Of a DNA stretch of 64,000 nucleotides, positions 1-64,000 are shown in pieces (the first letter of the stretch is position 1; every line of letters starts with the position of its first letter). The stretch is from NCBI GenBank assembly GCA_009829735.1, contig CM020620.1, positions 19,194,020-19,258,019 on the forward strand, written 5' to 3'. A program made the position numbers and the translations under genes. The DNA comes from Pyropia yezoensis. Taxonomy: Eukaryota; Rhodophyta; Bangiophyceae; Bangiales; Bangiaceae. Below the pieces are notes generated by a model. It saw only the letters and a program-made list of their open reading frames with translations. It had not been told where the DNA came from and ran no database searches.

Positions 1-494
1 GGGTCAAGTAGACTCGACCGGAAGTCGAAATTCACCCGACACACGATGGTGAGACTTTTGACTTCTGGACGGAAATTCGACTAGGACTTCCGACATACTA
101 GAGCAGGGTAATGCTGCTGGTATTTGTTTCTTGGGATTTTTGCACGGGAGCCAGACGGATTTCTACGCTTTGAGTGCTTTGCATGTGGAGTGATATGATT
201 GGTTTGTTTGAGGGTTCATTTTCTGAGTGTTTTGAGGGGTTGCGTGAGCGTGTGAGAAGGGTTGATAAGGAGGGACAGCAAGGCGGGGAGAGCCCACCTT
301 GGCTGAAAAAGCAAGTAAACACCGTCTGGCTCCAACACATCTTGTTCGTGCCTTGGTGAGTTGACCCGCTCACCACACGCAAGTCGCGTGTTCGGCTGTG
401 TGGAGGTGCTTGCTTCCGGTTTCCCAAGTTGGGATATCGACAATACTCCTCGTCCTTCCCTGACTCGGGCTTGGTGGTTGGGAGTACTGCTACA
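1..494 (+). repeat. 5' LTR of element B (first ~45 bases outside window)
   Basis: Direct repeat of 19022-19515, ending in GTACTGCTACA at 494. The first roughly 45 bases, present in the right LTR from 18977, lie beyond the window edge. Confidence 0.92.
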
Positions 495-496
495 GT

Positions 497-512
497 TGGT
501 GGATCAGCGGGG
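497..512 (+). promoter_or_regulatory. Primer-binding site of element B
   Basis: TGGTGGATCAGCGGGG begins two bases after the LTR end. It starts with TGG, as expected for pairing to a tRNA 3' CCA. It differs from the site used by elements A and D2 (TGGTGGAGCAGCAGGGGA), so a related or different tRNA is implied. Confidence 0.65.
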
Positions 513-1207
513 GAGCGGATATCGACTTTGGTACCTCCCTTGACCGGAGACGGGACCAAGTTGGCCCCTCTCCCCTTTCGGCACCGAGACTTCCGGTGAC
601 ACGATCGACTCGCCTACGTTCCGAGCGTTCGCTGGGTGACGAGGTTGGCCACCGTGAGTCTTGGTGGGAGACCCGGAGTTTCGGGAAACCTCACCGCCTT
701 CCTTGAGGCAGGTGGAGGCGTGGAACGTGCTCTAGGAACTCCCTAGCTGACGATCCCCGACTCTGGACACCGTTTGGTCGTTTTGGTTGACTCCACGTGA
801 TTCTTGTGGAGATGGCTGGCGAGGGACACCCCCCCATTGCGCCGAGTGTACCTGGGGCGGGGGAGCGTAGTCCTCCCCCGACGGGCGGAGTACCACCCAG
901 GCCGGGCAGTGCGGATGTGGTGGGTCCAGAGGTTGGACCCCGACGGCGGTCGGCCAGGTTCCTTCCCAGGCCGTCCCCGGAAGAGACGGGCGGAGTTCGC
1001 CCTTCTCCGGTGGGAGCGCCGAGCCAGCGTTAGGCTCCGGCAACCTCTTCGGGAAGTGACGACACTCACTTCGGCACTGGACCGCCGACCGGCAGAGGTG
1101 ACGGGACGGAGCGTTCCGTACCCCGGGTTGGAGGGTCCGCGCCACGACTGGTGCCGGAAGGACCAGGTGGGAGCTCGAGTCAAGCTCCACCTGGATCATC
1201 CGGTGTC
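513..1207 (+). other. Untranslated leader of element B
   Basis: About 0.7 kb between the primer-binding site and the gag start. ORFs exist in several frames here but none shows a recognisable domain. I see no gene. Confidence 0.5.
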
Positions 1208-1757
1208 ATGGATGATTCGGTGATGACCGCCATCGCACAAGTCGTGCGAGAGGAGGTGGGGAAGGCGTTGAAGGGGAATACCCCTCCGCCTGAGCAGGCC
1301 TCGAGGCGGCAGAAGCGACGGGAGATTCGACGTACTCTCCGTCGTTTGGTGGACTCGGAGTCTGAGTCCTCCGCAAGTGGTAAGTCGGGTGAAGAAGATC
1401 TTACCCGACGGGTTCGTGTGACTCAAACGGACCGTCATGGGACCAGAGTCGTCCCAGGAAAGACAGTGGTGAATAATCCGTTGTTCAAGGATGTCTTCGA
1501 CTGTGAGACATATGGGTTGGTCAACAAGTCGTTGACCTACTCGAATAGTCAGGCCCGTACCCTGGGCCGGCGCAAGAAGCACGTTGCGCAATCCTTCGGG
1601 GTCCGTTCAGAGTGGGACGGGACTCCACCCCTGAAGGTCTTCCAGTTTTTGCGAAAGTTCGCAAAAGCCTGCGATGACAATGATGTATCTGAAGCTGAAG
1701 CGTTTTTCATGCTTCAGGACTTCACCAAGGAGCCACTCCGCTCCGAGGTGATGAACG
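1208..1757 (+). pseudogene. gag: gag of element B, 5' part (split by element A)
   Basis: N-terminal half of the Gag polyprotein of element B. I chose the ATG at 1208 (MDDSVMTAI) as start, since the longer frame upstream opens at GTG. The capsid region (FDCETYGLVNKS, EWDGTPPLKVFQFLRKF) matches the D2 gag position by position. The reading frame breaks at 1758, where the LTR of element A begins, and resumes at 11413: the split block reads LRSEVMN then VMPSRHGG, against LRTELMSVMPSSSSGG in D2. The five bases GAACG at 1753-1757 recur at 11413-11417 as the target duplication. Confidence 0.88.
1753..1757. repeat. Target-site duplication of element A, left copy
   Basis: GAACG directly before TGTAGCA of the left LTR, repeated at 11413-11417 directly after the right LTR. 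A five-base duplication is normal for Ty3/gypsy integrase. Confidence 0.93.
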
Positions 1758-2328
1758 TGTAGCATCCCTGGCCCCGACTTGGCGCCGACCCGGGACTGCA
1801 ACCAGAGGGCACCAGGTGCCAGTACACGCCCGCCGTGTGGTGATGGTTGGCGGTCGTGGCCCGTGCCCGGCACTGGGATGCGGTGGACTACGCTATCCAC
1901 GCGCGAGAGAGGGATTTCTGATGTGTTTTTGCATACTTGTGAGGGACTTGATTTGAGAGAAATTGAGTGTGAGATTAGTGAGTGGGAATAGAATTAGTAG
2001 TGATAGTGGCCCCCGACCTGACGAGGTTAGACTCGGGTCGGGGCCACTCGGGGTTATGGGGGGGCTACCTGGCCAACGTGCCGAGGCTCCCCCAGATGCA
2101 CGTTAAGAGGGACAGCGAGGCGCCCTTGGCCCGCGCCCTCAGGAAAAAGACAACTGCGCGTTTGCTTTCCTCTTCCCCGTGTGCACTACCGTGCGTATCT
2201 GTTTGCTCTGCGAGCAGGCACGTGAGGCAACAGGCATACCATTCTCGTAGTTCCCCTTTCTGTGTTACCTGTCCCTTTCCCCCGAGGGATATTGACACGT
2301 GTCTGAGAGGATCGAGTTTTATACCACA
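1758..2328 (+). repeat. 5' LTR of element A
   Basis: Begins TGTAGCATCC and ends TATACCACA (TG...CA). It is repeated with near identity at 10842-11412, at a constant offset of 9084 bases. Confidence 0.95.
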
Positions 2329-2332
2329 TATT

Positions 2333-2350
2333 TGGTGGAGCAGCAGGGGA
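2333..2350 (+). promoter_or_regulatory. Primer-binding site of element A
   Basis: TGGTGGAGCAGCAGGGGA lies four bases after the LTR. The same 18-mer follows the D2 LTR at 56293, and a near copy follows the F LTR at 53018. It would pair with a tRNA whose 3' end reads ...CTGCTCCACCA. Confidence 0.75.
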
Positions 2351-2539
2351 CTGTGGAGTGTTTGGGAAGAGACATTTGGGAGCAGCGGTTGGGTTGTTCC
2401 TGTTCTGTCTTTTTCTGTGGTTTGGGAAATATTTGCACCCGTTCACGGGAATCCCATTCCTGGCTCTCCAACCCCTCTCTTGTGGTCTGGCGATCTTTGG
2501 ACACGCAGGCAACTGGACTGTGGCTGTCAAGAGACCAAC

Positions 2540-4300
2540 ATGGCTACCCTTCCTGGCACGACGGTGCCCGAAGGGGTAGACCCCGCGTCCCTTGACGCAT
2601 CCCTGGTCACCGCGGGGGACGGTGCCCAACCCGGCGTTCTCCCTACGGGTGAAGCAGACCTGGGCGTGACATCCGGTAGCGGACTGGAGTCCACAGGCGG
2701 CCAAGCACCACCTGCTCCCGTTCCTCCGGCTGTTCCTCCTGTGGGAGCCACCCCGGGGTCAACGGCGTTTGAGTCCGCTCGCAGCAGACGTCTCCCTCCT
2801 GTCGGTTCTACTCCTCAACCTCCAGGGATAGCCCCTGGTGTGTTTACTCCTGGACCCACACATGGCAGCTGGGTGTATACACCTCTTCCTGTGGGCACTG
2901 GCGATGCCAGAGGCACCGTTGTGACTGGTTCTACGAATCTCCCTGAGACCTCGACTCCTGGGACCGGCCAAGCTTTTCCTCCCCTTGCATCCTATGGGGC
3001 GGGGAGCTCCAAGACCGGTAACCGGAGCAGCCGAAGGCGTCGGCGTCATCGCCGTCGCTCTAGCACCAGCGAGGCCAGTTCCTCCAGCTCTGAGGGGGGA
3101 TATGATTGGGATGCATCTCCCGGTCCCACCCGGCGCAGGCTAGTCGAGTTTGACTTCCCTGCCCACCAAGTGGGAGATGCCACCCTGAACAAGGTCACGT
3201 ATTGGGGTAACTACCGGCTGGAGAACCAAGACCAAGGTTACACCCGGAAGATGGCCAAGAAGATGGCGTCCCTGAACCGGCGAATGCAACCGAGCTTCGG
3301 GGGACATCCTAAGTTTTCCGGGAAGAGACCGGCGCTTATCTTTGCCTTCCTGCGCCGGTTTGTCAAGGCATGCAATGACAACGATGTGTCCGAGGGCAAG
3401 GCTCTCTACCTCCTGGTTAACTTCATGACCGGAGAAGCGGAACAGCGGTTTGCACAGGTTCTACCAGACTCTGCCGGACACATTGTCGGACGTACCGTCG
3501 CGAGTTATCCGGAGGCGGTCAACTGGCTCCTGTCCAACTATGCTGACGCGGACTCTCTGCGTAAAGCAGTCGGCAGGCTGAACCGGGCAACCATGGAAAG
3601 ACAAGAGACTCCAGAGGCGTTCGCCCGTCGTGTCCGGGAGATGAGCGATGCTTGTGGCAACGTTTACCCCGAGGACAGGCTCAAGATGATCTTCTCGGAA
3701 GGGCTTCCTGAATATCTTCAAGTGGATGCGGAGAACTACAACCAGGAACATCAAGAACATACCTTCCAGCAGTTGATGGCCTACACCCAGGGCAAGCACC
3801 GGCAAGCCAGGGCCCTCCAAGCTCCCTTGGTATCAACCCCCAAGCCGTTGTCGCGAGTTCGACCCGGACCCGACAAGTATAAGGGAGGTGATAGCCCTGT
3901 ACCGGTACTCGCAGTTGGCGAGGCCTCACCCATGGGGTCAGGGGACAAGTGGGGCGGCTTCGTTTCTAAGGAGCAACCATCCCTGGTCGCCCCCAAGCAA
4001 GTCAAGAACCAGCGGTTCCGGTCTTTCTGGCTGTGCCAGAAGGAGGATCACATGTCCTACCAGTGCCCGACCATTCCCAAGGACCTCCAGGAGAAACTCA
4101 AGCGTCAAGGACTGGTGTTTGCAAAGGCGGTCAACTGGGCTGACCGGCGGGCACCCTCCAAGATGGACAAGGCACAGGTACATGCAATCCGAGTGGCAAC
4201 CTTACAGAGCATCACGGAGGCTCTGGCAAGGGAAGCTCCTACGGACTTCGACCTGGAGACCGAAACCTCTAAGGACTCCTCGGACCCGGGAAACGAGTAG
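2540..4300 (+). CDS. gag: Gag polyprotein of element A
   Basis: Structural protein that would form the virus-like particle. The ATG at 2540 (MATLPGTTVP) is the first good start after the primer-binding site; the open frame upstream runs through the LTR and is not expected to be translated. Pro/Gly/Thr-rich N-terminus (about residues 1-150), an Arg/Ser-rich patch near 165, then a retrotransposon capsid region (about 250-430; FLRRFVKACNDNDVSEG, FARRVREMSDACGNVYPEDR). The C-terminal zinc knuckle reads FWLCQKEDHMSYQC: the first Cys of the CX2CX4HX4C pattern is Phe (TTC at 4025-4027), while elements B, D2 and F keep it. The 586-residue ORF is intact. Pol lies in the -1 frame downstream. Confidence 0.9.
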   Translation: MATLPGTTVPEGVDPASLDASLVTAGDGAQPGVLPTGEADLGVTSGSGLESTGGQAPPAPVPPAVPPVGATPGSTAFESARSRRLPPVGSTPQPPGIAPGVFTPGPTHGSWVYTPLPVGTGDARGTVVTGSTNLPETSTPGTGQAFPPLASYGAGSSKTGNRSSRRRRRHRRRSSTSEASSSSSEGGYDWDASPGPTRRRLVEFDFPAHQVGDATLNKVTYWGNYRLENQDQGYTRKMAKKMASLNRRMQPSFGGHPKFSGKRPALIFAFLRRFVKACNDNDVSEGKALYLLVNFMTGEAEQRFAQVLPDSAGHIVGRTVASYPEAVNWLLSNYADADSLRKAVGRLNRATMERQETPEAFARRVREMSDACGNVYPEDRLKMIFSEGLPEYLQVDAENYNQEHQEHTFQQLMAYTQGKHRQARALQAPLVSTPKPLSRVRPGPDKYKGGDSPVPVLAVGEASPMGSGDKWGGFVSKEQPSLVAPKQVKNQRFRSFWLCQKEDHMSYQCPTIPKDLQEKLKRQGLVFAKAVNWADRRAPSKMDKAQVHAIRVATLQSITEALAREAPTDFDLETETSKDSSDPGNE

Positions 4301-4428
4301 GGCAGGCGCTCTCCCCAAGTGTCTTCCCGAATCTCCCACGGCAGGGTACTTCTACCTGTTCTCCCCTTGCGTGCCGGGAGAAAGGACGGCGGTTACCTGC
4401 TCAACCGGTAGCCGCCTGGACACCCTGT

Positions 4429-7400
4429 GTGTTCAAGGGGACATTGCTCGTCCTGCGTAAAGAAAACCTCAAGATTAATGCTCGTATGCGTGTGGGGGAT
4501 AGCCTCCCCCAAGCTGTTACGCCGGTGGTTGACACGGGAGCCGGACCAAGCGTCATCACTGAGAACCTGTTACCTCCGGGCTGGCGTCGACATGCCTGGA
4601 GAGCGCCTACCCGGACCCATATCGTCGACGCTTCGGGTCAAACCCTACGACCGCTTGGCCGTCTTCCTGTCGCCATCTATGTCAACAATGAACCAATGCT
4701 TTTTCCCTTTCTGGTAGTCAAGACCCTATCAGTCCCCCTCATCCTAGGCTGGGACTTCCAGAAGCAGCATGTCAAGAGCATCCTACCCGGAGAAGGGAAG
4801 GTCCAGTTCAACCATGGGTTTGTGTCACCGGTATTGGAGCATCTGGACGCCAAGGTTCGTGTAGCCAAGGGCAAGAGGGAACGCATCCCACCCTCTACCT
4901 TGACTCTCTTCAAACCGGTGCTCCTACCCCCTCGCTCGGAGACCAAGGTTCAAGTAACGACCCGGATTGCAGGTCAATGCCTGATCTACGGACGTAAGGA
5001 ATTTCTGGCGAAACACCGGTTATACTTGGCCCACGGACATCACAAGAAGGTAGAAAGGCACACCCCGTTCTCGGTGCTAATCGTCAACGTGAGCCGGAAG
5101 CCAATAACCCTCGCCAAGGGCACCCGAGTTGGTACAGCGGAGCCTTACCGGGGGTCCGCCCGTGCTATGAGCAAGGAAGACCTCCTGAACCTGCAGCAAG
5201 AACTGGCATCCAACTTGACGGCCTTAGACGTCCCTCCGAAACAAGAGCAGGCTGGCAGCGCTACTCCGAAACCCGAACAAGCACCACCCGGGATGCCGAA
5301 GGTCAAGCAAGAAAATGTCCCTCCCGACTTGAAGGAGGCACTGGAGAAGCTTCTCCAGGAATATCGGCACCTGTGGTCGGGAGAGCTGGGCAAGATGGAC
5401 GCCACTCTACACCGGATTCAACTCAAGCCGGAAGCTAAGCCAGTGCACATGCAACCATATCGGGCCGGACCTCATCGCCGGGATGAGATTGAGAAGCAGG
5501 TTAACAAGATGCTCAAGATGGATGTTATCGAGCCGTCTGATGGCGAGTGGGCTTTCCCGGTGGTAGTCGTCCCGAAAACCGGCGGTCACTTCCGTTTCTG
5601 CGTTGACTACCGGCGCCTGAACGAGATGACAGTCAAGGACGTATACCCGATACCCCGGATGGATGATTGCCTCGACTTTCTTGGTGATGCCACCCTCTTC
5701 TCGACGCTGGATTGTAATGCCGGTTACTGGCAGATCCCTCTGGCTGACGAGGACAAGGACAAGACCACCTTCACGTGCCACCTGGGACTATTCCGGTGCA
5801 AGCGTCTTCCTTTTGGTCTCACCAATGCTCCGGCAACCTTCCAAAGAGCCATCGACATCATCCTGTCCGGGCTAAGGTGGAGAACATGTTTGGTCTACCT
5901 GGACGACATTATCGTTTTCTCCAAGACCCCAGCGGAACACCTGGAGCACCTTCGGGAGGTCCTGGCCCTCCTGTCCAAGGCTGGAGTTACGCTCAAGGCC
6001 GAGAAGTGCCACCTGTTTGAGACTGAGGTGGAGTATCTGGGGCACGTGCTGAGTCCGGGGGAGCTCCGAGTCAATGAGAAGAACATCAAGGCCCTCCGGC
6101 ATGCACGGCAACCCAAAACCCAGACGGAACTCAAGAGCTTCCTGGGTATGTGCAACGTCTATCGCCGGTTCGTACGGGACTATGCTCTGATTGCCCGGCC
6201 ACTGACCAAGCTGACCAGCAAGAAGCTGCCCGCACAACTCCCGGTGTTCGACGAGAAGCAGACGGCGGCCTTCGAAGAGCTCAAGAAGCGCCTGACCACT
6301 ACTCCAGTACTGGCGTTACCCAAGCGGGAGGGCCAGTTTGTTCTGGAGACGGATGCCTGTGGCGTCCAGGTGGGGTGCTCACTACTCCAGCAGCAACCTG
6401 ATGGGCACTTTCTCCCGATAGGCTACTACAGTCGCGTCTTGACTCCAGCTGAGAAGAACTATTCCACGACCGAGCGCGAGTGCTTGGCAGTCGTCTGGGC
6501 TTGCTTCCTGTTACGGCCATATCTTGAAGGACAAGAGTTCCTCATCCGGACGGACCACGCCAGCCTAAGGTGGCTGCTATGTATGGACAGCAGTCAAGGA
6601 AGGGTAGCCCGGTGGCGCCTACGCCTTTCGGAGTTCAAGTACAAGGTGTGCACCAGAGCAGGGAGGGAGCACCACTGCGCCGACACCATGTCCCGGCTGG
6701 AGACTCCTGCAGCCGATACCGGTCCTATCCCGGAGGAAATACCTTGCTTCATCCTCCCGAATGTCGGACGTGGCTGGCACGCTCCCCTGTATGAGACACC
6801 TGAGGCTCATCAACCGGTGACCATTCACCGGATGCTGGAGGCACAACTGACGGATCCTCAATGCTTGGAGCTTCGCCACCAAATGGACCTGAACCGGAAC
6901 AGTCGTTTCTCCGAGTCTACGGACGGACTCCTAGTACGGGTGTCACCCTTCGATGGGGCCACTCAAGTCTACGTACCCCGGGGCCTACGAGCTGACATCC
7001 TACGCCTGGAGCACTCGTCTCCCCAGGCCGGACATCCTGGTATCAATCGGATGTATGCTTCCATGAGACGACACTATTACTGGGAAACCATGGCCAGTGA
7101 CGTCCATAAGTACCTGGAGGCTTGCGTTTCGTGTGCAAGGAACCGGTTGTCCCAGAGGAAGAAGACTTCTAAGCTACGCCTATTCCCTGCGGCGGAGCCC
7201 TTTGCAAGCTTGAGCATGGACATCCTGGGGCCCCTACCTGAAACATCCAGTGGCAACCTATACCTGCTCATCATATGTGACCGGTTCTCCAAGTTCACTC
7301 GAGCAATCCCGCTGAGGACCATCACGGCTCTGGATGTTACGTCAGCCTTCTGCGAGTACTGGATAGCTGCCTACGGTCCTCCAGACTCCGTCTTGACCGA

Positions 7401-8388
7401 CAACGGTCCCCAGTTTGCATCCCTGTTCTTCCAAGGAGTCTGTGACCTGATGGGCATCAAGAACTTGTACACTACGACGTATCACCCTCATACGAACGGC
7501 CAGGTGGAACGATTCAACCGGACCCTAGTAGACATGCTACGGCACTACGTGGAGGAGCACCAAGAAGACTGGGACGAGCTCCTGGCTGTCCTCACTCTAG
7601 CCTACAACTCCCGAGTTCACCGGACAACGGGGGTCGCTCCACTCGACTTTGTCACCCCAAGGCGGCTGACCAACTTCTCCCTGGAAAGAATACCAGACGG
7701 TCCCCAGCCTGCACTGAAGTCAGGTCCCAAGGCAAAGGATGAGTTCCTGGAACAACTGAAGCTCCTGCTCCCAAGAGTCAAGGAGTCAATCTCGAAGACC
7801 CAGGAGCGCTACAAGCGGGACTATGACAAGGGCGTTCGGGAAAAGAACAAGGAACTGGGTGGTGGCGACTGGGTTTTTGTGGACAACCATAGCAAGACCC
7901 GGGGGAAGCTGGACTCGAAGACGGATGGACCTTATGAGATCCTGAATACGGACGGTTGGACGTTTCTTCTAGACGTGGATGGCTCCCCGTACCGCGTGAG
8001 CAGCGACCATGTCACCCGAGCTCCACCGCCAAGCCAACAGGACTTGACCCGGCGCAAGCGGGCCGCAGTACCCTGGCTATCCCAAGAAGAAGGTCGGGAA
8101 TATGTCTACGTCAAGTTTGTGGACCATGCCTGGAGAGACGGACGCTTGTACCTGCGAGTACGCTGGTTCGGTTTTAACCCGGCAGATGATACATGGGAAC
8201 CCTCAAACCGGCTACCCATCGCGGATGTCTGTGCCTACACGCGACGGAACGGGATAGAGGGCACTCCAGTGGCCAGAGCCGGCAAGATTCTGGAGTCGGA
8301 CTCGGAGGAGGACCAAGAGGATGGGGCCAACCAAGACCCTCGGGACGAGCCGAGTTCATCCGCAACGGATGCGGAACAAGAGGATTGA
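4429..8388 (+). CDS. pol: Pol polyprotein of element A (PR-RT-RH-IN-chromodomain)
   Basis: Enzymatic polyprotein of a chromovirus. Visible in order: aspartic protease DTGA (about residue 37); reverse transcriptase with the FCVDYRRLNE block and active site YLDD (about 487); RNase H (TDACGVQVG, TDHASLRWLL); integrase HHCC zinc finger (HSSPQAGHPG...CVSCARNR), then the D-D-E core (SMDILGP, LTDNGPQFAS, NGQVERFNRT); and a C-terminal chromodomain (LYLRVRWFGFNPADDTWEP, about 1240-1270). The frame opens at GTG 4429 and its first ATG is 4486, so the true N-terminus is unsure. A 128-bp gap and a -1 frame separate it from gag, so frameshifting over the gag stop is unlikely unless the frame opens further upstream. 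No stops within 1319 residues. Confidence 0.93.
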   Translation: MFKGTLLVLRKENLKINARMRVGDSLPQAVTPVVDTGAGPSVITENLLPPGWRRHAWRAPTRTHIVDASGQTLRPLGRLPVAIYVNNEPMLFPFLVVKTLSVPLILGWDFQKQHVKSILPGEGKVQFNHGFVSPVLEHLDAKVRVAKGKRERIPPSTLTLFKPVLLPPRSETKVQVTTRIAGQCLIYGRKEFLAKHRLYLAHGHHKKVERHTPFSVLIVNVSRKPITLAKGTRVGTAEPYRGSARAMSKEDLLNLQQELASNLTALDVPPKQEQAGSATPKPEQAPPGMPKVKQENVPPDLKEALEKLLQEYRHLWSGELGKMDATLHRIQLKPEAKPVHMQPYRAGPHRRDEIEKQVNKMLKMDVIEPSDGEWAFPVVVVPKTGGHFRFCVDYRRLNEMTVKDVYPIPRMDDCLDFLGDATLFSTLDCNAGYWQIPLADEDKDKTTFTCHLGLFRCKRLPFGLTNAPATFQRAIDIILSGLRWRTCLVYLDDIIVFSKTPAEHLEHLREVLALLSKAGVTLKAEKCHLFETEVEYLGHVLSPGELRVNEKNIKALRHARQPKTQTELKSFLGMCNVYRRFVRDYALIARPLTKLTSKKLPAQLPVFDEKQTAAFEELKKRLTTTPVLALPKREGQFVLETDACGVQVGCSLLQQQPDGHFLPIGYYSRVLTPAEKNYSTTERECLAVVWACFLLRPYLEGQEFLIRTDHASLRWLLCMDSSQGRVARWRLRLSEFKYKVCTRAGREHHCADTMSRLETPAADTGPIPEEIPCFILPNVGRGWHAPLYETPEAHQPVTIHRMLEAQLTDPQCLELRHQMDLNRNSRFSESTDGLLVRVSPFDGATQVYVPRGLRADILRLEHSSPQAGHPGINRMYASMRRHYYWETMASDVHKYLEACVSCARNRLSQRKKTSKLRLFPAAEPFASLSMDILGPLPETSSGNLYLLIICDRFSKFTRAIPLRTITALDVTSAFCEYWIAAYGPPDSVLTDNGPQFASLFFQGVCDLMGIKNLYTTTYHPHTNGQVERFNRTLVDMLRHYVEEHQEDWDELLAVLTLAYNSRVHRTTGVAPLDFVTPRRLTNFSLERIPDGPQPALKSGPKAKDEFLEQLKLLLPRVKESISKTQERYKRDYDKGVREKNKELGGGDWVFVDNHSKTRGKLDSKTDGPYEILNTDGWTFLLDVDGSPYRVSSDHVTRAPPPSQQDLTRRKRAAVPWLSQEEGREYVYVKFVDHAWRDGRLYLRVRWFGFNPADDTWEPSNRLPIADVCAYTRRNGIEGTPVARAGKILESDSEEDQEDGANQDPRDEPSSSATDAEQED

Positions 8389-8533
8389 GAAGAAGGGAAC
8401 GGGTATATCAAGGAGAACACGCAATACAAGCATGGAACAATCAAGGAAAACAAGCACCCGCTCGGGCAACCCTTCTCTCCGCCTCTTCCCTCCTCGCTTC
8501 TCCCAAGATCCTCACCCTCCTTGCCTCCAACTA

Positions 8534-10651
8534 CTACTCCCGGCGCGGACGCTGAGCCGCGGGAGTGTCCTCCAGCGCTGCCTCCGCGGCACGACGGGAA
8601 CCGGAGGAAGACGGGATGACGTAGTGCGGTGGACGCGGTGCATCCCGGTATGACGCCATCGGAGTAGTACCGGTAGTTGCCGGGGGCTCCCGCTCATCCA
8701 GATATGCCCGTCGGCGCCCCTGGAAGCCAGTGAAGGTTTCGGACCACTGCTGGGCCAAGCCATGCCGCGTCAAGGTCGCCAGAAGTTCGCCAACCACCGG
8801 GCTGTTCGACATCTGGCCGCTGTCCGCGCAAGCAAACACCCGGTCAACCACGTTGTTCAAGACGCTGGCGTAAGTGCCCAGCACCAGGGAAGACCCGACG
8901 CCCTCAACCTGCACCGGAAGACGACCCAGCTGGTCTTCAATCATACCGACGTCGTACTGGTCGCATGTCGGACCACCTTGGATCAGGTACCAGTCAGGCA
9001 CCCGGAAGCGGGTAAGGCGCAGAGTCGGCGCCGGAATCTCGAACCGCCCCGAGGATGACACCACCGGACGGTCCACAACAGCCCCCGAAACCGGAGTACC
9101 TAACTCCAGCGGAGGCACAGCGCCGCCGGCGTTGGAAGAAGGCGTCCGAGGCGGAGCGGCCGGAGTGGTAGGCGACCGCACGGTCACCCCCAGACTCGCC
9201 GCAGACAGGCGCGGTGCCGGAGGAGCTTGAAGTACCGGCACAGCCGGAACAAGGCGTGAACGCGCCGGCGACGGTTCAGGCGAGGCCACCGGGGCGACAG
9301 GTGCAACAGGAGGAAGTGGAGCCGCCGCAGACGCCTGACCGACCGCCGCGGCCCATCCCGACTCCTGCACCGGCGGCCCAACTGGCAGAAGATCAAGGGC
9401 GGCCGGGGCAGGAAAGCTACCTAGCTGCGGCCACGCCGGAAGCGGCGTCGCCAGCTGCACCTTGGCCGGAGAAGACTGGTAGACCACCTGCGCCCAACCG
9501 AAGCCATCCCGACGCGGGCGGTTCTGGTCGGCAATCGCGTTCAAGAAGTTCCGGTCATGCACCGGCACTAGACGCCGGAAGTCAATCATCGCCTGGAAGA
9601 GCCCCTTATACTCCTCGTCCTGGCTGCACAGGAAGTCGACGGTCAACTTGTCGACAATCCAGACCATCAGGAGGTCGGGGAGAAACCAAAGCCGGTTGGA
9701 CACCAGGACCTCGTGAAGCCAGTGGTTGGCCGCCAAGACTGTCATCTCGGACGTGTACATCATGTACGGGATCGAGTGGAAGAAGCCCTTGATCGACGCC
9801 TGGGTCAAGGCGTCCAAGAAGTACCAGGTGAAGGGGATGCTAGAAGGAGCAAACCCGACCGGGATCTCGACTTCCTGCTGCTGCGGGATGACCTTGGGGT
9901 AGTACGCCGCCCGGTTAGCCTTGTCCAGCTTCCAGAACTCTTGGTGGTTGCAGCTCACGAGGAAGTCACGCTGACGTCCGCGTCGCTCACCCTGCTCCCG
10001 TGCCGGCGACAACTTGGAGTACTTCCGGGTCAGGAAGGGCGGCTCCAGAGCGACCATACTCGGACGGGGATCGCAGTTCAGGCTCCCCGACCCCTTGAGC
10101 GCCTCGTCCCAGACCTTGAGTGCCCGGTGGACGTACCCTTCCTCCTCCGGCCACCGGAGAACGGACGCGGACACGCGACGCTCGGTCAAAGGTAGATCCA
10201 GCACCAGCGCGAAGGGGAGATCCTCCAGACGAGCAACCCAAGAGGAACCCGAGAAGCTCTGGGAGCGGTCTTGTGCCAGGCGCATCTGGTCCGCCGTGTG
10301 AAGACGAGCCTTATCCATCTTGGTCAAGACCCCGCGCTGGAGTTCCTTGCGCCAGAGGTCCAAGCAATCCTGCTGGCACTGGGCCGCGCCGGCGTTGCCG
10401 ACCACCGTGGAGTAACGCCGGGCCGCCAGGGGGTCCTGCCCAAGAAGCATCTCCGGGAGACCCACCGGGGGGGTCTCGACCAGGTGCAACGCAGAAGCCG
10501 GGGGAACCCGATCCGTCTCCGCCGTAGCAGCCGGCGCCGGCACCGACACCCGAGGAACCGGAGGCAGGAAAAGGGCGCGACTACCCGAGTTCTCCTCCGC
10601 ATTGCTCGCCGCCGGAACCACGGGCCCAGCTTGAATCTCGGAACTGGACAT
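8534..10651 (-). CDS. Antisense ORF protein of element A (new family, unknown function)
   Basis: An intact ~705-residue ORF on the opposite strand, tail-to-tail with pol and ending 146 bp from its stop. I chose the ATG at 10651 (MSSSEIQAGP), about 190 bp inside the 3' LTR; the frame stays open back into the LTR. Acidic/Ala-Pro-rich N-terminus, a predicted globular middle (YYPKVIPQQQEVEIPVGF, then NRLWFLPDLL), a Pro/Ala-rich linker (near 9150-9400) and a basic C-terminus (AAQRPRRE). No known domain recognised. It is not a shadow, since nothing is coded on the plus strand here. The ORFs in D1, B and E at the same place share its motifs. It would need an antisense promoter in or near the 3' LTR. 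Existence as a family is likely; function is unknown. Confidence 0.75.
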   Translation of the reverse strand: MSSSEIQAGPVVPAASNAEENSGSRALFLPPVPRVSVPAPAATAETDRVPPASALHLVETPPVGLPEMLLGQDPLAARRYSTVVGNAGAAQCQQDCLDLWRKELQRGVLTKMDKARLHTADQMRLAQDRSQSFSGSSWVARLEDLPFALVLDLPLTERRVSASVLRWPEEEGYVHRALKVWDEALKGSGSLNCDPRPSMVALEPPFLTRKYSKLSPAREQGERRGRQRDFLVSCNHQEFWKLDKANRAAYYPKVIPQQQEVEIPVGFAPSSIPFTWYFLDALTQASIKGFFHSIPYMMYTSEMTVLAANHWLHEVLVSNRLWFLPDLLMVWIVDKLTVDFLCSQDEEYKGLFQAMIDFRRLVPVHDRNFLNAIADQNRPRRDGFGWAQVVYQSSPAKVQLATPLPAWPQLGSFPAPAALDLLPVGPPVQESGWAAAVGQASAAAPLPPVAPVAPVASPEPSPARSRLVPAVPVLQAPPAPRLSAASLGVTVRSPTTPAAPPRTPSSNAGGAVPPLELGTPVSGAVVDRPVVSSSGRFEIPAPTLRLTRFRVPDWYLIQGGPTCDQYDVGMIEDQLGRLPVQVEGVGSSLVLGTYASVLNNVVDRVFACADSGQMSNSPVVGELLATLTRHGLAQQWSETFTGFQGRRRAYLDEREPPATTGTTPMASYRDAPRPPHYVIPSSSGSRRAAEAALEDTPAAQRPRRE

Positions 10652-10827
10652 GACGTCTAGGCTCCGGGGGGGGGGAACGAGAGGGCCAAGGTGAAGGAGA
10701 AAGGGGAGGGGGCAGAACCGGAGCAGGTGATCGTGACCAGGGGGAAGACGCTCGACCTCGGCACCGGTGTGGACGTGCTCGAGGCTGTGCACGGTGGCAC
10801 CTGGTTCGGCCCGAGGACGTGCCGGAC

Positions 10828-10841
10828 TAGGGAGGGAGCTA
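10828..10841 (+). promoter_or_regulatory. Polypurine tract of element A
   Basis: TAGGGAGGGAGCTA lies directly before the right LTR, the usual place for plus-strand DNA priming. Confidence 0.7.
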
Positions 10842-11412
10842 TGTAGCATCCCTGGCCCCGACTTGGCGCCGACTCGGGACTGCAACCAGAGGGCACCAGG
10901 TGCCAGTACACGCCCGCCGTGTGGTGATGGTTGGCGGTCGTGGCCCGTGCCCGGCACTGGGATGCGGTGGACTACGCTATCCACGCGCGAGAGAGGGATT
11001 TCTGATGTGTTTTTGCATACTTGTGAGGGACTTGATTTGAGAGAAATTGAGTGTGAGATTAGTGAGTGGGAATAGAATTAGTAGTGATAGTGGCCCCCGA
11101 CCTGACGAGGTTAGACTCGGGTCGGGGCCACTCGGGGTTATGGGGGGGCTACCTGGCCAACGTGCCGAGGCTCCCCCAGATGCACGTTAAGAGGGACAGC
11201 GAGGCGCCCTTGGCCCGCGCCCTCAGGAAAAAGACAACTGCGCGTTTGCTTTCCTCTTCCCCGTGTGCACTACCGTGCGTATCTGTTTGCTCTGCGAGCA
11301 GGCACGTGAGGCAACAGGCATACCATTCTCGTAGTTCCCCTTTCTGTGTTACCTGTCCCTTTCCCCCGAGGGATATTGACACGTGTCTGAGAGGATCGAG
11401 TTTTATACCACA
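10842..11412 (+). repeat. 3' LTR of element A
   Basis: Near-identical copy of 1758-2328. It ends ACCACA at 11412 and is followed by the target duplication GAACG. Confidence 0.95.
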
Positions 11413-11417
11413 GAACG
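11413..11417. repeat. Target-site duplication of element A, right copy
   Basis: GAACG, matching 1753-1757. Confidence 0.93.
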
Positions 11418-12235
11418 TCATGCCAAGTCGGCACGGTGGGAATCCGGGTGAGGTGACTTCCTACCTGGAGTTGGTTAATTGGATCCTACGCCTTCACGCA
11501 GACGAGGCTTCCTTGGCTGTGCAGGTTGAAGAGTTCAACCGCGCCACCCAGAGTAAGGGTGAAGAGGAACGGGAATTCGCTGAACGACTCCGTCAGCTGA
11601 ATGTCCTCTGTGGATTTCTATATCCCCAAGGATTCATTAAGGGACGCTTTGTGGAGGGAGTCCACCGAGCAGCTCGAGCGACTGTGCGAGAGCGTAATAC
11701 TCCGACCATGACTCTGGCGGAGTTGGCACGCATCGCCCAGACTAAGGGTGATGAGTACCGCTGGCTCGTGTCTGAGCAGCGAAAGGAACGAGAGAAAGAA
11801 GCTAAGGGAGTGGAAGCAAGTCGCTTCCGCAGAACTGCAAGGGTGCCTTCCTACACGTGGACGTACCCTGCAGTACCTTCGTCCTCAACTCGAGAGACGG
11901 AAGGTATGGTGGCCGCCATCCCTGATAAGTCACAGGGAAAAGCGGGGCCATCGGCGTCAATGAGTGATCGGCCGTGTTGGCAGTGTTCCAAGTCGGGACA
12001 CTGGGCAGCCCAATGCCCCACTCTGGATGTTCGATTGAGAGCCCTGTTGGCTCGTACCGGGAAGCTCGGTATTCCGAGGACTGATTCGGATACCCGGCCG
12101 CGCACCACACGTGTGACGGCCATGACTCAACCTAAGTCAGAGGATGAGTCCACGCTGGAGAAGGGGGAACCCGCCTCCTCTAGCTCAAGTGATGAGGGCA
12201 CTCCATCATCCGAGTCGGATGAGGGAAACGCCTAG
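11413..12235 (+). pseudogene. gag: gag of element B, 3' part
   Basis: Resumes the Gag frame cut at 1757. It contains the second half of the capsid (GEVTSYLELVNWILRLHADE, LNVLCGFLYPQGF), a Lys/Glu-rich helix and an intact zinc knuckle CWQCSKSGHWAAQC near 11970-12015, then an acidic Ser-rich tail ending GNA-stop. It aligns throughout with D2 gag. No damage is seen apart from the insertion of element A. The pol ORF begins 38 bases later in the -1 frame. Confidence 0.88.
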
Positions 12236-12273
12236 CCGCTGGGACTAAGACTGACCCAAAGGCTCCAGCGGTA

Positions 12274-15200
12274 ATGAAGCGGGCTGGTTCACACTCACCG
12301 ACCCATGGGAGAGTGAAGGTCCTGACTCGACCTCGAGGGGTGAGGCCCAGAGACAAGGCCCCTCCTCAGAAGTACGACCCGAGTCGGATTGTGTCAGTCC
12401 TGGTAGGGAGTAACTATCAGGTCGCAGCTCGACTCTGGCTGCAGGATGGATATGAGTTTGCCTCTCGTGTCATAGTCGACACCGGCTCTGCTGCCTCTCT
12501 CATCAGGCAAGACTTATTGCCAGAGGAGACGGACGTGAGCCCCGCCGACTCACCCGAGTGGCGTATGTTTGATGTCAATGGGGGACTCCTCCCCATTGTT
12601 GGGTCTATTGCATTGACTGTTTGCATTGGGTTCTACCAGACGCAGGTGAACTTTGGAGTAGTCTCCAATATGTCAGTCCCCGTACTCCTGGGAACTGACT
12701 ATCTGGACCTCCATGTCCCGGCCGTCTGTGGACCGGAAGGGATAATCCGAATGCGGAATGGAGAGACTGTCCCCATATTGCGGAAGGGGAGGACTGTTTC
12801 CCCGACGACTCATCAACCAAGGGAAAACACTCCCAAGGGTGGAGGCTCGACGACCCATGTACGAGTATGTAAGGGTACGGTAGTCCCGCCCCGATCAAGG
12901 ACCTTTGTGCGAGTATGCACACGGTTTCGAGGGAATGGACTCGTCTCCCCCGTGGATCGAGTCTACTACACTCGCCAAGTGCAAGTTGCATGGGGACCCA
13001 TGACCTGTGGGGATGACCAAAGTTGGTGGGTAGAGGTCCTCAACAAGTCAGAGGAGCCTCGACGACTCCCCGGAGGCATGAAGATCGCGTCGATCTCTAC
13101 CTTTGAAGGGAATGTCGTTGCTGTGACTCAACAGCAATGGAAGGATATTGGAACGGCAGACTCTGCCGACCAATCGAGTTTATCGACGGCCAAGTCGCCG
13201 ACGATACATCGGGAGAACATCCCGGAGTGCTTACATGGACGGCTGGATGAGTTAATCCAGAAGCATCACAAGTTGTGGAATGGTGACCTTGGACTCATCA
13301 AGGCCACCGAACACAGAATCGTGTTGAAGCCAGGGGCTAGGCCAGTTCGCCTGAGTCCCTACCGTATGAGACCAGACTCACGGGAACTCACCCGAGAGCA
13401 GGTCCAACGGATGCAAGACATGGGTGTCATTGAGCCTTGCTCAAGTGAGTGGGCCAGCCCCATAGTCTTGGTGCTCAAGTCAGACGGCACGACGCGGTTC
13501 TGCATCGACTATCGTAAGCTAAACGAGCGGACGGTAAGGGATAGTTACCCCTTACTCCGTATGGACGATTGCCTCGACTCACTCGGTGAGGCACAGTACT
13601 TTTCCACGTTGGACTGCAACGCGGGGTACTGGCAGATACCCATCCGCAAGGAGGACAGACACTTGACCACCTTCACGTGCCACTGTGGAGTTTATCAGTG
13701 TACACGGCTCCCTTCCGGGCTTTGCAATGCACCTGCGACTTTCCAGCGTGCTATTGACTTGATACTTGCCGGAGTCAAGTGGCAGATCGCCCTGGTGTAT
13801 CTGGACGATATCATTGTGTTCTCCGGGACTGCCGAAGAACACCTGTCCCACTTGGACAGAGTGTTTACCCGGTTGGGTGAAGCAGGAGTAACACTCAAAC
13901 CTGCGAAGTGTCACCTCTTTAGTAATGAGGTGGAGTACCTCGGCCATATAGTCCGGCCAGGTCGCATTTTGGACCATGAAAAGAACCTCATGGCCATCCG
14001 TCGGGCGAAGTTCCCCCAGACGCAGACGCAACTCAGGAGCTTCCTGGGTATGTGTAACGTATACAGACGCTTTGTGGCGAACTATGCCAAAGTGTCTGCA
14101 CCGTTGAACCACTTGGTAAGTTCCAAGATGCCCAAGCGCTTGGATGCTCCCAAACCCCCGGAGCAAGAAGCGTTTGATAGGTTGCGACCCACCGGTGTTA
14201 GCGATTCCCAGGCCCGGGGCTCACTACATCGTTGATGTGGACGCAAGTTACGACCAACTCGGTTGTTGCTTACTCCAACAACAGCCTTCGGGGGAGTATT
14301 TACCCGTTGGCTATTCCAGTAAGGGACTCTCACCCGCCCAGAAGAACTATTCTGTGACGGAGGTGGAGGGTCTTGGCGTAGTATGGGCAGTCTCCATGCT
14401 ACGGCCACACATCGAAGGAAGGAAGTTCCTCATTCGATGTGACCACAAGGCTTTGAAGTGGATACTCACCACTACAGCCTGTACGAATAACCGACTCAAT
14501 CGATGGCGACTCTGCCTCGCTGAGTTCGATTATGACGTTGAGTATCGGCCAGGCCCGAAGCATGCGGTTGCGGACGCGTTGTCTCGCATACCGACGGATG
14601 GGAAAGACACTTCCCCCATCCCTGAGGAGCTCCCTCTTGTGGCAGTGACAACTCGCTCCGGAACTGTCCTCGACCCGAGGATGCCTGGCATGGCCAAGTT
14701 ATTACCCGTGTCTTTGAATGAGTTTATCCAGGCACAGGAGACCGACAAACTTTGTCGACGACTCAGGAAGGAGCTCGACCAAGCTCAACCGACTCGGTTC
14801 TTCCTGAACGACAACGGCATACTCTGCCGTATGGGGTATACCCAGGGGGATAAACAAGTCGTCGTCCCCAAGGTGTTACGTAAGGGCATCCTCCAACGGG
14901 AGCACTCCTCACCGTTGGGTGGACACCCAGGGTCTACCAGGATGTATCAGACCCTACGCAAGAAGTACTATTGGCCATCACTCGTGGCTGATGTGTACGG
15001 GTATGTAGCCGCATGCGCGACTTGCGCAAAGAATAGACTCATGGAGTCCCCGCAGACTTCTTCCATGAGACTCTTTCCAGCAACAGAGCCGTTTGCAGCG
15101 ATAGTAGTGGACTTACTCGGTCCACTACCACGAACACCAGAGGGATATGAGTACCTTCTGGTGATGTGTGATCGCTTTACTAAGCTCACACGGGTATCCC

Positions 15201-16246
15201 CACTCAAGGATATCACAGCCGTGGACGTTCTGAGTGAGTTACTCGACGTCTAGGTTGCCAGTTATGGCATCCCCGACTCTATCCTTTCGGATAACGGACC
15301 ACAGTTTGCGTCCGTCCTGTATCAGGGAGTCATGAAGATGTTGGGGGTGCAGACGAACTTCGCAACCCCTTACCACCCCCAGACAAATGGGCAGGTGGAA
15401 CGATTCAACAGGACTCTAGTGCGCCAGTTGCGTCACTATGTCCATGACCATGTAGTCACATGGGCTCGTTATGCGTCACTACTCGTGACAGCATACTCCC
15501 AGGTACACAGTAGTACGGGAGAGGCACCGTTTGCCTTCGTCTGCCCCCGACGACTTCCGTCAGTAGCTGTGGAGCGTCTCACCCAGACTGAGGGTGAGAC
15601 TTCGACTCAAACACCGAGTCAGGCGAAAGCCTCTCTACTCCAGAAACTGGAGGAGATGATACCCCTTGTCCGGGCTACTATGGAGAAGGCCCAAGCTCGT
15701 TACAAGAGGTACTTCGATGTCCGAGTCAGACATCGTCGCGATCCGCTCCGAGTTGGAGATTGGATTTATGTCAACTCCCACGACAATAAGGGAGGGAAAT
15801 TGATTTTCAAAACTCCGGGACCATATCAGATCCTGAAAACGGATGGGCGCCGGTTAACCATCGAGAGTGATGATGGTATCCAAACGATAAATGGGAATCA
15901 CGCGACTCGCGCTCCCGAGCCCCCAGAGGGAGATCCCGCTTTGGAAAGGGCCTTGCAAGCATGGAAAGTCCCATCCTTGCCGACTTCCTCCGATAAACCG
16001 TTGGAGGCGGTGTTCGACAAGTTTGTCGGACACGGATACGATGAGTCAGGGCGACTCATGCTCCGAGTCAGGTGGTTCGGGTATGGACCAACTTCCGACA
16101 CATGGGAGTTTATAGAGGACCTACCAGTAGAGAAGGTCCGTAGATACTGCCAGGCTGCGGGCATATCTACACGCCGACGTAGCACTCGTACGTCGGGGAA
16201 TGAAGCCCATGCTCCAAGCCAGAGCAGAGCGGCAAGCCAACCATGA
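12274..16246 (+). pseudogene. pol: pol of element B, broken (frameshift and nonsense)
   Basis: Starts at ATG 12274. Protease DTGSAAS near 12480, RT (FCIDYRKLNERTV, YLDD near 13800), RNase H (DVDASYDQLGC, RCDHKALKW), integrase HHCC (HSSPLGGHPG...CATCAKNR), D-D-E core (VVDLLGP, LSDNGPQFAS, NGQVERFNRT) and chromodomain (LMLRVRWFGYGPTSDTWEF, near 16060-16120). Damage: the frame shifts near 14180, just before the RNase H block, and at 15251 a TAG stands where D2 has TGG (Trp), inside the integrase core between the first two Asp blocks. The protein is most like D2 pol. Dead copy. Confidence 0.92.
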
Positions 16247-16463
16247 GTACAAACACATACCATGGTTCTTCAAAGATTCTCTACTAACAAAGCCGACTAT
16301 GGCACAATACAAAACGAGAAGAACACACACCGCTCTTCTCACAAAAGAACAAGTCGTTCAAACGCTGGCTCTAGCGTTCCATACGCCCACCCCCACCACT
16401 ATAGGGACCGCCCGACCACGAACCCCCAGGGTCGTAGGCCGGTAGCGGAGGGGCGTAACCCAC

Positions 16464-18107
16464 TCAGGGAGGCCCCGGAGTGGAAGCACTGGGAGGGCCC
16501 CGCCGACTCGCGGACCCATCCCCGTCGAAAGAAAGATGTCCGGAGGTACTCCCTCCGTGACGCGGAAGCTGCTGCTGAGTCGACAGCAGCCGTTGGACAA
16601 ACTCGTGTCCAACCGCGAGGCGAGTGACCTCAGCTGCCAATGACTGTCGCGCCGTGGCTGAGTCGCCCGACGCGAGAAGGTGACTGACACGCCGGGTGAC
16701 CCAAGCCAGCGTGTCAAGGGAGGCCACGAGTGAGGCCTCCACCGTGGCGTCATACATGATGGCTCCCAAGTTGGGAATCATCTCGCCGACGCCGCGCGCG
16801 ATCGGCATGGGTACCGGAGTTCGGACCCGTAGCGAACCCAACGCCACGTCGGGGAAGGGCTCGAGGAACTGGAAGGGTGGAGCATGAGTCGGCTCCACAC
16901 CCCCCGAGGTCGGAGTCGCGACCCGCGGGGAAGACGTCGGCACAGCTCGCCCGCGGCTTCGAGGGGCTCCTCGACGAGCACCACGACGAGTCGTCGCCGA
17001 TGACGTCGCCCATCCAGAGCCAAGGGGCGACGTAGAGGGAGTAACCCCCTCCGCGTAGGGAAGGGAAGGGTCCCCCAACCCCTCACGCAGGAGTACCTGC
17101 CCCTGCACCAGAGTGTGGGTGACATGGACGAACTCCCAGGATGGTTCACTTTCCAACCCCGGCTCCGACCGCTTGTTGCGGCGGAGGAAGGGGTCCAACT
17201 GCCCCCAATCGAGTCGATTGTGTAGGGTGACCATGCCTTGGAGGAGGAACGGAGCCAGGTCCCCCGCACCCGAGGCTAACCAGTGGACGCCAACGGTTTG
17301 CATACCCCCCACCAGAGTCGGTGGGAGGTGCCACAGGTAACCCCGATGGACTACATCGGAGTACCAGCCCCGGTACGTGGGTGAACTCCACCCGCGACCC
17401 GTGGATGAGGTAACCCGAGGAGCTCCGGAGCCGGAACTCCTCTCGCACCACGCCGTGTTGGGCGTGGGCGTCCTCTCCTCCCAGGTAGGGACGAGGGAGG
17501 GCACACCACTCGGTAGACACCACCGCACAGGTGTCGTCAATCTCCACATCGCCTGACCCCATGGCGAGGGAAGTTGACAACGCCTGGACTTCAGGCGCGT
17601 CCGCCAGACAGATTAGTGCTGGTAGGTCGCATAACACCCCATCAGGTAGAGTCACCTGGTTGGGGTAGGGTAGCGACGAGTCCGGCGGTACCATACGTCG
17701 GTCCGCCGAGGCTGAGGGATGACCATGTAGGTCTCCTTGAGTATGCAGTCGGGAAGCTCCCCGACTGACTTGGGAGACGCCCAGGCTCGGGGCTCCGGAC
17801 GAGGACGAGGCTGCGGCGGGAGTAGCAACCGCGGCGCCGGAAGGCGGGGGATAGGAGTCTCATCCCCCTCCGCCACCGGGTTGGAAGGCCCAGCCCCCGG
17901 TGGGACCACAGTGGAAGGGGTAGTTGAGGGTGTCGGGGCGGGGACGGCCGAGGCGGCCGCCTCCGACCCTCGCCCGGGACGAGTCGTCTCCATGGCCGAC
18001 CCCCGGCTGAGAGACTCCTCAGTCCCGAGGGCCTCCCCTCCCGCCCGTCGCTTGTCCGACAAAGACGTCGGAGACGGGGACAGAGGCCGACTCGGCTCAC
18101 CCGCCAT
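16464..18107 (-). pseudogene. Antisense ORF of element B, decayed
   Basis: Same position and orientation as the antisense ORFs of A, D1 and E. The likely start is ATG 18107 (MAGEPSRPLS). The reading frame changes near 17690 and again near 17390, and roughly 80 residues present in D1 are missing just before RGYLWHLPPTL (near 17330). Blocks shared with D1: VTLPDGVLCDLPALI against VGFPAGFRTDQFAFL; RGYLWHLP against RGMLWHLP; VLLREGLGDPSLPYAEGV against VVLREGLGIGDYPYAPGV. Homology across frames shows a once-intact gene. Function unknown. Confidence 0.7.
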
Positions 18108-18229
18108 CTTGAATAACCTTGACCAACTCGGTGAGGTTGAGCACGGGGGGGGATACGACCCGCTCCCCCTCCTTGACCGCCACCAGGTTAACTCAACCTG
18201 GGCCTTGAACAAGGGGGGGGGGGGGACAC

Positions 18230-18514
18230 GACCTACACCCCCCAACGACAACAACGCAGCCCGACACAAGGGGCAGGGCGGGGAAAACACAACCCCGCCG
18301 ACGAAGAGCAAAGGGGAAGGACACGACCCACACCCCCCAACGACAACAGCGCAGCCCGACACAAGGGGCAGGGCGGGGAAAACACAACCCCGCCGACGAA
18401 GAGCAAAGGGGAAGGACACGACCCACACCCCCCAACGACAACAACGCAGCCCGACACAAGGGGCAGGGCGGGGAAAACACAACCCCGCCGACGAAGAGGA
18501 AAGGGGGGTACAAC
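18230..18514. repeat. 95-bp tandem repeat, three copies
   Basis: The block GACACGACCCACACCCCCCA ... GGGCAGGGCGGGGAAAACAC recurs at a constant spacing of 95 bases (GGGGCAGGG at 18270, 18365 and 18460) with one or two substitutions per copy. It lies in element B between the antisense ORF start and the LTR. Confidence 0.92.
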
Positions 18515-18963
18515 CCAAGCCCACCCCGGGAGCAACCGTACCCCAACTGAAGGGGCACGTGCAGGTCGACGTTCCGAGTGAGAACGTCGACGCCCTACTC
18601 CTCCAGTTGAGGAGCGGGGGGGGTATGTGGCGGAGGTACGCCAACACTCAGGAGGGGGCGTCTCCACACGGGGGTCCACCTGTGGAGCACCCTGACCAGG
18701 TGGGGGGCGACTCTCCCCCACACCTGCTTCGCGTGGAGGGGGCTCCTCTACCCAGTGTCAGGGTAGAGAGCGCACCTCACGGGGAGGGACTGTCTCTCCC
18801 GGAGAGCCTCGCCAGACGCGAGTGCAACCCCGGCGTAACCCTGGTGCACGCTAGACGCCAGCGATGCACCGTACTTCGCATCCCGACTCGAGGATTGCAC
18901 CCTCCTCTCCCGGTCACTGCGACTCGCAGCTGACTGGACGTCCACCGGGACGGCTGGACTTTT

Positions 18964-18976
18964 GAGAAGGGGGAAA
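18964..18976 (+). promoter_or_regulatory. Polypurine tract of element B
   Basis: GAGAAGGGGGAAA directly before TGTGGGAG of the right LTR. Confidence 0.7.
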
Positions 18977-19515
18977 TGTGGGAGATTGGGCCGGAATTCG
19001 GTACCAATACTTTGGAGATTCGGGTCAAGTAGACTCGACCGGAAGTCGAAATTCACCCGACACACGATGGTGAGACTTTTGACTTCTGGACGGAAATTCG
19101 ACTAGGACTTCCGACATACTAGAGCAGGGTAATGCTGCTGGTATTTGTTTCTTGGGATTTTTGCACGGGAGCCAGACTGATTTCTACGCTTTGAGTGCTT
19201 TGCATGTGGAGTGATATGATTGGTTTGTTTGAGGGTTCTTTTTCTGAGTGTTTTGAGGGGTTGCGTGAGCGTGTGAGAAGGGTTGATAAGGAGGGACAGC
19301 AAGGCGGGGAGAGCCCACCTTGGCTGAAAAAGCAAGTAAACACCGTCTGGCTCCAACACATCTTGTTCGTGCCTTGGTGAGTTGACCCGCTCACCACACG
19401 CAAGTCGCGTGTTCGGCTGTGTGGAGGTGCTTGCTTCCGGTGTCCCAAGTTGGGATATCGGCAATACTCCTCGTCCTTCCCTGACTCGGGGTTGGTGGTT
19501 GGGAGTACTGCTACA
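18977..19515 (+). repeat. 3' LTR of element B
   Basis: 539 bp, TGTGGGAG...CTGCTACA; its last 494 bases repeat 1-494. At 19516 the sequence switches to copia pol (opposite strand). CGCAG at 19516-19520 is the expected target duplication, whose partner lies outside the window. Confidence 0.9.
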
Positions 19516-22500
19516 CGCAGCGCAATGGTGTGGTTTTGTCAGCTTGTCGGCGGCGTTGTGCTCGGACTTGAGCAGGCCGACATTGGAGATCTCCTGGTTG
19601 TTATAAGCCTCTCGGGCCGCCGCCACGTCAATCATCAGTCGCTTCTCCGTCGGGTGCGAAGCGCGCGTAATGACATCAAACAGCTGCTTGGAGTCCGTCA
19701 GCATAATGAGCGAGATGTGCTGGTGGTAGATACGCTCCAGGTCATGTTTGATGATAAACGCTTCGTCAAACGCGTTGGCAAACGCGTACACCTCGCCCGC
19801 CATAATGGAGCGTACCACTCGGCGTGACTTCTTGCTCGAGTAGGACAGCACGTGGCTGGCGCCGCGGTCGTCACATAGCAAGATCAGGTAGCCCAGCTGG
19901 GACGACCCGTCATCGTTTGACGCCAAGGACGCATCCGCGTACACTTTCAGCCGCAGCGATGCACGTCGGAGGGGGCGGTAAGAAAGCGCCCAATCGCTGG
20001 TATTCTTCGCGCACTTGATGGCCTTATTGAGCTCTCGCACGTGCCGCTCACAGTACGACTTGGGAGTAGCTTGGGCCGCACGGTTGATGGCACAACACAG
20101 GTCCGGCCGAGTGTGCGAAAGCCAAGCGACAGCGGCGCGTACGGATATAAACTCGTCGTACGTCGCCGACAGCTTCAGGGGGCACAGGGCGGCGATGTAG
20201 TTCATCTGGCTCAACCGCGTGCACCAATCAGCGCCGCGGGTGGAAGTGACGGTGACTCCGAGGAACTCAAAATTGTCCCACTGTCGAGGTTTCGCGTCAA
20301 ACTGACGTAGAGTTGCCTCTGTCAGCACCTGGAAGGTCTCGTTGCCGCCGAGTATGCTGTCATCGACATAGGTACCCAGTAGACCGTCTACACCGTCCGC
20401 CCCGTCTCGCACATACAGCGCAGGGTCCCCCGTCGTTGGTGTCATGCCCAGGTCGTCCTCCACATGGGCAGTGAACGTGGAGGCCCAGTAGTCACCTGCG
20501 TCACAAATCCCGTACAGCGGCCGCACCAGCTGCAACACCTCGTCCTCACCAATCCCAAAGTACTCCCTGTCTGCCGCCCTTGGTTGCAGGTAGACGTCCC
20601 GAGTCATCTTCTGCATGCTTTGGAGGTAGGACTGGTTCACATCGTGCGCGAAGAGTCGATATCCAAGCACCGCACTGGTAGACACCACAACCTTGGTAGA
20701 CCGCTGCCGCAACGTCGACAGGTTGTGCACCACGAATCGCCTGTCCCGATCTTTGTGGCCTTGCGCAACGTAGCGTGACTTTGGTTGCTCATTGGGCGAT
20801 CCGACGTGCGTGAGGGTGTGGACAAAACGCCCTCCGACGATATTTGCCCCCTCAGGTAAGGACTGCTTCTTGACGACCTTCATTGTGCCGCGCCCCAACA
20901 GGCCGTCCACCTCCCGTTGAGTTGATGCTCGAAATGGCTCCGATTGGATGCGCACGTCGGTCTCCTTAAGCACCTCGGTTATAAGCACGTCCGATGTGGG
21001 ATATACGTGCTCAGGCGGCGGGTCGGTGTGCGAGAAGGTGTGCAGTCCGGCACAGACGTCCGCCAGCAACTGCTCTCCTGTGCGCATGACGTCCACCCGT
21101 TGATCCAGCTCCGCGTCGCCCACCTCGCGCACGGACAGCTCCACGTCATTTTGCGGAGACGGCGCCGCGTCGCGTGATCCGTCATGAGACGTCGGATCAC
21201 TCTCAGCCCCGTCAGCTCCAGGCACAGAGCTGTGGCGGAACTGCTTCACCTTATCAATGGAGAACAGCTTTGCCGTGCCGTCTACGTCGTTCCAGACGTG
21301 CTTGCCATCAACCTTGACGACCGCGTACGGCCCCACCCAACAGTCGACCGGCTTCTCACGAAAAACAAGCACGGTCATGCCAGCAGCAACGTCCGCTTCG
21401 GTGGCATGCGGTACACGCATGCGAAGGGCCCTGCGGAGTGGAGCCCGCGCAAAGGTCCGCCGCATCTCGTCCCGTGCCGTTCTCATCGCCTCGAGACGCA
21501 CCTTTTGTTCCGGCAGGTCAACAGGGCTAATCGGGGTGCGTGGGACGATGCCAAACACAAGCAGGGTCGGCACAAGCCCAGCTGGTCCTGCGGTGTTGTT
21601 CATTGCGGAGACGGCGAGGGAGAGTGCGTGCTCCGCGGGCAGCGTCGGATGATCAGCCCGCACGCGACGATAAATCTGGCGCAGGTACGCGTGATAGCGC
21701 TCTCCAGATCCCAACGCATTGTGTGACTCGATGCCGGACTCGATGTGCTTGGTGCCCACGGCCTGCAGCAGTGCCCGCCATTTGGCCGACGTCAGCTGCG
21801 GCCCCTGGTCCGTGTGCATCACGTCCGGATGCCCAGCGTAGGGGTACACCCATGTGCGCAGGTACACGATCCATACTGCGTCGGCGGTCTCGCCGTCACG
21901 CAAAAATGCGCCCGCGTTAAATCCCGTGTCCTTGTCCACCACATGGAGAACCGGCTCACTTTCCAGCCACATAAGGTCGACAAGAACCGTCCGGTTAAAC
22001 ACGATATCCTCAGGGGGCAGGGACACGCGGAAGCGAGTCGGCTCCTTGGCGAGTCGTTGACACGTGTCGCACGTGGCGGTCACCTCCTGCAGCCGGCTTA
22101 AAGTCTCCGTGTTGGCGTGTGGGTCGTTTGCTTGTCGCAACACAGCCAGCAATCGCTCAGGTGGGGGGTGACAGAAGTGGCGATGCAGGCGCTCCACCTC
22201 CACCATAGTGTATAAGGTGTCCCGACCCCACTCCAAGAACACGTGCCCGTACTTGCGCGTTACGGGTATCGAAAGGTTGTAGGCGACGCACACCAGCTCG
22301 TTGGACACATTGTTGATGTACATTTTGTTCGCGTCCAGGGCGTCGAGGCCAAACGGGAAAGGTATGTTGACGTCGACCACGTCCACATCCATGGGCAGGA
22401 ACAGGTCATCGGCTAACGGCACACAGATACGCAGCACGCCTCGGCTTGGGTAATCCGATCCACCGAAGCGAAAGGCGGCGTTCTTTGGCTCCATCAGGTG

Positions 22501-22707
22501 CAGCTCATTGCCAGCAAAACTCGCGTAGGCAGCCGCCTGCTGGCGGCCAATCACCGTCCGCTCCGCCCTTGTGTCCAGACAGGCGCCAAGAAACACGTTC
22601 GTATCGGCAGCGGCAGCGATCAGGCACTCAGATACGTTGGCTCCCATGTGGTCGCGGGGAGGCCGGCCCCGACGGCGTCTGAATATAGAGGAAAGGCGAC
22701 GAGTCAT
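19516..22707 (-). CDS. pol: Copia pol polyprotein (PR-IN-RT-RH), C-terminus cut by element B
   Basis: Start ATG 22707, overlapping the gag stop as ATGA. Order seen: protease-like site LDTRAERTVIG (residues ~42-52; an unusual D-T-R-A in place of D-S/T-G-A); GAG-pre-integrase HHCC (LHRHFCH...CDTCQRL); integrase D-D-E (VLVDLMW, HTDQGPQLTS, GSGERYHAYLR); RT with YVAQGHKDRD and the YVDDSILGG active site; RNase H (KVYADASLAS, MAGEVYAFANAFDEA, LTDSKQLFDV, SEHNAADKLTKP). After HHCAA at 19516 the frame runs into the LTR of element B to 19102; that tail is not native. The copia order, integrase before RT, separates it from its gypsy neighbours. Confidence 0.9.
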
Positions 22708-24242
22708 TCCTCCATTGCAAAATCCGCCTTGGAGTCGCCGTCCACCGCGCCTGCCAGTGGGGCACCACTTCGGGAGGCCAATAGGGCGTCAAACAGCTGG
22801 CGGTCGTCGTCAGCGCCCACCTCGTCTCCGCCATCGCCGTCCTCAGACGCACTGGCACGCTCACCAATCAGCATGGCGTCCACCTGGGTGCACAGCTCGA
22901 ACAGCACGGCAGCGGTCGAGGCCTTTCCGGTGTCCTTCTTGGCGTAATAGTCGAGCCGACTCTGAGCTGCCTTAGCGGCGTCAATCGGGCGGGGGCAGTC
23001 CTTCATGGTGTGCCCGGCATCATCACAGTTAAAGCACCCCATAATTGTCAGCGGGTTAAGGCCACTCGGACGGGAAGAACTGCCCGTCCGCTTGGTGTGG
23101 CCAGTTGCAGTGCCACGGTTAGGGCGCGCGTATCGCCCCTGGCCGGCAAACAGTATGCCTGGCACGTCCTGGGTAGATGGCAAACGATGCCCGGACCCGC
23201 TCGCGTGGGCAACAGCCAGTCGCGCCTCCTTGTGCAGATGTAACGCGGCCTCCAGCTCGCCGTACAGCTGTTGAAAGGTCAAACCGTGCGTGGCAATGCG
23301 GCTCAGCGGCTCAGTCGCCCAAGGGCTGCCGACCACAGCGTTCCGCAAAAATTCAACCTTGTGGGCGTCGCCCTGGTGGGAGCGGGGCACCTGCGGGGCG
23401 AGCTTGGTGATGGTCTTGTACGTCTGCTCGAGCGCGGCCGCCTCCGTCACTCCGTCGCTGAGCAGCGTGCTCATACGGAATCCCACAAGGTAATTCTTAA
23501 CCCGGTTCTGTCGGACAATGGAGTTGTACTCAGCGCTCACCATGTCAACGGACTGGCTAAAGGACGTAGCGTACGACTGCACCTTGTCGAGATAAAACCG
23601 CTTAGCGTCACCGCTGAGGATGTTGTGCATGTACTGGAAACGCTGCTCCTGGTTGAGATCGTAGTCGCGCGCGACCTGCTGGTACTCAGCCACACACTCC
23701 ATCCAAGCCTCCCCAAGGTTACCGGAGAACTTGGACGACGCGTCACGAAAACGCATAGCAATGTTATGAGCAGTTCGGTCACCAGCCACAGGGGGTGCGT
23801 CACCACGGCGGGCGGGAGATGGCGGTTGGCTGGCTGCCACACTTCCGCCTACACGACGCCCAGAGGCGACGAGCTCCGTCGCAAGCTGGTTGGCTGCCAC
23901 ACGATCCTCAGGGTCGACGTACAGCGACGTAGCCAGGGTCATGATCGCACGGTAGGAGGAATGTTGCTGCAGGTTGGCCCCGTGCCTGTCAAGCCACTTA
24001 CGCAACTCGCGGTGAGCGTATGGCAGCGTAGTCACGTCGGGCCCGAAAAGAACGGCAGGGGGAAACAACTCCGCCACGGCCGCCTTCACCTGCTCGCCGG
24101 ATAAAGTTGCCTCCTGCACCTCCTCCTCCAGCATGCGGACGGACGAGATGAAGCCCATCTGCCCCTCCGACAGCAGGGTCGGATCTGCGAGGGCCAAAAA
24201 ATTCGTAGTTGGGGACGCGTTGTTGTGCGGCGCGTCCGCCAT
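22704..24242 (-). CDS. gag: Copia Gag protein
   Basis: 512 residues from ATG 24242 (MADAPHNNAS); an open frame extends 10 codons upstream without a better start. Capsid-like helical region in the middle (FSGNLGEAWMECVAEYQQVA, GDAKRFYLDKVQSYA, LTFQQLYGELEAAL), then a basic stretch and one zinc knuckle CFNCDDAGHTMKDC near 22990-23040, and an acidic tail. The TGA stop (22706-22704) shares two bases with the pol ATG. Particle-forming nucleic-acid-binding protein; intact. Confidence 0.88.
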   Translation of the reverse strand: MADAPHNNASPTTNFLALADPTLLSEGQMGFISSVRMLEEEVQEATLSGEQVKAAVAELFPPAVLFGPDVTTLPYAHRELRKWLDRHGANLQQHSSYRAIMTLATSLYVDPEDRVAANQLATELVASGRRVGGSVAASQPPSPARRGDAPPVAGDRTAHNIAMRFRDASSKFSGNLGEAWMECVAEYQQVARDYDLNQEQRFQYMHNILSGDAKRFYLDKVQSYATSFSQSVDMVSAEYNSIVRQNRVKNYLVGFRMSTLLSDGVTEAAALEQTYKTITKLAPQVPRSHQGDAHKVEFLRNAVVGSPWATEPLSRIATHGLTFQQLYGELEAALHLHKEARLAVAHASGSGHRLPSTQDVPGILFAGQGRYARPNRGTATGHTKRTGSSSRPSGLNPLTIMGCFNCDDAGHTMKDCPRPIDAAKAAQSRLDYYAKKDTGKASTAAVLFELCTQVDAMLIGERASASEDGDGGDEVGADDDRQLFDALLASRSGAPLAGAVDGDSKADFAMEE

Positions 24243-24682
24243 GTTGAGGTTGCCAGGCAGCTCCTCGGTCAAAAGGTAGTCGTAGGTAGAACAATCGTTG
24301 TCTCAGGTCCCAAATCCACCGATGCGCGCAGGTCGACCACCCAGCGCCTGCCTTCACCCTGCCTCACCACGCTAGTCCCCCGAGACACCCTGTCAGGGTT
24401 GCGGGCGTCCGTACCCAAGCCTACCCGGCGCTCCGGTGTTACCCAGGAGGGGTCGTGACGTAGACCTTGTGGTACGTCCTCGTACGCTCCCCCGTGGGTT
24501 TCTAGACAGGCATTCCGACCCCAGGCCCCCACGGCATCACGACTTGGTACCCCCCTTAGTTCAAGTCCCCTGGGGGACCTGCGTGGAGAAACAGGATAGA
24601 GACAAACACTAGGCAGTCGCCCGCTCACGCACCGGTTCTCTCTCTCTCTCTCTCTCTCTCGCCAGTACAGGTGATTCGCGAA
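24243..24682 (-). other. Copia leader with (CT)n microsatellite
   Basis: 440 bp between gag and the candidate LTR, with no gene seen. A pure CT run of about 24 bases sits at 24637-24660, just inside the LTR. Confidence 0.5.
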
Positions 24683-25041
24683 TGTGGCAGTATTGGCAGA
24701 AATCGTATCAGACTCACGGCCTGCTACCGACCGCGGATCTGTGTAGATGGGGCAGCCGACGTCCGTGCACGTCCCAGACACAGCAATCCAAGAGTCCTTC
24801 TTCTTCGTCGTTCAATGTCTCTCCCCTCGCAATCGTCCCCTCGGCGCGCTGTGCCCGCCCTCATGTAGGGCCGGCGCAGCCCCCCACGTCAGGGCACGCA
24901 CACGAGCCCGCACGGGCATCCCCCCCCACAGGCATGCAGGCGCGCCCACACACGCCGGGCCAAGCCCCCCCCTCGTGCACGCACAAAAAATACAGGTGCA
25001 CTCACACGAGCCAGGGGTACGCACGAGCAGCGCCTGCCACA
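24683..25041 (-). repeat. Candidate 5' LTR of the copia element
   Basis: 359 bp bounded by perfect inverted termini TGTGGCA (24683) and TGCCACA (25035-25041), placed upstream of gag on the minus strand. No matching target duplication flanks it on both sides, which fits one side being element-internal. The partner LTR is outside the window, so this is unproven. Confidence 0.45.
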
Positions 25042-26576
25042 CAGGTCGCCGACAGGCCAGCAGGGCGCCGCCAGCACGCAGGCAACGCAGAGAATCTCGC
25101 CCCCGAAGGCGCCAATCAACCACCCGTGTGATACGCGATCACAGGTGTCGTGCAATCCCGCGCAATAATTGGCCAGCACCTGGCAATCCATAGCCGCGGC
25201 CGCAAGCACGCAGTAGATACGATGAAATCAGCCACAAGTACGCTCTTTCAAGCGAGTTTTAGAAAGTCGCTTGCTCGCAGTCGACGACACGCTGGTACGC
25301 GTTCGCTTATCTTTAAATTCACTCAATACTCGTACGCTTAACCAAAAGTCGTACGCTTGACAACCCCTGGTGCATACATGGGCAGGTGCTGCTCTGGGCT
25401 TGCGACTTTCTTACATATCACCACACAGGGGGCGTGTGCATCACAGCTCTGTGTTTTAACCTCTTTCTCTTGTAGCTCTAAGGACAGCAGCACACCCCTC
25501 GCTGTATCATCGTGTTTGAGACGTACCGGCGGTGGCGGCCGCCGCTCCGCCGCCACGCTCACCGCCGCCCCCCGCCTGCTCGGCCGACGCGTTTGGGGCG
25601 GGGTGCGCGCGTTTGGCCGGCCACCGCGGCCCGTGCGCCAACCGCGTGGACGACCCCCCGGCGACGACCGATGGGAGCGACGAGCAGACGGGCCGGGCCG
25701 AGTAGGGGGGGGCCGGCTGATGGGGTGGAACTGGGCTTAATGGCGTGGCGATGCTGCGTGCCGTGGCGTGTGGGGCGGCCCGCTCTGCGTGCAGGTGGGT
25801 GTGGGGGGCACGGTGCGTCCCTGTCGACAAGGGGGGGTGCAGGCGGGGGAGGCGCGGTGCCCTCTTCTTTGCACACGCCGCCACGTGCGCGGGTCGGCCC
25901 GTGCCCCTCCAACGCGACGGTGGGACAGGCCAGCCGCCACTGCGGGCGAGGCTGCCGCGGCATCGCGGCAGCTGCCCCTTCACCCTATGTACTGTACCTC
26001 TCCCCCCCCACCCCCCCCCCCTGTTTCCTACGCGTGCCCATCGCCGCCGTGACAGCCGCGACAAGGTTGCCACCGCCGGCGGCCTGCCGCCGCCGCCCGC
26101 CGCGACCACCCCCGCCGCCACCCACAGGCGCCGCTGCCGCCGCCGTGACGTGCACACAACACTGGGGAGGGGGGGGGGAAGGCGGCGAAGCACGGGAACC
26201 CGCCCCCCCCCGCCTCATCCTCCTCCCGCTCCACCGTCGGCGATGCCGCCGGCGGTGGCGGCGGTGGTGGCCGGGGGCGCCCATGCCAGGGCCGTGCCCC
26301 CCATCCCCGTCGCGCCGCAGTCGCCGCCGCGGCCGCCGCCACCGACGCCGCCAGCAGCCGGAACCGACGTCGCCTTGGCGGGCCGGCGCGCGGCCCGCCG
26401 GCGGGCGCGCTGTCCGGAAACCGTGGGGTAGGCCCCGGACAGTGGGTGGAAGGGGAAGGAGGTGGTGCTGCAGGCGTGCCCCCCCCCCCCGTGGGCACAC
26501 CCGCCGCCCCCCCCCCCCCCGCGGCGACGCCCCCCCCCCCCCGCGGCAGGGGCGGCAGCGGGGGGGGGGCGACCAG
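25042..26576. other. GC-rich intergenic DNA, no gene recognised
   Basis: Long poly-C runs and CCG/CGG-rich sequence produce open frames on both strands, all Arg/Pro/Ala-rich and without domains. 25200-25500 is less GC-rich. 26400-26576 probably holds the 3' untranslated region of the minus-strand UBA5 gene. Confidence 0.5.
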
Positions 26577-28259
26577 TCAGGGGAGGAGCCCCCGCAGTTC
26601 GGCCATCAGCTCCTCGATCGACGGTCGCGGCGGCGGCGACGACCGTCGAGCCGACGCCAACGACGACGACCGCCGCGGCGGCGGTGCCGTCGAAGTCCCC
26701 GCGGCAGCCCCGCCTGGCGGAGTGGGGGGGGTGGGGACGCGGCCGCCCGGCGGCGACGCGGCCGTGCCGGCCGGCCGCGCCGGCAGCGGCGACCACGCCG
26801 CTGGCGAGGGCGGCGCATCCTGGCCGCCGCCCTCCCGGCCCGCCCCCACTAGCGAGATGCCCCACTCGTTGGCCGGGTGGGCCACTCGCGCGGCGTCGGC
26901 GTCGGCGGCGGCGGCGGCGGCGGTAGCGGGGGCGGTTCCGCCTCGGCGCCAGAGCCCCGCGCCCCCCCCCCTACCCCCTCCTCTGCCCGCTGCCACCGCC
27001 CGCTGGGCGGCGACGCACCCCCCCTCGGTGCACTCCCCATTGGGCCGCAGCGCCGGCATCACGCAAACCCAGTCGCGGCGGCCCTCGTAGCCGACATAGT
27101 CCGACAGGTCCCCCCACCGCAAGAGCCCCTTGAGCAGCGCCTGCACCGCCAGGCCCGCCACGATTGCCATGGTCGTTGGCAGCGACGCCGCACACACCCC
27201 CGCCCGCACAATGCCCGCCTCCCCCTCCCCAGTTGCCACCACCAGCGGCGGCACGCACGCGTAGCAGGCGGTGACGCCGGGTGCCAGCCGCTGGGCGTGG
27301 CCCGACAGGGCGTCCTCGGACACGCCCGTCTCCACCCACGCCACCCCTCCAGCGGGTGCCGCCAGCGCCGCCCGGTTCACCGCCAGCCGCGCCGCGTAGT
27401 TGTCCACGCAAGCCACCGCCGCGTCGGCGGTGGCAAGGGCGCCCACCAGCGTGTCGTACCCCCCACCAGGGGTGCCGTCCGTCACGTCCACCCGGTGAGG
27501 GGTGATCCTCACGTCGGGGTTGATGGCGTGGAGGGCGGCGGCGGCGGCGGTGACCTTGGACACCCCCACCTGCGAGGGGGTGTAGAAGAGGCGGTTGATG
27601 TTGGCCGGCCGCACCGTGTCAGCGTCGAGGAGGTGCAGCCGCCCCACGCCGCAGCGGGTGAGCATGTCGGCCACGACGGCGCCGACGCCGCCAACGCCAA
27701 TGACCACCACCGTCCGGTGGCGGATGGAGGCATAGTCGGCGACGACGCCCATCCGCTGGAGTGCCATCAGCCGCGAGTAGGGGTTGCTGTCGGCCGCGTC
27801 GTTGGACATGGCGGGCGCCACGCCGCTGCCATCGCCGCCGCCGTCGCCGCCGCCATCGCCGCTGTCATCGCCGCTGCCGGAAGGGGCTTCGTGGCGGTCA
27901 CTGGCACCATCGCCATGGTCGCCACCGGCACTGCCACTACCACCGCCGCCGCCACTGACGCCGCCACCGCTACCGCCATCGCGACCGCCACCACTACCGC
28001 CACCACTACCGTCACCGCCACCGATACCGCCACTGTCACCGCTACCGCTCCCGCCATGCCCCCCCCGCCCCTCTTCAGCCAACCCCCCCCCCGCAGCAGC
28101 TTGCCCACCCCCCTCCCCCCCCACTGCCCCCTGCGCGTCAGCCACCGCTGACTGGGCGGCGGCGACCGCCGCTGCCGCGGCAGGGGGCAGGCCGTCTGTC
28201 GCGGCGGCGGCAGCCAGCGCCGCCGCCGCGCGGCCCAGCGCAGCCACAGGGGTGTTCAT
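26577..28259 (-). CDS. UBA5: UBA5-like UFM1-activating enzyme (E1)
   Basis: Non-canonical E1 that adenylates UFM1 and holds it as a thioester before passing it to UFC1 (cytosol/ER face). ThiF fold: DSNPYSRLMALQRMGVV (residue ~155), nucleotide-binding GVGGVGAVVADMLTRCGVG (~185), NINRLFYTPSQVGVSKV, zinc pair CYAC with a second pair in CTEGGC, catalytic Cys in GVCAASLPTT (~356). Near the C-terminus NEWGISLV matches the UFM1-interacting sequence, and IEELMAELRGLL fits the UFC1-binding helix. About 560 residues against about 400 in animals: the excess is a Gly/Ser/Asp-rich insert (27800-28080) before the core and Ala/Pro-rich linkers. Start chosen at ATG 28259; ATG 28322 is also in frame. No intron needed. 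Confidence 0.93.
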   Translation of the reverse strand: MNTPVAALGRAAAALAAAAATDGLPPAAAAAVAAAQSAVADAQGAVGGEGGGQAAAGGGLAEEGRGGHGGSGSGDSGGIGGGDGSGGGSGGGRDGGSGGGVSGGGGGSGSAGGDHGDGASDRHEAPSGSGDDSGDGGGDGGGDGSGVAPAMSNDAADSNPYSRLMALQRMGVVADYASIRHRTVVVIGVGGVGAVVADMLTRCGVGRLHLLDADTVRPANINRLFYTPSQVGVSKVTAAAAALHAINPDVRITPHRVDVTDGTPGGGYDTLVGALATADAAVACVDNYAARLAVNRAALAAPAGGVAWVETGVSEDALSGHAQRLAPGVTACYACVPPLVVATGEGEAGIVRAGVCAASLPTTMAIVAGLAVQALLKGLLRWGDLSDYVGYEGRRDWVCVMPALRPNGECTEGGCVAAQRAVAAGRGGGRGGGAGLWRRGGTAPATAAAAAADADAARVAHPANEWGISLVGAGREGGGQDAPPSPAAWSPLPARPAGTAASPPGGRVPTPPTPPGGAAAGTSTAPPPRRSSSLASARRSSPPPRPSIEELMAELRGLLP

Positions 28260-29001
28260 CTGAGGGGGGCGGGGGGAGGGGGCGGGGTTCCAGGGCGAAG
28301 TCGCGGCGGTGGCGAGGGGCATCGCATGTGTTGATTGCAGTGACAGTGGGGGGGAGAGACGAAGGGCGCCTGTCGCGGTCTGGCGGGGAGAACCGTGCAC
28401 GGGGCCACAAAAATTGTCTGGTAGGCGCAGGGGGGCTACGTACTAAAGACTGTACGGTACAGGCTGCAGCGCAATGGTACAGGCTGTATGTACTGTACAG
28501 TACATACAGTACTGTACACTCTACAGTCCATACAGCACTGTACACTCTGTACCGCTAGACGTCACACCCCGTCGATACGCATTGCTCCGGTCCTGGGCCA
28601 CCTCCCTGCCGTCCCCCTCCGTCAGCAGCCTTCAGCCTGCGGGAGGGGGGGCGAGGAAGCGTTGCTTCGCTGGCAAGCGCTCGCTGTCCACGCAGGCCCC
28701 CCTGCAGCTGGCCGTGGCGCCCTCTCCCCCCCTCTTGACTGTGCCGGTTCCCTCTTCTTCTGCCGGTGTCGCCGGCGCTTGCTCCCCTCGCATCGTTGTC
28801 GTTTGTGTACCATCGCCCACCCCCCCCCTCCCCTTCCCCCGTTGTCCCGGTGGGTTGCGCTCCCCCACTCCCCCCCCCCCCCCACCGCCCCCTTTGCCCT
28901 CCTTGCCGCCTTGCCCCCCTCGCGCGCTCGCCTTCACCCAATTCTTGCTGCCCCCCCATATCGCCCGACCTCCCCCCCTTCCCCCTCTCTGTGAGGACAC
29001 C
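28260..29001. promoter_or_regulatory. Divergent intergenic region between UBA5 and the hypothetical gene
   Basis: 740 bp between a minus-strand and a plus-strand gene, so it should hold both promoters. It contains a GTAC-rich palindromic cluster at 28442-28555 followed by C-rich sequence. No TATA box is obvious. Confidence 0.5.
28442..28555. repeat. Cluster of GTAC-core palindromes
   Basis: About eleven GTAC tetramers within ~115 bp, built from CTGTACAGTACATACAGTAC and repeats of CTGTACACTCT, in sequence much less GC-rich than its surroundings. Lies about 185-300 bp upstream of the UBA5 start. Confidence 0.8.
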
Positions 29002-29078
29002 ATGATGAGGGGCCGTGCGGTGGGCGCTCGAGGCCCCGGCGGCGGCCCGCCCCCCCCCCCGGCCCCACCGACGCGGCG

Positions 29079-29753
29079 GTGCTGGTGACGGCCCCCCTGC
29101 TCTTCCGCGCCACCATTGGGGCCGCCACCCCGGGCATGACCTCCCGCTCCCTCCCCCCCGTCCACACCTACCAGCTCACCGTCTCCCCGTCGACGCTCTA
29201 CCGTGGGTGGCTGCCGCGCCAGCCGGCGCCACCACCCCCCGCCGCCGACGCGGACGGTGCCGCCGCCGCCGCCGCCGCCGCCGGGGGGCGGCTGACCCTC
29301 TACTTTTCCGCCCGCCAGTCGGCCGCCCCCACCCTCCCCGCCGTCGGCGACACCGTGCTCATTGCCGCCCGGCCGCTGCCGCCGCCCGCCGCGGCGGTCG
29401 ACGGCTGCGGCGGCGGGGAGCAGCAGCCGCCGCCCCCCCCGCCCTCCGCCACGGGCCTGGCCGTCGTGGCCGCCACCCCCGCCGCGCTCGCCGCGGCGGC
29501 GGCGGTGGCGGCCATCCCCTACGGCTGGGCCCCAGAGGCGGGCCTGGCGGGGCTGGACCTGGCCGCCCTCGCCGCCCCGTCGCTCCGGCTGGTGTGCCCC
29601 TTCCCGGCGGCCACGCCGCACGTGCCGCCGCCGCCGCCGCCGCCGGGGGGTGTGGCGGCCACGCCCCCCCCCCCGCGCCAGTGTATCCGCACGGGCCGGC
29701 CGGCGGCGGTGGGCGCGCTCGTGGGAGACCACGGCGGCGGTGCCGGCGGCGGT

Positions 29754-29786
<33 letters not shown>

Positions 29787-30074
29787 CCAGCGGCGCCGCC
29801 GGGGGCACTGCGACTGGACGTGACGCCGTCCATGCCCACCGAGGTGCACGCGTACCGCAACCCCGACGGGGATGGCACGTTTTCGCTGACGCTCACCAAC
29901 ACCACCCCCACCCCGCTGACCGTGCCGGCAGTGCCGGTGGCGGTGACGCGCCACCGCCTCCGCCGGCCCAGCCGGGTGGTGCTGTGGTCGGCGGCGGCGG
30001 TGGTGGTGGCGGAAGCCGCCGCCTATGCGCTGCCGCCGCCGCCGGGGGGGGAGGAGGCGGCGGCGGTGGCCGCG

Positions 30075-30110
<36 letters not shown>

Positions 30111-30359
30111 GCGGCTGGGGACCACCCCGGCGGTGGGGTGCGCGTGGAGGCGCTGGTGCTGGCGCCGGGCGAGGCCGTGACGGGCAGCGTCAACGTGCTG
30201 GCCGCGGGGGGGGTGGCGTGGCCGGGCGGCGGCTGGCGCATCCCGTTTGTAGTGGGCGTCGGGGGGGCCACGGGGGGGGGCGGCCTCTACTACCTCGACT
30301 CGTGGCACGCGTCGCGCCGCGCGCGGCTGCCGGCCGTGGCGCCGGCGTACGCCTACTGA
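29079..30359 (+). CDS. Hypothetical protein, Ala/Gly/Pro-rich, possible beta-sandwich
   Basis: Not recognised. The frame from 29079 opens at GTG; a well-placed ATG pair at 29002/29005 (ACCATGATGAGG) is in another frame, which ends at 29088. A one-base change in the C run at 29050-29062 or a small intron would join them. Codes for LPPVHTYQLTVSP, YRGWLPRQP, PYGWAPEAGLAGLDL, then after a Gly-rich stretch a region like an extended beta protein (LDVTPSMPTEVHAYRNPDGD, FSLTLTNTTPTPLTVP, VEALVLAPGEAVTGSVNVLA, WRIPFVVGVGG, YYLDSWHASRR). Poly-Ala runs separate these blocks. High third-position GC with conserved-looking non-repetitive blocks suggests a real gene. Divergent from UBA5. Confidence 0.55.
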
Positions 30360-30729
30360 CGAGGCCGCGGTCGGTTGGGTGGGTATTTTTTTCTGGCCGT
30401 TTTATTCCCCTCCGCCTCTACGCTTGTGGGGGGGGGGGTGCGGAGGAGGGGCCCTCCCCTGGAGGGTCCGTCCGCAAGCCACCACCACGAAGCGGGTGCA
30501 GCCCCCGCGCGCGCCCTCGCGCGCAGGGGAAACGAAAAAAAAAAAAGAGAAGAAGAAAAGAGAAGAGCATCCGCCGGCCCGCTCACGCGGTGGCGGGGGT
30601 CACGGCGGCCACACGCCTGCCGGAGGGCATCGACGCCCGTGCTAGCCGCCGCGACGGCGCCTCTTGTTGGGGTGCCTCGAAAAAAGACGGCGGCGGGGGT
30701 GCCAGGTCGCGTCGACAGCCGGCGCTCCT
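30360..30729. other. Convergent 3' intergenic region
   Basis: 370 bp between the stops of the plus-strand hypothetical gene and the minus-strand zinc-finger gene. It has an A-rich tract at 30534-30566. No gene seen. Confidence 0.5.
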
Positions 30730-30757
30730 CTAGGCCGGGCCCCCGTGAAAAGATGGG

Positions 30758-30788
<31 letters not shown>

Positions 30789-32360
30789 GCCACGAGGCGG
30801 TGGCGGCGGTGGCAGCGCCCCCCCCCGCGGGTGGGCGCCCCCCCCCCCCCCCCCCCCCCCCCGGGCGCCGCCGCCGCCGGGGGGGCGGCCCCCCCCCCCC
30901 CCCCCCCGCCGCCGCCGGGTGAAGCGTCCGCACGTGGCGGTTGAGGGAGCTGCGCTGCCCAAACGTGACGCCACACACGCGGCACCCGTACGGCCGCAGC
31001 CGCTGGTGGACGGTCCGCGTGTGCTGCGCGGCGTGGAGCTTAAAGTGGAAGCGCGACGGGCAGTGGCCGCAGCCAAACGGCCGCTCCTTGCGGTGGACGG
31101 TGCGGACGTGCTTGGCGCGCCCCGACTTTTCCCCAAACGCCAGCCCGCACACGCCGCACGCGTAGGGGCGGAGGCCCAGGTGCACCGTGCGCGTATGACG
31201 GTTGAGGCTGCTGTGGTGTCCGAGGAGGAGGGGGGGGGGGGGGGGGGGGGGGGGTGGCCGAGGGAGGGGGCAATGAAGAAGAGGGTAGAACCGGGGAGCC
31301 GCAGAACACGGACCATCACCAACCACAGCAGGTGTGCACCACGCAGCGGCAAGGACAGCACAAGGTGGCCAAGCGTCGCCGCGGGGGGGATGTTAGAACC
31401 GACCACGTCTGGGGCGCGGGGCATCCAGACTCGCTCCAAGACAAACAGCCACCCAGCCACCGTAGGGAGGCAACGCACCCCCACCCGCCACAACGCCGTC
31501 GCACCCCCTTCCCCTCCACCCACCCACCCCCTCGCCAGCGTACCTGATATGCCCAAACGGGGTGTGGCACTCGCCACACACGTACGGCTTGCGCTTCTCG
31601 TGGACAGACCGCACGTGGAGGGCCCAGTGGGTCTTGCGCACAAACCCACACCCGCAGACGGTGCACACAAACGGGCGCGCGCGGGTGCCCGCGCCGGGGG
31701 GCGCCGCCGGCGCGCCGGGGGAGGCGGCCGCGGCCGCGGCCGTCGCGGTGGCCGCCGCCCCCGCCCCCCACGCCGACGCCGACGGCCCACCGGCGGGGGG
31801 GGCGGTGGTGGCGGCGGCCCCCGCTGGGGACGGGAGCGACGAGGACGGCAGCACCGCCGACAGCGACCGCGGCGGCGGCGCCGGTGACAGCGGCAGCGGC
31901 GCCGGCGACAGCGGCAGCCGCAGGGCCGCCAGCGCAGCGTGCGGGGGCGCCGCCGCCGCCGCCACCGCCGCAGCGGTGGCAACGACGCCCAGCGGCGGCC
32001 CCGGTGACGGCGGCGGCGGCGGGTGCGGGGAGTAGCCCCACCCCCAGCCACCACCGCCAGCGGCGGCGGCGGCGGCGGCGGCGGCTGCGGCGGCGGCGAC
32101 GGCGGCACCCCCCCCCGCCGCGCCCACCGACGGCGACACGCCCGCGGCCGGGGGGGCGGGGGAGGCGACCGACACGGGCGACGGCGGCGGCGGGGAGCCC
32201 AGCGGCGGCTGCGGCAGCGGCAACGCCCGCAGCGGCGGCAGCGACGGCTGGCACGGCTGCCGCCGGCGGTAGAGCGACAGCAGCAGCGGCGGGGGGGGAG
32301 GAGGCGGCCGCGCCCGCGCCCGCGGCGGCGGCCGGTGGGCCGGCAGCCGCGTCCGCGTCC

Positions 32361-32398
<38 letters not shown>

Positions 32399-32401
32399 GG
32401 C

Positions 32402-32442
<41 letters not shown>

Positions 32443-32560
32443 CAGGGACGACGACGGCGGGGGTGGCGGCGGGGTGCCCACGGGAAGGCTGCCGCCGACG
32501 CCCCAGCGCATGGCCGACAGGTGCGCCGCTGCCGCCGTCACCACCGCCGGTCGGGGAGGG

Positions 32561-32592
<32 letters not shown>

Positions 32593-32879
32593 GTGCACCA
32601 CCTCCTCGTCCGCGTCATTGAGGACGGTCGCCCAAAAGGGCGCCGCCGACGCCGACACGCGGCGCCCCGCGGGGGCGGGCGCCGCGGGCGGCGGCGGCGG
32701 CGGGCCGGGGCCCGCCGCCACCCCCCCAGCCGACGACGACACGGCCGACGGGGAGGCGGCCGCCGACGGCGGGGTGACGGGGGAGGAGAGGCCCCCGCCG
32801 CCGCCGCCGCCGTGCGCGCACGGCGCCGCGTCCACATGGGGCATCCGCAGGGGCGGGAGGACGGGCGGCGGGCCCGCCG

Positions 32880-32910
<31 letters not shown>

Positions 32911-33216
32911 GGTCGCCGCGGTGGTGGCCGGCGGTCGGCCACACGGCAGGCCCCGCGGGCCGGGTGGTGGCAGCGCCCCGCCGGCGGCGGCGGCGGCGGC
33001 GGCGTGGGGGGGGGGGGACGGCCGCGTCATGGCCGCCCCTGCTGCCGCCGTCGACGCCGCCGCGACGGCTGCCGTTGCGCTTGGCCACCGGGGGACGGCG
33101 GCGGCGACGAGCGCGGCGGGGGGGGGCAGCCGCGGCGGCGGCGGGGCCATGCAGCCGCCGCCGCTGCCGCCGCCGCCGCCGCTGCTGCGGCTGCCGCTCC
33201 TGGCGTCGTCGACGTT

Positions 33217-33247
<31 letters not shown>

Positions 33248-33399
33248 CCGGCACAGCCGCCGCCGCCGCCGGCACGCGGCGGCAGACCGGCCGGGGCGGC
33301 CAGGCCGAGGAGCAACGCCGCGTCGGTCCGCGGCGCCGGCGGCGGGGGCGGCAGCAGGGGGACCCGCCCGCCGGCGGCGCCACCCCCCCTAGCCGCCAT
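30730..33399 (-). CDS. C2H2 zinc-finger protein, five tandem fingers, one intron
   Basis: Two exons, 33399-31544 and 31210-30730, about 778 residues. The N-terminal ~580 residues are low complexity (poly-Pro, poly-Ala, Gly). Five C2H2 fingers follow: FVCTVCGCGFVRKTHWALHV; a second finger split by the intron (YVCGECHTPFGHI | SSLNRHTRTVH); YACGVCGLAFGEKSGRAKHV; FGCGHCPSRFHFKLHAAQHT; YGCRVCGVTFGQRSSLNRHV. Joining at the GT-AG sites restores exactly 12 residues between Cys2 and His1 of finger 2. Linkers of the form ..RPYxC fit DNA-binding TFIIIA-type fingers; a nuclear transcription factor is inferred. Start chosen at ATG 33399; the frame is open upstream from GTG 33510. The C-terminus is Gly/Pro-rich and passes through poly-G/C runs where sequencing errors are possible. 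Confidence 0.85.
31211..31543 (-). other. Intron of the zinc-finger gene
   Basis: 333 bp with a 5' GTACGC donor at 31543 and a 3' CACAG acceptor at 31211 after a long C/T tract. Phase 2. Its removal rebuilds the second C2H2 finger. Confidence 0.88.
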
Positions 33400-33409
33400 G
33401 CCCGTCCAA

Positions 33410-33447
<38 letters not shown>

Positions 33448-36349
33448 TGGAAAGGCAGTGGCCGAGCGCCCACGCGGCCTGCGCGCCCGACCGGCCGGCA
33501 CAACGCCCACCCGACCGCCACGGGTACGGAGAGGGGGGGGGGAGTGGCGGTGGCGGCGGTGGCACCGGCGGGCCCGCCCGCTGTGGCCGTCCCCCCCCTT
33601 TCACTCCTCCCCCCCCACCCCCCCCCCCCCCCCCCCCCCCCCCCCCGCGCGGTGGTGGCGGCCGGCGCGCACCACCCGTCGGGAGTACGGCGCGCGGCAC
33701 ACACCCCCACACGCCGACCGGCGGGTCGGCGGGGGGGACGGCAGCGGCGGCGGCGGGCGGGCGGGGGCGGGTGGGTGGGTGGGTGGGTGATGGGCGGCGC
33801 CGCCCGTCTGTCCCCTCCCCCTTGACGGCTCTCCCCCCACGGGCGCCACCGCCGCTGCCGTGGGGGGGGGGCGGGCTGGCGCCGTGGGTGCACCTTGAAG
33901 AGCGCCCGCGGGGCGCGCAGGGCGGGAGCCCGCCCCGTGGGAGCCCGGCGTGGCGGGGGGGGGGGGGGGCGGCGTCGCGGTGACCGGCCGGGCTCGGCGG
34001 GCGGCCGCAGAGCCGCCGCCGCGGCGGGGGCGGCGGCGGGGGCGGCGGCGGGCCGGCTGGCCGGGGGGCCACGTCCCCCCGCGGCGCGGGCAGCAGCAGC
34101 GACAAAGGTTGACAAGGGGGGGGGGGCGGGAAGGGCCGGTGGTCTGGGGCGGCCGGCCCCGGCCAGGACGGGGCGGCTGGCGGCAACGGCCACCACCCCC
34201 CCCCCCCCCCCCCCCCCGCGGCGGCGGCGGCGGCGGGGGCGGCGAAACAGGGAGGGCGCCCCCGCCCCCCCCCCCCCCCCCCCCCCCCCCGCCCGGGCGC
34301 TCGCGCCTGCGTGGCGCGTCGTGGGAGGGGGTCGGGGGGGCGGGGGACCCGCCGCAACGTCCGTGGCCGCCCCCCCCGGGGCGGGCGGCGGCGCCCGCCG
34401 GGCGGGGCGGGTGGGGCACCCCCCTGCCGCCCGTGACGTGGGCGGTGACCGCCGGGGCTGCCGCGGCGGCTGGCGCGGAGGGGGCGGGTGGGTGGGTGGG
34501 TCGGTCGGGGAGGGAGGGGGTGTGGGGAGCCGGGGGATGGGGGGAGAGGGGGGTGGCGGGGGGGTGGCGGGGGGGGGGGGGGGGGGGGGGATGCAGCGAG
34601 GATGGGGGGGGCGTTTCTCTCCCTCTCCCCCTCTCTCTCTCGCTCTCTTGTCTCTCTCCCCTTGGCACCACCCCCCTTCCCCCCCCTGCGCCTTGGACCG
34701 CCGCCGCGGCAGTACGGTGACGCACGGCGCGCGGGGGGGGGGGGGGGGGGGGGGGGGACGGCCGGCGGGGAGAGGGCAGGCAGGCAGGATGCCGGTGGGC
34801 GGAGGGGGGGGGGGGGACGTGGCTGGGGGGGAAGGCGCGGGGCGGCCGCCGGGGGCAATGCCGTGGCCCCCCGACGGGCCGCGGGTGTAGAGTGATGGAC
34901 GCGGGAAAGATGGCGGCGGCGGCGGTGGCGGTGGCGGTGGTGGCGGTGGCGGTGGTGGCGGTGGCGGTGGCGGTGAGGGGGCAGGGGGAACCGGTGGTGG
35001 AGGACAGCGTCACGTCGGCGGCCGGTTGCGATGCCAAGGGGAGAGAGATGGTGGGGGGGGGGGGGGATGATGCCGGCGAGCGGTTGTGCGTGGCCCCCCC
35101 GCCGGCGGGGGCAGCGAGCGCAGCCGCCGGCGGGGTGGGGAGAGGCGCGGGCGGGGGGGCGCGTCACTGCGGTTCAAGATGGGGCGGTCGGGGGCCGCGC
35201 GCGGGGGGTGGTGCTTTTTTTTTTTCAAGGGCAGAGGCGGCGACGGGCAGACAGGCAGGTGGCCAGCCGGCAGCGGCGGGCGGTGGGCGGCGGGCGGCGG
35301 AGCGGCGGGCGGCGGGCGGCGGGCGGCGCGGCGGTCGACACCCCCCCCCCCCGGCGGTCGACACCCCCCCCCCCCCCCCACCCCTCGGCAACAGCTGCCG
35401 CTGGGCGTGCGCCGCCGCCGCCGCCGCAGGCCCCACTGGCGTGGCACGGTGAGGGCGGCGGCGGCCGCCACCACCCCCCCCCCCCCCCCCCCTCCTCCTT
35501 CTCATGGGGCACCACCGAACCGTGGGAGAAGAGAGAGGGAGAGAGGGTGGAAAGGGAAGCAGGAGGGGGGTGGGGCGGGGGGAGGGGGGGGAGAGGCGGC
35601 GGTCGGGGAAGGAGCGAGCGCGCACGTGAGAGGAGGAGGGGGGGGGCGGGTGCCGCCGGCCGCCGTCCCCCTCCTCCATCCGCCTATAAAGGCGGGGCGT
35701 GATGACGGCGGCGGTCGGGGCGCGCGGGGGGGGGGGGAGGGGGGGGGGGTGGTGCCAACGCAGCGGCGGCGGCGGCGACGGAGGTAGAGGGGGGCGGGGG
35801 TGCCAACGCACCGGCAAAGGGGGGGGGGGGGGGGGGGGGGTGGGTGGTGGTCTGCCCCGTCGCTGTGACCGGGCGGCCGGTCCCACCGGTGTGCGTAGGG
35901 CGGAACGGCGGTGGTGGTGGTGGTGGTATGGAGTGGGGGCGGTTGGATGGCGAAGAGAGGCGAGGTGGGGGGGGGGGTTGTTGGTGGGCAGGGGCTGGGG
36001 GGGGGGGGGAGGGGGGGGGGGGAGGGGGGGGGGGGGGTGGGGGTTCGTGCGAGGCCCCGCGTGTGTGTGCGTGGGCGGCGCGTGCCGACCGCCCCCTCCG
36101 CACACACGATGGAAGAGGAAGATTAGAGGACAGACGAAGAAGGGCGGCGGTGGCTGGGGGGGGGGGAGGGGGGCGGGAGGGGGAGGTTGGCCAGAGAGGA
36201 GTGTGTGATCGGGGCGGTTGAACGGGGGGGGGGGCGGGGGGGTGGAAAGGGATGGCACGACGCCCGTTTGGTTGGGGAGGAGACGGGGAGCCATGGACGG
36301 CACGTCTGCCGACGAGGCGCGTCCCACGCGCCACGCATGTGGGCGGGCG
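33400..36349. other. Low-complexity GC-rich DNA before the assembly gap
   Basis: Nearly 3 kb dominated by poly-G and poly-C runs (e.g. 33613-33646, 34198-34217, 34264-34290, 34733-34757, 35819-35840) and GGC/GCC repeats. Every frame on both strands stays open and gives only Pro/Arg/Gly/Ala strings, so no gene can be supported. A CT-rich microsatellite lies at 34615-34662. CTATAAAG occurs at 35684. Confidence 0.6.
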
Positions 36350-36849
36350 NNNNNNNNNNNNNNNNNNNNNNNNNNNNNNNNNNNNNNNNNNNNNNNNNNN
36401 NNNNNNNNNNNNNNNNNNNNNNNNNNNNNNNNNNNNNNNNNNNNNNNNNNNNNNNNNNNNNNNNNNNNNNNNNNNNNNNNNNNNNNNNNNNNNNNNNNNN
36501 NNNNNNNNNNNNNNNNNNNNNNNNNNNNNNNNNNNNNNNNNNNNNNNNNNNNNNNNNNNNNNNNNNNNNNNNNNNNNNNNNNNNNNNNNNNNNNNNNNNN
36601 NNNNNNNNNNNNNNNNNNNNNNNNNNNNNNNNNNNNNNNNNNNNNNNNNNNNNNNNNNNNNNNNNNNNNNNNNNNNNNNNNNNNNNNNNNNNNNNNNNNN
36701 NNNNNNNNNNNNNNNNNNNNNNNNNNNNNNNNNNNNNNNNNNNNNNNNNNNNNNNNNNNNNNNNNNNNNNNNNNNNNNNNNNNNNNNNNNNNNNNNNNNN
36801 NNNNNNNNNNNNNNNNNNNNNNNNNNNNNNNNNNNNNNNNNNNNNNNNN
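36350..36849. other. Assembly gap (500 N)
   Basis: Exactly 500 N. The round number suggests a placeholder, so the distance, and even the adjacency of the two sides, is not certain. Element D1 starts in mid-RT right after it. Confidence 0.98.
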
Positions 36850-39304
36850 GGACATGATTCTGGCCGGAGTACGGTGGCAGATCTGTCTCGTGTACCTAGA
36901 CGATATCATTGTGTTCTCCCGAAGTCCGGAGGAACACATTGGCCATCTTGGCCAGGTGTTCAAGCTACTTGCTGACGCCGGAGTGTCACTGAAGGCGAGT
37001 AAGTGCCACCTCTTCACTCAAGAGGTGGAGTACTTGGGACATGTTGTCCGTCCGGGGCGTCTCAGTGTCAACGAGAAAAACTTGAGGGCCATCCGCAAGG
37101 CTCAGTACCCCCGGACCCAGACCCAGATGAGGAGCTTCCTCGGGATGTGTAACGTGTACCGACGTTTCACTAAGGGCTTCGCCAAAGTGGCGAAGCCGTT
37201 GAATGAGTTAGTGAGCTCAACGCTACCGAAGAACCTGCCTCCCCCAAGTCGGGTGGAGCAGGAATCCTTTGAGACTCTTCGGGACCTTCTGCTGAAGCCC
37301 CCTATCCTGGCTATTCCCAGGTTGGGAGGCCACTACATCCTGGATGTGGACGCTAGCTACGACCAACTTGGTTGTGTGTTGCTTCAGCAACAGCCGGACA
37401 AGGAGTACTTGCCGGTGGGATACTTCAGCAAGGGGCTAAACTCGGCCGAGAAGAACTACGGAGTCACCGAGTTGGAAGGACTCGCAGTGGTATGGGCGGT
37501 GACGTCACTTCGTCACTACCTAGAGGGTGAGAAGTTCCTCATCCGCTGTGACCACCGCGCGTTGCAGTTCATCTTCAAGACGGACTGTACGAACACTCGT
37601 CTCAACCGGTGGAGGGTGCGACTTGCACCCTTCAACTTTGATATGAGTACCGACCTGGCAGGCAACATGCCCTTGCCGACGGCCTCTCTCGGGTACCGAC
37701 CGAGGGACTGGACACCACCCCAGTCGATGAGGACATCCCCATCGTGGGGGTAGTCACGCGCTCGGGTCAGGCGTTGAATCCCGAGGCGCCAGGGAACAAG
37801 AAGTACTTGCCCCTGTCCCTGGACGAAGTAGTGAAGGCCCAGGCCGAGGATCCCTTCTGCAAGTCGCAGAGGGATACCCTGGATACAGTGGCGGAGACGC
37901 GGTTCTTCCTGGGAGACGATGGCCTCCTCATGAGGAGGGGGGTATTCCAGGGACCGAACAACTTGTCGTCCCCGCATCCCTCAAGGACAGTATCTTGAGA
38001 GGGAGCATAACGCTCCCACGGGTGGACACCTGGGGTCTAGTAAACTGTACCAGACCCTGAGGACCAGGTACTACTGGCCGTCCATGGTGGTGGACATCTA
38101 CAGTTGGGTGGCTGCCTGCACAAGTTGTGCACAGAACCGTCTGATGGAACGGCGGCCTACTACGGCTATGCTATTGTTCCCGGCCAAGGAGCCCTTCGCC
38201 GCGTTGGCGATGGACATCCTTGGGCCACTGCCAGTGACCGAGGAGGGCAACCAGTACCTCCTGGTCATCTGTGACCGCTTCACGAAACTTACGCGAGCGA
38301 TCCCACTGGCAGAGATCACGGCCATGTCGGTCGTGTCAGCCTTCCTAGATCACTGGGTTGCCGCGTATGGCATTCCGGATAGTACACTATCGGACAATGG
38401 ACCGCAATTTGCGTCTGTACTGTTTCAAGGAGTGCTGGATACGTTGGGGGTTAAGGCAAACTATGCCACCCCCTACCACCCACAAACTAATGGGCAGGTG
38501 GAGCGCTTCAACAAAACTATTGTTAGGCAGCTGCGCCATTATGTGAGTGAGCACGTGAAGACGTGGGACCAATACATTTCTATTCTGACCACTGCCTACA
38601 ATTCGCAGGTTCACTCATCTACCGGGGAAGTACCCCTCGCTTTTGTGACCCCCCGTCGCGTGCGGTCTATTGCCGTGCGGCGGCCGCTCCCAACTAGGGA
38701 GGATGGTGGCAGTACGCCCACTCCTACTGAGAGTAAGGCGGAGTTCGCTGCTAGGCTTGAAAACCTCATCCCTAAAGTCAGGGCTGAGATGGACAAAGCA
38801 CAAAAGCGCTACAAGCGTACCTTTGACAAAAAGGTGCGCAACGCCAAGCATGTCCCCGAGCAGGGTGACTGGGTATTGGTCCACTCACACACCCCAACTG
38901 GGGGTAAGTTGGTGTTCCAGACGAAGGGGCCGTACCAGGTCCTTCGTACTGATGGGCGGCGTTTCACCATCGAAAGTGACGATGGGGTCCGCACAGTGAA
39001 CGGACAGGACGTGGTCAAAGTTGCACCACCGCCTGCAGGCGACCCAGCTTGGGCGCGTGCTTTGAAAACGTGGCGCCTGCCCTCGCTGCCTGCAGCCAAA
39101 CAGGGCCCGCAGGAGTACGTGTTCGACAAGTTCATCGACCACGGCTGGGATGAGGATACTGACCGCCTCATGTTGAGGGTGCGTTGGTTTGGCTACAAAG
39201 CCAAGGATGATACGTGGGAGTATGTGGAGGACCTTCCTGCTGAGAAGGTCCGGGCGTACTGTGCCCGGAACGAGATAGACCCTAACAGCCCTCCCTCAAC
39301 GTGA
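36850..39304 (+). pseudogene. pol: pol of element D1, partial and frameshifted
   Basis: Begins inside RT, just before YLDD (36895), and runs through RNase H, integrase and chromodomain (LMLRVRWFGYKAKDDTWEY). Compared with D2 there are three single-base deletions: near 37643 (FNFDM against FNFDIEYRPG), near 37950 (one G lost in the GGGG of D2) and near 37994. Each changes frame. The integrase core and chromodomain are then open from 38084 to 39304. Either a dead copy or one affected by homopolymer sequencing errors. Confidence 0.9.
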
Positions 39305-39415
39305 GGGAAGGCCGAGCAACAGTGCCAAGAGAGTGCTTCAAGTCGAAGTGGTACGCAGAGTGGCTTTAAACTACAGCCCTAACCCTCACACTCTCACAAC
39401 AAAGGCAGCTGCCAA

Positions 39416-41359
39416 CTAGGCACGCATGCTAGACTCTCCCACTCCACGGCCCTCGCCCTCACGTGGAGGCGAGCGGCGAGACCCACGCCGATAACGGTCT
39501 CCACTCGTTGGAAGGGGCGGCGGCTCCAAGTCGGAACCGTCGCGCCCCTCACGGTCGCGCAAGTGGCGCCGACCGTGGCTACTCTTCTGCCTGGTCTTGC
39601 GCGCAAGTTTGCGACGCAGACGCTGGACAGACTCCGTCTCCGATGGGGTAGAGGACTCCGAGACGGAGTAAGACAACTCGTCTTCCGACACGGAGGGAGA
39701 GCGCCGCGAGTGACGGCGACGACGGCGAGGAGGCGAGTATGCCCGGCTCGCACGACGCTTGCCACGCCCAAGTGGGGTTGGCTGGGGCATAATAGCCCCA
39801 ATGCGAGCCAACTCGGCCGTCATAAACTCCGCCACCGACTCGCAACTCGCGGTCGCCACTGCAGTACGAACGCGCTCCTCAAGTTGAGGAGTCTCGGAAC
39901 TTTGGAGGGTTGCGGTCGACGCGGCCAACCAGGAAATGGTGCGCACCAACGTGGTGATCATCATCTCTGAGGTTAGAGGCGTGGGCGGTAACACCAACTT
40001 GGGGTATACCGTCAGGAGGGTGGCCCCCAAGTTGGGAGACACCGGTGTGGATGACTCCACGGCCACGCTGATCGGGATGTTCCCGTGAGGCTGGAAAGGA
40101 ACAGGAGGAAGCGGAGGGGCACGCCGAGGTGGCGGTACCCGGGTGTAACTGCGACCCCGACTTGGGGCCCCCGCAGTAGGTTGAGTCATATGGTCATCAT
40201 ATGAGGGCACAGCCATAACTATGGGCTTGTCCGGGGGTGGCGCAGTGTGACGATCCACCCCCGGGGCATACGGGTAGTCCCCGATGCCCAACCCCTCTCG
40301 TAGGACCACACGGCCGTCGTGAAGTTCACGAGCGACCCATACGAACTGGCGAAGTGCGCCATCGTCCTTGGGCCCCCGAGTGGGGCGGCGCAACTTGTGC
40401 TCAATGCTCTCCCACTCGATAAACTTGTGGAGGCGGAGCATCTCCTCAAGTAGAGTGAGTTGTCCTGACGAGCACCCCTCAGCAACTAGCTGAGGGGTGA
40501 GCTGTTCCAAACCCTGGATGAGCCGGAGGGGGAGATGCCAGAGCATCCCCCGCCGCTGAACACATGACACCCAGGTCGACATGACCTCGAGGAGCCACTG
40601 GGTGGCCAACATGGCCCACACCAGATGATCAGGGCCAGCCGTCAACATGACGGAGCCAAAGTGGTCAAGCAACCGTGGCAACAATGCCGGGAACCCGTAG
40701 GGGACCTCAACTTGAGGCCACCACTCGGGCTTCTTCGGGTAGTATTGCTCCTTACTGGCAGCAGACTGCTGAGGAAACTCAAGTTGAGCCGAGGTCACCA
40801 AGTAGGGACCTCGCCGGAAGTCCTTCTCCATCCGCACATCAAAGTGATGAGTGTGCGGATCGGCCTCGTGAAGGTACGGGGGGCGAGTTGCCACCGCGTC
40901 CCAAGTGAAGGTCGGCAAGTCGCCGGGACCCGGGATAGTTCCCCCGCGGTCCACCATGGCCTTGGCCCGCTGCACGTCCTCGACCTCCTCGTCGTCCAGG
41001 AAGGCAAACTGGTCCGTCCTGAAGCCGGCAGGGAACCCGACCCTACGGGGATACTTCTCCCGTAGGCGGTCCCATACCCGACCCATCGCTGCGCCGAGTC
41101 GGCCACAGCGAAGAACAGTCAACCCCTCCTCATACAGAGGCCAAGCGGGGTAAAACCACCGCCCCAAGGCCTCACGCGGGACAACTTGTCCCGCCTCCGG
41201 GGGAGATCCTGCCGTCAACCCAAAGCCGGGTGACGCGGGAGTCCCACCCCCCGGAGCGATCGCGGAGCCCCCGCCGGAAGTCCCGGCAGGCGCTGCACCG
41301 TAGGTGGTGTCCTCCATACGCTCATCGAGAGAGTCCGTCTCCACTCCCGGAGTCGCCAT
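39416..41359 (-). CDS. Antisense ORF protein of element D1
   Basis: Intact 647-residue ORF, tail-to-tail with pol (112 bp apart). Start ATG 41359 (MATPGVETDS), 341 bp inside the LTR. Middle region: GRWFYPAWPLYEEGL, PAGFRTDQFAFLDDEEVEDV, YYPKKPEWWPQVEVPYGF, RGMLWHLPLRLIQGLEQL, FVWVARELHDGRVVLREGLG. A helical segment (SEMMITTLVRTISWLAAS) is followed by an Arg/Ser-rich, strongly basic C-terminus (RRRRRHSRRSPSVSEDE...), which could bind RNA or target the nucleus. The motifs recur in A, B and E. The ORF is intact even though pol of the same copy is frameshifted. No known domain; function unknown. Confidence 0.75.
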   Translation of the reverse strand: MATPGVETDSLDERMEDTTYGAAPAGTSGGGSAIAPGGGTPASPGFGLTAGSPPEAGQVVPREALGRWFYPAWPLYEEGLTVLRCGRLGAAMGRVWDRLREKYPRRVGFPAGFRTDQFAFLDDEEVEDVQRAKAMVDRGGTIPGPGDLPTFTWDAVATRPPYLHEADPHTHHFDVRMEKDFRRGPYLVTSAQLEFPQQSAASKEQYYPKKPEWWPQVEVPYGFPALLPRLLDHFGSVMLTAGPDHLVWAMLATQWLLEVMSTWVSCVQRRGMLWHLPLRLIQGLEQLTPQLVAEGCSSGQLTLLEEMLRLHKFIEWESIEHKLRRPTRGPKDDGALRQFVWVARELHDGRVVLREGLGIGDYPYAPGVDRHTAPPPDKPIVMAVPSYDDHMTQPTAGAPSRGRSYTRVPPPRRAPPLPPVPFQPHGNIPISVAVESSTPVSPNLGATLLTVYPKLVLPPTPLTSEMMITTLVRTISWLAASTATLQSSETPQLEERVRTAVATASCESVAEFMTAELARIGAIMPQPTPLGRGKRRASRAYSPPRRRRRHSRRSPSVSEDELSYSVSESSTPSETESVQRLRRKLARKTRQKSSHGRRHLRDREGRDGSDLEPPPLPTSGDRYRRGSRRSPPREGEGRGVGESSMRA

Positions 41360-41685
41360 GGCTCTCCCCAAGTTGGGGAGAGACGTCCTGGCTATCGCGG
41401 CACGAGACCCGCCTCGAGTTGAGGGGGACTCGGATCGTGGGTAAACGGGTGGCCTCCCCAGCGTGGGGTGGCCCCGTGTAAGGTGAAGGAGAAGTGGTGG
41501 TGGTGGTGAGGTGTGAACCGAGGAGAGCAAGCTGCCAAGTGGGCAAGCTTGAGGAGAGGGGCGGCCAACGTGACCGCCTCCACATCCGCGTTACGTACTC
41601 AAGGGGGGACAGCAAGTCGCGTCCCCCCCTACGCCGAGACGTGCGTTTACGCACCCCCTCACAGGGCCGACCGGGTCGGTCGGAA

Positions 41686-41700
41686 CTGAGGAGAGGGGAG
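41686..41700 (+). promoter_or_regulatory. Polypurine tract of element D1
   Basis: TGAGGAGAGGGGAG directly before the LTR start TGTGGCAG. Confidence 0.7.
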
Positions 41701-42168
41701 TGTGGCAGTATTGACCCCCAGGTAGGGGGCAACACGTGCCATGCAAGGGGCGGCAGGCCACTAGCCTGATCCGTTCCTCCCCCTGCATTTGGGTCCATAT
41801 TCCCTAAGTTCGGGATAGTTAGCTTAGTAGTAAATCCAACTTGGATTTGAGGGTTTTCTGCATTTATCGTCTTGAATTTTCGTGTGGCCCGGTGGGCAGG
41901 TGCTGGGGTGGGAGATTCTGAGTGGCGAGATTCTGAGTGGACCCTGGGGGGATAAGGGGAGGGACAGCGGGGCTTGGCCCTGCGTCCCCGTCCCGACCAA
42001 GAAACTGTTGGACCACATACCATCTTCTTGTTTGTCCGTGGGGGGATTGCCCCACAACAGGGATAGAGTGTGTGCGACTTGCACTTCTTCCGGTTCCCCC
42101 GACACGGGAGGCAGCCCTCGCACACCGCCCCAACTTGGGTACTGTGTGTGCGAGTGGTTTTTGCCACA
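41701..42168 (+). repeat. 3' LTR of element D1
   Basis: TGTGGCAGTATTG...TTTTTGCCACA, about 468 bp, nearly identical to both LTRs of D2 (55822-56290 and 63029-63497). Confidence 0.93.
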
Positions 42169-42466
42169 CAGATGACTAACTCCGATAATTTCAAAGTAAC
42201 CTGAGGCTTACACCAAGGTAAACCCTCATCCAGGGGGCAAGTGACGGACGAAGGAAGGTTGACCTTCATGAGTATTAACCAACCAGGATGGGTTGGGGGG
42301 CGCGAGAAAGAACCGAGGCAGGCCACGGCTAAGTCAAACGGGGTACTCCCCAAAGGCAGGCATTGGTATCAGGCAAACGCCGCAACGGGGGATGAGTGTA
42401 TACTCACTACTACCCGGCCACCATAAGGGTCACCGGGTCCCTCTCCCTCACAAACAAAAGCACTCC

Positions 42467-44836
42467 TCAGTGGGTAGACCCACTGCCCGAGGGAGGCCAC
42501 TCACGCGTAAGCGCGTACACCTCCATGCTCCACCGGTCGGCAATCTCACGACGGTCAATCACCCGAGTTACCTCGGTGCATAACTGGACGAGGGTGCTGC
42601 GGCCAGCCTCCACGTCCGCTAGAGCGGACTGGAGACGGTCAAGCACGCAACCGAAGCAACGCGCTGACCCAACCAGCGCAGCACCTGGGGGGATATCCCC
42701 CCAGCTAACAGAGAGACCCTCCCGCATCGCGCGAGCAATAAGGGCGTCAACGCCCTCATACCATAGACGGGGAACCCCGTCAGGCATGACAGGGGCAGAA
42801 AGTGACACTGGCGCGACCAGAGGAGCCACAGGAGCCGACACGGCTACCACCGGAGCCGGTGGCGCCTGATACGAGGCCCGGTAGGACCCTACTGAAGTGG
42901 CTCCACCGTAAACCCGGCGGGGCTCCGCCCGACGACGGGACACCTCACGCTCCCCACCCGCAGAGCCCCACTCTCGCGGACGACGGCCAACCGCCACCGG
43001 TATCGGGTTACCGAACCACGGGGCAAGGATCTGAAGAGGGTCATGGATAACCATGGGAATACCCAGGTCAGGAACAGCCTCGGTGGACGCCCACCCCCGG
43101 CAATTGGGCTCACCCGGCTGAGTACGCCGGATACGCAACGAGTGACGAGGCAAGGGGGAAGCCCCAGCCTGCGGGTCCCGGTACGGGGGAAGGGCCAACA
43201 CCCCAGCCCAGTTCACGGCATCGTGAACAGCCAGCAGGGCCTCGAACTCCCGGGCCAACCCGGTCTTGGCAGCTATCATGTCCACGCCCAGCTGCCCGAT
43301 GTGCCGACGGACACCCGTCGGAAGATGAAACAGGCGCCCCTGCCGGCGGACGGACAGCAAGAAGGAGGAAGCCTGCCCGAGGGTAACCTCAAGAGTGAAG
43401 GTACCCTGCATCGGGTGGACCGGCCGGGAGGCCAACACACTCCCGAAGTATCGGAGACAGGAGCGGGTGTCAAACCGGAAAGCAGGGGCGGGTTCCCACC
43501 CCTCCTGCCATAGAGGCGGACGCACGGGAGTGTATACTGGCGCACGACCGTTGCCGGTCTGCAACGCACACGTTATATCGGTGCGGAACGCATCCGCCAT
43601 GACACCATGGTTACGTCGCCAGCTCGACGCCGACTTCAACCCCACCATAGGCGGGTAGGGAGCCGTCAACGACAGATACGGGGATACCCCCGGGTAATAA
43701 TCAAAGTCGGGATACCGACCGGTATCCCCCACCGTCTCCCCAAACGCCACCGGCTCCGCCGCCGCCGCAATCCCCCGAGCACTAGCCGGGTAGTCAACCT
43801 CCCGCGGCAACGCGGGGGCAATCAAGTCGCATACCCCGAAGGCGGGGTCGAGGTAGACCTTACCCCGTCCCACCCGGGTGCGCCAGAGCTGCGCATGCCG
43901 GTCGTCCGGCTGACTCAGGATCCAATGGTGTTCCACCCGCACCGCGTTCGGCTGGTTGACCAGCCGCACCAACTCCCGCTCCCAACTCGGGTCCACCTTG
44001 ACGCGCCGGGAGGACTCTCCACGGTAACGCGGCTGGTGGAAGTCCACCCGCATCCGCCCAGCGGAGTCCATCGACTCCTGCACAGACAGGCCTCGAACCC
44101 GAGCCACCAAGTCGGACATCGACATGGCGGGTTGACCCGCCGCCACGGCGACGCCGCCACCCAACGGGGCAACCCGGGCAGGACCAGGAAGAATCGGGGG
44201 CGCCGGGGGATGCCCCACCAGCACATGGCCCGTTGACGGAGGGGCACGGGGCCGAGGAGGAAGAAGAAGGGCGGGCGCCCGCCCGGAGTATCTCCCGGAG
44301 TCCATTGCCATCGGGGTAGATGACTCTTGACCATCACGCGTCCGCGGCACCGCGGGCAGAGCATCGCCGCCACCCGGGCCCGACGAGGGTACCGCGGGGG
44401 AAGCACGGGTAGACCCGCTACCCGCCGCAGCGGACACACCAACCGGGCGGGCACCCGCGCCGTCTTGACCAGCCGTACCGGCCGGGGTGCCGCCACTACC
44501 ATCCGCCACGCCGGCGACACCGTCTTGAGGTAGAGCCGCGCCGGCACCGGCGACAGAAGCCATCCGGGCCGCCGGAGGAGTAGCGGTAGAGGCAGCCGCT
44601 ACACGCGGTTGTCCGCCACCCGACGGAGCCGTCGTACCGCTACACACGGACGACAACCTGCCCGGCGCGCCTTCCGGGGCCACACGAACGGTCACCCGGT
44701 CGTCCTCGTCCTCCGACGAGCTCGCTAAGAAGCACTCGGCGGCGGTGGCAGAGACGGGAACGTCGTCCACCATCACCTCCTCCTCCTCCTCAAGCAGGAG
44801 GTCATCCTCGCCCCCGGGTACCTGGGGGTCCGACAT
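42467..44836 (-). CDS. Antisense ORF protein of element E
   Basis: Intact ~789-residue ORF from ATG 44836 (MSDPQVPGGE) to 42467. N-terminus acidic (DDLLLEEEEEVMVDD), then Ala/Gly/Pro-rich, then an ordered region: LVRLVNQPNAVRVEHHW, FDYYPGVSPYLSL, FRFDTRSCLRYFGSVLASR, QGRLFHLPTGVRRHIGQLGVD, and C-terminal helices (GCVLDRLQSALADVEAGRSTL). The QGRLFHLP block, followed by a ~50-residue helical stretch, aligns with RGMLWHLP of D1, RGYLWHLP of B and NRLWFLP of A. Place and strand relative to polypurine tract and LTR are the same. Unknown function; the most diverged member. Confidence 0.7.
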   Translation of the reverse strand: MSDPQVPGGEDDLLLEEEEEVMVDDVPVSATAAECFLASSSEDEDDRVTVRVAPEGAPGRLSSVCSGTTAPSGGGQPRVAAASTATPPAARMASVAGAGAALPQDGVAGVADGSGGTPAGTAGQDGAGARPVGVSAAAGSGSTRASPAVPSSGPGGGDALPAVPRTRDGQESSTPMAMDSGRYSGRAPALLLPPRPRAPPSTGHVLVGHPPAPPILPGPARVAPLGGGVAVAAGQPAMSMSDLVARVRGLSVQESMDSAGRMRVDFHQPRYRGESSRRVKVDPSWERELVRLVNQPNAVRVEHHWILSQPDDRHAQLWRTRVGRGKVYLDPAFGVCDLIAPALPREVDYPASARGIAAAAEPVAFGETVGDTGRYPDFDYYPGVSPYLSLTAPYPPMVGLKSASSWRRNHGVMADAFRTDITCALQTGNGRAPVYTPVRPPLWQEGWEPAPAFRFDTRSCLRYFGSVLASRPVHPMQGTFTLEVTLGQASSFLLSVRRQGRLFHLPTGVRRHIGQLGVDMIAAKTGLAREFEALLAVHDAVNWAGVLALPPYRDPQAGASPLPRHSLRIRRTQPGEPNCRGWASTEAVPDLGIPMVIHDPLQILAPWFGNPIPVAVGRRPREWGSAGGEREVSRRRAEPRRVYGGATSVGSYRASYQAPPAPVVAVSAPVAPLVAPVSLSAPVMPDGVPRLWYEGVDALIARAMREGLSVSWGDIPPGAALVGSARCFGCVLDRLQSALADVEAGRSTLVQLCTEVTRVIDRREIADRWSMEVYALTREWPPSGSGSTH

Positions 44837-45426
44837 GGTGAAACCGGGGTAGCAGGGGCGCCCCGTGCAGAAAAGCCGAGGCCGGCTCAACCCGGTACAA
44901 GGAACGCTCGCGCGGACGAGCCAGGGAAGCGCGGGCACCCGCGCTTATAACCACACAGCTCAGCACGAGCGATACGGCAGCGCGGGACGACCCGCGCCAG
45001 CCGAGCTACGAGGGCGCTCCACCCAGGCACCTGGACCGGAGCCACGCCCCCCCCACACACGGGGTAAGCAAGGGGGGTCACCCCCAACCGCCCCCACTCA
45101 ACGCGGGCAGTCCCCGCCCCTACTCAATCGTCCACACGAGAGGGGGCCCCCTACCACCAGGCACCTGGTGGCGGATCCGCTTGCACCACCCCTCGGAAAG
45201 AGGGGTCGTGGACAGAAACCCGCATCGGGAATTTAACGGTCCGGAAAACGGATCGTGTGTGTACCACACAAAGGGGGGCACCCCCCTCAGACAACCTCGA
45301 AAAGGGGTGTCTGTCGCGACAGGGCGCAAAGCCCCACCCGACTGGTAAACGGTCACGCGACCCACTTACATTCGGTAACCCGAATGCAACTCGACCCGAG
45401 GACGGGCCGAATCTAAGGGGGGGATA
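44837..45426. other. Region between antisense ORF and LTR of element E
   Basis: 590 bp, no gene seen. A polypurine tract TAAGGGGGGGATA ends at 45426, next to the LTR. Confidence 0.5.
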
Positions 45427-45789
45427 TGTAGCAATATGGTTGGCCGTATTGTGACCGTAATATTAGGGGGGCTACTTCCAACCCTTAACTTTTAATTTGG
45501 GAGTCAGTACGGGTCACAGTATCTATAAGTTACGTATGACCAGAGGGACTTGCATCTTGGGGTGGAGGGTAGTTAGTAGTGTCTCCGAGGGTTTATAACG
45601 TGGGGGCCGGCGGCGAATCCACCGCCGGCCAAGGCAGAACAACAAACCCCTCCCATTTGGGCTCCCATCTTGGTCCCGTGGCTTGCGCTCCAAGGACAGC
45701 AACCTTGGCCTCCCGGTGACGTTGGTGCTGATCCCCCTTGGTGAGTCTTCCCTGAGAGTGGACGTGCGACGGATTCCTATTGTGCTACA
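45427..45789 (+). repeat. 3' LTR of element E
   Basis: 363 bp with 7-bp inverted ends TGTAGCA...TGCTACA. It matches 52652-53014 (LTR of F) with about ten differences. It ends 34 bases before the ATG of the piggyBac-like gene. Confidence 0.92.
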
Positions 45790-45823
45790 CCGGCGTGTAA
45801 CTACTGTGACGGCGCGCTGGGCA

Positions 45824-48025
45824 ATGTCACGCCACGAGGTACAAAAGAGCCTCGGACTCGGTAGCGTGCGAGCTGGCAGGGCCCCCGGGCCGTCACGGGC
45901 GCTTCCGTCCCCTGCTACGGTCAAGGAGCCGACAAGTAGCGCCCCTGACAACTCAACGTCGACTGCTCTCGAGACTTTCGCGAAGGCGGCCAGCTGGGAC
46001 ACCCCCGCTCCTGTACCGGAGCCCAGCTCCCTCTTTGCTGTTGGGGGGAGCCCAGAAGATGCTGCTAGCCAACCTAACGATCTACCGGCGCCTACCACTA
46101 CCACGATGGCCAGGGTGGCTGTCCCAGCCCCTGCCTCGCAGGGATCAGCTGCCCTCGCGACTGCGCCCGTGGGCTCACCAGTCGGGAGAGAGATCACGTC
46201 GGATGGAGCGCCCTCTGCGCCCGCTGCGCCAGCCGCCGGTTCGGCCGGCCCGGCCGCTGCGGCAGCGACCCCACCGTCTGCCATCGGGTCCGCGGGCCCG
46301 GCCGCAACCCCTAAGACCACAATATCTGTCACAGCCCACGGCCTCGAGTGGCATGATGCGGAAGTACTGCAGCCGATCGGTGGACCCGTCGCGCGCCGTC
46401 CGTGGTCCGTGCGCACACTCGGCGGAGACATTATTACGGAGGATGGGGACAGCGTCGGTTACGGCCGCACGCGCACGCCATTGGACTACTTCTCTGTCTT
46501 CCCTCAAGACCAGCTGGCGCGGATGGCGCGCCTCACGTCGTCACTTCTGACGGAAGCAGGCGCGCTAGCCACTTCCGCCGGTGAGTTGCTAAAGTTTATT
46601 GGTATCCTCATCCTTATCACGCGCTTTGAGTTTGGGTCGCGGGCGGAGCTGAGGTCGACGACCTCAAGAACCAAGCACATGCCGGCACCGTCTTTTGGGG
46701 GCCGGACAGGAATGTCCCACGTTAGTTTCGACACGCTATGGTCAAACCTAGTCTTTAGCCTGCCCGTCTCGGGAGAGACCTCGTCACCCGACCAAAGTGC
46801 CGAGCAGCAGCGATGGGGACGAGTGAACGAGTTCGTGGACAGCATCAATGCAGCCTACGTGAGCCCAAGTGAGACGATCTGTGTGGACGAGTCCATCTCG
46901 AGGTGGTATGGACAGGGGGGGCACTGGATCTCCCGTGGTCTGCCGAACTACGTGGCCATCAACCGGAAGCCAGAGAGCGGATGCGAGATTCAAGACGCGG
47001 CTTGCGGCAGAAGTGGGCTGATGCTGCGGCTGCGCATCGTCACTACTGCTGCTGACCAGCATCCAAGCTCCACTGCTGAGGAGCGTGCCGGGCCGCACGG
47101 AACGGTGGTGGCGGTTCGCCTGGTGGAACCATGGGCGCGGACGGATCGCATCGTCTGCGCAGACTCTTATTTCGCGAGCGTGGCCACGGCCCTGGCGCTG
47201 TTGGGATTGGGCCTGCGCTTCATCGGGGTGGTGAAGACCGCCCGTCGGCGCTTCCCATTGGCGAGCCTCGCCTCTCGTGAGCTGTCTGCGCGCGGCGACC
47301 ATCTGTCAATGGTCCATCGGGACGGGTCGGGCAAACCAGACATGATGGCGGATATGTGGGTCGACCGCGAGCGGCGATACTTTGTGGCTACAGCCTCGTG
47401 CACTCGGCAGGGAGCGCCCTATGAGCGCCTACGGTGGCGCCAGTTTGACCACGAAGCCGAGCGGGTACCGCTGACTGTTCGGTTGCCGTAGGTCGCTGAG
47501 ACGTACTACGCGTGCTGTTCGCAAATTGACAGGCACAACCGCTGTCGACAGGATGACCTGTGCTTGGAGCGGAAGTTGGTCACGCACGACTGGGCCATGC
47601 GGGTCTGCCTCACATTATTGGGCGTCTGCATTGATGACGCGTGGTTGCTGCACCGTGGCGCAAGAGGACCCGCCCCTTGCCTGCTGCAGAGCCACTTCTA
47701 CGAGCAGCTCGCGACCGAGCTAATTGACAACACGTTTGACACCAGTGGCACTCGCGAGCGGTCTGCACGAGAGAGCGCCAGAGCCGACGCGCCGAGCCCG
47801 GCTTACGGTGTGGGCGCTCATTTGACACCGACGGTCAAGCGCCGGCGCTCGTCCGCTCACCTCTTGGCGCAACGCACGTGTCGTGTGTGCTCCAACCGGA
47901 CGTCACTCGTGTGCTCTACCTGCCGAGACACACCGGCTGTAGGGGAGGTCTTTTCGTGTGGGCCGCGGACGGGCCGCTTTTGCTTTGCGCATCACATGCG
48001 CGACGTGCACCACCTGACCATTTGA
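45824..48025 (+). pseudogene. piggyBac-like (PGBD/DDE_Tnp_1_7) transposase, one in-frame TAG
   Basis: Cut-and-paste DNA transposase or derived gene. Start ATG 45824 (MSRHEVQKSL). Pro/Ala-rich N-terminus, then the PGBD region from about residue 220: TDYFSVFP-like start (LDYFSVFPQDQL), FIGILILITRFEF, ICVDESISRWYGQGG (first catalytic Asp), VCADSYFASVATALALLGLG (second Asp), FIGVVKTARRRFP, then after the stop YYACCSQIDRHNRCRQDDL (third Asp region). A TAG at 47489-47491 splits the frame, and the same frame continues to 48025. The C-terminus is a Cys-rich domain (RTCRVCSNRTSLVCSTCRD...CFAHH), as in piggyBac. The LTR of E ends 34 bp upstream, so the 5' end and promoter are displaced. No TTAA ends found. 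Confidence 0.85.
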
Positions 48026-49059
48026 TTGCTCTCGAGACAGCTTGATGGACTGGGCGGAGTTGGAAGGGCGGTCTGAGACTTGTAGAGAGAATGGGGAGGG
48101 GCGGGGGATGGCGAACAGTTGGGGGGGAGATGGAGTGACAGAGGGGATCGATTGGCAGGTTGTCCGTGTGCTTGGAACGTCTGTAAAGTGGCTGTGACAG
48201 TGCTGCTCGAGCACAAGAGGACCACGTACTCGAGACGGTTGGGAGGTGTCACGTGAGTTGGAGTGTTCATTGAGGGTGGGGGAACGACGGGCTTATAGTA
48301 TGGCCTGTGAGGCGTGCCGGTCACGCAGAATCATTGGAGGAGCCATCATTGGCGCTTGCAAACGACGCTTCGGTCGCGACTGCACTTCATTCTGTGTCGG
48401 GAGGGGTAGTCACGTGTTCATCTGCCTGGGCAAAGAGGCGTCAGGGGCGACGATTGGCGTGCCCTGGTGGCGTTTCCCGATGACGTTTCACAAAAATGGC
48501 AGTGGTAGGTGCGTTCTACTGTTGTCATAGTCACGATGAGCCGCAGTCACCCACCCCCACCTCTTCTCCGCTCCCGTGAAGCGCACCAGAGTGATTTCGT
48601 ATCGCGCAAATAGGCCGATCTTGTATGAACGCACGCTGGAATCGGCGATTCCGCGAGAGGATCATATGATCCTTTCGGGAGGATCATATGATCCTCCGTC
48701 GAAGTAGAACAGACACTAGGTAGTCATTTTGGGTGTCCTCAAGTAGCCCCCTTTCTGCTGCCTGCGTTCCACGAATGAGGTCCACAGCGGCGCTTGAGGG
48801 GACCGCCCTCCTCTGCGCCGCTCGCCCTCATCGCTCGCCCCTGCCCTCAACGTTCGCCCCGCCCTCAACGCTCGCCCCTGTGCTCAACGCTCGCCCCTGC
48901 CCTCAACAGGCTGGTTGTCCACAACTGCCGCACAACAGCCGGCTGGCGTCGTTCGTCCCCCGCTCCGCCTCCTCCCCCGCCCCCCTCTGCTCCCTCTGGT
49001 GTCCGTTTCCTTTTCTTTCCCGGCCTCGCCCTCCCGCAGCCACCTTCGGTGACGGCACC
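48026..49059. other. Intergenic region upstream of the PWWP gene
   Basis: 1 kb without a recognisable gene. It holds two tandem palindromes (48658-48697) and a tandem-like GCTCGCCCCTGCCCTCAAC stretch at 48820-48906. The latter part is probably the promoter and 5' untranslated region of the PWWP gene. Confidence 0.5.
48658..48697. promoter_or_regulatory. Pair of identical palindromes AGGATCATATGATCCT
   Basis: Perfect 16-bp palindrome at 48658-48673 and again at 48680-48695; the second extends to 20 bp (48678-48697). A third, interrupted palindrome GGAATC-GGC-GATTCC lies just before at 48638-48652. Spacing centre to centre is 22 bp, about two helical turns. Confidence 0.85.
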
Positions 49060-51130
49060 ATGACCCCCCCCCTGCCGCCGACGACCCCCGAGGAGGAGGC
49101 GCTCAAGGTGCGCGACGGGGCGATTGTGTGGGCGCGCCTGCCGGGCTTCCCCTGGTGGCCCGCCACCGTCCGCGCCGTACCGCCGGGGCCACCCAAGCAG
49201 CGCAAGCGCGAGACGGACCGCTGGTACGTGCTGACGGCTGCTGGCGGGTAGCCCACACTGTGGAAGCCGCCTGTTGGGGGGGAATGGGGGGGGAATGGTG
49301 GGGGAGTGGGGGGGACTTTTCGTTCATCGTGGCGGGGGTGCTGGTGACGGTGACAGACAGTGGAGGCCACGGTGAGCTCCGTCAGAGGTGGCGTGGGCCT
49401 GCGGTGGTGCCCGCGGCTGCGCCACCATTGCGGCGCTAACGGGGCGCCCTGTTGACTTGTTTGCCCGGCTCGCTCGTGACTGTGCTGGTTCTACCTGTTC
49501 CCTTCTCTTTCAAGGCTTTCACCGCATGCGCCCCCGCCATCCCCCCCCTTCCCCCCCGTGCGCGCGCATGGTCCAGTTCTTCAATGACGAAAAGGGCGCG
49601 TGGCTCCCCGCGTCTGGCCTGCGGCTGCTGACCGAGGTCAACACCGCCGCGCTGCGTGTCAAGTCCAGCCACCGCAAGCGCACGGACGTGGACATTGCGT
49701 TGGCGCAGGCGCTCGCTGAGGCCGCCAACGCCACCGGGCCGGCCGACGGGCGCGACCGGGGGGGATCCACCGGCCAGGGGGGCGAGGCGACCGCCACGAC
49801 GGCCGCCGCCACCGCGGCGGCGGCCTCGCGCGGGGGGGGCGCCCGGGCGGCTACGCCCGCCCCCAACGGCACCCCCGTGACGCCGGCGGTGGGCGGTACC
49901 GGCGTTGGCGACGGCGCCGACGGCGGGACGGGGCCACCCCGCAAGCGGTCAAAGGCGTCGGCCGCGGCGGGCCGGCCTGGCGCCGACGCGTCGACGCTCC
50001 GCGGGGGCAGCAGCCGCCGGCCGAGCGGCACCTCCCGCCGCGGCCTGGCCGCCGCCGTCGTCGCCGCGCAGGCGGAGCTGGCAGTGTGCCGCGCCCGCCT
50101 GGCCGCCGCAGAGGCCGAGGCGGTTGCGCGGGCGGCCGCCGCCGCGAGGCCGCTGTCGTGGGAGGACGTCAAGGCGGCGATAAAAAAGGGCTTTCGCCTG
50201 ACCGGCGGCCTGGCGCCGCCACCACCCCTGCCACCGCAGCCCGGCGGGGCACCGTCGGCGGGGGGGGAGGCGGCTGCGTCAGCGGGGAAGGGGGAGGAGG
50301 AGGTCGGCGAGCGGCGGTTCGTCAGCCACACGGGCGACGCTGCGCGGCGGTATTGGGTGCCCAAGGGGGAGCGTATGTCCGTGCCCGCATCCACGGCGGA
50401 GCTTTGTGCCGCCGTAGCTGGCATCACTGATGCGGCCAAGCGCTTCGGCGTCGCGGTGGCCGCCGTGGAACAGCAGCGGGCCACCTTCCAGGTTGCTCTT
50501 GACGCCATCCCCCTGGGCGTAGCCTCGTCCGCGTTGGCGGCTGCGGCGCCGCCGCCGCCGTCGGCTGCGGGCGGGGCGGCGGCCGGCGACGGAACCCCCG
50601 CCGGCGAGCGCGCAAGCGCCGCCGCTGGGGAGGCCGAGGCAGCGCACTTGACCACCTTTGCGCGCCACTTTCGCGAGTGGGCCGCCCTCGGCGCCGAGCG
50701 GGACGCCGCGGAGCGGGCGTTTGAGGTGGCCATCCGGCGGGCCATTGCAATGAAGGTGACGCTGGCGCAGCTGGTGGAGGCCAAGGCGGGCAAGCCGGTA
50801 CGCGTCGTCCTGCAGCGCTACCGGTCGTCCTCCCTCGCGGTGGATGTCCTCTGCTCTCTGCTCATTGATGAGTGGATGACGTTCATCTCGGCCCACTCCG
50901 CGCCAGACGAGGAGGGGGCGCCGCTGCCGCCGCCGCCGTCGCAGCCGCAGCCGCCGTCCTCGTCGCTGTCCCCGGCGCCGAGCGGCGCCGGGGACAAGGC
51001 CACGCGGCCGTCACCGGCCGACGCGGAGCGTCTGCCACGGGGCGTCTCGGCGGGCCCATCTGGCAGCAGCGGCGGTGGCTCTGGTGGTGGCGGCGGTGAG
51101 GGGGGCACTGCGTACACACGGTGCAGCTAG
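49060..51130 (+). CDS. PWWP-domain protein
   Basis: Chromatin-associated protein by inference. Exon 1 starts at ATG 49060 (GGCACCATGACC) and codes for VRDGAIVWARLPGFPWWPATV, the first half of a PWWP domain (methyl-lysine/DNA binding). The second half (FFNDEKGAWLPASGLRLL) lies at 49577 in another frame, so an intron of about 350 bp separates them. A phase-compatible GT-AG pair is 49228 to 49576 (TAC|GTG...CAG|TTC); the stronger-looking donor GTACGTG at 49224 is out of phase with it. The rest (~500 residues) is Ala-rich with a basic patch (RKRSKASAAA), coiled-coil-like segments (AVVAAQAELAVCRARLAAAEAEAVA) and blocks such as FVSHTGDAARRYWVPKGERM and VDVLCSLLIDEWMTFIS, which I do not recognise. 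Confidence 0.75.
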
Positions 51131-51651
51131 GGTCTGGCGCGACCGCCCCACTACGGCGTTGTTGTTCCTTGTGCATGCTGGGGCTGTGGGGGGAGGGGTA
51201 GGGTTGTGGTGGCCGGCGGAGGGCGAGGGGCCCACCCGCCAGGGGCGGTGGGGTGGACAGGCTGCTGCACGGGCCGGGACGGCCTGCAAGCCCGAGGGCC
51301 GCTACGCAAGTGGCTGTGCTGGTTTCCCCCTGCCGCCGGCGCCGCTCCCTTCCACCTGTTGGCGGGCTGTTCTTTTCAGTCGGCGCGACGCGCTCCCCGC
51401 GCCCCGGGGCGGGTGGTCGCGGGCGGCTGCGCCGCGGGCTGCCCCCCGAACAGGACACGCCGCTGTCTCTCCCCTCCCCCGCGGACGACCGCAGCCGCAC
51501 GAGGTGTGCATGAAACGGAAGAACCTGAAGCCGAGCAATTCCCCTCGTCCAACCTTGTCTCACCCCGCACACGCACACTACACCAACACCATCGACCCCT
51601 GCCCTCCCCTCCCAGAGAGTGCCTCGCACCCCTCCCTCTACGTCCCCCCCC
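51131..51651. other. Convergent intergenic region, PWWP gene / amidase gene
   Basis: 520 bp between two stops facing each other. No gene recognised. Confidence 0.5.
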
Positions 51652-52651
51652 CTACTTTTCCGCCCCCGCCTCCGCCCCCGCCGCCGCCTCCCACCGGCGC
51701 CCAATGCCCAAAAGCAGCGCCTCTGTCCACGCGGGCTCCACGAGCGTCACCCCCCGCGGCGCGCCGTCGGCGCCAGCGCCGGCCGGCAGGGCGAGCGCCG
51801 CCAGGTCGGCCAGGTTGACAAAGTTGGTGTACGTACCAAGCAGCGCGTTGGCCGCCAGCACGTCCGCCCGCGCCTCGGCCACCCGCACCGGCCGCGGGAT
51901 GGACGGCAGCAGCAGCACGTCCATGCGGGACCAGATGGTCGCGTCGGCCAGCCGCACGTGGGCGGCCAGCGCTGCCGCCGCCGCGTACGCGTCGGCCGCC
52001 GAGTGCGCCCGCCCGTCGCCGCCCCGCGCAATCACCCCGCGGACCTTGTCAATGCCGGCCGCGTCGTAGGCGCCGGCGTTCCCATTGGTGCCCGCCGGCT
52101 CCGCCGTCGACGGGTGTGCGGCGAGGAAGGAGCCGACCGCGGCGGCGCGCTCGGCCACAAAGGGCCCGCCATAGAGGAGCGCCGCCGCCGCCGCCAGCGG
52201 CGCCATGTCCACCTCCACGGCGGTGCCGCCACGGCGGACGGCCGCGTCGACGGCGGCGGCAAACGCCTCCGCCGACGCCTCGTCGCCGTCAAAGGTCAGG
52301 TGCGGCGCTGCGGGCACGCCAAACGTAAAGGCGCCGGGCGTGGCGGGGGGACGCCCACCGGCGAAGCTGTCGCCACCCCCGCTGTCGGCCGCACGCGGGG
52401 CGGCCGCCGCGGGGGGCACCCGTGAGTAGGGGCCGGCCGCGTCATAGGCGGCGAGCACGTCCAGGACCGCCTCAGCGTCTGCGACGGAGCGCGCAAAGAC
52501 GCTGACCACGTCCAGGCTGCGGCACGCCGGCACCACCCCCCGGGTGGAGACAAGCCCCTTGGTCGGCTTGAGGCCCACCAGCCCCGTCATGGCCGCGGGC
52601 ACCCGCTCCGACCCGGCCGTGTCGGTGCCGAGCGCAAACGGCACGACGCGG
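51652..52651 (-). pseudogene. Allophanate hydrolase-type amidase, 5' end removed by element F
   Basis: Amidase-signature enzyme. It reads FALGTDTAGSERVPA (nucleophile Ser block), GLVGLKPTKGLVSTRGVVPACRSLD, VADAEAVLDVLAAYDAAGPYSR, then a C-terminal half with GGPFVAERAAAVGSFL, MDVLLLPSIPRPVRVAE, LLGTYTNFVNLADLAALALPAG and GVTLVEPAWTEALLLGIG. The STRGVVPACRSLD and LGTYTNFVNL blocks are typical of allophanate hydrolases, which split allophanate to ammonia and CO2 in the urea amidolyase route. The LTR of F starts at 52652, within the conserved region just before the nucleophile, so the catalytic Lys and the GGSSGG block are missing. I find no amidase sequence beyond F. The Glu in TAGSERVPA, where Gly is usual, is a further oddity. 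Confidence 0.88.
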
Positions 52652-53014
52652 TGTAGCAATATGGTTGACCGTATTGTGACCCTAATATTAGGGGGGCTAC
52701 GTCCAACCCTTAACTTTCAATTTGGGAGTCAGTACGGGTCACAGTATCTATAAGTTACGTATGACCAGAGGGACTTGCATCTTGGGTTGGAGGGTAGTTA
52801 GTAGTGTCTCCGAGGGTTTATAACGAGGGCGCCGGCGGCGAATCCACCGCCGGCCAAGGTAGAACAACAAACCCCTCCCATTTGGGCTCCCATCTTGGTC
52901 CCGTGGCCTGCGCTCCAAGGACAGCAACCTTGGCCTCCCGGTGACGTTGGTGCCGATCCCCCTTGGTGAGTGTTCCCTGAGACTGGACGTGCAGCGGATA
53001 CCTATTGTGCTACA
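52652..53014 (+). repeat. 5' LTR of element F
   Basis: 363 bp, TGTAGCA...TGCTACA, homologous to 45427-45789. Confidence 0.92.
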
Positions 53015-53017
53015 TTC

Positions 53018-53033
53018 GTGGAGCAGCAGGGGA
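53018..53033 (+). promoter_or_regulatory. Primer-binding site of element F
   Basis: GTGGAGCAGCAGGGGA after the LTR: the same site as in A and D2, but with the first bases changed (TTCGTGG in place of TTTGGTGG). Confidence 0.6.
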
Positions 53034-53239
53034 CGGGTTTCCGTCACCCTTGTGGTGACGCCGTCTTCAGCCCTGCCACACGGATAGGGATCCAGTCCTT
53101 TTCTTGTACTCGTGATGCTGCGATCTGTTTGATTGTTTTGAGTGGTTGCGTTTGACTGCGATCTACGGTTACTCTCTCCCAACTACCCCCTCGCTCTCTT
53201 ATTCGTGGTGACGGTTACGTCAGTTGACTGATTGTGACT

Positions 53240-55330
53240 ATGTCTACCCAAGAGACGGGGAACGTTCAAGATGACGGATCGGCGTCGACGCCGACCCCGG
53301 AGCTGAACCCGGGCACCGGGATCGGTAACCCGATCGACAACATTGAGACGCCGATGCTCTCAGGTGCCGGATCGACGTTTGGTACGGCACGGACGGCCGG
53401 GGGCGGCGGACAGCCGCAACTGCCCTCTGCCGACCTCACGCCGCCGCCACCTTCACCAGGGGACTCCCTGATGGCATCATTGGCTCGCATCGAGGCCCGG
53501 TTCACCGGGCTCGACGCCCGTCAAGAGCGTACGGAGGACGCAATGGCGGTGCTGATGTCAGCACGCCATACGACGGTACCCCGTCGGGTCCCCCCCACAC
53601 CGGTACGGTTCGAACCGGCCGGACTACTTTCGGAGGCCACCAGGGTCAACCCCGGTGTTGCTACTCCTGGACAACCCCCGGACACGGCGGGTTATGGATC
53701 CGACTCGTCGGCTGATTTGGAACGTAGCCATACGGAGCGCTACGCCCGGAGCACCCAGAGCGGACTCCGTGGACATGGTCCGGCGGACACTTACGCCGGA
53801 ACAGAGTCGGAGATGGGGGGAGACGGTACCGTCTCCCATTACCCCCTCGACGACGGAAGCCAGGCAACTCGGGTACCCGAGGCGCCGACGCCGGAGGTTC
53901 CAGCGTCACTGGTGCAAGCGATGACAGCGCAGGTTACTGCGAGCTTACTGAAGCGGATGGAGTCCGATGAGTTTACTCATCAACTGGCCAAGCGACTGGA
54001 TATCCAGGACGCGGACACGGAGATTGTCAACGAAGTCTTCAGGTCGGTACTGACTCCTGAACGTTATCGCTTGGAGGACCGATCCACTACCGTATCGGAA
54101 TCGATGCGTACGACCTCGCACCGAGCGATCCGCTCTATGCAGACCCTTATGAAGGAAGTCCCTATGTTCGGGGGCCCTAACGGACGCCCGTTGGCCGTCA
54201 TTGGCTTTTTGACTAGCTTCAAGGCAGCCGTGGACAAGGCGCTTGTTAACGAGGGGCTGGCACTGGAGATCCTCCCGTTCTTTGTTGACGAACGGGTCCG
54301 AGGCATCCTCCGCCAGGCATCCCCGATGCCGGGAATGAGGGTCGCAGCCACCCCCATGGATTACCGTGGTATACTGAAGGAGCTGCTTAGCAGCTACCTC
54401 AGTAAGGACAAGTGCGAAGACCACTATCGGGCCCTTCGCACCGCCACCGCCCAGTCCTGGGAGGATGAGGAGATGTTTGGACGCCGGATCCAAGAGCTCG
54501 ACTACGAGCTGGGGAAGCTCCTCGGTGAAGGGGAACTACGGGCCATCCTGTTCGCAGGAGTACCCAACTACGTGCGGATATCTGCACGGGGAGCCAATAC
54601 GGCTCGGACGAACTTCAGTCGGCTGATGCACATGTGCAAGTCCCTAGGGGACGCCTACCGGGTGCTACACCCGGAATGCGCCTTGGCCCCGAAGCCCAAG
54701 GGTGAGGGAGGCAAGCCCAGTCTTACCCCGGTGACGAGGCAAGAGAAGGTGGAGCGTAAGGCCGCACCAGTACTGGTGGCGACCGAACATACCCCTACCT
54801 GTGAGGATGAATCTCTAGTCGACCAACAGGGCCACCTGTTGCTACCGGCGACGCCGGTGATTGATGAGCATGGTACGGTAGCGTACATCGCCCAGGCTGG
54901 GACCCAGTTCCAGGTCAACGAGGGAGCGGGACGGCGCGTCCCGTATGTGCGGACTACGGGGTATGCCCCGGTTACGGGTAACCCCCACCAACCCCTGCCG
55001 ACATGGGCAGTGCGGACGGAGGCACCTCCGCACATCGCTGGTAGAACCAACCGACTGGGGGAGTCCATGTTCCGGTTGGCACCGGGACCCAAGGCCTACC
55101 AAGGCGCGGGCACTCGGGCGCCCGAGGCAGGCAACCGAACCTATGGAGCCAACCCGACGAGGACGCCCGGGACGGCAGGCACGTCCGGATGTATGCTGTG
55201 CGGAGACCCCCAACACTGGGTGTCCTCATGCCCGCTCATCCCGGAGGAGTCTCGACGGGCAGCGGCGCAACGCAAGGCATCCACTGGGGGGTATCGTGGG
55301 CGACCGGAACCACTGTATTTCACAGCATGA
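53240..55330 (+). CDS. gag: Gag polyprotein of element F
   Basis: 696 residues from ATG 53240 (MSTQETGNVQ). Disordered N-terminal third (Thr/Pro/Gly-rich), a short helical stretch (LARIEARFTGLDARQERTED), capsid region (about 310-480; VPMFGGPNGRPLAVIGFLTSFK, YLSKDKCEDHYRALRTATAQSW, FGRRIQELDYELGKLLGEGEL) and an intact zinc knuckle CMLCGDPQHWVSSC near 55190-55232. Clearly diverged from the gags of A, B and D2. No pol follows. Confidence 0.85.
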   Translation: MSTQETGNVQDDGSASTPTPELNPGTGIGNPIDNIETPMLSGAGSTFGTARTAGGGGQPQLPSADLTPPPPSPGDSLMASLARIEARFTGLDARQERTEDAMAVLMSARHTTVPRRVPPTPVRFEPAGLLSEATRVNPGVATPGQPPDTAGYGSDSSADLERSHTERYARSTQSGLRGHGPADTYAGTESEMGGDGTVSHYPLDDGSQATRVPEAPTPEVPASLVQAMTAQVTASLLKRMESDEFTHQLAKRLDIQDADTEIVNEVFRSVLTPERYRLEDRSTTVSESMRTTSHRAIRSMQTLMKEVPMFGGPNGRPLAVIGFLTSFKAAVDKALVNEGLALEILPFFVDERVRGILRQASPMPGMRVAATPMDYRGILKELLSSYLSKDKCEDHYRALRTATAQSWEDEEMFGRRIQELDYELGKLLGEGELRAILFAGVPNYVRISARGANTARTNFSRLMHMCKSLGDAYRVLHPECALAPKPKGEGGKPSLTPVTRQEKVERKAAPVLVATEHTPTCEDESLVDQQGHLLLPATPVIDEHGTVAYIAQAGTQFQVNEGAGRRVPYVRTTGYAPVTGNPHQPLPTWAVRTEAPPHIAGRTNRLGESMFRLAPGPKAYQGAGTRAPEAGNRTYGANPTRTPGTAGTSGCMLCGDPQHWVSSCPLIPEESRRAAAQRKASTGGYRGRPEPLYFTA

Positions 55331-55821
55331 TTTCCTGTATTTCAACGCCTGTTCGAAATGCAGTTGATACAGGCAGATGCTTGCAACTCAGGCACCGAAA
55401 AAGGGCAGCAAGAATGGTGTGATGCACCATACACCACGTGTATTGCATCCCGTAACACACCTCAATGCAAGCTAGATTGCAGTGTGAAACACATAGAGTT
55501 GAATAGGCCACTACAGTGCGTATCCAGCACAGTCCGGATGACGCCGAATGACGGCCCGTTTTATTCCGGTCCTTGTGGAATCGCTCATCCATTTTTGTTC
55601 ACTCTAGTAGTTACTCAGCACCTTCTCAAAGCATGTGGACACGTACTACAGAGGCGGGCCACCTGGAGCTGCCTGATCAGGTGAATAGACTCAGGCACAG
55701 ACACACACCAGAGACAGACACAGTCACAGCCACTTGCCGCATCGACGTCAATGCCTCGCCGCAGTGTCTGCTCCGCCTCAGACACCCGCCGTCCCTGACA
55801 CAGTGGGCAGACACACCGTTC
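55331..55821. other. Sequence between element F and D2
   Basis: 490 bp, less GC-rich, with no gene recognised; (CA)-rich near 55693-55735. It joins the DNA after 63502 if D2 is removed. Confidence 0.5.
55817..55821. repeat. Target-site duplication of D2, left copy
   Basis: CGTTC before the left LTR, repeated at 63498-63502 after the right LTR. Confidence 0.92.
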
Positions 55822-56290
55822 TGTGGCAGTATTGACCCCCAGGTAGGAGGGCAACACGTGCCATGCAAGGGGCGGCAGGCCACTAGCCTGATCCGTTCCT
55901 CCCCCTGCATTTGGGTCCATATTCCCTAAGTTTGGGATAGTTAGCTTAGTAGTAAATCCAACTTGGATTTGAGGGTTTTCTGCATTTATCGTCTTGAATT
56001 TTCGTGTGGCCCGGTGGGCAGGTGCTGGGGTGGGAGATTCTGAGTGGCGAGATTCTGAGTGGACCCTGGGGGGATAAGGGGAGGGACAGCGGGGCTTGGC
56101 CCTGCGTCCCCGTCCCGACCAAGAAACTGTTGGACCACACACCATCTTCTTGTTTGTCCGTGGGGGGTTTGCCCCACAACAGGGACAGAGTGTGTGCGAC
56201 TTGCACTTCTTCCGGTTCCCCCGACACGGGAGGCAGCCCTGGCACACCGCCCCAACTTGGGTACCGTGTGTGCTTGTGGTTTTTGCCACA
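55822..56290 (+). repeat. 5' LTR of element D2
   Basis: TGTGGCAGTATTG...TTTTTGCCACA with 7-bp inverted ends TGTGGCA/TGCCACA. Confidence 0.95.
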
Positions 56291-56292
56291 TT

Positions 56293-56310
56293 TGGTGGAG
56301 CAGCAGGGGA
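56293..56310 (+). promoter_or_regulatory. Primer-binding site of element D2
   Basis: TGGTGGAGCAGCAGGGGA, two bases after the LTR, identical to that of element A. Confidence 0.78.
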
Positions 56311-56409
56311 CAGAGGTAAACTTTACCTCCGGGTGCACCCGGGTGTAGGGGGCCCTCTGTCTCAGAGGAACGGTGGTCTTGGACCGTGTCATACGGATCG
56401 TCAGCGAAC

Positions 56410-58356
56410 ATGGCTAGCTCGGACCCCCCGTCGTCCGGGGAGTACACGGGTGACGCACGTACTTCAGTGCCTTTGAATACTGGTGAGACACAGGTGGGTT
56501 TACCTGGGGTCGCAGAGGGACTAGAGGTCCCTCAAGCCAGCAGGACTGGAAGTACGGGCGGGCAACAGGCCACCCCGACTCAGTCGGGAGTTCACTCGGG
56601 TGACACTTCTGATGTGGGTGGGCCGAAGTCTGGCCACCGCGTGGTATACTCAACGGGAACGTCCCAAGGGGTGAGGACTGTCCCCGCGGGTTCCACTCGG
56701 GTTGGAGCCAACTTTGGCTTGGAGTCGTCGCCAACTAGGCTTTCGGAGGACGGTGGACCTCCGTTGGTCGGCGATGGGCTCGCGCCCATGCCCCCGGTTG
56801 AGACCCCTGAGGAACATGGTTACCCCTCAGGTGGACTCCCGGAGGCGGACCGAGACTCAACTGGAGTCGTCAATCCACTCCTCGCGGAAACTGTCCGTCG
56901 GGAGGCGACCAATGTGTTGCGGCAGACTTTGCCGGACCTGGTGGTCACGATGACGAATACTATTCTGAATCAGATTGTGGCGAGTTTGCCAGATGGCCTG
57001 AATGTCCAGACCGGATTGGGGCTTTCGAGCCCACAGGCGCAGGGGGAATCCCTCCCCACGCCTATCTCGGGTCGCCCCGAACTGGGGGCGACACCTGTGA
57101 CTCCCAACGAGGGAGCCACACCATACGCGGTGGGGCGTACGCCCTTTACGGGGGAGTTCCCCTCGGAAACGCCGGCGGCTACACCAAGCTCGCCGTACCA
57201 GACTACAGGCACTGAGGGTGGACTTACCCCAGTGCCACAGCGGCTGTTCCCTCAACGTGAGGTGCCGCCCAAGATTCAGGTAGCCAACCCGGTCTACCAG
57301 CGGATCTTTGACTGTGAGACCTACGCTCTCCACAACAAGTCGGTGGCGTATGGTCCTGACCAGGCCCGAGCTATGGGCCGTGCCAAGAAGAATGCACTTC
57401 ATTCTTTTGGGCACAGAGCGGAGTGGGATGGAACTCCCCCCCTCCGTGTCTTTGAGTTCCTACGTCGTTTCACAAAAGCCTGTGACGACAATGCCATAAG
57501 TGAAGGCATGGCTTTTTACATGCTACAGGAGTTTACGAAGGGCGACCTACGGACAGAACTTATGTCCGTCATGCCCAGCTCCTCAAGTGGAGGCGCTGGG
57601 GAGGTGACGTCCTATTTGGAGCTCGTCAACTGGTTGTTGAGAGCCATGGTTGATGAGGCAGCGTTGGCTTCTCAAGTCGAGGAGTTTACGCAAGCCCATC
57701 AGGAAGAGGCGGAGGACGAGTTGTCCTTTGCGGAGCGAGTCCGTAAGCTCAACAATCTTTGTGGGTTTCTTCATCCACAAGCTGTGGTGAAGAGTCGGTT
57801 TGTGGAAGGACTCCATTGGTCAGTCCGGATGGAGACCCGGGAGCATAACACTGCCCGGGCGACCCTGGCCGAGTTGGCCAGGTTCGCCTATCGCAGAGGC
57901 GAGGCCTACCGCAAGTTGCGGGAGGAACAACGCCAGGAGCGTCAGGCCGAGTTGGCCAAGGAACGGGAGGAGGCGCGCCAGGCCAGAGAGTTGAGAGAGG
58001 CACGCCGAATCCGCAAGGAGAGGGTGGTAGCTGCCGTGGGAACTTCCCAGGGTACCTCTTCGTCTTCCCCAGTTGGGAAGACCCCTCCGGGAACTGACCA
58101 TCGGTGTTGGAACTGCAACTCCGATGGACACTGGGCATATGACTGCCCCAAGTTGAGTAAACGCATCCAACAACTTGTTAGGAATGCGAGTAAGAAGTCG
58201 GCTACGAGCGAAGTACGTTCACGCCGCGAGGGTGGGTCTCGACCGGTCGTCGCGGTCGCCACACCCTCGGCGGAGGAGGCGGACACGTCGTCCTCGGACT
58301 CGTCGTCTTCCTCCCCGCCCTCAGATTCGGACGCCAAGTCGGCGGGAAACGAATGA
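56410..58356 (+). CDS. gag: Gag polyprotein of element D2
   Basis: 648 residues from ATG 56410 (MASSDPPSSG), about 100 bp after the primer-binding site. Pro/Gly/Thr-rich N-terminal 270 residues, then the capsid (IFDCETYALHNKSVAYG, EWDGTPPLRVFEFLRRFTKA, GEVTSYLELVNWLLRAMVDE, LNNLCGFLHPQAVVKSRFVE), a long Arg/Glu-rich helix (near 57890-58025), zinc knuckle CWNCNSDGHWAYDC and an acidic Ser-rich tail. The TGA stop (58354-58356) overlaps the pol ATG. It aligns with both halves of the split B gag. Confidence 0.93.
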   Translation: MASSDPPSSGEYTGDARTSVPLNTGETQVGLPGVAEGLEVPQASRTGSTGGQQATPTQSGVHSGDTSDVGGPKSGHRVVYSTGTSQGVRTVPAGSTRVGANFGLESSPTRLSEDGGPPLVGDGLAPMPPVETPEEHGYPSGGLPEADRDSTGVVNPLLAETVRREATNVLRQTLPDLVVTMTNTILNQIVASLPDGLNVQTGLGLSSPQAQGESLPTPISGRPELGATPVTPNEGATPYAVGRTPFTGEFPSETPAATPSSPYQTTGTEGGLTPVPQRLFPQREVPPKIQVANPVYQRIFDCETYALHNKSVAYGPDQARAMGRAKKNALHSFGHRAEWDGTPPLRVFEFLRRFTKACDDNAISEGMAFYMLQEFTKGDLRTELMSVMPSSSSGGAGEVTSYLELVNWLLRAMVDEAALASQVEEFTQAHQEEAEDELSFAERVRKLNNLCGFLHPQAVVKSRFVEGLHWSVRMETREHNTARATLAELARFAYRRGEAYRKLREEQRQERQAELAKEREEARQARELREARRIRKERVVAAVGTSQGTSSSSPVGKTPPGTDHRCWNCNSDGHWAYDCPKLSKRIQQLVRNASKKSATSEVRSRREGGSRPVVAVATPSAEEADTSSSDSSSSSPPSDSDAKSAGNE

Positions 58357-61300
58357 CCGTTGGGGCTGGTCGTCCGAAGCTCACAACGGCAGCCTCGGCC
58401 AAGTGGGCCAGGAGGACGAACCAACCGTGCCGGATACTGCGGCGACCTAAGGGAGTCCGCCCACCTCGGGTAGGACTCCCCAAGAACGTAAACCCACGTC
58501 GGGTCATCGCGGTGCTGACGGGTGAGAACTTCCAGGTGGCTGGACGGGTGCAACTTGCCCCCGGCCGCGCCTGTTGTGCCCGTATCGTGCTTGATACCGG
58601 GTCAGGAGCCTCCTTGATACGCAAGTCGCTATTACCAAAGGAGGTGAAGCTCCAACGCTGGAGGTCCAAGGCTGACCATATGATTGACATCAATGGTGGG
58701 GTACTTCCCATCGTTGGTGCCGTGACCCTACCAACTAGGTTGGGGACCCATGAGGTCGACGTGACCTATGGTGTAGTTGAGAATATATCGGTACCCCTGC
58801 TTCTGGGTACCCCTTATGTCGTAACACAAGTGCCTTTGATCTGTGGCCCCGAGTACTGGGTCAAGTTGATGAATGGGGAGACTATCCCCATCCTTAGTAA
58901 GGGAAAGTCTGTGGCTCCTGTGACAGTCTCACAGTCGAATCCTGTTTGCTCTGTGAGGGAAGGGTTTACTGCTACCCTGCGTTTAGCCCGCAAAGTCACG
59001 TTGCCCCCCAACTCGGTGGCGCACGTTGACGTTGTAACTGATTTTTCGGGGAACGGGTTGGTGCACCCTAACCCCCGTCTTGCTCGCAAGCACCAAGTGC
59101 ATGTTGCCCTTGGCACGATGGACTCCAAAGCCGGAGTCCCGTGGAGGATCCAGGTGATGAACCTGAGTCCGACGCCCAAGTACTTCAAGTCGGGAGCCAA
59201 GTTCGGCTATATCGACCAACATGAGGGACCGGTAGTAGCGGTCACCCTCAACGCGGGCGCAAGTAGCGACCCGAAGTCCGGAAAGGAGAAGCATCAAGCC
59301 AAGTCGGCCACCTCTCCTCGGCCCCATGTGAACATGGAGGGTGTTCCCCCCAGGTTGAGGGTTCAAGTTGAACGCCTCTTGGACCAATATCACAAGCTGT
59401 GGGATGGCCAATTGGGACTCATGAGAGCCACCCAACACCGGATCGAGTTAAAGCCCGGTGCACCCCCTATACGCCAACAACCGTATAGGGGAGGACCTCG
59501 TTCAAGGGCCCTCGTTAAGGAGCAAGTTGCTCGCATGGAGGCCCTCGATGTGATCGAGGCCAGCAACGCCGAGTGGGCGAGTCCGGTGGTTATAGTCCCC
59601 AAAGTTGATGGGACCCCCCGGTTTTGTATCGACTACCGTAAGCTCAACGAGAGCACGGTGAAGGACAGTTATCCCCTACCTAGGATGGATGACTGTCTGG
59701 ACTCTCTGGGGGAGGCGAACGTGTTCTCTACCCTGGACTGTAACGCGGGGTACTGGCAAATTCCCATTGCCCCGGAGGACAGGCATAAAACTACCTTTAC
59801 CTGTCACTGTGGTACCTACCAGTGCAAGCGCCTACCGTTTGGTCTGTGTAACGCGCCGGCAACTTTCCAGCGCGCTATGGACATGATTCTGGCCGGAGTA
59901 CGGTGGCAGATCTGTCTCGTGTACCTAGACGACATCATTGTGTTCTCCCGAAGTCCGGAGGAACACATTGGCCATCTTGGCCAGGTGTTCAAGCTACTTG
60001 CTGACGCCGGTGTGTCCCTGAAGGCGAGTAAGTGCCACCTCTTCACTCAAGAGGTGGAGTACTTGGGACATGTTGTCCGTCCGGGGCGTCTCAGTGTTAA
60101 CGAGAAGAACTTGAGGGCCATACGTAAGGCTCAGTACCCCCGGACCCAGACCCAGATGAGGAGCTTCCTCGGGATGTGCAACGTGTACCGACGTTTCACC
60201 AAGGGCTTCGCCAAGGTGGCGAAGCCGTTGAATAAGCTAGTGAGCTCAACGCTACCGAAGAACCTGCCTCCCCCAAGTCGGGTGGAGCAGGAATCCTTTG
60301 AGACTCTTCGGGACCTTCTGCTGAAGCCCCCAATCTTGGCTATTCCCAGGTTGGGAGGCCACTACATCCTGGATGTGGACGCTAGCTACGACCAACTTGG
60401 TTGTGTGTTGCTTCAGCAGCAGCCGGACAAGGAGTACTTGCCGGTGGGATACTTTAGTAAGGGGCTGAACTCGGCCGAGAAGAACTACGGAGTCACCGAG
60501 TTGGAAGGACTCGCAGTGGTGTGGGCGGTGACGTCACTTCGTCACTACCTGGAGGGTGAGAAGTTCCTCATCCGCTGTGACCACCGCGCGTTGCAGTTCA
60601 TCTTTAAGACGGACTGTACGAACACTCGTCTCAACCGGTGGAGGGTGCGACTGGCACCCTTCAACTTTGACATTGAGTACCGACCTGGCAGGCAACATGC
60701 CCTTGCCGACGGCCTCTCTCGGGTACCTACCGAGGGGCTGGACACTAACCCAGTCGATGAGGACATCCCCATTGTGGGGGTAGTCACGCGCTCGGGGCAG
60801 GCGTTGAACCCCGAGGCGCCAGGGAACAAGAAGTACTTGCCCCTGTCCCTGGACAAGGTGGTGAAGGCCCAGGCCGAGGATCCCTTCTGCAAGTCGCAGA
60901 GGGATATACTGGATACGGTGGTTGAGACGCGCTTCTTTCTGGGAGACGATGGCCTCCTCATGAGGAGGGGGGTATTCCAGGGGACCGAACAACTTGTCGT
61001 CCCCGCATCCCTCAAGGACAGTATCCTTGAGAGGGAGCACAACGCTCCCACGGGTGGACACCTGGGGTCTAGTAAACTGTACCAGACCCTGAGGACCAGG
61101 TACTACTGGCCGTCCATGGTGGTGGACATCTACAGTTGGGTGGCTGCCTGCACAAGTTGTGCACAGAATCGTCTGATGGAACGGCGGCCTAGTACGGCTA
61201 TGCTATTGTTCCCGGCCAAGGAGCCCTTCGCCGCGTTGGCGATGGACATCCTTGGGCCACTGCCCGTGACCGAGGAGGGCAACCAGTACCTCCTGGTCAT

Positions 61301-62336
61301 CTGTGACCGCTTCACGAAACTTACGCGAGCGATCCCACTGGCAGAGATCACGGCCATGTCGGTCGTGTCAGCCTTCCTAGATCACTGGGTTGCCGCGTAT
61401 GGCATCCCAGATAGTACACTATCGGACAATGGACCGCAATTTGCGTCCGTACTGTTTCAGGGAGTGCTGGATATGTTGGGGGTTAAGGCAAACTATGCCA
61501 CCCCCTACCACCCACAAACTAATGGGCAGGTGGAGCGCTTCAACAAAACTATTGTTAGGCAGCTGCGCCACTATGTGAGTGAGCACGTGAAGACGTGGGA
61601 CCAATATATTTCTATCCTTACTACTGCCTACAATTCGCAGGTTCACTCATCTACAGGGGAAGTACCCCTCGCTTTTGTGACCCCCCGTCGCGTGCGGTCT
61701 ATTGCCGTGCGGCGGTCGCTCCCAACTAGGGAGGATGGTGGCAGTACGCCTACTCCTACTGAGAGCAAGGCGGAGTTCGCCGCTAGGCTTGAAAACCTCA
61801 TCCCTAAAGTCAGGGCTGAGATGGACAAAGCACAAAAGCGCTACAAGCGTACCTTTGACAAAAAGGTGCGCAATGCTAAACATGTCCCCGAACAGGGTGA
61901 CTGGGTGCTGGGACACTCGCACACCCCAACTGGGGGTAAGCTGGTATTCCAGACGAAGGGACCGTACCAGGTCCTTCGTACTGATGGGCGGCGCTTCACC
62001 ATCGAAAGTGACGATGGGGTCCGCACAGTGAACGGACAGGACGTGGTCAAAGTTGCACCACCGCCTGCAGGCGACCCAGCTTGGGCACGCGCGTTGGAGT
62101 CGTGGCGCCTCCCCTCACTGCCTGCGGCCAAACAGGGCCCGCAGGAGTACGTGTTCGATAAGTTCATCGACCACGGATGGGATGAAGATACTGACCGCCT
62201 CATGTTGAGGGTGCGTTGGTTTGGCTACAAAGCCAAGGATGATACGTGGGAGTATGTGGAGGACCTTCCCGCTGAGAAGGTCCGGGCGTACTGTGCCCGG
62301 AATGAGATAGACCCTAACAGCCCTCCCTCAACGTGA
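58353..62336 (+). CDS. pol: Pol polyprotein of element D2 (PR-RT-RH-IN-chromodomain)
   Basis: 1327 residues, no stops. Starts at ATG 58353, in the -1 frame and overlapping the gag stop as ATGA. Protease LDTGSGASLI (about residue 80); RT FCIDYRKLNESTV and YLDDIIVFS (about 525); RNase H (LDVDASYDQLGC, RCDHRALQF, RQHALADGLSR); integrase HHCC (HNAPTGGHLG...CTSCAQNR), core AMDILGP, LSDNGPQFAS, NGQVERFNKT; C-terminal chromodomain LMLRVRWFGYKAKDDTWEY (about 1285-1310), which in chromoviruses guides integration to marked chromatin. All catalytic residues look present. D1 pol is its close, frameshifted copy. Confidence 0.95.
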   Translation: MTVGAGRPKLTTAASAKWARRTNQPCRILRRPKGVRPPRVGLPKNVNPRRVIAVLTGENFQVAGRVQLAPGRACCARIVLDTGSGASLIRKSLLPKEVKLQRWRSKADHMIDINGGVLPIVGAVTLPTRLGTHEVDVTYGVVENISVPLLLGTPYVVTQVPLICGPEYWVKLMNGETIPILSKGKSVAPVTVSQSNPVCSVREGFTATLRLARKVTLPPNSVAHVDVVTDFSGNGLVHPNPRLARKHQVHVALGTMDSKAGVPWRIQVMNLSPTPKYFKSGAKFGYIDQHEGPVVAVTLNAGASSDPKSGKEKHQAKSATSPRPHVNMEGVPPRLRVQVERLLDQYHKLWDGQLGLMRATQHRIELKPGAPPIRQQPYRGGPRSRALVKEQVARMEALDVIEASNAEWASPVVIVPKVDGTPRFCIDYRKLNESTVKDSYPLPRMDDCLDSLGEANVFSTLDCNAGYWQIPIAPEDRHKTTFTCHCGTYQCKRLPFGLCNAPATFQRAMDMILAGVRWQICLVYLDDIIVFSRSPEEHIGHLGQVFKLLADAGVSLKASKCHLFTQEVEYLGHVVRPGRLSVNEKNLRAIRKAQYPRTQTQMRSFLGMCNVYRRFTKGFAKVAKPLNKLVSSTLPKNLPPPSRVEQESFETLRDLLLKPPILAIPRLGGHYILDVDASYDQLGCVLLQQQPDKEYLPVGYFSKGLNSAEKNYGVTELEGLAVVWAVTSLRHYLEGEKFLIRCDHRALQFIFKTDCTNTRLNRWRVRLAPFNFDIEYRPGRQHALADGLSRVPTEGLDTNPVDEDIPIVGVVTRSGQALNPEAPGNKKYLPLSLDKVVKAQAEDPFCKSQRDILDTVVETRFFLGDDGLLMRRGVFQGTEQLVVPASLKDSILEREHNAPTGGHLGSSKLYQTLRTRYYWPSMVVDIYSWVAACTSCAQNRLMERRPSTAMLLFPAKEPFAALAMDILGPLPVTEEGNQYLLVICDRFTKLTRAIPLAEITAMSVVSAFLDHWVAAYGIPDSTLSDNGPQFASVLFQGVLDMLGVKANYATPYHPQTNGQVERFNKTIVRQLRHYVSEHVKTWDQYISILTTAYNSQVHSSTGEVPLAFVTPRRVRSIAVRRSLPTREDGGSTPTPTESKAEFAARLENLIPKVRAEMDKAQKRYKRTFDKKVRNAKHVPEQGDWVLGHSHTPTGGKLVFQTKGPYQVLRTDGRRFTIESDDGVRTVNGQDVVKVAPPPAGDPAWARALESWRLPSLPAAKQGPQEYVFDKFIDHGWDEDTDRLMLRVRWFGYKAKDDTWEYVEDLPAEKVRAYCARNEIDPNSPPST

Positions 62337-62447
62337 GGGAAGGCCGAGCAACAGTGCCACGAGAGTGCTTCAAGTCGAAGTGGTACGCAGAGTGGCTTTT
62401 AACTACAGCCCTAACCCTCACACTCTCACAACAAAGGCAGCTGCCAA

Positions 62448-62690
62448 CTAGGCACGCATGCTAGACTCTCCCACTCCACGGCCCTCGCCCTCACGTGGAG
62501 GCGAGCGGCGAGACCCACGCCGATAACGGTTTCCACCCGTTGGAGGGGGCGGCGGCTCCAAGTCGGAACCGTCGCGCCCCTCACGGTCGCGCAAGTGGCG
62601 CCGACCGTGGCCACTCTTCTGCCTGGTCTTGCGCGCAAGTTTGCGACGCAGACGCTGGACAGACTCCGTCTCCACTCCCGGAGTCGCCAT
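62448..62690 (-). CDS. Miniature antisense ORF of element D2 (in-frame deletion)
   Basis: The D1 antisense ORF reduced from 648 to 81 codons by one 1701-bp in-frame deletion. The start (MATPGVET, ATG 62690) is joined to the basic C-terminus (ESVQRLRRKLARKTRQK...). The junction lies at the 9-bp repeat TCCGTCTCC, which in D1 occurs at both ends of the missing segment (near 39631 and 41334). The frame is kept, so an 80-residue Arg-rich peptide could still be made; whether it is made is unknown. Confidence 0.6.
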   Translation of the reverse strand: MATPGVETESVQRLRRKLARKTRQKSGHGRRHLRDREGRDGSDLEPPPPPTGGNRYRRGSRRSPPREGEGRGVGESSMRA

Positions 62691-63028
62691 GGCTCTCCCC
62701 AAGTTGGGGAGAGACGCTCTGGTTATCGCAGCACGAGACCCGCCTCGAGTTGAGGGGGACTCGGATCGTGGGTACACGGGTGGCCTCCCCAGCGTGGGGC
62801 GGCCCAGTGGAAGGTGAAGGGGAGGTGGTGGTGATGGTGAAGTGTGAACTGAGGAGAGCAAGCTGCCGAGTGGGCAAGCTTGAGGAGAGGGGCGGTCAAC
62901 GTGACCGCCTCCACATCCGTGTTACGTACTCGATGGGGGACAGCAAGTCGCGCCCCCAACGCCGAGACGTGCGTTTACGCACCCCCTCACAGGGCCGACC
63001 GGGTCGGTCGGAACTGAGGAGAGCGGAG

Positions 63029-63497
63029 TGTGGCAGTATTGACCCCCAGGTAGGGGGGCAACACGTGCCATGCAAGGGGCGGCAGGCCACTAGCTTGATC
63101 CGTTCCTCCCCCTGCATTTGGGTCCATATTCCCTAAGTTTGGGATAGTTAGCTTAGTAGTAAATCCAACTTGGATTTGAGGGTTTTCTGCATTTATCGTC
63201 TTGAATTTTCGTGTGGCCCGGTGGGCAGGTGCTGGGGTGGGAGATTCTGAGTGGCGAGATTCTGAGTGGACCCTGGGGGGATAAGGGGAGGGACAGCGGG
63301 GCTTGGCCCTGCGTCCCCGTCCCGACCAAGAAACTGTTGGACCACACACCATCTTCTTGTTTGTCCGTGGGGGGTTTGCCCCACAACAGGGACAGAGTGT
63401 GTGCGACTTGCACTTCTTCCGGTTCCCCCGACACGGGAGGCAGCCCTGGCACACCGCCCCAACTTGGGTACCGTGTGTGCTTGTGGTTTTTGCCACA
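63029..63497 (+). repeat. 3' LTR of element D2
   Basis: Near-identical to 55822-56290; preceded by a purine-rich tract (GAGGAGAGCGGAG) and followed by the target duplication CGTTC. Confidence 0.95.
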
Positions 63498-63502
63498 CGT
63501 TC
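63498..63502. repeat. Target-site duplication of D2, right copy
   Basis: CGTTC, as at 55817-55821. Confidence 0.92.
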
Positions 63503-64000
63503 AACGGATCCCGCCAGACACTCCGCACGCCTGCTGGTGCTCCCACGCGCGGCCGCCTGTACTCGCCGTCAGCCGACGCACACAACTACGCCCGCGGCCT
63601 CCCGCTCACATGTCCTCCCGTACCACATCAGACGCATCCACCCGCCGACGCACCCACCTAAATCACCATAGCAGCTGCGTTCGGCTCATCCATCCACATG
63701 CACCACTCACGGCATACTCTGCGCATACCTGATGGGTGCACAGAAAGACCAAGGGGAGGAGGGAGAGGGCGCCGGGGGGTGTGAAATCGCGTGGAGGGGA
63801 GCCGGGAAGCCGGGGGCGGAAGGGAAGGGAAGAGAGGACACCAGCGCGGTAAGGATCACATTGAGAAGGAACTGCGAAAGGTACGTAGCGGGCAAAAAAC
63901 TCGTGAATATCAAAAACATGCAGGTAATTGCAAGCCAACGCAACGCACATGCAGGGAAATGCAAGCCAATGTAGCGCATGACATGGATCTGTGCATGTGT
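63503..64000. other. Flanking DNA, no gene recognised
   Basis: 500 bp without a recognisable coding region. A short imperfect direct repeat (CATGCAGG.AATTGCAAGCCAA / CATGCAGGGAAATGCAAGCCAA) lies at 63917-63972. Confidence 0.5.

Follow-up and report, generated by a model that had tools for sequence, protein, structure and literature searches.

Elements A, B, D1 and E of the Ty3/gypsy type in the red alga Pyropia yezoensis each carry a long minus-strand open reading frame (ORF) between pol and the 3' LTR, and these antisense ORFs are genuine protein-coding genes that form one homologous family. The ORFs, their homology, the constraint acting on them, their position and their copy number have all been demonstrated. 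The complete account that we favour, in which the family would be expressed from an antisense mRNA and supply a nuclear accessory regulator, has in our estimate a probability of about 0.5. The analysis centred on a window of 64,000 nucleotides (the whole stretch of DNA under study, C3:19194020-19258019), and copies were sought in the genome (107,475,971 bp, 11 contigs), nearly half of which consists of repeats, chiefly LTR retrotransposons, according to PMC7423979. The function of antisense ORFs in LTR retrotransposons has been left open; here one protein is shared across element families and in A is held as tightly as pol. The features of interest are the following.

1758..2328, plus strand: element A 5' LTR, 99.8% identical to 10842-11412, with a 5-bp target duplication
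4429..8388, plus strand: element A pol, with protease, RT, RNase H, integrase and a weak chromodomain match
8534..10651, minus strand: element A antisense gene, 705 aa, intact
10842..11412, plus strand: element A 3' LTR
12274..16246, plus strand: element B pol, three overlapping or adjacent ORFs, the first two domain-scanned
16464..18107, minus strand: element B antisense gene, frame broken in the window, 638 aa open in genomic copy L075
36850..39304, plus strand: element D1 pol, frame broken, 5' part lost at a 500-N gap
39416..41359, minus strand: element D1 antisense gene, 647 aa, intact
41701..42168, plus strand: element D1 3' LTR
42467..44836, minus strand: element E antisense gene, 789 aa, intact
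45137..45426: stretch of E between the antisense ATG and the 3' LTR, more conserved than the ATG-proximal DNA, candidate promoter or RNA signal
45427..45789, plus strand: element E 3' LTR
55822..63497: element D2
62658..62673: joint of the D2 deletion that took out most of the antisense gene

Element A is young, as its nearly identical LTRs and target duplication show, and appears to be nested within element B, whose LTRs, judged from this nesting, seem to be 1-494 and 19022-19515 (99.0% identical). Nesting looks three deep across 1-24272, with A in B and B beside or in a Copia element; the latter has an RVT_2 match and a pol frame that extends to 19102. The left side of D1 is truncated by the 500-N gap. 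Only the 3' end of E, without pol, lies in the window, and another E copy (C1:4610015-4618582) has the order pol, antisense ORF, polypurine tract, LTR. The Ty3/gypsy domain order was found in A, D2 and one E copy. Chromodomain matches of A, D1 and D2 all fall under Pfam's cut-off (in B the first two pol pieces were scanned), and in E no chromodomain match reached E 0.01. Two local peculiarities were also observed: a 95-bp tandem repeat of about three copies or slightly more at 18218-18557, between the start of the B antisense gene and the 3' LTR, and a region of 76-86% G+C at 26000-36349, with long C runs and many overlapping long chance frames, that ends at the 500-N gap.

The first-pass annotation had reported a long minus-strand ORF between pol and the 3' LTR in all four elements, and this holds, with lengths of 705, 638, 647 and 789 aa in A, B, D1 and E (that of B being read in L075); the coordinates given for A, D1 and E are correct. 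Its description of B as decayed was likewise accurate: the window copy has a broken frame, L075 encodes 638 aa that likewise begin with MAGEPSRP, and many other genomic matches to B have longer open frames. An antisense ORF of at least 250 codons between pol and the 3' LTR, a defining feature of the plant aORF-3R/eORF-3'R class, is thus present in A and D1 within the window, in E in a genomic copy, and in B in L075. Nothing is coded opposite A, D1 and E, where each opposing plus frame contains 7-25 stops.

Long frames could in principle arise by chance in GC-rich DNA. Chance frames of 400-700 aa are indeed common in the G+C-richest part of the window, and the longest open frame of the B antisense region (400 codons) was matched by 13 of 1000 dinucleotide shuffles, that is, within the range of chance. 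However, the longest open frames of A, D1 and E (768, 724 and 825 codons) were reached by none of 1000 shuffles each, and both the homology between element families and the frame-specific constraint documented below contradict chance origin, which is thereby refuted.

Homology among the four antisense proteins spans 150-290 residues. With B represented by L075, blastp gave E-values of 3e-45 for B-D1, 9e-54 for B and the family protein P0005, 3e-8 for A-B, 1e-7 for A-D1, 4e-8 for D1-E and 2e-4 for B-E. None of 200 partner shuffles scored as well for A-D1, D1-E, A-B, B-E or E-P0005, and 5 of 200 did for A-P0005. Compared directly, A and E gave no blastp match, 57 of 200 shuffles scored as well, and the hhalign probability was 3.9, so that the two are linked solely via the B/D1 group. 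Profiles of this group matched those of the A group (E 4e-7, 229 columns) and the E group (E 1e-7, 166 columns), both being single-comparison E-values. The similarity beyond composition that had been claimed for the four ORFs is therefore real, for A and E indirectly, and the sequence blocks quoted in its favour occur in the proteins. The core of the B/D1 group contains the motifs V-E-V, G-F-P-A, A-x-L-x-T-x-W, L-W-H-L, L-H and W. The RTs of B and D2 are 71.5% identical, those of the other five pairs 58.5-62.1%; B and D1 are also nearest among the antisense proteins, whose similarity ranks like that of the RTs. This parallel fits descent from one ancestral gene, the origin that we infer for all four.

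The first-pass annotation had further described several C-termini as basic and the N-termini as acidic or Pro-rich, and its statements on charge go too far. The C-terminal third is strongly basic in D1 (+15), whose tail is rich in RS, but hardly so in A (+1) and E (+2); the first third is acidic in D1 (-7) and E (-10), and only in these two. A 19-residue hydropathy scan revealed no strongly hydrophobic segment (maximum 1.54 in A, 1.23 in D1 and 1.82 in E).

If these genes encode functional proteins, their copies should have dN/dS well under 1, and such values were obtained: 0.18 in A, 0.41 in B and a median of 0.47 in E. For A we sampled 12 of the 63 listed copies, spread over the ranking and including two with a stop, against the window copy as reference; 11 copies had a dN/dS of 0.12-0.25, and L031, with nine differences, had 0.44. 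Pooling the copies gave a pN/pS of 0.24 for the coding frame, 0.31 for its wobble-sharing plus frame and 1.23-1.58 for the remaining four. In six A copies the antisense gene had a dN/dS of 0.176 versus 0.201 for the 3' part of pol, so that it is as conserved as another protein of the same element; in the same series of constraint estimates, pol of D1-D2 gave 0.046. For E, 10 of the 57 listed copies were picked; 55 pairs ranged from 0.28 to 0.71, and the frame control gave 0.47 for the coding frame, 0.52 for the frame with the same wobble positions and 1.12-1.43 for the others. All 10 copies were stop-free, a choice that favours intact genes. The contrast was modest in nine copies of B (0.41 in frame versus 0.56-2.66 in other frames), a set that excludes L062 (one-codon offset), the window copy and the diverged, stop-bearing L063-L066. 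For D1, 30 of 68 listed loci showed 35 silent versus 2 replacement variants, a contrast that we do not count as evidence, since protein score had determined the ranking of these loci.

A second set of E-type copies was chosen by pol: 7 of at least 150 RT matches, each of the seven lying on the plus strand and having the full 1423-codon pol frame, a choice that favours intact pol but was made independently of the antisense gene. Five of the seven have a whole, open antisense gene of 815 codons, 77% identical to E; in L077 a 500-N gap intervenes, with matches across the C-terminal part, and in L076 the antisense region is interrupted by a D element (bases 354-3167). Every one of the five copies whole in this region thus keeps the gene open. 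Against the window E, a comparison between subfamilies, their core (residues 271-600) gave a dN of 0.027-0.031, a dS of 0.104-0.160 and a ratio of 0.18-0.30, and their first 270 residues a dN of 0.24-0.25 and a dS of 0.41-0.48. Among the five, 2 of 10 pairs had a dN/dS of about 1 or above, on 23-29 differences. Constraint equals that on pol in A and is weaker in E overall. Selection has thus preserved the antisense gene, an indication that its protein is needed by the elements.

One natural copy counts against such a need, for at least one insertion. D2 has LTRs that are 99.6% identical and open gag and pol ORFs, yet most of its antisense gene is missing through a deletion whose ends match over about 15 bp; at least one insertion must have occurred with or just before the loss. 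The joint occurs just once: of 40 scored matches, a single one extends over all 151 query bases, the other 39 cover bases 1-84 only, and there is no sign among these 40 that the deleted form has spread.

The genome contains at least 68 matches to D1, 63 to A, 57 to E and, fragments included, 118 to B-like sequences, and the antisense ORF is therefore present in many copies per family (at least 57 to at least 118 matches), another trait of the aORF-3R/eORF-3'R class. Some E-type RT matches on C1 and C2 are paired on one strand at a spacing of about 5-9 kb, as though one had inserted near or into the other, and the DNA beyond the LTR of the E copy L074 (bases 955-1201) resembles A pol by eye. 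Capture of a gene from a host or virus, now in the service of the host, or carriage of a passenger unrelated to transposition would be compatible with the lack of detected homology to retroelement proteins, and plant antisense ORFs are likewise of unknown origin (PMC7264820). We nevertheless regard this as quite improbable: the matches listed for A, D1 and E represent the respective element type at full length, and constraint in A equals that on pol. With young, high-copy families and D2 as a natural deletion copy, whether antisense ORFs of LTR retrotransposons do anything can be put to the test in a seaweed under cultivation.

Searches of Pfam and PDB gave nothing convincing, in agreement with the first-pass view that no known domain is recognisable. 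A match to DUF6214 (E 0.079, in 1 of 17 family members searched against Pfam at E<=10) and two PDB sequence matches at E 1.7 and 1.9 were taken as chance, and another PDB search was empty. No Pfam match to a described antisense protein was obtained: the Transposase_28 profile (PF04195) had no match at E<=10 in the 17 members, in a search whose hmmscan filters discard weak matches, and it was absent from the matches of this genome as from those of 14 of 14 control genomes. With P0005 as query, no relative was found in viral and prokaryote contigs. Among the members, P0001 corresponds to D1, P0002 to A and P0007 to B at 97-99% identity; P0003, P0006 and P0004 share 83%, 70% and 57% identity with A; P0008, P0012 and P0015 (source lgn) share 50-59% and P0014 (jgi) 35% with B, which P0005 (jgi) matches at 36%. 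P0009, P0010, P0011 and P0013, four proteins of Pyropia vietnamensis (Bangiales) that are annotated as hypothetical, fall within the family at 44-53% identity to B, which suggests that some hypothetical proteins of that species are retrotransposon genes.

The distance between the antisense ATG and the 3' LTR is 190 bp in A, 341 bp in D1 and 590 bp in E. Between the window E and the five subfamily copies, identity is 68-90% over bases 1-200 upstream of the ATG and 92-98% over bases 301-400; in L074 it is 94-100% up to the LTR, with 98-100% in the last stretch, which this copy alone covers. The conserved stretch may represent a promoter, a signal for packaging or export, or the neighbourhood of the polypurine tract. 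In the account we favour, a promoter in or beside the 3' LTR would give rise to an antisense mRNA. The accessory protein that it encodes would be soluble and probably nuclear, its central domain conserved and its flanks changing fast, with an RS-rich basic tail in D1. The protein would act on the RNA or DNA of its own element, the simplest targets being transcription in the sense direction, export of RNA or the integration complex. Its transcription, nuclear localisation, binding and partner are what we infer in this account, which parallels proposals for Grande gene23, the Retand TRP28 proteins and retroviral antisense proteins.

Two other roles were weighed. The env gene of retroviruses sits between pol and the 3' LTR, and a structural or particle component encoded antisense, such as a minor capsid, attachment or env-like protein, would suit both this position and the large size of the proteins (638-789 aa). 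Envelope-like ORFs are recognised by a signal peptide, membrane segments and sense orientation; here the orientation is the opposite one, and hydropathy, with its maximum of 1.82, showed no signal-like or membrane-like stretch, so that a structural role appears unlikely. Alternatively, the antisense RNA could be what matters, the protein being secondary, with convergent transcripts forming double-stranded RNA that restrains the element. Sense genomic RNA must traverse the antisense gene on its way to the 3' LTR, and RNA roles are discussed in PMC7264820. This reading is very improbable, since the substitutions tend to leave the minus-frame amino acids unchanged, a conservation that an RNA role leaves unexplained; the confinement of constraint to that frame and its wobble-sharing partner in A and E counts for coding. 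A regulatory protein thus remains our preferred reading.

Antisense genes are known in some elements, as the first-pass annotation stated: PMC7264820 describes antisense ORFs between pol and the 3' LTR in plants and in Boty. We found no description of such ORFs in red algae, or of this protein, in the open-licence literature. What appears new is the protein family itself, its occurrence in a red alga and the homology across element families; the position of the ORF is of a known kind. Somewhat more tentatively than the account itself, we suggest an undescribed family, possibly with its own fold, confined to the antisense strand of red-algal Ty3/gypsy elements since before the four families split and as necessary as pol; LTR retrotransposons would then have gained an essential antisense accessory gene independently, and with it a novel means by which retrotransposition is controlled or targeted. 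The title of an article by Zhao in 2011 reportedly names brtn as the antisense gene of Boty.

The closest known counterparts are the plant aORF-3R/eORF-3'R ORFs (maize Grande gene23, rice RIRE2 and Silene Retand), which, according to PMC7264820 and PMC11963269, occupy the same antisense position, occur in most copies of a family and have no known function. The proteins of a large plant survey were heterogeneous and their function was questioned (PMC6317226). In the fungus Botrytis, brtn of Boty is an antisense additional gene of an LTR element (PMC7264820), which we compared by description; the comparison with Grande and RIRE2, too, is by description. The retroviral proteins HTLV-1 HBZ and HTLV-2 APH-2 are likewise products of antisense genes and nuclear in the cases described in PMC11963269; no homology with them is claimed, the element here being an algal retrotransposon. 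The same paper describes Retand as a non-chromovirus that often bears tandem arrays in the corresponding region, where B has its 95-bp repeat, and gives G21, P25, L34, P46, N47 and F55 as conserved in its Transposase_28. A, D1 and D2 differ in their weak chromodomain matches, and the red-algal proteins in having no Transposase_28 match under filters that drop weak ones; by eye and in an uncertain register, G-F-P is shared, but D1 has P at +2/+6 rather than +4 and no P-N pair at +25/+26 from that G. Finally, the host is a red alga, and one protein family spans elements whose RTs are 58.5-71.5% identical.
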